From: Verrucomicrobiota bacterium | GTDB taxonomy: Bacteria > Verrucomicrobiota > Verrucomicrobiia > Chthoniobacterales > Chthoniobacteraceae | Length of the DNA: 34,564 nt | Assembly (NCBI GenBank): GCA_014189875.1 | Contig: BJFP01000005.1 | Location: 1 to 34,564 of the forward strand | Reading direction: 5' to 3' | In this document: piece by piece, positions 1-34,564 of the stretch | How the letters are laid out: the number at the start of each line of letters is the position of its first letter | Numbering within the stretch: the first letter of the stretch is position 1 | Notes under the pieces: model-generated | Told to the model about the DNA's origin: nothing | Seen by the model: only the letters and a program-made list of their open reading frames with translations | Databases searched by the model: none | Made by a program: the position numbers and the translations under genes

Positions 1-131
1 CAACGCCCACCGCCCAACGCCCAACGCCCAACGCCCAACGCCCAACGCCCAACGCCCAACGCCCAACGCCCAACGCCCAACGCCCAACGCCCAACGCCCA
101 ACGCCCAACGCCCAACGCTCAACGCCCAACG
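1..131. repeat. Tandem heptamer array (CAACGCC)n
   Basis: About 19 head-to-tail copies of a 7-base unit, CAACGCC on the plus strand and GGCGTTG on the minus. Nearly all copies are identical. Variants are CACCGCC near the left end, CAACGCT around 115-121 and CAACGTC at the right end. The array runs off the left edge, so its full length is unknown. On the minus strand it is a long series of GGG tracts separated by four bases, which fits a G-quadruplex pattern. The last few codons and the stop of the minus-strand gene at 119-1387 lie inside the array. The same word returns as an inverted pair at 1427-1533, so both ends of that gene carry it. Confidence 0.97.
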
Positions 132-1387
132 TCTAAGGAAGGACTTACCGCCACACCACGCAGCGACATTTTCCACGCCTCTCGCGAGAGCCACGCGAGG
201 CATGCGATGAGCGCGAGCCAAGGGAGCAACTGCCACGGGCCCCACAGCGCGATGTGCGGGTTGTCGGACTTCGCGAGATTCCACGGGTGCAGCCACGGCG
301 ACGCCCACGGATCGCCGCGGAGGATGCGCGTGCCGTCAGTGATCACGTTCGAGGTCACGTTGTAAAAAACGAAAATAAACACGGATGCGGCGGCAGTGAC
401 GGCGGCGGCCCAGCGCGGTGCGGCGACGAGGAGGAATGGCGCAAGCCACACGAAATACTGCGGCGCAATCCCCGCGGCGCAGACGAAGAACAGCACCCAC
501 ACCCACGCGAGCGACACGAAGAGCCCGCGCGCATCCGCCATTCTGCGCCACCACGCAACCGCGCAGGTCGCCGCGATGATGAGCCATTTGCAGACTCCCA
601 TCACAGCGAGCTGCGCTGCGGTGAGCTGCTCGAAACCGACCTTCTGGAATGCCTCCGCGCCCGTCTGCTTCAGGCACCAGCTCACGCCCCAGATGCCCCA
701 GTAGCCCTGGTAGCCGAGCACATTTCCGAGGAATGCGCGCGGCGCGCCGACCAGCGCGGGCGACCAGCCCGCGAGCGTGACGAGCGACACGGCCAGCGCG
801 AACGCGCGCCACGCGCGGCGATCGGCGCGGCCCCACCACCACAGGAAAAACACCGGCCCGAGCAGCAGCGGCGCGACTTTGACATTGCACGCGAGGCCGA
901 GTGCGAGGCCGCAAAGCGCGGGCTTGTTCTCCACCGCGAGCCACGCAGCAGTGAGCAAAAGGAACGCGAGCAGCGAATCCACATTTCCGTGAAATCCCGA
1001 CACCATGAACGCGACCGGACTCAGCGCAAAAAGCCCGATCGCCCACCACGGAGGGCCGCCGATTTTCGTGCGCAGCCGCATGAGCACGAAGACCGAGAGG
1101 AAGTCCGCGATGATGCCCGGCAGCCGGAGGAAAAACGGGAGCAGTTCCATCCTCATCTGCGTCCCCGGCTCGGTGCGCTGGAGCAGCGCTGCATACGCGC
1201 CGACGAGCGGCGTGTGATTAAAAATCGAGACATGCTCGTACGTCCACGCGAGCCCGTGCTGGTTGATCATTTTTCCGAAGCCGTAGAAAAACACCGTGTC
1301 ATTCGTCCCGACCGTCGTGGCCGCACAAAAGAGCTTGGCCGCGAGCGCGACGAGGGCCGCGAGCACGATGATTCGGTTGGGACGCAT
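119..1387 (-). CDS. Polytopic membrane glycosyltransferase, GT-C/GT87 (DUF2029)-like
   Basis: A 422-residue protein with about ten hydrophobic segments. After the first helix, a short loop carries NDTVFFYGF, where an acidic residue in the first outer loop is typical of GT-C enzymes that use polyprenyl-phosphate sugars. SPVAFMVSGFHGNVDSL at about 123-139 resembles the conserved 'SP.....FHGN.DSL' stretch of PIG-M/GT87-type mannosyltransferases. It probably transfers a sugar to a lipid or glycan on the outer face of the inner membrane; the sugar is unknown. The start is ATG at 1387. The 3' end is odd: the reading frame enters the heptamer array, so the last residues (VGR) and the TGA are repeat sequence, and the stop exists because one unit is CAACGCT rather than CAACGCC. 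It is divergent from the YfhO-like gene and shares its envelope-glycan theme. Confidence 0.8.
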   Translation of the reverse strand: MRPNRIIVLAALVALAAKLFCAATTVGTNDTVFFYGFGKMINQHGLAWTYEHVSIFNHTPLVGAYAALLQRTEPGTQMRMELLPFFLRLPGIIADFLSVFVLMRLRTKIGGPPWWAIGLFALSPVAFMVSGFHGNVDSLLAFLLLTAAWLAVENKPALCGLALGLACNVKVAPLLLGPVFFLWWWGRADRRAWRAFALAVSLVTLAGWSPALVGAPRAFLGNVLGYQGYWGIWGVSWCLKQTGAEAFQKVGFEQLTAAQLAVMGVCKWLIIAATCAVAWWRRMADARGLFVSLAWVWVLFFVCAAGIAPQYFVWLAPFLLVAAPRWAAAVTAAASVFIFVFYNVTSNVITDGTRILRGDPWASPWLHPWNLAKSDNPHIALWGPWQLLPWLALIACLAWLSREAWKMSLRGVAVSPSLDVGR

Positions 1388-1426
1388 GGGCTGGGGGCTT
1401 TAGCAGACGGTATGCCGCCAATAAAT

Positions 1427-1533
1427 CCAACGCCCAACGCCCAACGCCCAACTCCCAACTTCCATGGATGAGATCGGCAGCACGACGATCTCCGACCTTG
1501 GGCGTTGGGCGTTGGGCGTTGGGCGTTGGGCGT
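1427..1533. repeat. Inverted heptamer repeat with inner hairpin
   Basis: The left arm (1427-1459) is CCAACGC words and the right arm (1498-1533) is the complement, TTGGGCG words. They can pair over nearly 30 bp with one clear mismatch (CTCCC for CGCCC). The loop holds a second hairpin: GAGATCG at 1470-1476 pairs with CGATCTC at 1486-1492. Six T residues follow the right arm (1533-1538), giving it a terminator-like look on the plus strand, although it lies between divergent genes. The plus strand of the right arm has four GGG tracts with four-base loops, a G-quadruplex pattern. Confidence 0.93.
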
Positions 1534-1576
1534 TTTTTCCTCCCCTCCTCCGCGTCGCCGCCTACTCTGCGCGCCC

Positions 1577-4500
1577 GTGAATTTGCCCCGACGCCTCGCA
1601 CTCCCAAGCCTGCTGGTCGGACTCATCATCACGTTCCTGCTGCAAGTCCGGCCGTTCAGCGCGACGAAAAAATTCCGCGTGCTTGTGCCCATGACGTCCG
1701 ACACCGAGGGCCGCGCACGGCTCTCATGGCGCAGCGTGAACAGCACAGTGCAACCGGACACCTCGACCGCACTCGTCGCGAAAGGCCCGCAGGTGCTGTC
1801 GTTCACGCTCCCCTTCACGACGACTTACAGCTTCCGCTTTCGCGCGAAGGATGCGATCGCCTCGCTGCGCCTCGACCCGCTGGATCGCATCGGGCGCATC
1901 ACGCTCGGCACGGTGAGCGTGATCGATCCGGATGAAAAGATCGTGGCGACATTCCAGCCGTCCGGTTTTTCCACGACGAAGCCCGGGCCGGATCTCAAGC
2001 CCGACGGCGACTCCGTGGCGTTCACGAATCATCCCGGCGACGGAGTGCTGATCTCGCCCGAACAGCCGTTGCAACTCGCGCTGCGCACGCTGCCCTTTTC
2101 GCCCCGCTCCGCTGTGCTGCAATTCGCCGGCGCAGCCCTCGCGACCTCACTCGTCCTGTTCCTCGCGAGCCTCCTTCCGGCGGCGCGACGCGCACGACTC
2201 ACCGCCACACTTGCCAAGCTCCGCGACGATTCCGCCGCGTGGCCCGCGCTCACGCTGTTCCTCACCGCGGCCGTCGCGACGATGGCAAGCTGCTACCCGA
2301 TCATCTTCTGCGGAAAGAGCTTCATCTCACCGAACTTCGGCCCGACGCAGACGCTCACGAACCTCTTGCCCGAAGCCGCGCCGCAGTCGCAGGAGCCCGT
2401 CGAAAACAGCCGCGGCGCGGACACCGGCACGATGATGTGGGCGCACCTGCCGTATTCCGTCATCCAGCACCGCGCGATTTTCAAACACCACGAACTGCCG
2501 CTCTGGAACCGCTACACATTCTGCGGCACGCCGCTGCTCGCGCAGGGCCAGTCCATGCTCGGCGATCCGCTGCACTGGATTCCCGTTGCCGCAGGCGGCG
2601 CGACGTGGGCGTGGGATGTGAAATTTTGCATCGCCAAGCTGCTCTTCTCATTCGGCGTGGGGCTGGCCGCATTCGCCGCCGCACGCCGCGTTTGGATCGC
2701 CGTGCTGCTCGCCGTTTCGTCGTCATTCATCGGCTTCTTCGCATTCCGCTTCGATCACGCCGCCTACTTCAGCCTCTGCTATTCGCCGTGGATTCTCCTG
2801 TGCTGGCTGCGCGCCGCGCAGACCGCGGGCCGCGTGTGGCCGTGGGCACTCGCGCTTGCCGCCGCAAATTTCTGGGAGCTGAACAGCGGCACCGCCAAGG
2901 AAGCCGCCATGCTCATCGCGGGCCTGAACCTCACCGGCATCCTGCTCGTGCTGGCGTCCTCACACCGCCGCAGCGAACGCCTCGCGCGTCTTGTCCTGAT
3001 GCTCGTCGGCATCGTGCTCTTCGCGATGCTCAGCGCGCCGCACTGGATGCTCTTCCTCGATGCACTGCGCCACTCGTGGGCTGCCTCCGCGACGATGGCC
3101 TTCACGCAGCTCCCGCCAAATCTGGCACCCGGGATTTTCGACGATCTCTTTTTTGCACAGGTCCTGCCCGGCGAGATCGTCTCGAACCCCGCGACCAATT
3201 TCCTCGTGCTCCTCGGCTGCCTCTGGGCCGTCGTGGATTTCCGCCGCCTGCTCGCAGACCGGACATTTGTCGCCATCCTCCTCGGAGCCGTGCTCCCCGC
3301 GGCGCTCGCATTTGGAATCATCCCGGCGGAACTGCTCACGCGGCTGAAGTGGATCGGGAAAATCGGCCACGTCGCGAACACGTTTTCCTGCGTGCTCATC
3401 ATCCACCTGTTCATCATCGCGGCATTCGGCCTGCGCTCGCTGTGGGAACGCGCAGCGGGTGAAAGGGCGCGCGCCGATATGCTCATCGCCGCACTCTGCG
3501 CGACTCTGCTCGCGGCGTTCTTCCTCCCGCACGTCGGCGCAATCCACGGCACGTCGGGAAAAATCAGCGGCTTCTTCTGCGCCTACGCAATTGCCCTCGG
3601 CGCGGCGCTGCTCGCAATGCCATGCATCGTGCGCGGCATCCGGCTCAGACCGTCCGTGGCGCACTTCATCGCGGGCGGGCTCTGCCTGTTCGTCTTCCAT
3701 TTCCGGCACGGACTTTGGACGGACACAAAATTCGACGGCTACGTCGCAAATCCGCGTTCGCGCGCCAGCCTCGCCGCAATCTCGCCCGCTGCCGGCATCA
3801 TCCGCACATCATTCGAGGAATCCGGCCATCCCGCGCGCACCGCCGGATTCGGCGGCGTGTTCGCGCCGGGCTTCAACATCGTGTCCGGCCTGGAGAATTT
3901 CGACGGCGCCGACGCGCTCGTGAACCGCTGGCAGCGCGAACTCCTCGAACAGTCATCGGTTCCCCTCGCGCAGGACCGGCGCACCTTTTTGGATCGCGCG
4001 ACCTTCCCGCGCACGCGCAGCTTCGGCGATCTCTGGAACACGCGCTTCTATCTTAGCGACCCAGCCGAAACGCCGCGCAACGTGAAGGGCCTCGAACTCG
4101 TGAAGACGCTGGACCTGGACATCCACGTGAGCCACCGCGCGTGGCCCCGCGCCTTTTTCACCGACCGTCTCGCGGAGTGCTCGTCGCTGGAAAATTTCAC
4201 CGAGCTGCTCTGCACCGGCGACGGAAAACCTTTCGCCGCAATGGTGCCCGACGTGCCATCCGACGCGGAACCCGCGAAGCCCGCATCGCTCGACGGCAGG
4301 ATCATCGTCGCCGCCAGCGGCTACCGGCTCACGGAAAACTCCACCGCCTTCACCATTGATGCGCCCGCCGCCGGAGTCGCCGTGCTCGGCAATTCCTTCG
4401 AGCCCGGCAACTGGCGTGTGACGCTCGACGGCACCCCTGCCGAATACTTCCGCGTGAACCACGCATTCCTCGGCGTGAAAGTGCCCGCCGCCGGCGTCCA

Positions 4501-4666
4501 CACGCTCCGCTTTTCGTACTGGCCGCGTCTGCTCACCCGCGCGCTGTGGATTTCACTCGGCGGCTTTCTGTTCGTGCTCGCCATGATTTTCGAAGGCGTG
4601 CAGCCGCGTCAGAAAATCACCGCCGACGCGCCCAAAAAAGACGCGCCACCCGGGGCAGGCACGTAG
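1577..4666 (+). CDS. YfhO-like giant membrane protein
   Basis: From GTG 1577 the product is 1029 residues. It has an N-terminal helix, a soluble extracytoplasmic section to about residue 180, a dozen or so membrane helices, and a C-terminal soluble domain ending in one more helix. Family marks are LPLWNRYTFCGTPLLAQGQS in the first large loop, as in YfhO-type proteins (lplWNpy.f.GtPlla), and a C-terminal part reading PGNWRVTLDGTPAEYFRVN and GVHTLRFSYWP, as in the family's closing beta domain. Known YfhO members act in glycosylation of lipoteichoic acid or surface polymers, with GT-C-like architecture. The role here is inferred. An earlier in-frame ATG at 1505 lies inside the heptamer repeat and would add only repeat-encoded residues, so the GTG just before the first helix is preferred. 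No clear SD is visible. The methyltransferase-GT2 gene follows 30 bases downstream and is probably co-transcribed. Confidence 0.8.
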   Translation: MNLPRRLALPSLLVGLIITFLLQVRPFSATKKFRVLVPMTSDTEGRARLSWRSVNSTVQPDTSTALVAKGPQVLSFTLPFTTTYSFRFRAKDAIASLRLDPLDRIGRITLGTVSVIDPDEKIVATFQPSGFSTTKPGPDLKPDGDSVAFTNHPGDGVLISPEQPLQLALRTLPFSPRSAVLQFAGAALATSLVLFLASLLPAARRARLTATLAKLRDDSAAWPALTLFLTAAVATMASCYPIIFCGKSFISPNFGPTQTLTNLLPEAAPQSQEPVENSRGADTGTMMWAHLPYSVIQHRAIFKHHELPLWNRYTFCGTPLLAQGQSMLGDPLHWIPVAAGGATWAWDVKFCIAKLLFSFGVGLAAFAAARRVWIAVLLAVSSSFIGFFAFRFDHAAYFSLCYSPWILLCWLRAAQTAGRVWPWALALAAANFWELNSGTAKEAAMLIAGLNLTGILLVLASSHRRSERLARLVLMLVGIVLFAMLSAPHWMLFLDALRHSWAASATMAFTQLPPNLAPGIFDDLFFAQVLPGEIVSNPATNFLVLLGCLWAVVDFRRLLADRTFVAILLGAVLPAALAFGIIPAELLTRLKWIGKIGHVANTFSCVLIIHLFIIAAFGLRSLWERAAGERARADMLIAALCATLLAAFFLPHVGAIHGTSGKISGFFCAYAIALGAALLAMPCIVRGIRLRPSVAHFIAGGLCLFVFHFRHGLWTDTKFDGYVANPRSRASLAAISPAAGIIRTSFEESGHPARTAGFGGVFAPGFNIVSGLENFDGADALVNRWQRELLEQSSVPLAQDRRTFLDRATFPRTRSFGDLWNTRFYLSDPAETPRNVKGLELVKTLDLDIHVSHRAWPRAFFTDRLAECSSLENFTELLCTGDGKPFAAMVPDVPSDAEPAKPASLDGRIIVAASGYRLTENSTAFTIDAPAAGVAVLGNSFEPGNWRVTLDGTPAEYFRVNHAFLGVKVPAAGVHTLRFSYWPRLLTRALWISLGGFLFVLAMIFEGVQPRQKITADAPKKDAPPGAGT

Positions 4667-4696
4667 AGTGCTTTGGAGGGTTGCACCCAACCAGCC

Positions 4697-6460
4697 ATGC
4701 AACCCACCGAAACGACCCTGCCCGCCCTTGCCGCAGCGCCCTCCGCAGTGAAGCCCCCGCTCCGCAGCCAGTGCCCCGTCTGCGACAGCAACCGCCTCCA
4801 TTATTCCTTCTCGCACCAGTCGCACCGCGTCATGCGCTGCGAAAATTGCGCGCTCATGTTCCTGAATCCGCAGCCGTCGGATCGCGAGCTCTCCGAAATT
4901 TACACAGCCGAATATTTCCTCGGCCACGACACCGAGGAAGGCCGGCGCGATTCCAGCGAACTCAAGCGCGCCACCGCGCGGCAATACCTCGCCGAACTCA
5001 CGCGCTACAACGGCGCTCCCTCGGGCCAACACAGCCGCCTCATCGAGGTCGGCTGCGGCGAGGGCGATTTCCTCTGTGAGGCCGAGGCCGCAGGCTACGA
5101 CGTGCTCGGCGTGGAATACGCACCCGCAGCCTGCGCGACCGCAAACAAGCGCCTCAAGCGCGGCTGCGTCGAGCAGGGCGAACTCGCCGACGCAAAGTTG
5201 CCCGATGCGCACTTCGACGTGTGCGTGCTCAACGACGTCATTGAGCACGTCCGCGATCCCCTCGCCTTCCTCCGCGAAATCCGCCGCATCCTCCGCCCCG
5301 GCGGCGCGCTCTTCATCGCCACGCCGTGCCTCGATTCGTGGAGCGCGCGCTTCATGAAGGAACGCTGGATGGAATGGAAGCCCGAGCACCTCAGCTATTT
5401 TAACAAGGCCAACATCCAGACCGCGCTGCTGAAGGCCGGCTTCGAGGACGTGATCGTCCAGCCCGGCTGGAAAACTCTCAGCTTCGACTACGTGCAGTCG
5501 CACTTTGAAAAATTCCCCGTCCCGCTCTTCACACCCGCGGTCCGCATGCTCGGAAAAATGCTCCCCTCCTCCGTGAAAAAGAAACCGCGGCGTGTCGTCG
5601 CGAGTGGCATGATGGTCTTCTCGCGCAGGGCCAGGGAGACCCGCGAGCGCCTCTCGGTGATCGTCCCGGCGTTCAACGAAGCAGAGACCATCCGTCCGAT
5701 GATGGACGCGCTCGTAGCGAAGGAAATCGCGGGCATGGAAATCGAGATCGTCGTCGTCGAGAGCAACTCGACCGATGGCACGCGCGAGATCGTGAAGCAG
5801 TTCGCCGCGCATCCCCGCGTGAAAGTGATCCTCGAGGAGAAACCGCGCGGAAAAGGCCGGGCCGTCCGCACCGGCCTCGCCGCGGCGACCGGAAAATACG
5901 TGCTCATCCAGGACGCCGATCTCGAGTACGACATGGAAGACTACGACTCGCTCGTGGGTGCGCTCGCGAGCGGACGCCACGCCTTCGTCCTCGGCTCGCG
6001 GCACGGCGGGCGCAACCTCTGGAAGATGCGCCAGTTCACCGGCCAGCGCAGCCTCAGCTCATTCCTGAATCTCGGCCACTGGCTCTTCACCACGGCGATC
6101 AACGTGCTCTTTTGGAAACGCCTCCGCGATCCGTTCACGATGTTCAAGGTCTTCCGCCGCGACTGCCTCCACGGCCTGCGCTTCGAGTGCAACCGCTTCG
6201 ACTTCGACTTCGAGCTCCTCATCCGCCTCATGCAAAAAGGCTACACGCCCGCGGAGATTCCGGTGAACTACCGCTCACGCTCGTTCAAGGAAGGCAAGAA
6301 GGTCTCCATGTGGCGCGACCCGCTCACATGGCTCGTCGCACTCGCACGGCTGCGCACATCGAAAGTGGATCCGCTCGCGGAAATCGAGCACACCCGCAAC
6401 GCGCAGACGGCAACGGAGTCCGCACCGCTCTCCGCACAACCGGCGCTCGCACACCGGTAA
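4697..6460 (+). CDS. Fused SAM-dependent methyltransferase and family 2 glycosyltransferase
   Basis: A 587-residue two-enzyme fusion. Residues 26-51 hold a zinc-ribbon-like CPVC...RCENC pair. Residues 115-215 form a class I methyltransferase: VGCGEGD (118-124) binds SAM, VLNDVIEHV (177-185) is the usual motif after it, and RRILRPGGALFIATP follows. From about 319 a GT-A family 2 domain begins: LSVIVPAFNEAE, VVVESNSTDGT, and DADLEYD (406-412) as the metal/nucleotide-sugar motif. It resembles dolichol-phosphate-mannose synthase-like enzymes (GSRHGGRN; DPFTMFKVFRR). Polyprenyl-phosphate sugar made by such a domain could feed the GT-C-like neighbours; this is inferred. The ATG at 4697 is used. A TTG at 4673 would add eight residues, and GGAGG at 4675-4679 is too far from the ATG (17 bases) to be decisive. 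No C-terminal membrane helices are obvious. Confidence 0.88.
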   Translation: MQPTETTLPALAAAPSAVKPPLRSQCPVCDSNRLHYSFSHQSHRVMRCENCALMFLNPQPSDRELSEIYTAEYFLGHDTEEGRRDSSELKRATARQYLAELTRYNGAPSGQHSRLIEVGCGEGDFLCEAEAAGYDVLGVEYAPAACATANKRLKRGCVEQGELADAKLPDAHFDVCVLNDVIEHVRDPLAFLREIRRILRPGGALFIATPCLDSWSARFMKERWMEWKPEHLSYFNKANIQTALLKAGFEDVIVQPGWKTLSFDYVQSHFEKFPVPLFTPAVRMLGKMLPSSVKKKPRRVVASGMMVFSRRARETRERLSVIVPAFNEAETIRPMMDALVAKEIAGMEIEIVVVESNSTDGTREIVKQFAAHPRVKVILEEKPRGKGRAVRTGLAAATGKYVLIQDADLEYDMEDYDSLVGALASGRHAFVLGSRHGGRNLWKMRQFTGQRSLSSFLNLGHWLFTTAINVLFWKRLRDPFTMFKVFRRDCLHGLRFECNRFDFDFELLIRLMQKGYTPAEIPVNYRSRSFKEGKKVSMWRDPLTWLVALARLRTSKVDPLAEIEHTRNAQTATESAPLSAQPALAHR

Positions 6461-6623
6461 AAGTGTTCCGCCGCAGCGCGACAGTCGCTGGATCGGGTTT
6501 CGCGTGAATCCCGAACTCGCTTTCGCCCCCGAAAGGCGGACGAAAATCTGAGCGCTTCAACAATCGGCGTAGCCGAGGGATCGCACATGATGCGGCTGCT
6601 CGGCGGCCCGGAGGGCCTGCGCA
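6461..6623. other. Convergent intergenic spacer with short hairpins
   Basis: Lies between the 3' ends of the methyltransferase-GT2 gene and the ABC permease gene. It holds two perfect short hairpins: CTTTCG/CGAAAG with a CCCC loop at 6520-6535, and GGCCC/GGGCC with a 3-base loop at 6605-6617. Neither is followed by a T-run, so their use as terminators is uncertain. No reading frame here looks coding. Confidence 0.35.
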
Positions 6624-7469
6624 CTACGATTTCAAATCGCGCCGGAGAAAGACCGCGCAGCCGATGAGGATGAACGTCACGTTCAGTCCGAAAAGGTACA
6701 GGTAGTCCTCGGCCATTTTCCACACCGGCATGGGGCTGCGGAACACATTCAACCACGTCACCATGTGGCTCGTCATGAACCACGGCTTGAACGACGCAAA
6801 CTGCGGCCAGAAATCCAGGATGCGATCCACGAAGAGAACCGCGAGGCAGACGATCGTCGCCGACGCAGGCTTCATGTTGCAGCACGACAGCATGAACGCG
6901 AGCGACACGATCGTGCAGAAGCTGAGGCCAAAGCACGGCATCGCCGCAAAGTATCGGATGAGACCTTCGCGCGGCGGATAGAACGCGAGCAACTTCTCCT
7001 CGGGAATGACCGCACACAGACTGCCAAGCCCCTGCCATGCTAGGCCCGTGAGCAGCGCGGTGATGCCGATGAAAATGATCAGCACAAAGCAGTACAGCAG
7101 CGACGCGAGCAGCTTCACGCCGAGCACACGCAGGCGGCTCACGGGCCGGCAGAGCGTCATCCGCATGGTCCCGTCCTCCACCTCCTTGCTCACGATGTCC
7201 CCCGCGACGAGCGCGACAAAAATCGCACCGAGCAGCGCGACCGTGAGCGCCATCATATTGAACGCCAGCGTGAGCCCGCCGAAATATTCGTCGAACATCG
7301 CGCCGTGGCTTTCGAGGAAAGTACGGAAACCGCGCTTCGCCTTGTCCGTCTGCGAGAGCATGAGCACGAGCAACTCCAGTGCGACGAACGCAACAAAGCC
7401 GATCCACGTGCGCTTGCGCGCAAACATCTTCAACAGCTCTGCAAAAAACTGGCGGAGGAAAAGTCTCAT
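6624..7469 (-). CDS. ABC-2 type transporter permease
   Basis: A 281-residue membrane protein with six hydrophobic segments. An amphipathic start (MRLFLRQFFAELLKMFARKR) leads into the first helix. A cytoplasmic loop contains SKEVEDGTMRMTLCRPVSR; the 'E.e.GT....l..PvsR' form is characteristic of ABC-2 permeases, where it contacts the ATPase. Its ATG overlaps the TGA of the upstream ATPase gene as ATGA, so the two are very likely translationally coupled and form one exporter. The longer reading frame upstream to 7655 is only a shadow of the ATPase gene. Substrate unknown. Being fourth in an operon with a pseudopilin suggests a role in envelope assembly or export, but this is only context. Confidence 0.88.
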   Translation of the reverse strand: MRLFLRQFFAELLKMFARKRTWIGFVAFVALELLVLMLSQTDKAKRGFRTFLESHGAMFDEYFGGLTLAFNMMALTVALLGAIFVALVAGDIVSKEVEDGTMRMTLCRPVSRLRVLGVKLLASLLYCFVLIIFIGITALLTGLAWQGLGSLCAVIPEEKLLAFYPPREGLIRYFAAMPCFGLSFCTIVSLAFMLSCCNMKPASATIVCLAVLFVDRILDFWPQFASFKPWFMTSHMVTWLNVFRSPMPVWKMAEDYLYLFGLNVTFILIGCAVFLRRDLKS

Positions 7470-8350
7470 GGTTTCTGCACCTCGCGCAGGTAGAGCTGCT
7501 CCAGCGTCTGTTTCTCCGGCGTGACGGCGCGCACTTTCACGCCCGCCTGCACAAGCCGCGCGACGACATCCGCGATGTCCGCGCCGGCCGGCAGCTCGAT
7601 CACACCCGGCTCCACAACCGACGCACCGTTCAACTGCGCGCCCACTTTTCCCCACGGCTCCGCCTCGATGCGGAAGCGCGCGCCCTTCGATGCAAGATCC
7701 TGCCAGTGGCCGCAGTAGATGAGGCTGCCCTTGTTCAAAATCGCCACGCGATCGCAGAGCTGCTCGACCTCGCTCAGTAGGTGAGAACAGAAGAGCACCG
7801 TGAAGCCGCGCTCGCGGTTCAGCCGCTGGATGAGTGCGCGCATCTCCGCGATGCCCTCGGGATCGAGGCCGTTCGTCGGCTCATCAAGCAGCACGACCTC
7901 CGGCTCCGGCAGCAGCGCCTGCGCGAGCCCAAGCCGCTGGCGCATGCCCTGGCTGTAGGTGCCGACCTTGTCGTGAATGCGCGCGGTGAGGCCGACAAAT
8001 TCCACTGCGTCCCGCATTTCCTTGCGCGGCACGAGCGCGCTGTAGCTCGTGAAAATTTCCAGATTCCTCCATCCGCTCAGGTATTCGTAAAAACGCGGCG
8101 CCTCAAAAATCGCGCCGACCTTCGCAAGCGCACGCGGACGCTCGCGCTGCACGCTGATGCCGCCGACGAACGCCTCGCCCTCATCGGGAAAAACCATGCC
8201 GAGCAGGATGCCGAGCGCCGTGCTTTTCCCCGCGCCGTTGTGCCCGAGAAGGCCGAAGATTTCCCCGCGCTCCACGGCAAACGACAGCCCGTGCAGCGCC
8301 GGCTTCCCGGCGAAACTCTTTTTCAAATTCGCGAGCCGGATCGCTTCCAT
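7466..8350 (-). CDS. ABC transporter ATP-binding protein (ABC-2 exporter type)
   Basis: A 294-residue ATPase with all hallmark motifs: Walker A GHNGAGKST (36-44), the signature region YSQGMRQRLGLAQAL (132-146; QGMRQR replaces LSGGQ, as is common in this subfamily), Walker B VVLLDEPTNGLDP (152-164), and the H-loop FCSHLLSE (187-194). The C-terminal domain of about 90 residues is typical of CcmA/NatA-like exporters. Its ATG shares one base with the TGA of the pseudopilin gene (TGATG), and its own TGA overlaps the permease ATG by four bases. This ATPase should power the adjacent permease. The cargo is not identifiable from sequence. Confidence 0.95.
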   Translation of the reverse strand: MEAIRLANLKKSFAGKPALHGLSFAVERGEIFGLLGHNGAGKSTALGILLGMVFPDEGEAFVGGISVQRERPRALAKVGAIFEAPRFYEYLSGWRNLEIFTSYSALVPRKEMRDAVEFVGLTARIHDKVGTYSQGMRQRLGLAQALLPEPEVVLLDEPTNGLDPEGIAEMRALIQRLNRERGFTVLFCSHLLSEVEQLCDRVAILNKGSLIYCGHWQDLASKGARFRIEAEPWGKVGAQLNGASVVEPGVIELPAGADIADVVARLVQAGVKVRAVTPEKQTLEQLYLREVQKP

Positions 8351-8922
8351 CAGTTCTTCGGCGGCGTGTCGCTCAGGAACGTCAGCTCCTGCGACACATG
8401 CCCGTCAGCGTAGAGGACGTTCAGCTTGTTCTGGAGGTGCTCGTGGAAGCCCTCCTTGTCACCCATCATCATCGTGTGGCCCGGCTCATCAATCGGGCTA
8501 GTCGCCACGAAGCTCACACTCAGCGAGACGAGGCGCTGACCGTTGAGTTTCCAATTCCACAGGTAGCTCGTGCCGCTCACCTCGGCGATGTGCTTCCGAT
8601 CATCCGGGCAGGCAAAGACGCGCTGCTCGCCGACGTAGGACGCCAGCGCCGTGTCAATGGTCAGCGCCGCATCGCTGCGTGTCGCGCGAGCCATCGCAAG
8701 CTCGGGATAAATGCCCTCGTGGTCGGCAACATAGCGCGACATCGCCCCGCCGAGGGCGCGGAGATTCTGCGTGCAAGCCGCCGAACGCGCATCCCGCTGC
8801 GAACGCTGCCAGCCGACGCTGCCGAGCGTCGCAAGCAGTGCGATGATCGCGAGGACGGCGAGCAGCTCAATAAGCGTGAAGGCGCGGACGCCATCGGCAG
8901 ATGTGCGCATCAACGCGACCAT
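8350..8922 (-). CDS. Prepilin-type (pseudopilin) protein
   Basis: A 190-residue protein with a class III signal: after a short basic leader, FTLIELLAVLAIIALLATL (from residue 15) forms the prepilin N-methylation/cleavage motif and the membrane helix. Glu at mature position 5 is present. The residue before the cleavage site is Ala rather than the usual Gly, which may slow processing. The C-terminal half ends with NVLYADGHVSQEL, resembling the H-X9-DG segment common in PVC pseudopilins. Two starts are possible. ATG 8922 has GGAG 11 bases upstream. ATG 8910 would make a TGATG overlap with the upstream gene, matching the next junction; the mature protein is the same. It sits inside an operon with an ABC exporter rather than with secretion genes. 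Confidence 0.9.
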   Translation of the reverse strand: MVALMRTSADGVRAFTLIELLAVLAIIALLATLGSVGWQRSQRDARSAACTQNLRALGGAMSRYVADHEGIYPELAMARATRSDAALTIDTALASYVGEQRVFACPDDRKHIAEVSGTSYLWNWKLNGQRLVSLSVSFVATSPIDEPGHTMMMGDKEGFHEHLQNKLNVLYADGHVSQELTFLSDTPPKN

Positions 8923-9470
8923 TTTACGGTTTGCTCCAGCGCCTCCAAGAATGGCAGCGCGTCCATTTTCGCATCAATCGTCGCGTCGCTGTAAAATGAC
9001 TTCAGCCCCTGGTCTATGATCTTCCGGAACGCCGGATCATTCGCGTCGCGCCGCTCCCGGTCGCCGCCGTGCTCGCGAAGATCGTCCACCGCCTTCTGCA
9101 CCATCTTCCTGCGTTTGCCCGGCTCCATCTTGTTGAAGCTTTCCATCATCTGCTTGAACCCCGACGGCAGCACGCGATCGAGATAGCGCCCCTTTTCCTC
9201 CGCGGTGAGCGCAAGCCAGAATTTTTCGAGCTTCCGCTGCTTGTCCATCTCGCGGCGCTGTTCGTATTCGAGGCTGTTCACCCGCTTCGCGACCTCCTCG
9301 ATCAGCTTCGCGCGATCCGCGGGCGCCTTGCCCTCAAGTGTGTTTGCGCCGACGAATTCCGCAATGCGCTCGGGCGTCGCGCGGTTCTTCCGCACGATCC
9401 AGATCGCGCCCCCGATCACGCCCCACAGGAGGGCGAGCAGCAGGGCGGTTTTGGTCCAATACGGGCGCAT
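8910..9470 (-). CDS. Hypothetical single-helix membrane-anchored protein
   Basis: I do not recognise this family. From ATG 9470 (GAAGG just upstream on the minus strand) the product is 186 residues. A single hydrophobic helix lies near the N terminus (ALLLALLWGVIGGAIWIV), followed by a charged, mainly helical extracytoplasmic part rich in Glu, Lys and Arg with long amphipathic stretches (for example KLIEEVAKRVNSLEYEQRRE). There are no cysteines and no catalytic motif I can name. A longer ORF begins at 9512, but the added residues look unstructured and the SD favours 9470. It is first of four overlapping genes with the pseudopilin and the ABC exporter, so it may be an accessory or adaptor part of that system (inference). 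Confidence 0.75.
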   Translation of the reverse strand: MRPYWTKTALLLALLWGVIGGAIWIVRKNRATPERIAEFVGANTLEGKAPADRAKLIEEVAKRVNSLEYEQRREMDKQRKLEKFWLALTAEEKGRYLDRVLPSGFKQMMESFNKMEPGKRRKMVQKAVDDLREHGGDRERRDANDPAFRKIIDQGLKSFYSDATIDAKMDALPFLEALEQTVKWSR

Positions 9471-9546
9471 CCGGCCTTCATAAACGCGAATACCGGCGCA
9501 CTCAACCATCATGCACTGCCACAGAAAAAATCAGCGCGCCCAAGTC

Positions 9547-9562
9547 TGGCACGGTCGCTGCT
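9547..9562 (+). promoter_or_regulatory. Sigma-54-like -24/-12 promoter
   Basis: TGGCACG at 9547-9553, four spacer bases, then CTGCT at 9558-9562. This matches the sigma-54 consensus TGGCACG-N4-TTGCW except for one base, with the required 10 bases between GG and GC. A start of transcription would fall near 9573. There is no plus-strand gene downstream, only the terminator at 9637-9665. Confidence 0.4.
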
Positions 9563-9572
9563 ATTTCCAAAT

Positions 9573-9665
9573 GTGCAGAGCACGGAAGCCACGAAATTAA
9601 CAAACCATATTTCTCCAGAGTTCCAGTAGCCTCCGCAACGCGACCTTCGGGTCGCGTTCTTTTTT
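9573..9665 (+). ncRNA. Candidate small RNA between promoter-like site and terminator
   Basis: An inferred transcript of about 93 bases from the predicted start of the sigma-54-like site to the end of the T-run of a strong hairpin. The only plus-strand reading frame is a 9-codon one starting at ATG 9571, so a non-coding RNA is more likely than an mRNA. It lies between two minus-strand operons, downstream of the sulfatase stop codon and upstream of the operon at 8910-9470. No homology is claimed; the call rests only on promoter plus terminator. Confidence 0.3.
9637..9665 (+). terminator. Rho-independent terminator, UUCG tetraloop
   Basis: A perfect 9-bp stem: AACGCGACC (9637-9645), loop TTCG (9646-9649), GGTCGCGTT (9650-9658), then CTTTTTT. 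The T-run is on the plus strand only, so it stops plus-strand transcription, although neighbouring genes on both sides are on the minus strand. It may still act as a 3' end structure for the sulfatase mRNA. Confidence 0.8.
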
Positions 9666-9704
9666 CCGGGAACAGGCGGCGGCGATGCGAGGCCGGGGCT
9701 GCCG

Positions 9705-11114
9705 CTACTTGTAAGGCACCGTTCCATTCGCATCCACCGTGTACTTCCATTTCGCGACGTATTCCGCGGCGGGGCGGAAATCATCGTGCTGCGCGGCGAG
9801 TTTTTCCTTCAGCATCGCATCCATGCGCGCCTGCAATTCCGCGTGCTCCGGTTTGCCGATGAGGTTGTCGAGCTGCCACGGATCCTTCTCGTTGTCGAAA
9901 AGCAGCCACGGCCCTTCGAGTTCGCGGACGTAGGTGAAGCGCACGGTGCGGATGCAGCGGTATTCCCTTCCTCCGACGCGCCGCGTGAATTCACCGAACG
10001 GCGCATCACACTGCACGATGGCCGCGCCGCCGGACGGATCCTTTCCGCCGCGCATGTGGCCGGTAAAGTCGAAACCCTCGACGGTCTTCGGAATCGCGAC
10101 TCCGCACAGGCCGAGCAGCGTAGGCATCACGTCCTCCGAGTTGATCGTCCCCTCGGTGCGATGAGGGGCGATGCCGAGCTTCGCGGGCACGCGGAACAGC
10201 ATCGGCACGCGCGCGGATTCCTCATAGGGCTTCTGCTTCCGCTGCATCGCGTGCGACGAAAGCATGTCGCCGTGATCGGACGTGAAGACGATGATCGTGT
10301 TGTCGTCCACCCCCACGCTTTTCAACGTGCCAAGAAGGTCGCCGATGCAGTCATCGAGCGCCGTACAGTGCGCGTAGTAGCCCGCGAGATCCACACGGGC
10401 ACGCGCCTGTGCGATACCGTTGTCGGGCACATTGCCGCGCAGCTTCATGGCTTCGGGCGAATACATGTCGCGGTATTTTTGCGGCGCGGTCTCGTAGGGA
10501 TTGTGCGGCGGGCCCCACGCGAGCCAGAGCAGGAAGGGCTTCCCCGTTTTCGCGCGCGACTCGATGTAGCCCTGCGCGTCGCGCGTCTGCGCGATGGCGT
10601 CGTAGCCCTGCCATTCCAGCTTCTCCGGGCCGTCGGCGTAGTACGGCGACTGGTTGTAGGCATGCGTGCATTCGAGCACCTTCCAGTAGTCAAATCCCTG
10701 CCGCCGCTCGCGCGGAATGAAGGCCGAGCGTCCGCGGCCATCCACATGCCATTTGCCAATGCACCCGGTGTCGTAACCCGCACCCTTGAGCACCTTCGCG
10801 ATCGTCACAGCCTCGGGATTCAGTTGCACGTCATTCAGAAAAATCCCGTGCGTGAGCGGACGCTGCCCGGTGAGCAGCGAAGCGCGCGTGGGCGAACACA
10901 CGGGCATGCCCGAGACGGCCTGCGTGAAATTCACACACTCCTTTTCCAGCCGGTCGAGGTTCGGCGTCTTCACATTCGGATCGCCCGCGAACCCGAACGC
11001 CTGAGCACGCCACTGGTCGGCTATGATCATGAGGACGTTCGGCGGACGATCCGCGGCGGTCGCAGTCGCGCTGCCCGCGACGAAAAGCGCGAGCGCGGTG
11101 AAAGTGCGGAGCAT
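9705..11114 (-). CDS. Type I sulfatase (secreted)
   Basis: A 469-residue sulfatase with a signal peptide (hydrophobic stretch, then ATAAD). The active-site motif CSPTRASLLTG (Cys73-Ser-Pro-Thr-Arg77) provides the cysteine that is converted to formylglycine. NVLMIIADQW (about 26-35) and FTSDHGD supply calcium-ligand aspartates, and GKWHVDGRG matches the second sulfatase signature region. It should cleave sulfate esters from a sulfated polysaccharide or small ester in the periplasm or outside; the substrate class cannot be set by eye. The start chosen is ATG 11114 because GGAG lies 8 bases upstream. A GTG at 11123 would overlap the previous stop but has no spaced SD. It sits 5 bases after the other sulfatase gene, so they form one operon. 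The maturase is not in the window. Confidence 0.93.
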   Translation of the reverse strand: MLRTFTALALFVAGSATATAADRPPNVLMIIADQWRAQAFGFAGDPNVKTPNLDRLEKECVNFTQAVSGMPVCSPTRASLLTGQRPLTHGIFLNDVQLNPEAVTIAKVLKGAGYDTGCIGKWHVDGRGRSAFIPRERRQGFDYWKVLECTHAYNQSPYYADGPEKLEWQGYDAIAQTRDAQGYIESRAKTGKPFLLWLAWGPPHNPYETAPQKYRDMYSPEAMKLRGNVPDNGIAQARARVDLAGYYAHCTALDDCIGDLLGTLKSVGVDDNTIIVFTSDHGDMLSSHAMQRKQKPYEESARVPMLFRVPAKLGIAPHRTEGTINSEDVMPTLLGLCGVAIPKTVEGFDFTGHMRGGKDPSGGAAIVQCDAPFGEFTRRVGGREYRCIRTVRFTYVRELEGPWLLFDNEKDPWQLDNLIGKPEHAELQARMDAMLKEKLAAQHDDFRPAAEYVAKWKYTVDANGTVPYK

Positions 11115-11119
11115 CGCTT

Positions 11120-12790
11120 TCACTCCGCAGCCTCCGCCTTATTCTTTTTCTTCCCATTCGGTTTCTCGCCCGCATCGGGCGGCAGATCCTGCATCGCGAG
11201 CGCGCGGAATTCCTCCGTGTGCTTCGTCCACACTGCGGCCATTTCTTTCACGCGCTCGGACTGCTTCGCCGCGAGGTTTTTCGCCTCCGCGCGATCGGTC
11301 GTGAGGTCGTAGAGTTCCCACGGGCTGTCGGCCCCGGCGGCCACGATTTTCCAGTCACCCACTCGCAAAGCGCGATTTTTCTCGTGCATCCACCACAGGT
11401 AATCGTGCGTCACCGCGCCGTCCTTCGCGAACGCGGGCACGAGGCTCTTGCCCGGTGCGGGCGGCACGGGCTTGCCGTCCACGCTCTCGGCGCGCTTGCC
11501 GCCGGCGATGTCGAGCACCGTCGGCACGATATCAATCAAGTGTGCGGGATTGTGCCGCAGTTCGCCACGCGCGGCGATGCCCTTCGGCCATTGCACGATG
11601 AACGAGGTCGCGATGCCGCCCTCGTGGACCCACGTCTTGTGTCGTCGGAAAGGCGTGTTCGACGCGCTTGAAAATCCCGGCCCGAGGCACAGGAAGCTAT
11701 CCGCCGATCCGGGGACTGCGCCCGGCGCGTTGCCGCCGCCACGCACCATGATCTCCGCGCTCGCACCATTGTCGGAGAGGAAAATCACGAGCGTGTTTTC
11801 CGCTGCGCCCATCGCTTTGATCTGCGCGAGCACGCGGCCGATTTCCTGATCCATCCGATCCACCATCGCCGCGTGGATCGCCATTTTCTCCGCTTGGAAC
11901 TCCCGCTGCACCGTCGTGAGTTCCGTCCACGGCAACGGGCGGTCCACTTCGCCGGGATGGATCTTCGTGACGTCGCCCTTGAACGGATACGGCGGGCCGA
12001 CCTCGCGCTCGATGGCCGACAGCGTCGTGTTCACAAGGCCCGCCTTTTTCTGCCTCGCGAATCGATCCTCGCGCGCGACCTCCCAGCCCTTGAGATACTT
12101 GTCCTTGTAGCGCGCAATGTCCTCCGGAGGCGCCTGCAACGGAAAGTGCGGCACGGTGAACGCGAGATACGAAAAGAACGGCTGCGTGGAAAATTTCTCC
12201 GCGTGCTCCTTTAGACATTTGATCGCGTGATCCGCATACGCCGTCGAGGTGTAGTAGCCGTCGCCGAGCTTCACGGGCGGGAGCGGCTTGTCATCCTCGC
12301 TGTGGTTGCTCACGGAGAAATTGTGGTTGTGATCATCCACGACATACGAGTGGTCGAAGCCGTTCTCCGTCGGCTTCCCGTCCACATGCCATTTGCCCGA
12401 CTGATACGAGCGGTAGCCGAGCGGCTTCAGCATCGTCGAGAGAAGCGGCGCCCACGCGGGACGCTCGCCCCGCGCACCGCCCGGCCCGCCGGGAAACGCA
12501 TCGCGCCGCACCGCCTGCGCGTAGTAGCCCGTGAGGATCGCAGCGCGCGAAGGCCAGCAGCGCGCGGTGTTGTAAAATTGCGTGAAGCGAAGTCCGTTCG
12601 CCGCGAGCGAATCGAGGTTCGGCGTGCGCACGTCGCCGCCGTAGCAGCCCGCATCGGAATAGCCCATGTCGTCCGCGAGGATGAGCAGGACGTTTGGTTT
12701 CGCCGGGCCCGCCGCGCGCAGCGATGCGGACGAAAACGCGAGAACGACGAGCAGGAGGAGGAACGAAATGGGGCGTTTCATTCCGCGCAT
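11120..12790 (-). CDS. Type I sulfatase, arylsulfatase-like (secreted)
   Basis: A 556-residue secreted sulfatase. The signal peptide ends near SLRAAG. NVLLILADDMGYSD (33-46) gives the calcium-binding Asp pair. The modification motif is CWPSRAAILTG (Cys78-Trp-Pro-Ser-Arg82), a C-X-P-X-R form that yields formylglycine. GKWHVDGKP and FLSDNGAS complete the fold. The tail after the last domain is Lys-rich (NGKKKNKAEAAE). ATG 12790 is preferred over ATG 12781 because GGGAG lies 8 bases before it; the reading frame upstream to 12976 overlaps the divergent gene region and is not needed. It is first in the operon with the second sulfatase. The two have different active-site contexts (CWPSR and CSPTR), so they probably act on different bonds of one substrate (inference). 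Confidence 0.93.
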   Translation of the reverse strand: MRGMKRPISFLLLLVVLAFSSASLRAAGPAKPNVLLILADDMGYSDAGCYGGDVRTPNLDSLAANGLRFTQFYNTARCWPSRAAILTGYYAQAVRRDAFPGGPGGARGERPAWAPLLSTMLKPLGYRSYQSGKWHVDGKPTENGFDHSYVVDDHNHNFSVSNHSEDDKPLPPVKLGDGYYTSTAYADHAIKCLKEHAEKFSTQPFFSYLAFTVPHFPLQAPPEDIARYKDKYLKGWEVAREDRFARQKKAGLVNTTLSAIEREVGPPYPFKGDVTKIHPGEVDRPLPWTELTTVQREFQAEKMAIHAAMVDRMDQEIGRVLAQIKAMGAAENTLVIFLSDNGASAEIMVRGGGNAPGAVPGSADSFLCLGPGFSSASNTPFRRHKTWVHEGGIATSFIVQWPKGIAARGELRHNPAHLIDIVPTVLDIAGGKRAESVDGKPVPPAPGKSLVPAFAKDGAVTHDYLWWMHEKNRALRVGDWKIVAAGADSPWELYDLTTDRAEAKNLAAKQSERVKEMAAVWTKHTEEFRALAMQDLPPDAGEKPNGKKKNKAEAAE

Positions 12791-12890
12791 AAAAACCGCT
12801 CCCAATGCGCTTGTCCCGCAAGAAACTGAGTGCCGCCAGACGCACGCGCTTCTCATGCCGGACCGCACGCGATACAAAAGCGAATCCCCG

Positions 12891-13253
12891 ATGAATCGCG
12901 ATTTTGAATCCATCTTCGCCAGCCTGCGCGAGATCCTGCGCAGGCATTCCAAAAATCTCACAGTCACGGAAGACACGCCGACCCGCTACACGCTGAACGG
13001 CGGCAAGCATCCGACGCACAAGACGCCGGTGGACATCGCGTGGATCCACATCGGGAAAAACTACGTGAGCTTCCATCACATGGGCGTCTATGGCTGCGAA
13101 AGACTGCGCGAGAGCCTGTCGCCCGCGTTGAAGGCGCGGATGCAGGGCGAGTCGTGCTTCAACTTCAAGAAGCCCGATGAAGCGCTCTTCAAGGAACTCG
13201 ATCAAATGACCGTGCACGGCTTCGCCGCATTTCGAAAAGCCGGGCATCTCTGA
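12891..13253 (+). CDS. Small DUF1801/YdhG-like protein
   Basis: A 120-residue soluble protein, divergent from the sulfatase operon. Its middle and end read IAWIHIGKNYVSFHHMGVYG and GESCFNFKKPDEALFKELDQ. This resembles the DUF1801/YdhG fold (a 'ki.yvsfh' strand, then 'gk.c..f' and a C-terminal helix), a family of unclear function. The match is by eye and moderate. The start may be ATG 12891 or ATG 12855 (12 residues longer); neither has a clear SD. The dihydrouridine synthase gene follows 87 bases downstream. Confidence 0.65.
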   Translation: MNRDFESIFASLREILRRHSKNLTVTEDTPTRYTLNGGKHPTHKTPVDIAWIHIGKNYVSFHHMGVYGCERLRESLSPALKARMQGESCFNFKKPDEALFKELDQMTVHGFAAFRKAGHL

Positions 13254-13340
13254 CCGCCGCGCACCTCTCAGCGCATCGAGAACCGCGCAGTTGTCTTGCC
13301 CGCGCTCGCACATTTCCAAACCCGCGCTACGCTGCACGCC

Positions 13341-14369
13341 ATGCTTCCGTGGTTCCAAGACCGATTCCCGCTTTACCTCGCACCGATGGCGGGGATCACG
13401 GACACGACTTTCCGTCAGCTTTGCAAAGGCTACGGCGCAGATGTGATGGTTTCGGAGTTTGTCTCCTCCGAGGGGATTTTCCGGAAAAATGAGCGCACGA
13501 TGGAGTATCTCGACTTCGAGGAATCGGAACGCCCGCTCGGCATCCAGCTCTTCGGCGGCGACCCGGAGCATCTCGCAGAAGCTGCGAAGATCGTCCTCGA
13601 CTGGAAGCGGCCCGATTTTCTCGACATCAATTTCGGCTGCCCGGTGAACAAGGTCGTGAGCAAGAACGGCGGCTCCTCGATCCTGCGCGACTGCCCACTG
13701 CTCGCGCGCATCGCGGGTGCGATCGTGAAGGCCGTCACACCGCATCCCGTCACCGCGAAGATCCGCATCGGCTGGAGCGCCGACACGATCAATGCGACCA
13801 CGACCGCGCGCATCCTCGAAGACTGCGGCATCCAGGCCGTCGCCGTCCACGGTCGCACGAAGGAGCAGGGCTACAGCGGCGAGGCGGACTGGAACGTGAT
13901 CGCGCAGGTCGCCGAGGCCGTGCGCATCCCGGTGATCGGCAATGGCGACATCGTCACCGCCCACGATGTCGAGCACCGGAAAAGCACGACGCGCATCGCA
14001 GGCATCATGATCGGCCGCACCGCGATGCAGCACCCGTGGGTCTTCCGCGAGATCCGACATTACATCGACACCGGCACACACCTCGCACCGCCATCGCTCG
14101 CGGAAATCTGGGCACACATCCGCCGCCATTGCGCCATGGAAATCGCGCGCCAAAAATTGCAACCGCGCGGTCTCGAAGCTCCCGGAACGGCAGAACTCCA
14201 CGCGATGCAATCCATGCGCACACAGCTCATGTCCTACTCGCGCGGAATGTCCGGCGCACGGCAACTGCGGGAAAAATTCGCACACGTCGCCTCGCTCGCA
14301 CAGCTCGACGACATCGCCGCGGAAAACATCGCGCAGCATCCGTCGGACTCGCACCTCGCCGCGGCTTAA
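13341..14369 (+). CDS. tRNA-dihydrouridine synthase
   Basis: A 342-residue FMN-dependent Dus enzyme that reduces uridines in the tRNA D-loop. The N-terminal TIM barrel starts with LYLAPMAGITDTTFRQL. The catalytic Cys100 lies in DINFGCPVNKV. FMN/tRNA-binding motifs are VHGRTKEQGYSGEADW, IGNGDI and IMIGRTAMQHPWVF, and a helical C-terminal domain follows. It is closest to the DusB-type branch by eye, so no exact symbol is given. ATG 13341 begins just before the first strand; a TTG at 13296 would add 15 residues without support. Its stop is followed by the CTCAG hairpin element and it is convergent with the kinase gene. Confidence 0.92.
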   Translation: MLPWFQDRFPLYLAPMAGITDTTFRQLCKGYGADVMVSEFVSSEGIFRKNERTMEYLDFEESERPLGIQLFGGDPEHLAEAAKIVLDWKRPDFLDINFGCPVNKVVSKNGGSSILRDCPLLARIAGAIVKAVTPHPVTAKIRIGWSADTINATTTARILEDCGIQAVAVHGRTKEQGYSGEADWNVIAQVAEAVRIPVIGNGDIVTAHDVEHRKSTTRIAGIMIGRTAMQHPWVFREIRHYIDTGTHLAPPSLAEIWAHIRRHCAMEIARQKLQPRGLEAPGTAELHAMQSMRTQLMSYSRGMSGARQLREKFAHVASLAQLDDIAAENIAQHPSDSHLAAA

Positions 14370-14393
14370 CGCGCCGGAAAAGAGCCTTTGGAC

Positions 14394-14553
14394 TGCGCCT
14401 GGCGGAATCTCCGTGATGGCTCAGTTTGAGTTCTCAGTGCTCAGTTCTCAGTGCTCAGTAGCCGGACAGTTTCAATCTGAAAACTGAGCACTGAGCACTG
14501 AGAACTTTTCCAGTCAGACAGCACTGCGGCCAAATTGCGCCTGGCGGAATCTC
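14394..14553. mobile_element. Small hairpin insertion bounded by an 18-bp direct repeat
   Basis: The 18-mer TGCGCCTGGCGGAATCTC occurs at 14394-14411 and again at 14536-14553, with 124 bases between them that contain the CTCAG inverted repeat. The right copy codes for RFRQA at the end of the minus-strand kinase gene. If the insert and one copy are removed, that gene reads on in frame past the left copy (adding SKGSFPAR) to a TAA at 14366-14368. This is what an insertion with target duplication would leave. No transposase is present, so it would be a non-autonomous element. Confidence 0.5.
14431..14506. repeat. Inverted CTCAG heptamer repeat
   Basis: The left arm (14431-14458) has four tandem heptamers alternating TTCTCAG and TGCTCAG. 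The right arm (14482-14506) has three and a half complementary units (ACTGAGC). About 24 bp can pair with one mismatch. TTTT follows the right arm. It lies between the convergent dihydrouridine synthase and kinase genes, so it may also serve as a terminator in both directions. Confidence 0.9.
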
Positions 14554-15857
14554 GCCAGCGTGGTCCGCAGCCCCGCCATCGTGAAGGGCTTGCTCATCAC
14601 GATGTCCACGCCCTCGGGCTTCTCGCCGGTCGCAGCCATGATGTCGCCGAAGCCCGTCACCAGGATCACCGGCACATTGGGCCGCCGCTGCTTCACCTCG
14701 CGCGCGAGCTCGTCGCCCTCCATCTCGGGCATCGACCGATCCGTCATCACGATGTCGAATTCCCCTCCTTGGAATTTTTCCAGCCCGTCGCGCCCGTTCA
14801 CGGCGGGCGTCACGTCGTAGCCGTCATCGGTCAGGTAGGTCTGTATGACTTCGCGCACGGCCGGGTCATCGTCCACCACGAGCACGCGGCACCGTGGAGG
14901 CGGTGTTGCGGCGGATTCTGCCGATGGAAAAATCACGCGCACCGTGGTGCCGATGCCCTTGCGGCTCCCGATCTCCAGCCTGCCCCGGTGCCGCGCCACC
15001 ACCTCGTGGATCACGGCGTAGCCGCTGGGCCAGCCGTCCGCGCGTTCCGCTGCGGCGCTGGGATCCAGCAGCCGCTGGCGCATCGCCTCGGTGACTCCCA
15101 GCCCGTCATCCTGCACCGTGAGGATCGCATCGTCGCCCTGCTGGTGCGCGCCGATCGTGATCGTGCCGCGGCGAGGGATCGCATTCATCGAATTCCTCAC
15201 CAGATGCGTGAGCATCTCGCGGAGCCGGATCGGATCTCCGTGGATTTTCACAGCGGGCCCCGCCTTCCGCTCAAAGGCCACTTTCGGCACCGCGTCTCCC
15301 GCCGGCTCCCCGCTCCTCGGGCGAAAAAGCTCGGTGACGTGATCCATCAGCGCGTCGAGCGCGACCGTTTGAAACACCTCCTCCGACGGCACGTCAACCG
15401 CCTCCGCGATCGCGGACGCGTCGCCCGGCCCGCGCAGCGCCTTCCGCCCCGCATCCACGGCCAGGATGATCTGCTGGATGTGCTCCGTCACTTTCTCCGG
15501 ATGCGTGATCACCGCCGGCGCGCGCAGGACGACTTCCGAATGCTGCTGGATGCGCTTGAGCGCCTCCTCGATCTCGCGCGTCGCCGATCCCGAGCGCTCC
15601 GCCGCCGCGCGGCTCCGCTGCACGGCGCGCAATTCCGCGAGCGCCACCGTGAGCTGCTGGTTGCTCTTCACGAGCTGCTCCTCCGTCTGCCGCCGCTCCG
15701 CGATTTCGCGCTGGAGCTGGTCATTCACGGATTCCAATTCCGCCGTCCGCTCCTTCACGCGCGCGTCCAGCCCGGCATTGTCCAGCCGCCCGGCCACCTG
15801 CCCGCGCTTGCGCTCGATCGCATACTGGATCGAGCGCAGCAGGAGCTGCATGTCCAC
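14514..15857 (-). CDS. Hybrid histidine kinase-like protein (C-terminal part of a gene split by a stop codon)
   Basis: A 447-residue product with a coiled coil (about 30-90, rich in Glu, Arg and Gln), a degenerate dimerisation region, and a HATPase_c domain with N box HLVRNSMNAI, G1 DDGLGV and G2 GWPSGYAV. It ends in a receiver domain: VLVVDDDP acidic pair, Asp in DIVMTDRSMPEM, Lys in MSKPF. No canonical H-box is visible. Where GIAHDFNN-type kinases carry His, this reads ATREIEEAL, so autophosphorylation is doubtful. Upstream, in the same frame, lies the receiver at 15864-16196. The two are separated only by TAG-GGG-CAT-GTG-GAC before this ATG, so they were probably one gene. The 3' end was apparently rewritten by the hairpin insertion at 14394-14553. 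Confidence 0.8.
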   Translation of the reverse strand: MDMQLLLRSIQYAIERKRGQVAGRLDNAGLDARVKERTAELESVNDQLQREIAERRQTEEQLVKSNQQLTVALAELRAVQRSRAAAERSGSATREIEEALKRIQQHSEVVLRAPAVITHPEKVTEHIQQIILAVDAGRKALRGPGDASAIAEAVDVPSEEVFQTVALDALMDHVTELFRPRSGEPAGDAVPKVAFERKAGPAVKIHGDPIRLREMLTHLVRNSMNAIPRRGTITIGAHQQGDDAILTVQDDGLGVTEAMRQRLLDPSAAAERADGWPSGYAVIHEVVARHRGRLEIGSRKGIGTTVRVIFPSAESAATPPPRCRVLVVDDDPAVREVIQTYLTDDGYDVTPAVNGRDGLEKFQGGEFDIVMTDRSMPEMEGDELAREVKQRRPNVPVILVTGFGDIMAATGEKPEGVDIVMSKPFTMAGLRTTLARFRQAQFGRSAV

Positions 15858-15863
15858 ATGCCC

Positions 15864-16196
15864 CTACACGAGGTAATCCTGCGCGCCCTTCTGCACCAGC
15901 TCGATGGCCGCCGTCACATCCGAGACGCCGCTCAGGATCACGATCGGCACATCCGGCGCGGCTTCATTCATCCGGTGAAAGGTCGAGACTCCGGCGCTGT
16001 CCGGCAGCGTCAGATCCAGCAGCACGATGTCCCGCCCGCCCCCGGCCGTCATGCGGATTCCCTCGGCGAGCGTCGCCGCGGCCGCCACGGTGAACAAGGG
16101 ATACTCGGAACCACCAAGAAGGCGCCCGAGCAATTCGGAGTGCTCCAGATTATCCTCGACGAGGAGAACCCGGATCGGACGGTCGGTGATGGGCAT
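15864..16196 (-). CDS. Truncated response regulator receiver domain (N-terminal part of a split gene)
   Basis: A 110-residue receiver domain: IRVLLVEDNLEHSELL (acidic pair), Asp in DIVLLDLTLPDS, Ser in VILSGVSD, ending GAQDYLV followed by TAG at 15866-15864. In this receiver class the next residues are Lys-Gly, so the amber codon sits exactly on the conserved active-site lysine (AAG to TAG is one substitution). The frame then continues into the coiled-coil kinase at 15857 with a typical linker (QLLLRSIQYAIERKRG). As it stands, the product lacks the lysine and the last strand and helix, and would be non-functional unless the stop is read through. The ATG at 16196 precedes the first strand; a longer ORF start at 16259 adds an unrelated tail. 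Confidence 0.75.
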   Translation of the reverse strand: MPITDRPIRVLLVEDNLEHSELLGRLLGGSEYPLFTVAAAATLAEGIRMTAGGGRDIVLLDLTLPDSAGVSTFHRMNEAAPDVPIVILSGVSDVTAAIELVQKGAQDYLV

Positions 16197-16280
16197 TTTT
16201 GCTTCGGGTGACGGTGAGGGCTGAATCAACGTCCACTGCAAGCGCAGTATTCGCGCCATCCAAGGTGAACCCTTTGTGAA

Positions 16281-17192
16281 TTACAAGCTGGCCGGGGAAG
16301 ATTGATCGGATTTCCCCTCCGACACCTCGGCGCGCGCCGCGCTCAGGCAGCCGCCGATGATGATCACCGTGCCCGTGAGATAGATCCACAGCAGCAGCGC
16401 CACCACGCTGCCGAAGGCGCCGTACACCACGTTGAAATGCGCCACCCGCCCGGCGTAAAAGATGAACAGCTTTTGCAGGCCGCCGAGCGCCGCCGTGACG
16501 AGGAACGCCTCGATCCACACCTCGCGGAACGTCGTCTTCCGCCGCGGCGCAAACTTGTAGAAAAGCGCGAGGCTGTAAAAAAGCAGCAGCGGCGGCAACA
16601 GGTCGCGCATCGTCTTCACGGCCCATCCGCCGATGCCGAAATCGAACGAGAACACATCCGGGTGGGAGCGGTAATATTTTTCCAGCCCGTTCAGGATCGC
16701 CGGCGCGATGAGGCCGATGAGGAGCGCGCTCGCGAGCACCGTCACCATGAGCAGGTTTTTCAGCGGCAGCCGCCACCAGCTCAGCTCATGCGTGCCCCAC
16801 GCATTGTTCACCGCGCGGACCAGCGAATGGAAGAAACGCAGCGAGCACCACGTGAGGATTGCAAACGAGATCAGCCCCGAACCGAGCCGCGACTGCATGA
16901 AGCTCTGCACCGTCGCGCGCACCGTCTCCGCGCTCCCGAGATCCACGATGTACTGCGAGAGCAGTTCAAAAATCTGCGTCGTCGCCTGCTCCCGGTTCCC
17001 GAGGAATCGCGTGCCCGCCGTGATCAGCAGCACGAGCAGCGGCAGCAGCGAAAACAGCGCGTAGTACGCAAACGACGCCGCGTACTGTTCGCCATCCGTC
17101 TCCACGTACTTCACCCCCGTCCGCCAGACCGTCGCCCACACGCGCCCCATGCGGCGTCGGTGCGGACTTGGTGATGCGGGAATTTCAGACAT
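16281..17192 (-). CDS. YihY/BrkB-family inner-membrane protein
   Basis: A 303-residue protein with about six membrane helices. The family's N-terminal signature is clear: AASFAYYALFSLLPLLVLLI, followed by the FFHSLVRAVNNAWG segment and the late GAFGSVVALLLWIYLTGTVI helix. Members are called YihY/BrkB; they are widespread inner-membrane proteins of uncertain function (the old RNase BN assignment was wrong). The ends are polar and Ser/Pro-rich. The gene lies upstream of the split receiver/kinase gene on the same strand, with 84 bases between its stop and the receiver start, and downstream of the word-repeat element at 17246-17338. Confidence 0.9.
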   Translation of the reverse strand: MSEIPASPSPHRRRMGRVWATVWRTGVKYVETDGEQYAASFAYYALFSLLPLLVLLITAGTRFLGNREQATTQIFELLSQYIVDLGSAETVRATVQSFMQSRLGSGLISFAILTWCSLRFFHSLVRAVNNAWGTHELSWWRLPLKNLLMVTVLASALLIGLIAPAILNGLEKYYRSHPDVFSFDFGIGGWAVKTMRDLLPPLLLFYSLALFYKFAPRRKTTFREVWIEAFLVTAALGGLQKLFIFYAGRVAHFNVVYGAFGSVVALLLWIYLTGTVIIIGGCLSAARAEVSEGKSDQSSPASL

Positions 17193-17245
17193 CGCTGCGC
17201 CGATTCAAAACGAAACCGCGCACCGACGCGAAGCACATTTTAACT

Positions 17246-17338
17246 CGGAACGCGGAACGCGGAAAAAAGAAGCGGTTCCACGTTTGTCGCCAGCCTTTCC
17301 GCGTTCCGCCTTCCGCGCTCCGCCTTCCGCGTTCCGCG
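17246..17338. repeat. Inverted GGAACGC / TTCCGCG heptamer repeat
   Basis: The left arm (17246-17265) is CGGAACG words. The right arm (17297-17338) is six tandem heptamers: TTCCGCG, TTCCGCC, TTCCGCG, CTCCGCC, TTCCGCG, TTCCGCG. The left arm can pair with either end of the right arm. The right arm ends five bases before the stop codon of the gene at 17343-18650, so the array begins almost at that gene's 3' end. It sits between two tandem minus-strand genes. The core AACGC is shared with the 1-131 heptamer (CAACGCC). Confidence 0.9.
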
Positions 17339-17342
17339 TTTC

Positions 17343-18650
17343 CTAGTTCCCCGGCCCTCGCCCGCGCCCGGTGAATCCGCCGCGGCTTGGCGACTGGATG
17401 CGCGCCTTCACCTCGTCGGTCAGCGCACTCTGCGCGATCCATTCCTTCGCCGCCGGCGCGTCCTGCTTCACCCAGGTGCGCACCACGTTTTCCACCGCGC
17501 GCTGCTGCCGCTCCTTGTCCGTGATCGTGTTCGCCCATGCGAGCGCGCCCTTCGGATCTTTCTCCGCGACGGTCGTCGCGTAGCTCTCGCGGCTGCGGTC
17601 GGCCTCGGCGGTCGCGGGCAGCTTCGCCATGAATGCGCCCGCGGCGGCCGCGTCCTTCTTCGCCCACTCGCCGATCGTCTCGGCGAGTGCGCGCGACTTC
17701 GGCTCGCCTTCCGGCAGCGCGAGCGCCCACGAGGCGGCGGACGGCGCGTCCTTCTCGGCAAATTTTCCGGCAAGCTGCGGGATGAGGCCGTCGCGCAACG
17801 AGCCCGCGGCCATGCCGTCAATCGCACTGCGCGCGCCGTCCAGCCCGCGCTGGCCCACGAGCTCCCCCGCGATCGTGTCGAGCGTCCGGCTGCGGCGATC
17901 AAAAGTCTCCGTCGCCGCCAAGCCGATCGCGCGATCCAAGTCTGTGCGTGCGAGCTGCGAGAGCACCATCGAAAGCGGCGAACTGGACGGCCAGCCTCCG
18001 CCAAGGCCGCCCTGCCCGCCCTGCGATTCGTCCTTCTCCTTGCCGGTCGTCTGCGCCCACGCGATCGCTTCGGCGGGATTCGTGCGCGTCCACGTCTGCA
18101 TCACCGCGCTCATGCCGATCCATTTTTCCTCGCGGCCCTTGCTGTTCACAAAGGCGACCGCACCCTTCGCATCGAGCTGCGTCCATTTTTCCAAAATCAT
18201 CGAATACTCCGTGAACCGCGCACCGCGTCCGAAGCCGCGGTCGCCACGGAGGCTGAACGCACCGAGCGCGGTCTTCAGATCCTCCGGGTCCCGCACGGCG
18301 TCGAGCAGCCGCAGCAAGCCGTTCATGCGCACAATGCCGTCCTGCTGCGCCATGAGATTCTTCACCCACTTGTCGAGCGGCTGGCCGTTCGTCAACCGTT
18401 CCACCGTCATCGAGCCGTCGCCCTCACCCATCGCAAACTGCGCGCGCTCTCCCCCCGGCGCGCGCGAAAACTCCGCCGCGCTCCCCGCCGCAGTGCCGCC
18501 GGATTTCCCCGCGGCAGGACGCCCCGCCTCATCGCCCGTCGCGACGGGCGCCGGTGCCGTGCCGATCCTCCCGATGCAAAATGCGATGGCTGCGGTGGCG
18601 AGCCAGCCGATGCCGACGACGAGAGGAAGACGGGATGATGTGGATTTCAT
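17343..18650 (-). CDS. Hypothetical protein with WAxxDPxAA-type helical repeats
   Basis: A 435-residue protein with an N-terminal hydrophobic segment (LPLVVGIGWLATAAIAFCIG; signal anchor or signal peptide), a Gly/Ala-rich linker, then repeats of roughly 35-40 residues with an alternating helix pattern. Examples are KDAPSAASWALALPEGEPKS, KKDAAAAGAFMAKLPATAEA, KDPKGALAWANTITDKERQQ and KQDAPAAKEWIAQSALTDEV. Such repeats are frequent in uncharacterised Verrucomicrobia proteins and suggest an alpha-solenoid for protein contacts in the periplasm. The C terminus is Gly/Arg-rich (GGFTGRGRGPGN). ATG 18650 is chosen because it places the hydrophobic segment at the N terminus. It is divergent from the FmdB-type gene. 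No enzyme motif is seen. Confidence 0.75.
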   Translation of the reverse strand: MKSTSSRLPLVVGIGWLATAAIAFCIGRIGTAPAPVATGDEAGRPAAGKSGGTAAGSAAEFSRAPGGERAQFAMGEGDGSMTVERLTNGQPLDKWVKNLMAQQDGIVRMNGLLRLLDAVRDPEDLKTALGAFSLRGDRGFGRGARFTEYSMILEKWTQLDAKGAVAFVNSKGREEKWIGMSAVMQTWTRTNPAEAIAWAQTTGKEKDESQGGQGGLGGGWPSSSPLSMVLSQLARTDLDRAIGLAATETFDRRSRTLDTIAGELVGQRGLDGARSAIDGMAAGSLRDGLIPQLAGKFAEKDAPSAASWALALPEGEPKSRALAETIGEWAKKDAAAAGAFMAKLPATAEADRSRESYATTVAEKDPKGALAWANTITDKERQQRAVENVVRTWVKQDAPAAKEWIAQSALTDEVKARIQSPSRGGFTGRGRGPGN

Positions 18651-18706
18651 AGGGCGGTGAGTGAAGCGACAGCGGAACAGTGCGCCACACTGCAACCCGC
18701 GCCGCC

Positions 18707-18720
18707 GGGAAAAGTTTCCC
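18707..18720. promoter_or_regulatory. GGGAAA-AG-TTTCCC dyad in divergent promoter region
   Basis: Two perfect 6-base inverted arms with a 2-base centre, in the 127-bp region between the divergent repeat-protein and FmdB-type genes. The size and symmetry suit a dimeric repressor site, but no regulator is linked and it could be chance. Confidence 0.25.
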
Positions 18721-18777
18721 TTCAATCGGAGTATCCGCACGGATGACGCCGGGCCGCGAATCTGCCAGACTTCCCGC

Positions 18778-19023
18778 GTGCCGATCTACGTTTACGAACT
18801 TTGCGAAGGGGAATGCAAAATCTGCGGCGGCAGCTTCGAGCTGCGCCAGCCGCTCGACCGCGAGCCGTGCAAGACATGCCCGCTCTGCCGCAAGCCCGTG
18901 CGCCGCATCATCACCGGCGTGAACTCCCCGAAACTCACGAAGCCCGTCTCCGTCACCGATGCAAAAAAGGCCGGCTTCACGATCTACAAGCGCACCGGCA
19001 AGGGCGAATACGAGCGGCAGTGA
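18778..19023 (+). CDS. FmdB-family zinc-ribbon protein
   Basis: An 81-residue protein starting at GTG 18778 as VPIYVYELCEG, which matches the usual MPIYEYxC opening of FmdB/CxxC regulatory zinc ribbons. Two metal-binding pairs are visible: CKICGG and CPLCRKP, separated by about 20 residues. A basic segment follows (VRRIITG, KKAGFTIYKRTGKGEY). Family members are putative regulators of unknown target. The upstream in-frame ATG at 18661 would add 39 residues unlike the family, so the GTG is preferred even without an SD. Confidence 0.8.
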   Translation: MPIYVYELCEGECKICGGSFELRQPLDREPCKTCPLCRKPVRRIITGVNSPKLTKPVSVTDAKKAGFTIYKRTGKGEYERQ

Positions 19024-19146
19024 AGCGGAGGCCATTCTGATTTGCGCAGGGCTCGGCGCTGCGAACGCCGGCAATTTTCATGAATACGCCACGCAAACAC
19101 GCGTCTGTGATTTGCGCATCCCAAAACCCGGTGCCATCCTCCGCCC

Positions 19147-19683
19147 ATGAAATCCCCGCTCATTGCACTTTTCGCCGCCGTCCTCCTTTTCTCCGGCTGC
19201 GCCACGCAGACGAAGGAGCAGCTCGCCGCCATCCGCTCCGCCGGAGTCTCCCCCGCACTCGTCCGGAAGCTTGAGCGCGGCGGACGCCTCACCCCCGGCG
19301 ACATCATCGAGCTGAAGCGACGCCATGTGAATGACGCCGTCGCGCTGCGCCAGCTCGACCGCACGGGCGTTAATTACATCGTGGACAAGGACATCGTCCG
19401 CCAGCTCCGCAAGGCCGGCGTGAGCGAGGACATCATCACCGCCGCCAAGACCGCGAGCGAAAGGTATGCGGATCAATTCCTCCGGCCGTACGTCTCCGCT
19501 TCGTACAACCAATGGTGGAGCCCCTATCCGTCCCCCTTCCCTTTTTACGATCCGTTTTTCTACGGCTACGCGCAGCCCCTGCAGCGCTGCAATCCCTACA
19601 GGCCCTACCAGTACTATCCGCAGCACCACCGCCGCGGCGCCATGAGTTTTCTGCCGCCCGGCCCGCATCGTCTCTTCCGCTGA
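19147..19683 (+). CDS. Predicted lipoprotein with Tyr/Pro-rich tail
   Basis: A 178-residue protein with a lipoprotein signal peptide (MKSPLIALFAAVLLFSGC; the lipobox Cys is residue 18). The mature N-terminal part (about 20-110) is helical and charged, with two similar helix-turn segments (IRSAGVSPALVRKLERGGRL and VRQLRKAGVSEDIITAAKTA) that look like a short duplicated motif. The C-terminal third is rich in Tyr, Pro, Phe and His. Function unknown; anchored in a membrane facing the periplasm or surface. Starts and ends are clean; no SD is evident. Confidence 0.8.
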   Translation: MKSPLIALFAAVLLFSGCATQTKEQLAAIRSAGVSPALVRKLERGGRLTPGDIIELKRRHVNDAVALRQLDRTGVNYIVDKDIVRQLRKAGVSEDIITAAKTASERYADQFLRPYVSASYNQWWSPYPSPFPFYDPFFYGYAQPLQRCNPYRPYQYYPQHHRRGAMSFLPPGPHRLFR

Positions 19684-19807
19684 ACGGCAGCGGCGGAAAT
19701 ATTTCGCATCCACGCGGACAGGATGCCGCGGTGTGCAGTCGCTGGAATCGCCCTGACATTCCGCGTGCATCGCCTGACGCCACGCGCTCACATGCGCGCT
19801 CCCACGC

Positions 19808-22507
19808 ATGAAACTTCTCACCCCGGCACTCGCACTCGTCATGGCAGCCACCGCATTTTCCGCCGAAGAAAAACCCGTGCAGGTTCCCGGCGTCCCGTTC
19901 GTCCGCAAGGCCGGGCCGATCTCCGAATACCGCCTCGAATCGAACGGCCTCCGCGTCCTGCTCGTGCCGGAAAAATCCGCGCCGGTCGTCACATTCATGG
20001 TGACGTATCACGTCGGCTCGCGGAACGAAGTCACCGGCACCACTGGCGCGACGCACCTGCTCGAGCACCTCATGTTCAAGGGCACGGAAAAATTCGACCG
20101 CAGCAAGGGCACGGGCCTCGACCAGGTGCTGGAGCGCGTCGGCGCGGAGACGAACGCCACGACGTGGCTGGATCGCACGAATTACTTCGCGACCGTGCCC
20201 GCGAACGCGCTGCCGCTGCTCGTGGAGACAGAGGCCGACCGCATGCGCAACCTCGCGCTGCGGGAAGACGACCGCCGCCCCGAGATGGTCGTCGTGCGAA
20301 ATGAATTCGAGCGCGGCGAAAACGATCCGCGCGCCGCACTAGACAAGGAACTGTGGAGCGCGGCGTTCCAGGCGCACCCGTACCACCACGACACGATCGG
20401 CTGGCGCAGCGACATCGAGAAGGTGCCGATCGCGAAGCTCCGCGAATTCTACGACACCTTTTACTGGCCGGACAATGCGACCGCGACCGTCATCGGCGAC
20501 TTCGATCCCGCCGCTGCGCTCGCGGAAATCGCGAAGCACTACGGCGCGATCCCGAAGGCCCCGCACGCGATCCCGCAAATCTACACCGAGGAACCCGCGC
20601 AGACCGGCCCGCGCCGCGTGATGGTAAAGCGCGGCGGCGAACTCGGCGTCGTGGCCATCGCGCACAAGACGCCAGCCGCGACACACGCGGACTGGCCCGC
20701 AGTCCAGGTCTTCAGCGCCATCCTCTCGACGGGCAAGACGTGCCGCTGCTACCGCGCGCTCACGGACAAAAACGTCGCCGTCGAAGTCAGCGGACATCTC
20801 GGCTTCACCCACGATCCCTCGCTGCACATCACCACCGCCGACCTCACGCCCGACACGAAGCACGAAGATGCGGAGCGCAGGCTCATCGCGGAAATCGAGC
20901 GGATGAAAAAGGGCGGGGTGACCGACGCCGAGGTGCGGATGGCGGTAGCGAAGATGCTCGCCGAGCGCGCGTACGCACGCGACGGATCCTTCGCGCAGGC
21001 CGAGCAGCTCAACGAGTGCATCGCCGTCGGCGACTGGACGCTCTACGTGTCGCTGGAGGAAAAGTTCAAGGCCGTCACCGCGGCGGACGTGAAGCGTGTC
21101 GCGAACGCGTACTTCATCGAGAAGCATAGCGTGACCGGCTGGTTCATCCCGTCGAGCGAAGGCGGGGAAGCCCCCGAAAAAAAGCAGGCCGACGAGAAAC
21201 CGAATCTCAAGGAAGTCGTCCCCGCGAAAGCGCCCGACCAAGCACTGCCGCCGCCGGCCGTGACGAACCTTGCGGGCACTGTTGTCCGCGGGAAAGTCGC
21301 CGGCATGGACCTGCTCCTCTGCCGCACCGGCGTGAAGGATGTGGTGACGATGCGCGGCAGCATCGCCGCGGGCGAAAACGCCTCCGCGAATCCCGCGCTC
21401 GCGCACCTCGTGTCGTCCATGATCGAGCGCGGCACGAAGAAGCACGATCAGTTTGCCATCGCCGACATGCTCGAAAAGGCGGGCGTGACCATCGCGTTCA
21501 CGGTGAACGCGGACACGCTCGAATTTGAGGCGAAGCTGCTGCGCGGGGACATCCCGCTCGTGGTGTCGCTGCTCGCGGAGCAGCTTCGCACGCCGGCATT
21601 CGCAGCGACGGAACTGGCGAAGGCGAAGAAGCAGTTCATCGCCGAGGTGCGGCAGTCGCTCGAAGACACCGACGCACAGGCAGCCATCGCATTTTCACAG
21701 GCGATCTGCCCGCCGGGGCATCCGTCGCGCGGTGCGGACATCCCGGAACTGATCGCAGCCACCGGGAAAACAAAGCTCACGGAACTGAGTGCCTTCCATG
21801 CGGCGAATTACGGCCCGGAAGGGATGCACCTCGTCGTGGCCGGCGACATCGATCCCCCGGCATTCAAGGAGGAAGTGATGAAGGCGTTCGCGGGCTGGAA
21901 GGGCGGCGGCATTCCGAAACCTTCCGCAGCTTACTCAAACACGACCGGGGAAAAGATCGTGGAGCTTCCCGACAAGTCGAGCGTGAGCGTGATCATCGGC
22001 CAGCCGAGCGGGCTGCGCGTGAGCGATCCCGACTGGATCCCGGTGAGAATCGGGACGTCCATCCTCGGGGTTGGCTTCACGAGCAGGCTCGTGGGGAATG
22101 TGCGCGACCGCGAGGGACTCACCTACGGCATCGGCGCGTCGCTCGCTGGCGATTCATTCCGCGAAGGCAGATGGTGGACGAAGGCGACCTTCGCACCCGC
22201 GCTCCTCGAACGGGGGCTGGCGAGCACGCGGCGCGAGATCCAGTCGTGGTGGGAAAAGGGCATCACCGCGGACGAACTGGAATATCGCAAGAGCGCCGCC
22301 GCCGGGCGGCTGGCCGTCTCACTGGAGACGACACACGGCCTGGCCGAGCAGCTCCTCCGCTGCGCGGAGAACGGACTCGAACTGACGTGGCTGGATGAGT
22401 TCCCCGCCAAGGTCCGCGCGCTCACGCTCGCCGAAGTGAATGCCGCGGTGAAGAAGCACCTCGATCCGGCAAAGATGATCACCGTGAAGGCGGGCACGCT
22501 GAAGTAG
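19808..22507 (+). CDS. M16 zinc metallopeptidase, two-unit fusion, secreted
   Basis: An 899-residue protein with a signal peptide ending near AFSAEE. The first M16 unit holds the inverted zinc motif HLLEH (83-87), with a further zinc-ligand Glu in NEFERGEND (Glu166). The second unit starts near residue 490 and lacks HxxEH (the equivalent stretch reads AHLVSSMIERGT), as expected for an M16 inactive partner domain. It retains the DREGLTYGIGASL region (Arg/Tyr pair) late in the protein, which helps bind substrate. Active and inactive halves joined in one chain close into a peptide-degrading chamber, as in pitrilysin. Likely role: periplasmic peptide or targeting-peptide turnover. It is convergent with the HupE/UreJ-type gene, with 8 bases between stops. 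Confidence 0.93.
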   Translation: MKLLTPALALVMAATAFSAEEKPVQVPGVPFVRKAGPISEYRLESNGLRVLLVPEKSAPVVTFMVTYHVGSRNEVTGTTGATHLLEHLMFKGTEKFDRSKGTGLDQVLERVGAETNATTWLDRTNYFATVPANALPLLVETEADRMRNLALREDDRRPEMVVVRNEFERGENDPRAALDKELWSAAFQAHPYHHDTIGWRSDIEKVPIAKLREFYDTFYWPDNATATVIGDFDPAAALAEIAKHYGAIPKAPHAIPQIYTEEPAQTGPRRVMVKRGGELGVVAIAHKTPAATHADWPAVQVFSAILSTGKTCRCYRALTDKNVAVEVSGHLGFTHDPSLHITTADLTPDTKHEDAERRLIAEIERMKKGGVTDAEVRMAVAKMLAERAYARDGSFAQAEQLNECIAVGDWTLYVSLEEKFKAVTAADVKRVANAYFIEKHSVTGWFIPSSEGGEAPEKKQADEKPNLKEVVPAKAPDQALPPPAVTNLAGTVVRGKVAGMDLLLCRTGVKDVVTMRGSIAAGENASANPALAHLVSSMIERGTKKHDQFAIADMLEKAGVTIAFTVNADTLEFEAKLLRGDIPLVVSLLAEQLRTPAFAATELAKAKKQFIAEVRQSLEDTDAQAAIAFSQAICPPGHPSRGADIPELIAATGKTKLTELSAFHAANYGPEGMHLVVAGDIDPPAFKEEVMKAFAGWKGGGIPKPSAAYSNTTGEKIVELPDKSSVSVIIGQPSGLRVSDPDWIPVRIGTSILGVGFTSRLVGNVRDREGLTYGIGASLAGDSFREGRWWTKATFAPALLERGLASTRREIQSWWEKGITADELEYRKSAAAGRLAVSLETTHGLAEQLLRCAENGLELTWLDEFPAKVRALTLAEVNAAVKKHLDPAKMITVKAGTLK

Positions 22508-22515
22508 CGCGCAAA

Positions 22516-23739
22516 TCAGAACGGCATCCGGCCGAGATCGAACGCGCGGTCCACAAACCACGCGAGGCCGAGCAGTGCGACGGTGATGCTGATCGCGATC
22601 TTCGCACGCGGGCCGTGCTCCCATTTTGCGAGCGCGAGCGACAGCGGGAGCAGCACGAGCACGACGGCGATCTGGCCGGCCTCGATCCCGAGGTTCAGCA
22701 TGAAGAGACACTTCGCCTTCGCCTGCGGCGGCAGCTCCTGCGGGTTGATCGCATTCGCAAAACCGAATCCGTGGATGAGGCCGAAGAAAAATGTGAGCAC
22801 CCAGCGATGCGCGTATCCCTTCCGCCAGATGTTTTCCAAGGCGACGTAGATGATCGTGACTGCGATGGAGCACTCGATGAATTGCCTGTCCACCTTCACG
22901 ATCGAAAACACCGCGAGGATGAGCGTGATACTGTGCGCGATGGTGAAAGAAGTGACGATGGCGATAATCGGACGCAGCCTGCTGACGACGAGCAGCGCGA
23001 GCAGGAAGCACATGTGATCGAAGCCCGAGAGGATGTGCCCGATGCCCATTTTGAAATAGCGCCAGCCGGGCGAGTCGTCGGCGTTGCTGCGGTGCGCCGC
23101 CGTCCGTGCCTTTGCCTCGGGCTCCGTTTTTTTTAAGGACGGCGCGGGAATTTTCGCCTCAGAAGCCCGCAGCGATGCGAAGGCGAGATCGAAAAGATAA
23201 TCCGGCTCCGCGATATTGAATAAGACCTCGGTGCTCTGGCCGCGATATTCGAAGACGCCGAGCACGCTATGCCGCTCGCCGAAAGCGCGGAACGTGTCGA
23301 ACAGCAGCGCGACGCTCTTCAGCGGCGATGCGAGCGGCTTGTCGAAGCCGAAGGACACGAGCGCCTCGTTCGTGTGCCACGCGGCGGCGGGAATCGGATC
23401 GGGCGCGTCGAGCGGCCAGAAGGGATCCTTCGCCTCGCCGAGATCGGATGCGGCTTCGTTGATTTCGATTTTGACGCGCTCGCGAAAGAATTTCTGGATC
23501 GCCGGTGTCGCCCGTCGCAGTTCCTCGCGGCTCAGGCCCTCGTCGCGGTTCGCATCGAGATCCGGGACGATTCGCCGGAGCGTGAAGATGTCGGACGTGA
23601 GCCGGACTTCGAGGTGATCAGCAAAGATGCGGATGCGCGCATAGCTCGTGTCCACATTGTGCGCGGACACGTTTGCGGCGAGCGTCCACAGCATGAGCAG
23701 CAGGGCAAAGATGGCCCTCGGAATTCGACAAACGTCCAT
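22516..23739 (-). CDS. HupE/UreJ-type membrane protein with EF-hand-like N-terminal domain
   Basis: A 407-residue protein. It has a signal peptide (AIFALLLMLWTLAANVSAHN), then a soluble domain of about 180 residues, then six or so membrane helices. The membrane half carries the HupE/UreJ_2 motifs GIGHILSGFDHMCFLLALL and FGLIHGFGFA, whose His/Asp residues may bind metal. The soluble half contains DANRDEGLSREE, which fits a 12-residue EF-hand loop (Asp, Asn, Asp, Glu at positions 1, 3, 5 and 12) apart from Glu at the usual Gly position. Family members are thought to move nickel/cobalt or other metal ions; no hydrogenase or urease genes are near. ATG 23739 places the signal peptide first; the upstream ORF extension to 24030 lies under the divergent gene. 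Confidence 0.85.
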   Translation of the reverse strand: MDVCRIPRAIFALLLMLWTLAANVSAHNVDTSYARIRIFADHLEVRLTSDIFTLRRIVPDLDANRDEGLSREELRRATPAIQKFFRERVKIEINEAASDLGEAKDPFWPLDAPDPIPAAAWHTNEALVSFGFDKPLASPLKSVALLFDTFRAFGERHSVLGVFEYRGQSTEVLFNIAEPDYLFDLAFASLRASEAKIPAPSLKKTEPEAKARTAAHRSNADDSPGWRYFKMGIGHILSGFDHMCFLLALLVVSRLRPIIAIVTSFTIAHSITLILAVFSIVKVDRQFIECSIAVTIIYVALENIWRKGYAHRWVLTFFFGLIHGFGFANAINPQELPPQAKAKCLFMLNLGIEAGQIAVVLVLLPLSLALAKWEHGPRAKIAISITVALLGLAWFVDRAFDLGRMPF

Positions 23740-23860
23740 CAGTGCAGGATGCAAGCAGAGCGAAGCGGGAGGCAATGCCGGACAGGCTTCGGGCCTTTCC
23801 CGACCGCGGTGAAGGTTTAGAAAACGGCGCGACACCATTCCAAGACTTTCGCAGCAGGAT

Positions 23861-23876
23861 TGGCACTCGCATTGCT
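23861..23876 (+). promoter_or_regulatory. Sigma-54 promoter-like site
   Basis: TGGCAC, five spacer bases, TTGCT at 23861-23876: a full match to the -24/-12 core with 10 bases between GG and GC. Transcription would begin near 23887, only about 2 bases before the ATG at 23889, so the mRNA would be leaderless. That makes it either an unusual promoter or a coincidence. Confidence 0.4.
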
Positions 23877-23888
23877 CTCGCATTGGCC

Positions 23889-25106
23889 ATGCTCTCCTTT
23901 GCCTACCAAGCCCGCGACTCTTCCGGAAAGACCCTGAATGGCGTCCAAGAAGGACTGAACGAAGACAATGCCGTGAATGCGCTGATGGCGCGCGGCCTCC
24001 TCGTGCTCTCCATCCAGCAAAAAGGCGCAAGCAAGATCGCCCGCGCCAAGTCGAAGGTGCCCGATGCGGATCTCGTGATGTTCACCCGCATGCTCGCGAC
24101 GATGGTGGACGCGGGCCTGCCGCTCGTGGGCGCGCTCACCGCACTTTTCGAACAGGCATGCCCGAAGAAGCAGGCCGGCCTCCGCCGCATCATCGGCGAG
24201 GTCACGGCCTACGTGCAGGAGGGCTCGACGTTCACCGACGCGATCGGCAAGCACCCGAAGGTTTTCTCACGCCTCTACATCTCGATGGTGAAGGCTGGCG
24301 AATCCGGCGGCATGCTCTCCGAGGTGCTGGACCGGCTCGCGGGATTCCTCGAGGCGTCGGCGCGGCTGACGAAGAAGGTCAAGTCCGCAATGACCTATCC
24401 GGTGATCGTGATCTGCATCGCGATGGCCATCACCATTTTCCTCATCGTGAAAGTCGTGCCGGTCTTCGGCAGCATCTTCGCCGACTTCGGCGCGAAGCTC
24501 CCCGCACCGACGCAGTTCCTGATCGATCTGTCGGCGTTCATGCGGAACTACTGGTATTATCTGATCGGCGGCGTGGTCGGCATCATCTACGGCATCCGCG
24601 CGTGGATGAAGACCGAGAAGGGCGCGGACACATGGGATCGCTGGAAGCTGAAGCTGCCCGTGTTCGGCCCGCTCATTCACAAGATTTGCATGAGCCGCTT
24701 TGCGCGCACCTTTGCGCAGCTCATCCGCTCCGGCGTGCCGATTCTCGAAGTGATGCAGATCGTCGGCGACACCTCGGGCAACAGCGTCGTGACGAAGGCA
24801 ATCAAGGCCGTCTCACTCGACGTTGAGAAAGGCGATCACCTCACGGCATCGCTGAACCGCCAGGCCATCTTCCCGCCGATGATGCTCCGCATGGTCGCCG
24901 CAGGCGAGAGCACGGGCAAGATCGACACGATGCTCGAAAAGATTGCGGACTTTTGGGACGAGGAAATCGAGGCGCTGCTCTCGGCGCTGACTTCGCTCAT
25001 CGAGCCGCTCCTCATCGTGGTCCTCGGCGTGATCGTCGGCGGCATCGTCATCGCGATGTTCCTCCCGATCTTCAAGCTGAGCGACATCGTGTCAGCGAAC
25101 AAGTAG
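23889..25106 (+). CDS. Type II secretion system F / type IV pilus PilC family protein
   Basis: A 405-residue inner-membrane platform protein, the normal length for GspF/PilC. It starts MLSFAYQARDSSGKTLNG, the usual opening. Two T2SSF domains follow: the first has DLVMFTRMLATMVDAGLPLV and SMVKAGESGGML, the second MSRFARTFAQLIRSGVPILE and MVAAGESTGKIDTML. Hydrophobic helices lie near 170-190, 225-245 and at the C terminus (PLLIVVLGVIVGGIVIAMFL). It couples the cytoplasmic ATPase to pseudopilin assembly. No other secretion or pilus genes are adjacent, though a pseudopilin lies at 8350-8922. The last 15 bases overlap the convergent membrane-protein gene. Confidence 0.93.
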   Translation: MLSFAYQARDSSGKTLNGVQEGLNEDNAVNALMARGLLVLSIQQKGASKIARAKSKVPDADLVMFTRMLATMVDAGLPLVGALTALFEQACPKKQAGLRRIIGEVTAYVQEGSTFTDAIGKHPKVFSRLYISMVKAGESGGMLSEVLDRLAGFLEASARLTKKVKSAMTYPVIVICIAMAITIFLIVKVVPVFGSIFADFGAKLPAPTQFLIDLSAFMRNYWYYLIGGVVGIIYGIRAWMKTEKGADTWDRWKLKLPVFGPLIHKICMSRFARTFAQLIRSGVPILEVMQIVGDTSGNSVVTKAIKAVSLDVEKGDHLTASLNRQAIFPPMMLRMVAAGESTGKIDTMLEKIADFWDEEIEALLSALTSLIEPLLIVVLGVIVGGIVIAMFLPIFKLSDIVSANK

Positions 25107-25655
25107 TCCGCCCGTCACCAGCAACGCTCCATAGGCGAGCCCGGCGAAAGCCGCGGCTCGCCAGCGTTTTTCAGAGGCGCTCACCCATGATATCTGATTG
25201 CGCAGAGTGTAGGGCATGCCGATCCAGAACATGCCGAGAATGATCCACGCATAGGTGAGCACGACGAGCGCGAGGCGGATTTTTTCCGGGCGCAAAAAGG
25301 CCGACTCCAGCAGCGGCTCGGCGACGAGCAGCGCGCACGCGCCGAGCGCGCGCACGGCGAGGAACTCCGGAATGAAGTAGATTGCCAGCGCTGCGGCGAT
25401 CGGCGTGGCGATCAGCACCGTGTTCCGCCACGGATCGAAATCGCCGAGATCCATCACCCGCACGAGGAAGAAAAACCACCCGCCTGCGGCGAGCGAGAGC
25501 ACCACGCCCGCCTCGCGGTTCCGCGGAAATTTGCGCAGCCAGTCCTGCACCGCACGCGCCTTAACCAGCGCGAGAACGTGCGCGATGATGAGCAGCACGC
25601 CGGCTCCGAACATCGTGTTCTTGAGCGTGAGCCAGGAAAAATCGTGGTAAATCAT
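25092..25655 (-). CDS. Hypothetical six-helix membrane protein
   Basis: A 187-residue protein with about six hydrophobic segments: FGAGVLLIIAHVLALV, VVLSLAAGGWFFFLV, NTVLIATPIAAALAIYFIP, LGACALLVAEPLLE, LALVVLTYAWIILGMFWIG and FAGLAYGALLVTGGLLV. I do not recognise the family. AGGAAA lies about 10 bases before ATG 25655. The gene follows purQ on the same strand (18 bases between stop and start), so it could be the last gene of that operon. Its 3' end overlaps the convergent secretion gene by 15 bases. Confidence 0.75.
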   Translation of the reverse strand: MIYHDFSWLTLKNTMFGAGVLLIIAHVLALVKARAVQDWLRKFPRNREAGVVLSLAAGGWFFFLVRVMDLGDFDPWRNTVLIATPIAAALAIYFIPEFLAVRALGACALLVAEPLLESAFLRPEKIRLALVVLTYAWIILGMFWIGMPYTLRNQISWVSASEKRWRAAAFAGLAYGALLVTGGLLVR

Positions 25656-25673
25656 GCGCGGGATTTCCTGCGG

Positions 25674-26375
25674 CTAGGCCGCGCGGGATTTTCCGAGCGT
25701 CGCGACGAGCGACTCGAAGACCACTCGCCCGTCCGTGCTCAGCAGCGCGACGTCGCACGCGCGCTCGGGATGCGGCATGAGGCCGAAGACATTGCGCCGC
25801 GCATTGCAGATGCCCGCGATGGATTCCGCAGCGCCGTTTGGATTTGCCTCCGGCGTCACACGGCCCTGCGCGTCGCAGTAGCGCGCGAGCACGCGGCCCT
25901 CGGCGTTCAGCGTGCGCAGCGTCTCGGCGTCGGCGGTGTAGTTCCCCTCACCGTGCGCGATCGGCACGCGGAGCACGGCTCCGACTTTTGATGCGGAGAG
26001 AAAAGAGTTCGTGGTGTTTTCCACGCGCAGGTTCACATGCTCGCAGATGAAGTGCATGTCCCGGTTCCGGATGAGCGCACCGGGCAGCAGCCCGCTCTCG
26101 CAGAGGATCTGGAAGCCGTTGCAGATGCCGAGCACGAGCACGCCTTTCGCGGCCTGCTCGATGATCGATTTCATCACCGGCGAAAACCGCGCGATGGCCC
26201 CGCAGCGCAGGTAATCGCCGTAGCTGAAGCCGCCCGGCAGCACGATCAGATCGTAGCCCGCGGCACTGGCCTCCTTGTGCCAGACAAAGTCGGTGTCGAA
26301 GCCGAATTCGCGCAGGACATGGTGGCAGTCCTGATCGCAGTTCGAGCCGGGAAAGCGGATGACGGCGGCGCGCAT
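25674..26375 (-). CDS. purQ: Phosphoribosylformylglycinamidine synthase, glutaminase subunit PurQ
   Basis: A 233-residue class I glutamine amidotransferase that supplies ammonia for conversion of FGAR to FGAM in purine synthesis. It starts [16 protein letters not shown], a PurQ hallmark. The nucleophile Cys85 lies in [11 protein letters not shown], the His202/Glu204 pair in LMPHPERA, and the oxyanion region in [13 protein letters not shown]. The separate PurQ/PurS arrangement means the synthase is the Bacillus-like three-part form, with a small PurL that is not in the window. The start is three bases after the purS stop, so the two are translated from one mRNA. Confidence 0.96.
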
Positions 26376-26378
26376 GTG

Positions 26379-26609
26379 CTATTCCTCCAGCACGAGCCGG
26401 TAGTCCTCGACGACGGGGTTGCTGAGAAGGTCGAGGCAGATTGCGTGGAGCTTCGCCTCGTCGGCACCGTCCACCTCGACTTCGATCATCTTGCCGATGC
26501 GCACGCTTTTCACGCCGGGCAGTCCATGGTGGCGCATCGCGTCCCGCACGGCCACGCCCTGCGGGTCGAGAATGCTGGTTTTCGGCATCACGATCACTTT
26601 TGCTTTCAT
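26379..26609 (-). CDS. purS: Phosphoribosylformylglycinamidine synthase subunit PurS
   Basis: A 76-residue protein of normal PurS length. It starts MKAKVIVMPKTSILDPQG and has GLPGVKSVRIGKMIEVEV in the middle, both typical. PurS dimers bridge PurQ and PurL and help channel ammonia. It is first in the purS-purQ operon, divergent from the gene at 27051. The upstream region holds a CATCACA/TGTGATG hairpin (26671-26677 with 26691-26697), flanked by GGGC/GCCC, and then the nested repeat element. No SD is seen before the ATG; the bases read CCTCTT. Confidence 0.95.
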   Translation of the reverse strand: MKAKVIVMPKTSILDPQGVAVRDAMRHHGLPGVKSVRIGKMIEVEVDGADEAKLHAICLDLLSNPVVEDYRLVLEE

Positions 26610-26705
26610 AAGAGGCGCGGCTTTTAGGGTGCCGTGCAGCGCGTGTCGAGAACTCCGCGAGGGCGCATTTCATCACAAGGGTCATTGCCGTGTGATGCCC
26701 GAATG

Positions 26706-26964
26706 TGAACCGCGAATGGACCCGAAGGAACACGAATGAAGCGGGCATCCGTCCTCCGATCAAAATGTGTGCGGAAAATCGGATCAAACGCAGAGGCGCA
26801 GAGGCGGATGGAGAGGCCCGCAGAGGAAGACGTGAAAACCGTTCCTCTGCGCAGCTCTCATTTTTTCTCAGCGCCTCTGCGTTAAAAATGAAGCTTCAGC
26901 ACACACTTTCACCACTCAGATTTCCGAAATCCTATTCATGTCTTTTCGTGTCCATTCGTGGTTT
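26706..26964. repeat. Nested inverted repeat element between purS and the gene at 27051
   Basis: Three concentric inverted repeats fill most of this 441-bp gene-free stretch (26610-27050). The outer arms, 26706-26736 and 26934-26964, match at about 24 of 31 positions, and most differences would be G-U pairs in RNA. The middle arms are AACGCAGAGGCGC (26787-26799) and its exact complement (26871-26883). The inner arms are CGCAGAGGAA (26819-26828) and its exact complement (26842-26851). The middle left arm continues as an 8-base word repeat (CGCAGAGG). The DNA can fold into one very long hairpin. The left part of the stretch (26661-26700) holds a smaller separate hairpin. No gene is seen. Confidence 0.9.
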
Positions 26965-27050
26965 CCATCAAAAAAAATCGCGCAGGTGATCGCACCGCCG
27001 CTGCGAATCCCGGCTCGACACAATTCTGCACGCGCGTCTAACGTCCGCGC

Positions 27051-27857
27051 ATGTTTCGAAGCGTCTGCCTGTCCGCCCTGCTTGGGCTCGCGGCGTGTGT
27101 TTCCACGGCGGCGGACGGACCGCAACCGCTCACGGAGGAGCAGATCCGCGGCGCGGAATTCCTCGGCGGCGTCTCCATCCCGGCACCCGGTGAACTTTTC
27201 GCGGCCCTCGGAAAAATCGGCAAACCGGACTGGGCCGCATTTTTCCGCAAGCAGCCGCCGATACCGCACACGAGCCGCCCGCTCATCGCGCTGAATCTCG
27301 GCACGCGCATCGCCGACGGCTACCTCGCCGCAGAGGCGCAGGACCGGCAGCAGGTGAAAAACATCTCGATGGAGATCAAGCTCCTCGCGAAGAGCCTCGG
27401 GCTGGAGCAGGAATTCACCGCACGCAGCAACAGCATCGCGGACTTCGCCGACAACCGCCGATGGGACGCGCTCGACGAGGAACTCGAGGCCGTGCAGGCC
27501 GAACTCGCCGCCGCGATGACCGCGCGGAGCGACACCGATCTCGTCACGCTCATGTCGCTCGGCTGCTGGCTGCGCTCCGTGGATGTCGCAGCCGCACAGG
27601 TCGCGGCAGAATACACTCCTCAGGGCGCGAAAATTTTACGCCTGCCCGCGGTCGCGGATTTCTTCGCCTCACGGCTCGACGCGCTGCCCGCGAAAATCAA
27701 AACGCTCCCCACCATCGCGGAAATCCAGCGCCGCCTGCCCGCGCTCGGCGCGTCGCTCTCGCTGCCTGCCGGGACTCCCGCATCCGGCGAGGCCGTGGCC
27801 GGGATGCACGATCTCGCCGCCGGCATGATCCGCCTCATCAACGCCCCGGAAAAATGA
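27051..27857 (+). CDS. Hypothetical secreted protein
   Basis: A 268-residue protein with a signal peptide (SVCLSALLGLAACVSTAAD). The Cys in LAAC may make it a lipoprotein, but the site is not a clear lipobox, so signal peptidase I after TAA is equally possible. The mature part is helical and rich in Ala, Leu, Glu and Arg, with a segment like EELEAVQAELAAAMTARSDT and no motif I recognise. It is first in a compact three-gene unit: its TGA overlaps the next ATG as ATGA. The upstream region contains the nested hairpin element. Function unknown; the context gives little beyond co-expression with a small secreted protein and an ACT protein. Confidence 0.8.
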   Translation: MFRSVCLSALLGLAACVSTAADGPQPLTEEQIRGAEFLGGVSIPAPGELFAALGKIGKPDWAAFFRKQPPIPHTSRPLIALNLGTRIADGYLAAEAQDRQQVKNISMEIKLLAKSLGLEQEFTARSNSIADFADNRRWDALDEELEAVQAELAAAMTARSDTDLVTLMSLGCWLRSVDVAAAQVAAEYTPQGAKILRLPAVADFFASRLDALPAKIKTLPTIAEIQRRLPALGASLSLPAGTPASGEAVAGMHDLAAGMIRLINAPEK

Positions 27858-28288
27858 TCCGCACCCCGCTCATCGCTTCGTTTCTCACCCTGGCGACTGT
27901 GCTCGACGCCAGCCCCGCGAGCGGCGACGCCGCCGTGACCTGCCGCCGCGCCGCGCTCGAACTCGCCGGCGCGTGGGCAAACGACGGCTTCCGCCTCCGC
28001 GAGCACGTGTGGACCGGCACGCTGCCCGCCGGCAAGCCCGCCCTCGCCCGCGTGAACCTCCTCGCCGGAAACCGCTACTGGTTCACCGCCGCGACGAACG
28101 CCGCCTCGACCACGCTCGCCGTGGAAATTTTCACCGACCGCGGGATGCCCGTCGCCGCTGAGACGCATCGCAACGGCCCGCTCGCCGCCGCCGGATTCGC
28201 GCCGGCCGAGAGCGGCATTTACATTCTCGCCGTCAGCGAATCCAGCGGCACGCCGGTGCCCTTCTGCCTCGTCCATTCCTACAAATAA
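27854..28288 (+). CDS. Hypothetical small secreted protein
   Basis: A 144-residue protein with a signal peptide (IASFLTLATVLDASPASG). The mature part has features of a beta-rich domain resembling bacterial pre-peptidase C-terminal type folds (NLLAGNRYWFTAATNAASTT; ESGIYILAVSESSGTP), though this is only a likeness. The ATG overlaps the preceding TGA by four bases, so it is translationally coupled, and its TAA is three bases before the next ATG. The reading frame runs upstream to 27461, but that part is a shadow of the previous gene. Function unknown. Confidence 0.75.
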   Translation: MIRTPLIASFLTLATVLDASPASGDAAVTCRRAALELAGAWANDGFRLREHVWTGTLPAGKPALARVNLLAGNRYWFTAATNAASTTLAVEIFTDRGMPVAAETHRNGPLAAAGFAPAESGIYILAVSESSGTPVPFCLVHSYK

Positions 28289-28291
28289 CCC

Positions 28292-28768
28292 ATGCCACCC
28301 AAGACTCCCCCGCCCTCCTCCGCCGCCACCCGCGCCGCACGCGACCGCGTCGTGCAGTTCAGCATTTTTCTCCGCAACAAAGTCGGGGCCTTCCTCGATG
28401 TCGTGCGGCTCCTGCAGGAGCACCAGGTGAACGTGCTCGGCACCACGATCGAGCCGAGCGCGGACACCGCGATCGTGCGCGTCATCGTGAGCGATCCCGA
28501 TGCCGTCGAGGGAATCTTCCACCTTCACTCGATCCCCTACTCCACCTGGCACCTCATCGTCGTCGAACTGAAGGAGGCCGCACACTTCGGCGAAGTGCTC
28601 ACCGCGCTCCTCGCCGCGGAGGTGAACATCTACGGCGCCTACGCGCTGCTCACGCGCCCGAACGACAACGCCGCGCTCGCGCTGCACGTCGAGGACAACG
28701 AATGCGCGGTCTCCGTGCTGAACGGCAGCGGCTTCACCATCCTGAGCCAGGACGATCTCTCGCGCTGA
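28292..28768 (+). CDS. Tandem ACT-domain protein
   Basis: A 158-residue protein with two ACT-like modules. The first reads VVQFSIFLRNKVGAFLDVVR, NVLGTTIEPSADTAIVRVIV; the second reads LTALLAAEVNIYGAYALLTR, AALALHVEDNECAVSVLNGSG. ACT pairs usually bind an amino acid or other small ligand and regulate a partner. No catalytic domain is attached, so this is a stand-alone sensor of the kind seen beside amino-acid or acetyl-CoA metabolism genes. The N terminus is Pro/Ser-rich and probably disordered. It is last in a three-gene unit and convergent with the frameshifted gene at 28873. Confidence 0.8.
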   Translation: MPPKTPPPSSAATRAARDRVVQFSIFLRNKVGAFLDVVRLLQEHQVNVLGTTIEPSADTAIVRVIVSDPDAVEGIFHLHSIPYSTWHLIVVELKEAAHFGEVLTALLAAEVNIYGAYALLTRPNDNAALALHVEDNECAVSVLNGSGFTILSQDDLSR

Positions 28769-28797
28769 GGCAGGCCGGGGCATTTTCGATGAATGGA

Positions 28798-28875
28798 TAG
28801 CCGGACCAGTGAAAGCGCAGGCTGATCTTCCACTCCTCCGGGCAAAGAGTGCCCGCGCTTTCACAAGCCCGGCTA
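28798..28875. repeat. Inverted repeat with 4-base internal bulge, overlapping a stop codon
   Basis: The left arm TAGCCGG-ACCA-GTGAAAGCGC (28798-28818) pairs with the right arm at 28855-28875: 10 bp, a 4-base unpaired bulge, then 7 bp. Inside, GGGCA/TGCCC makes a small second hairpin (28841-28855). The last three bases of the right arm (28873-28875) are the stop codon of the frame-corrected minus-strand gene. It lies between convergent genes and has no T-run. Confidence 0.85.
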
Positions 28876-29497
28876 CATCTCGTCTGCAAGCTCATTCACC
28901 GCACGCGCGCTCTCTACATAGAAAAGTTCGCACGCGCCGTTGCCGGAGTCGCTGCGCGTGAGTGAGGAATGCCACGAGCGTCCATCGGGGCCCTCGGCGT
29001 TCACGAGGTAGCCGTGCATCGTCACGATCTGCCCCCGCGCGCAGGTTGCCGATCACTTTCCGCACGTCGGAATTTGCCGCGATGACGTGATTGTTCGCAG
29101 ATGACACCCGGATCTCGTCCTGCGGGATCGGCGGCTCATTTTCCCACTCGTAAAAATAGAACCGGTTGCCCATCGAAATCCCAAGCCGGTCCACTACCGA
29201 CTGGTCGCTCATCCTCCCCCACCCCACCGCGACATCCACGGGCACAAGTTCCGACTGCTGGCCGCCGTAGTAGCGCTTCCTGCCGAGCACCACGCCGCGC
29301 AGGTGATACTCGGCCATCGCCGTCAATTGCCACTTGTCCACCTTCACGAGCGGCCGCGGTGCCATTTCCTTCTGCACCGGATTCTTCGAAACGAGCACGC
29401 CGGGCGCATGATGCACAGGACGGCTCGACACAAACCACCACACGCCGAATGCGAGCAGCGCGAGCGGGATGATTTTTGGCAATAGACGGATGAACAT
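28873..29497 (-). pseudogene. Conserved hypothetical protein, single-base frameshift
   Basis: The ATG at 29497 starts a protein with one N-terminal helix (IIPLALLAFGVWWFV) and a domain reading YHLRGVVLGRKRYYGG, LVPVDVAVGWGRMSD and YEWENEPPIPQDEIRVSSAN, as in a conserved hypothetical family of Gram-negative bacteria. After VRKVIGNLRAG the frame turns to nonsense (to 28892). Removing one G from the five-G run on the minus strand (plus-strand 29032-29036) restores QIVTMHGYLVNAEGPDGRSW, HSSLTRSDSGNGACELFYVE and a TAG at 28875-28873. The restored end matches the family pattern (HGYLV...DG..W.SSLTR.D.G.GACE), so the frameshift is well supported. It may be a homopolymer sequencing error rather than true decay. 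Confidence 0.75.
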
Positions 29498-29681
29498 CCG
29501 GTGATGGAAAGCACGCGCGGTGCCGAGAGTTGGATTGGGAATGACGACCGGAGAAAAACTTTCGTCCTTCGTCACCCGTCATCCGCACGTCACGAAGTTC
29601 ACCGCCAAGCTCTCCATGCACCACGGATTGCGCAGTGAGCGGCGGATGCCGCCACAGCACAAACTACCACCTCGACCTCGC

Positions 29682-30656
29682 ATGAAACTCCTCCTCGCAG
29701 TCGCGCTCTCCCTCGTCACCACCACCCCGATTTTTGCAGAAGAAAAACCCGCGACAAAACCCGCAGAACCACCACAACCACGCGCAGCGGAAGGCGTGGA
29801 ACTGAAGGCAAACCTGCCCTAAGCCGGGAATGACAATCCGCGGCAAATGGTGGATCTCTACCTGCCGAAAAATCGCACAACCGACAAGCCGCTGCCGGTC
29901 GTGGTGTCCATCCACGGCGGCGGATGGAGCGGCGGCAGCCGCGCAGGCGGCGGAATGGCCGCAGGCTACGCGGTGTCGGGAAACTACGCCGGCGTGAGCG
30001 TGGGCCACCGTCTTTCCGCCGAGGTGAAATGGCCCGCACAAATCCACGACTGCAAAGCGGCGATCCGATGGATTCGCGAACACGCAAAGAATTACAACCT
30101 CGACCCGGATCGCATCGGCGTGACGGGCACCTCCGCAGGCGGACATCTCGTGTCCCTGCTCGGGCTCACCGAAAGCGTGAAGGATCTCGACGGCAGCATC
30201 GGCGAACTCACCAGCCTCCGCTCGAAGGTGACGTGCGTGGCGAACTACTGCGGCCCGACCGACATGGCCGCACCGCTGATGCAAGGCGACGCGGCACTGA
30301 AGGACGCTCCCGCAGTGGCCGGACTGCTCGGCGGGAGCCTTCCGGACAAGGCGGCGGAGGCAAAGGCGGCCTCGTCGCTCACGTATGTCCACGCAAGCGC
30401 ACCGCCCTTCCTCACCGCGCATGGGACGAAGGACATGCGCGTAAATTTCACCAACGCGACGAAGCTCCACGAGGCGCTCACGAAGGCAGGAAATTTCTCA
30501 ATCCTCCTCGCGATGACGGACGCCGGCCACGGCTTCGGCAGCCCGGAACTGAACAAGCGCGTGCAGCAATTTTTCGACATGCACCTGCACGGAATCAAAT
30601 CAGAGATTTCCTCCGAGCCGATCCCCCTCCCCGCTCCCGCGCCAGCGAAAAAATAG
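29682..30656 (+). pseudogene. Alpha/beta-hydrolase esterase interrupted by TAA
   Basis: From ATG 29682 the protein has a signal peptide (LLLAVALSLVTTTPIFAE), a Pro-rich linker, and reads VELKANLP, then TAA (29820-29822), then AGNDNPRQMVDLYLP. Relatives have Tyr here (YAG.DNPRQ), so a TAC/TAT to TAA change explains the stop. The rest is an intact hydrolase: oxyanion HGGGWSGG (from 78), nucleophile Ser151 in GTSAGGHL, acid candidate in HGTKDMR, and His in DAGHGFG. It would be a secreted esterase or carbohydrate acetyl-esterase-like enzyme. An ATG at 29847 could restart translation, but that product would lack the signal peptide and first strand. The C-terminal tail is Pro/Ala-rich. Confidence 0.8.
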
Positions 30657-31148
30657 GCACCGCCTACGCCACTGCCTATCTTGGTAACTATTTCTAAATA
30701 ACTAGCAGCCCTCAAGCTTCAAATCGAATTTGAAGGAGCAATGCCCGATCAAAACTGAAACTGAAGTTGGCTTGGGGATTCTCCTGGCTGCATTCGCTTT
30801 AAGACAATCCGCAATTTCTTTGCCATATATGATACAGCGACGATGCACGCAGCCGGACCGGTCGTCGCCATGTGGCCGCTTCCAAGCTGACATCCGTAGC
30901 TTTCCTCGCAGATACCGAGGCCTCAGTGCGGTCAGCAACCTGATAGCTTGAAAAATGCAATCTGCCGTCACCGCTTGCCGGCACGCAACAGTCACCGAAG
31001 ACGCGGGACTGCACCGCATACGAATGATTTGAAATATTCCCGCCATATTCATCCGGCATTCGCATCACGTCCCGGCGAAACGTAACAAGCCGTCTCTTGC
31101 TCATTTTTTCCACCGAAGACACTGCTAGTCGCACACCAACTGACGACC
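30657..31148. other. Lower-GC stretch without a convincing gene
   Basis: By hand count about half of these bases are G or C, clearly below the flanking genes. Several short ORFs overlap on both strands, and none has the strong third-position GC of its neighbours. The best is on the minus strand from ATG 31104 to 30799 (101 residues), with GGTGG five bases upstream, but the protein is not recognisable. A second minus-strand frame ends at 30702 (KFDLKLEGC). A perfect 8-bp hairpin (CTTCAAAT/ATTTGAAG) lies at 30717-30735. It may be the remains of a foreign or decayed gene. Confidence 0.4.
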
Positions 31149-31436
31149 ATGCAAACGACCGAATGCCCGCGTTGCAGGCACACTTTCCTCAGCTACTCAC
31201 CCGCCTGTCCTGAGTGCGGACTGCGGCGTCCGCGCGACATGAGTCCGCTATGGGGGCCGTGTTTGGCATTGATTGTCTCCGGGCTCGCTTTGACTCTCAC
31301 TGTCTGGTTCGCATGGCGCCTTGAGCACCCAGACGATGTGCGGCCTGCGCTTCAAAGGGCGAACAAGACGGCTCCCCGTGCCGCAGTGCCAGCCTCCGCA
31401 CCGAAGATGGCGCAGACTGCTGCCAAGCAACATTAG
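31149..31436 (+). CDS. Small zinc-ribbon membrane protein
   Basis: A 95-residue protein. Its N terminus has a compact zinc ribbon: CPRC (6-9) and CPEC (20-23). One membrane helix follows (LALIVSGLALTLTVWFAW), and then a polar Ala/Pro/Lys-rich tail. The layout suggests a cytoplasmic metal-binding head on an inner-membrane anchor. No specific family is recognised. The gene is convergent with the metallophosphatase gene, 47 bases between stops. Confidence 0.65.
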   Translation: MQTTECPRCRHTFLSYSPACPECGLRRPRDMSPLWGPCLALIVSGLALTLTVWFAWRLEHPDDVRPALQRANKTAPRAAVPASAPKMAQTAAKQH

Positions 31437-31479
31437 CCGCCGCTGGTCGGCAAATTTGCACGTGGGGCCGGGGCGGCGG
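31437..31479. terminator. GC-rich inverted repeat between convergent genes
   Basis: CCGCCGC (31437-31443) and GCGGCGG (31473-31479) form a 7-bp stem with a 29-base loop between two convergent stop codons. There is no T-run, so it is a weak terminator candidate. Confidence 0.2.
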
Positions 31480-31483
31480 GTGC

Positions 31484-32293
31484 CTACCGCCCGTTCATCC
31501 GCTTGCCGACTTCCTCGAATTCTTCGCACGACGCCATCGGCGGCAGCGGGATGATGCGCGAGGGCGTGTGCATCCCCGTGAGCAGTTCCATGCGACCGCA
31601 GTGGTGCTCGACGAGCGCGGAGCAGCTCTCCACCCAGTCGCCGCAATTATAGTAATTCACGCCTCCGATAAGGCGGACGATGGGCGCGTGGATGTGGCCG
31701 CAGACGACGCCATGGACGTTGTCCTTTTCCCCAAAGCGCACGATGGCCTCCTCGAATTTCCCCACATAGTTGACGGCGCTCTTTACCTTCTGTTTCGCAT
31801 ACGCGCTGAGCGACCAGTAGCCGAGGCCGAACATGCGTCGGAGGAAATTCAGCGGGCGGTTCAGCCAAAGGAGGAACTGGTAGCCGACATCGCCGAGGAT
31901 TGCGAGCCAGCGCGCATTTTGCACCACGGTGTCGAGCTCATGGCCGTGGATGACCAGCAGGCGCGTGGCGTCGGCTGTGGTGTGGATGGCGCGTTCCTGC
32001 ACGATGATGCCGCCGTATTCGCCGTGGTAGTTGGCCAGGAATTCATCGTGATTGCCGGGAATGTAGATGATGCGCGTGCCCTTGCGCCCGGCGCGGAGGA
32101 GCTTCTGGATGACATCATTGTGAGCCTGCGGCCAATAGATGCCGCGCTTGAGGGACCAGACATCTATGAGGTCGCCGACGACATAGAGGGTCTCAAACTC
32201 ATTGTCCTTGAGGAAGGCGAGCAGAGCATCGGCCTGGGCGCCGCGGGTGCCAAGGTGAACATCGGAAATCCAGCCGGTGCGATAGTGTTGCAT
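31484..32293 (-). CDS. UDP-2,3-diacylglucosamine diphosphatase (LpxH)-like metallophosphatase
   Basis: A 269-residue calcineurin-like phosphoesterase with the complete two-metal motif set: SDVHLGTRG, GDLIDVWSLKRG, GNHDEFL, HGHELD and CGHIHAPIV. The spacing and the DVHLGTRG.QAD opening fit the LpxH-like branch, which hydrolyses UDP-2,3-diacylglucosamine to lipid X in lipid A synthesis. A middle insertion with Trp/Phe-rich segments (LLWLNRPLNFLRRMFGLGYW) would form the lipid-binding cap at the membrane. The assignment to lipid A is likely but not certain for this branch. It is divergent from the PhoB-like regulator, sharing a 358-bp region with operator-like repeats, so it too may be controlled by that regulator. 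Confidence 0.8.
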   Translation of the reverse strand: MQHYRTGWISDVHLGTRGAQADALLAFLKDNEFETLYVVGDLIDVWSLKRGIYWPQAHNDVIQKLLRAGRKGTRIIYIPGNHDEFLANYHGEYGGIIVQERAIHTTADATRLLVIHGHELDTVVQNARWLAILGDVGYQFLLWLNRPLNFLRRMFGLGYWSLSAYAKQKVKSAVNYVGKFEEAIVRFGEKDNVHGVVCGHIHAPIVRLIGGVNYYNCGDWVESCSALVEHHCGRMELLTGMHTPSRIIPLPPMASCEEFEEVGKRMNGR

Positions 32294-32384
32294 GGGAGAT
32301 TGGACGGAACTTATTCACACTTGTTCACAACAGACAAAGGGTAACTGTGCTGAACACGCAGGTTTAACCAGTCCTCCGCAATTC

Positions 32385-32402
32385 CGGCACATGACTGTCA
32401 CA
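32385..32402 (+). promoter_or_regulatory. Operator-like direct repeat pair, 11-bp period
   Basis: CGGCACA (32385-32391) and TGTCACA (32396-32402) are placed exactly 11 bases apart with a 4-base spacer. This is the geometry of PhoB/OmpR-family binding sites (compare the Pho box TGTCA-N6-TGTCA). It lies between the LpxH-like gene and the regulator gene. Confidence 0.4.
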
Positions 32403-32471
32403 TCGGGCGCAGTTAAACGCCCAAACTGGATGCGCCTTGATGTTCTTTGGAACCGAATTCGGGGCGTGCAT

Positions 32472-32511
32472 TGTCACCGCAATGTCAACGTTGAGTCGCA
32501 CGTCCGTAACA
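32472..32511 (+). promoter_or_regulatory. Four tandem operator-like half-sites, 11-bp period
   Basis: TGTCACC, TGTCAAC, AGTCGCA and CGTAACA start at 32472, 32483, 32494 and 32505, all exactly 11 bases apart. The shared pattern is NGTCACA. The first two match the Pho-box core TGTCA-N6-TGTCA. The last half-site ends 141 bases before the regulator start at 32652, so it could serve autoregulation or the divergent metallophosphatase gene. Confidence 0.5.
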
Positions 32512-32651
32512 ATGCGCGTGTAGCAGTGTGACGTGAATTGCAACCAGTCATCCATCATTCAACCGCCGCCGCCACGAATGCGTCGCTTTCGTCGCATCGT
32601 GGTGCAATGCGGACCGGGCCGCAGAGCGGATGGCGCACACTCCTTCGCGCA

Positions 32652-33347
32652 ATGAGTGGCGACAAGGCGGAATCCATCATCCTCGTCGCGGTGCATGAAG
32701 AAGGGATCGCGGCGCTGATCCATTCGAACCTTGTGAATACCGGATTCCAAGTCGTCCACGCGGGCGATGCGATCGGGGTGCTGGCGAAATCGCGGGAGCT
32801 GAAGCCGGCGCTAATCGTCCTCGACATGATGCTCCCCGGCATCCCGGGGAAAGAGGTGCTGCGGACGCTGAAGTCCACATCGGGAACGAGCGGCATTCCG
32901 GTGATCGTGGTTTCCGAGCGCTCGGAGGAGATTGATCGCATCATTGCCCTGGAACTCGGGGCGGATGATTACGTGGTGAAACCCTTCAGCCCACGGGAAC
33001 TTGCCTTGCGTGTGCGCGCCATTCTCTCGCGGCGCTCGATGCAGCAGCCGAAGCCTACGCGGATGAGCATCGGCAGACTGAAGCTCGATTTGGAAAACAG
33101 AGCCGTCTCTGTGAATGGGAAGCCTGTGGAGCTGAGCGCGCTGGATTTCCGGCTGATGACGGTGCTCATGACTGCGCTAGGCCGGGTCGTCTCCCGCGAC
33201 CAACTGATCGAGTCAGCGTGGGGCTCTGAGAGCGAAATTTCAACGCGCACGGTGGATACGCAGTTGCGCCGACTGCGCGCAAAGTTGGGCTCGGCGGCGG
33301 AGCAAATCGAAACGGTGCGCGGCTTTGGATACCGGCTGGCTGAGTAG
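32652..33347 (+). CDS. PhoB/OmpR-family response regulator
   Basis: From ATG 32652 the product is 231 residues, normal for PhoB-type regulators. The receiver domain carries the phospho-acceptor Asp in LIVLDMMLPGIPG, Ser in VIVVSERSEE and Lys in ADDYVVKPFSPREL. The winged-helix DNA-binding domain reads RLKLDLENRAVSVNGKPVEL, SRDQLIESAWG, TRTVDTQLRRLRAKLG and VRGFGYRLAE. The usual acidic metal-binding pair is altered: where PhoB has VEDE, this reads AVHEE, so Mg-dependent phosphorylation may be weak or absent. No kinase gene is adjacent. It is flanked on both sides by 11-bp-period NGTCACA repeats. The reading frame runs up to 32538, but those residues precede the receiver and are unlikely to be translated. 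Confidence 0.88.
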   Translation: MSGDKAESIILVAVHEEGIAALIHSNLVNTGFQVVHAGDAIGVLAKSRELKPALIVLDMMLPGIPGKEVLRTLKSTSGTSGIPVIVVSERSEEIDRIIALELGADDYVVKPFSPRELALRVRAILSRRSMQQPKPTRMSIGRLKLDLENRAVSVNGKPVELSALDFRLMTVLMTALGRVVSRDQLIESAWGSESEISTRTVDTQLRRLRAKLGSAAEQIETVRGFGYRLAE

Positions 33348-33413
33348 CCGCGGCAGTGCAAACGGACATGAAAGGCGACAATCCACCATCATCCACGCGA
33401 CCTGACTCGGCAT

Positions 33414-33431
33414 CGTCACGGATGTGTCGCA
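33414..33431 (+). promoter_or_regulatory. Operator-like direct repeat pair, 11-bp period
   Basis: CGTCACG (33414-33420) and TGTCGCA (33425-33431), 11 bases apart, match the NGTCACA pattern seen before the regulator. They lie just after the regulator's stop codon and upstream of the TpsB gene. Confidence 0.35.
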
Positions 33432-33504
33432 ATTTGGCCGTATGGCTATTTGGAGACACGGACGCGGCGGGTTTTTCCTCGGAGAATGTGTTCGATGCCG
33501 GGGG

Positions 33505-33533
33505 TGTCACACATTCGACACTCAAAGGTCACA
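33505..33533 (+). promoter_or_regulatory. Three operator-like half-sites, 11-bp period
   Basis: TGTCACA (33505), CGACACT (33516) and GGTCACA (33527) are exactly 11 bases apart. They overlap an 8-bp inverted repeat, GAATGTGT (33484-33491) with ACACATTC (33509-33516). They end 59 bases before the TpsB start, a suitable place for activator binding. No sigma-70 promoter is evident by eye. Confidence 0.45.
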
Positions 33534-33592
33534 ATGCGTTGCTTGCCGGTTTTCAGCAACAGGTGCGATACGGCGCACAGATTTTTCGAACA

Positions 33593-34564
33593 ATGAAACC
33601 TTCACGCACTCCCCGCATTTTTCCGCCACTGCGGATGTGCGCGATCGCGGTGATCTGCGGCGGCACGGCGTGCGGTGCAGAATTGCCCGTGACGCCACCG
33701 GCGGAGGCGCAGCAGAAGATTTTCATCCGCGAGATTCGCGTGGCCGGGACGCAAACACTGCCGCGCCTCGAAGTTGAGGAGGCGGTGTATCCGTTCCTCG
33801 GGCCGGGGCGCACGTTCACCGATGTCGAAGGGGCGCGCGCGGCGCTGGAGAAGGCGTATCACGAGAAGGGCTACAAGGCGACGCAGGTGGTGATTCCCGA
33901 GCAGACCGGCGCGGGCGGGCTGGTGCTCTTGCAGGCGTTCGAGGGGAAAGTGGGATCGCTGCGTGTGAAGGGCGCGAAGTATTTCCTGCCGAGCCGCATC
34001 CGGCAGGCAGCGCGTTCGTTGGCCGAGGGCAAGGTGATCAATTTCAACGACGTGACGCGCGATATCGTCGCGCTGAACAAGTCCGCGGATCGCACCGTGG
34101 ATCCGAAGCTCACGCCATCGGGCGAGCCGGGCGTATTCGATGTGGAGCTGAACGTGAAGGACACGCTGCCCCTGCATGGCCGCGTGGAGCTGAACAACCG
34201 CCGCGCCCCGAACACGACCGCCTTGCGCGTGAACGCCTCGCTGAGCTACGCGAACCTCTGGCAGCTCGGTCACACCATCGGCGGCTCAATGCAGATCTCA
34301 CCCGAGAACCAGAGCGAGGTGAAGGTCTTCTCCGGATTCTACATCTGGCGCTTCGCCGATCCCGACTGGCTGAGCGTACTCGTGAGCTACACAAAGCAGG
34401 ACAGCAACGTCTCCTCGCTCGGTAGCTCGACGGTGCTCGGAAAAGGCGAAATCCTTGGCGTGCGCGCCATCGCCACGCTGCCGGGCGCGGACAATTTCTT
34501 CCACTCACTGAGCGCGGGATTTGACTACAAGCACTTCCGCCAAACGCTGAACACGGGCACTGCG
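33593..34564 (+). CDS. ShlB/FhaC/HecB-family two-partner secretion transporter (TpsB), partial
   Basis: An open frame of 324 codons from ATG 33593 to the window edge, so the 3' end is missing. It starts with a signal peptide (RMCAIAVICGGTACGAE). A POTRA-like domain follows (IFIREIRVAGTQTLPRLEVE, then ALEKAYHEKGYKATQVVIPE, with a second POTRA-like part ending in FDVELNVKD). The beta-barrel then begins: LPLHGRVELNNRRAPNTTAL, a run of alternating strands, and YANLWQLGHTIGGSMQISPE. ShlB-type proteins insert in the outer membrane and export a large TpsA partner, expected beyond the right edge. The upstream 11-bp repeats suggest control by the adjacent PhoB-like regulator. Confidence 0.85.
   Translation, partial: MKPSRTPRIFPPLRMCAIAVICGGTACGAELPVTPPAEAQQKIFIREIRVAGTQTLPRLEVEEAVYPFLGPGRTFTDVEGARAALEKAYHEKGYKATQVVIPEQTGAGGLVLLQAFEGKVGSLRVKGAKYFLPSRIRQAARSLAEGKVINFNDVTRDIVALNKSADRTVDPKLTPSGEPGVFDVELNVKDTLPLHGRVELNNRRAPNTTALRVNASLSYANLWQLGHTIGGSMQISPENQSEVKVFSGFYIWRFADPDWLSVLVSYTKQDSNVSSLGSSTVLGKGEILGVRAIATLPGADNFFHSLSAGFDYKHFRQTLNTGTA

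Follow-up and report, generated by a model that had tools for sequence, protein, structure and literature searches.

A palindromic heptamer repeat at the stop codon of a histidine kinase gene in a Verrucomicrobia genome

In the window (the whole stretch of 34,564 nt of DNA that was analysed), a strong hairpin between a dihydrouridine synthase gene (dus) and a convergent histidine kinase gene is bordered on each side by an exact copy of the 18-mer TGCGCCTGGCGGAATCTC. The reading that we prefer, to which we give a probability of about one half, is that the hairpin is a non-autonomous palindromic repeat lying at the kinase stop codon, and that the junction between element and gene was duplicated locally during insertion or rearrangement. 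The window belongs to a draft MAG (G000) of a freshwater Verrucomicrobia, which comprises 4.93 Mb in 746 contigs with 6% contamination.

Anatomy of the hairpin and its flanking repeat

The 124 bp between the two 18-mer copies hold inverted arms of 30 nt that are 90% complementary (Table 1), and the 159-nt stretch folds at -71.9 kcal/mol (z = -5.7), far better than shuffled sequence. An Rfam search of the window returned nothing. Words like the left end of the element recur in the C23, C64 and C200 copies of the hairpin, at one end or at both; they stand at both ends in C64, C23 and the window copy, and are one-sided or decayed in most others.

Table 1. Features of the hairpin site and the two adjoining genes, in window coordinates
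Feature	Position	Strand	Remarks
Dihydrouridine synthase gene (Dus)	13296..14369	+	PF01207, E 1e-79; orthologue on G004:C120
Left 18-mer copy (derived copy)	14394..14411	+	24 bp past dus stop
Element left end GTGATGGCTCAGTTTG	14413..14428	+	inverted partner of right end in best-kept copies
Left arm	14429..14458	+	heptamer repeats CTCAGTK
Loop	14459..14476	+	type common to many family members, either orientation
Right arm	14477..14506	+	heptamer repeats ACTGAGC
Element right tail (..GACAGCACTGCGGCCAAATTGCGCC)	14507..14541	+	similar tail in about 8 copies
Right 18-mer copy	14536..14553	+	element end (TGCGCC) and kinase 3' end (TGGCGGAATCTC)
Histidine kinase / response regulator frame	14514..15857	-	PF02518 and PF00072; orthologue on G004:C26

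The first-pass annotation had reported the 18-mer on both sides of the hairpin, and the two copies are indeed identical. They are the only exact occurrences in the whole assembly, and 0.09 matches would be expected in shuffled sequence even allowing three mismatches. As a null distribution we used the mismatched left and right flanks of 46 copies of the hairpin, and the 18-bp match of the window copy falls outside it (longest shared word 14 in 2070 pairs). No comparable flanking repeat was found at the other 45 of the 46 copies, which were at background level apart from one 12-bp case (C290); this argues that the 18 bp are not a target duplication characteristic of the family.

The 18-mer is composite. 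The kinase part of the right copy aligns with CTAGCGGAACTTC of G004 and CTAGCGGAATTTC of G003, the two close relatives, so it is in the right copy that the kinase part has its original place. Some 6-8 bp of the 18-mer (TGCGCC) match the element's own end in other copies: the GGCGCA that adjoins the kinase end recurs terminally in the C17 and C200 copies, and therefore most likely belongs to the element, and 12 bp of the 18-mer, CCAAATTGCGCC, are common to the C17 copy. The left copy is separated from the element end by a single base (C), and has no counterpart downstream of dus in G004 or G003. Since both parts recur in it, a simple target duplication presupposes that the terminal bases of the element were already in the target; with only 6 bp of element end in the 18-mer, the target may by chance have contained TGCGCC.

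A lost stop codon and a new gene neighbourhood

In both relatives the kinase ends in FR-TAG (GCTGGCGAAGTTCCGC-TAG in G004, GCTGGGGAAATTCCGC-TAG in G003). At the same position the G000 gene reads GCTGGCGAGATTCCGC-CAG-GCGCAATTTGG, so that the stop is lost; the tail that follows lies mostly in the element, and the last codons and the stop of the frame lie in the element tail. It had been calculated that, without the insert and one 18-mer copy, the kinase frame would read RFRQAQSKGSFPAR to a TAA opposite the dus stop, and the resulting longer end, SKGSFPAR, had been taken for the pre-insertion gene. The codon arithmetic is correct, but the relatives' stop after FR means that the longer end is not ancestral. 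Further upstream in the gene, on the minus strand at 15857-15870, an in-frame TAG separates the kinase part from the receiver domain (15864-16259) where G003 has a sense codon; the gene may be split or decaying, or the TAG may be a base error.

Synteny with G004, in a comparison that covered about 1.56 Mb, breaks exactly at the element, window positions 172-14362 corresponding to C120 and positions 14537-28775 to C26. In G003, dus lies on C764 and the kinase on C491. The kinase of both relatives faces a gene that we name from its sequence as a sugar kinase, with no hairpin between them and with dus on another contig; the orthologue of this sugar kinase in G000 is at C45. Downstream of dus, G003 has a different gene, whose G000 counterpart is at C344. 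With dus and the kinase on separate contigs in both relatives, the dus/kinase neighbourhood is new, and the junction would be either derived in G000 or an error of assembly. The empty site that had been proposed as a check, with dus and the kinase as flanks, was not found in G004 or G003, where the kinase lacks the hairpin and is flanked by the sugar kinase, not by dus. What counts against a local duplication is that the dus/kinase neighbourhood occurs in no relative, so that the steps at this site are reconstructed, not observed.

An artefact, in which the draft assembly joined dus and kinase contigs through the repeated hairpin and the junction does not exist in the organism, would fit the separation of the two genes in relatives that were assembled separately. 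It would also fit the heptamer words of about 30 nt that are common to family copies, and two contig pairs in the MAG (C201/C366 and C48/C52) that hold variants of one site near contig ends. However, the copies are only about 75-87% alike and so lack long exact words across the whole element, and a mis-join alone would not create an exact 18-bp repeat that occurs nowhere else. We consider such an artefact improbable.

Two further ideas were rejected. Of 12 elements that could be tested between G000 and G004, 9 fell at breaks in synteny, against 36 of 83 other intergenic gaps; enrichment at breakpoints is not supported by these counts, as the G004 regions were partly chosen from element matches and the elements of G003 stand mostly in intact context. 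Reciprocal recombination between two hairpins was discarded because the other broken ends (G000:C45 and C344) carry no such hairpin.

A dispersed family of heptamer hairpins

The hairpin is a dispersed element. Searching G000 gave 102 matches from about 40 places, with a few extra copies in further contigs, and we put the family at roughly 40-50 copies, a count that rests on searches. The arms are built from heptamer repeats (CTCAGTK / ACTGAGM), and about eight copies share a tail whose reverse complement reads GGCKCARTTTGGTCGGAGTGC. On each strand of G000 a strict hairpin pattern matched 44 times, counting overlaps; G003 gave a single match, and the 38 further genomes of the host family that were searched gave none. 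Being almost confined to G000, the strict form seems to have expanded recently, although G003, G004, G001, G008 and G031 have looser copies. The copies on C201 and C366 have identical flanks and differ by one heptamer gained or lost on each arm, which is consistent with copying between arms. Among the top matches in the openly licensed literature, we found no description of the heptamer hairpin.

One site is present in L016 and L086 (G000:C48 and C52) and in L246 (G031:C189); the C48 loop is apparently reversed and its tail is missing. The flanks match a genome from another genus at about 90% identity, and these contigs may represent contamination or transferred DNA. The window itself contains other repeats: a CAACGCC heptamer array (1-131), a CCAACGC / TTGGGCG hairpin followed by six T (1427-1534), a second heptamer hairpin with the unit GGAACGC / TTCCGCG that G004 and G003 lack at the orthologous site (17242-17340), and an octamer hairpin of CGCAGAGG with 42-nt arms that are 76% complementary (26787-26883).

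Comparison of orthologous sites revealed several that are hairpin-free in one genome (G003:C107 versus G000:C3, G003:C723 versus G004:C91, G003:C765 versus G004:C52, and G000:C43 versus G003:C675 and G004:C86). Sites without the hairpin in sister species indicate that family members have been gained or lost, which makes arrival of the window hairpin by insertion plausible. To this extent the first-pass annotation holds; its use of the 18-bp repeat as direct evidence of insertion is not supported, given that the other copies have no comparable repeat and that TGCGCC matches the element end. The hairpin-free comparisons gave no clear target duplication, and the flanks had diverged in several of them.

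Some copies are read as part of proteins. In G003, in-frame copies occur in a GcpE/IspG (ispG-type) gene, whose G000 counterpart is hairpin-free, and in a tRNA synthetase (leuS-like) gene, whose G004 counterpart is hairpin-free. An in-frame copy in an AcrB-type (ACR_tran) gene is common to G003 and G000, with conserved arms and a diverged loop, and PSCyt1-PSCyt2 proteins read the hairpin in frame in both genomes. These copies bear on the idea that the hairpin serves chiefly to terminate transcription in both directions and is retained for this between convergent genes, its mobility being incidental. The position of the window copy between dus and the kinase, and the A-rich left and T-rich right edges of many copies, would suit such a role. 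Family members that lie within coding sequence would not, and a terminator scan, whose limit of 3-8 nt on the loop excludes this hairpin, was negative here; we regard the terminator explanation as very improbable.

In our preferred reading, the element would be a non-autonomous palindromic repeat of about 130 bp, with heptamer arms, a shared loop type and the ends GTGATGGCTCAGTTTG / CAAACTGAGCC, that multiplied in this species and came to lie at the kinase stop codon. Its right end would replace or overlap the stop, lengthening the reading frame by about nine codons, most of them in the element. The 18-mer on the left would be a secondary copy of the element/kinase junction, comprising about 10-12 bp of kinase and 6-8 bp of element end. 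We infer the order of events as well as a local origin of this copy, for which strand switching or slippage at the hairpin is the most likely cause, either as the element inserted or as the dus and kinase blocks were brought together by rearrangement.

The other reading of the repeat is a true 18-bp target-site duplication, in which TGCGCCTGGCGGAATCTC at the kinase end was the target of insertion, whether the dus block arrived earlier or later. Such an event would explain why the exact repeat lies directly at both sides, far outside the null, with one base between the left copy and the element, and it agrees with the presence/absence variation of other family sites between species. We nevertheless think it rather unlikely, as the other 45 copies have no repeat of such length, the hairpin-free sites of other members are without clear duplication, 6-8 bp of the repeat resemble element sequence, and the longer kinase end is absent from the relatives.

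Comparison with known repeat systems

The palindromic elements RPE and WPE of Rickettsia and Wolbachia are likewise short and lie in frame within genes, a likeness drawn from behaviour; WPE-like repeats are reported to stand in frame without stops in addA, addB and priA (PMC4224334). Palindromes in frame within protein-coding genes are found in the present family, but not at the window copy. Unlike RPE and WPE, the arms here are heptamer repeats, and the elements are hosted by an uncultured Verrucomicrobia species that is no endosymbiont.

Like MITEs, the hairpins are short, carry no gene and vary in presence between species; the best-kept copies also have what may be inverted terminal repeats. 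Unlike MITEs, they show no target-site duplication of constant length, the 18 bp being confined to the window copy. No transposase was matched to the family, PF01797 being the one transposase family searched. A separate, CTAG-associated MITE-like element in G000 has the same heptamer core (C43:5412, C46 and C290). The CTAG element (L079 1370-1600, L026 and L093) has the ends CTAGTG..TGATGGC / GCCATCA..CACTAG, and at its C43 site G004 has a hairpin-free sequence that contains CTAG.

REPs and REPINs likewise reach many hairpin copies per genome, and among Verrucomicrobia O. terrae is known to have REPs of the GTAG type (PMC3733652). All 10 genomes of the G000 genus contain Y1 transposases (PF01797). 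A RAYT flanked by the repeat was not found in G000, where no heptamer hairpin lies close to the strong RAYT loci (L253-L260); a hairpin does occur at L261, a locus with a marginal PF01797 match. The TAACTGA repeats of Beggiatoaceae and others are intergenic tandem 7-base units with many sets per genome (PMC4679880). Those units repeat directly and lie for the most part immediately before start codons, whereas the present hairpin is a palindrome of two facing arrays.

It is conceivable, if improbable, that these hairpins are selfish palindromes specific to Verrucomicrobia, with heptamer arrays copied from arm to arm, that enter important genes in frame as well as intergenic sequence and, at their landing sites, provoke junction duplications and chromosome rearrangements. 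Rickettsia and Wolbachia are the best-known hosts of palindromic repeats that insert into genes in frame. Palindromes built from heptamers and amplified in one uncultured Verrucomicrobia lineage would offer another system for studying how repeats spread, and the hairpin-free sites of the sister species add to its usefulness. The window also carries a caution, that long repeats on both sides of an element need not come from target duplication.
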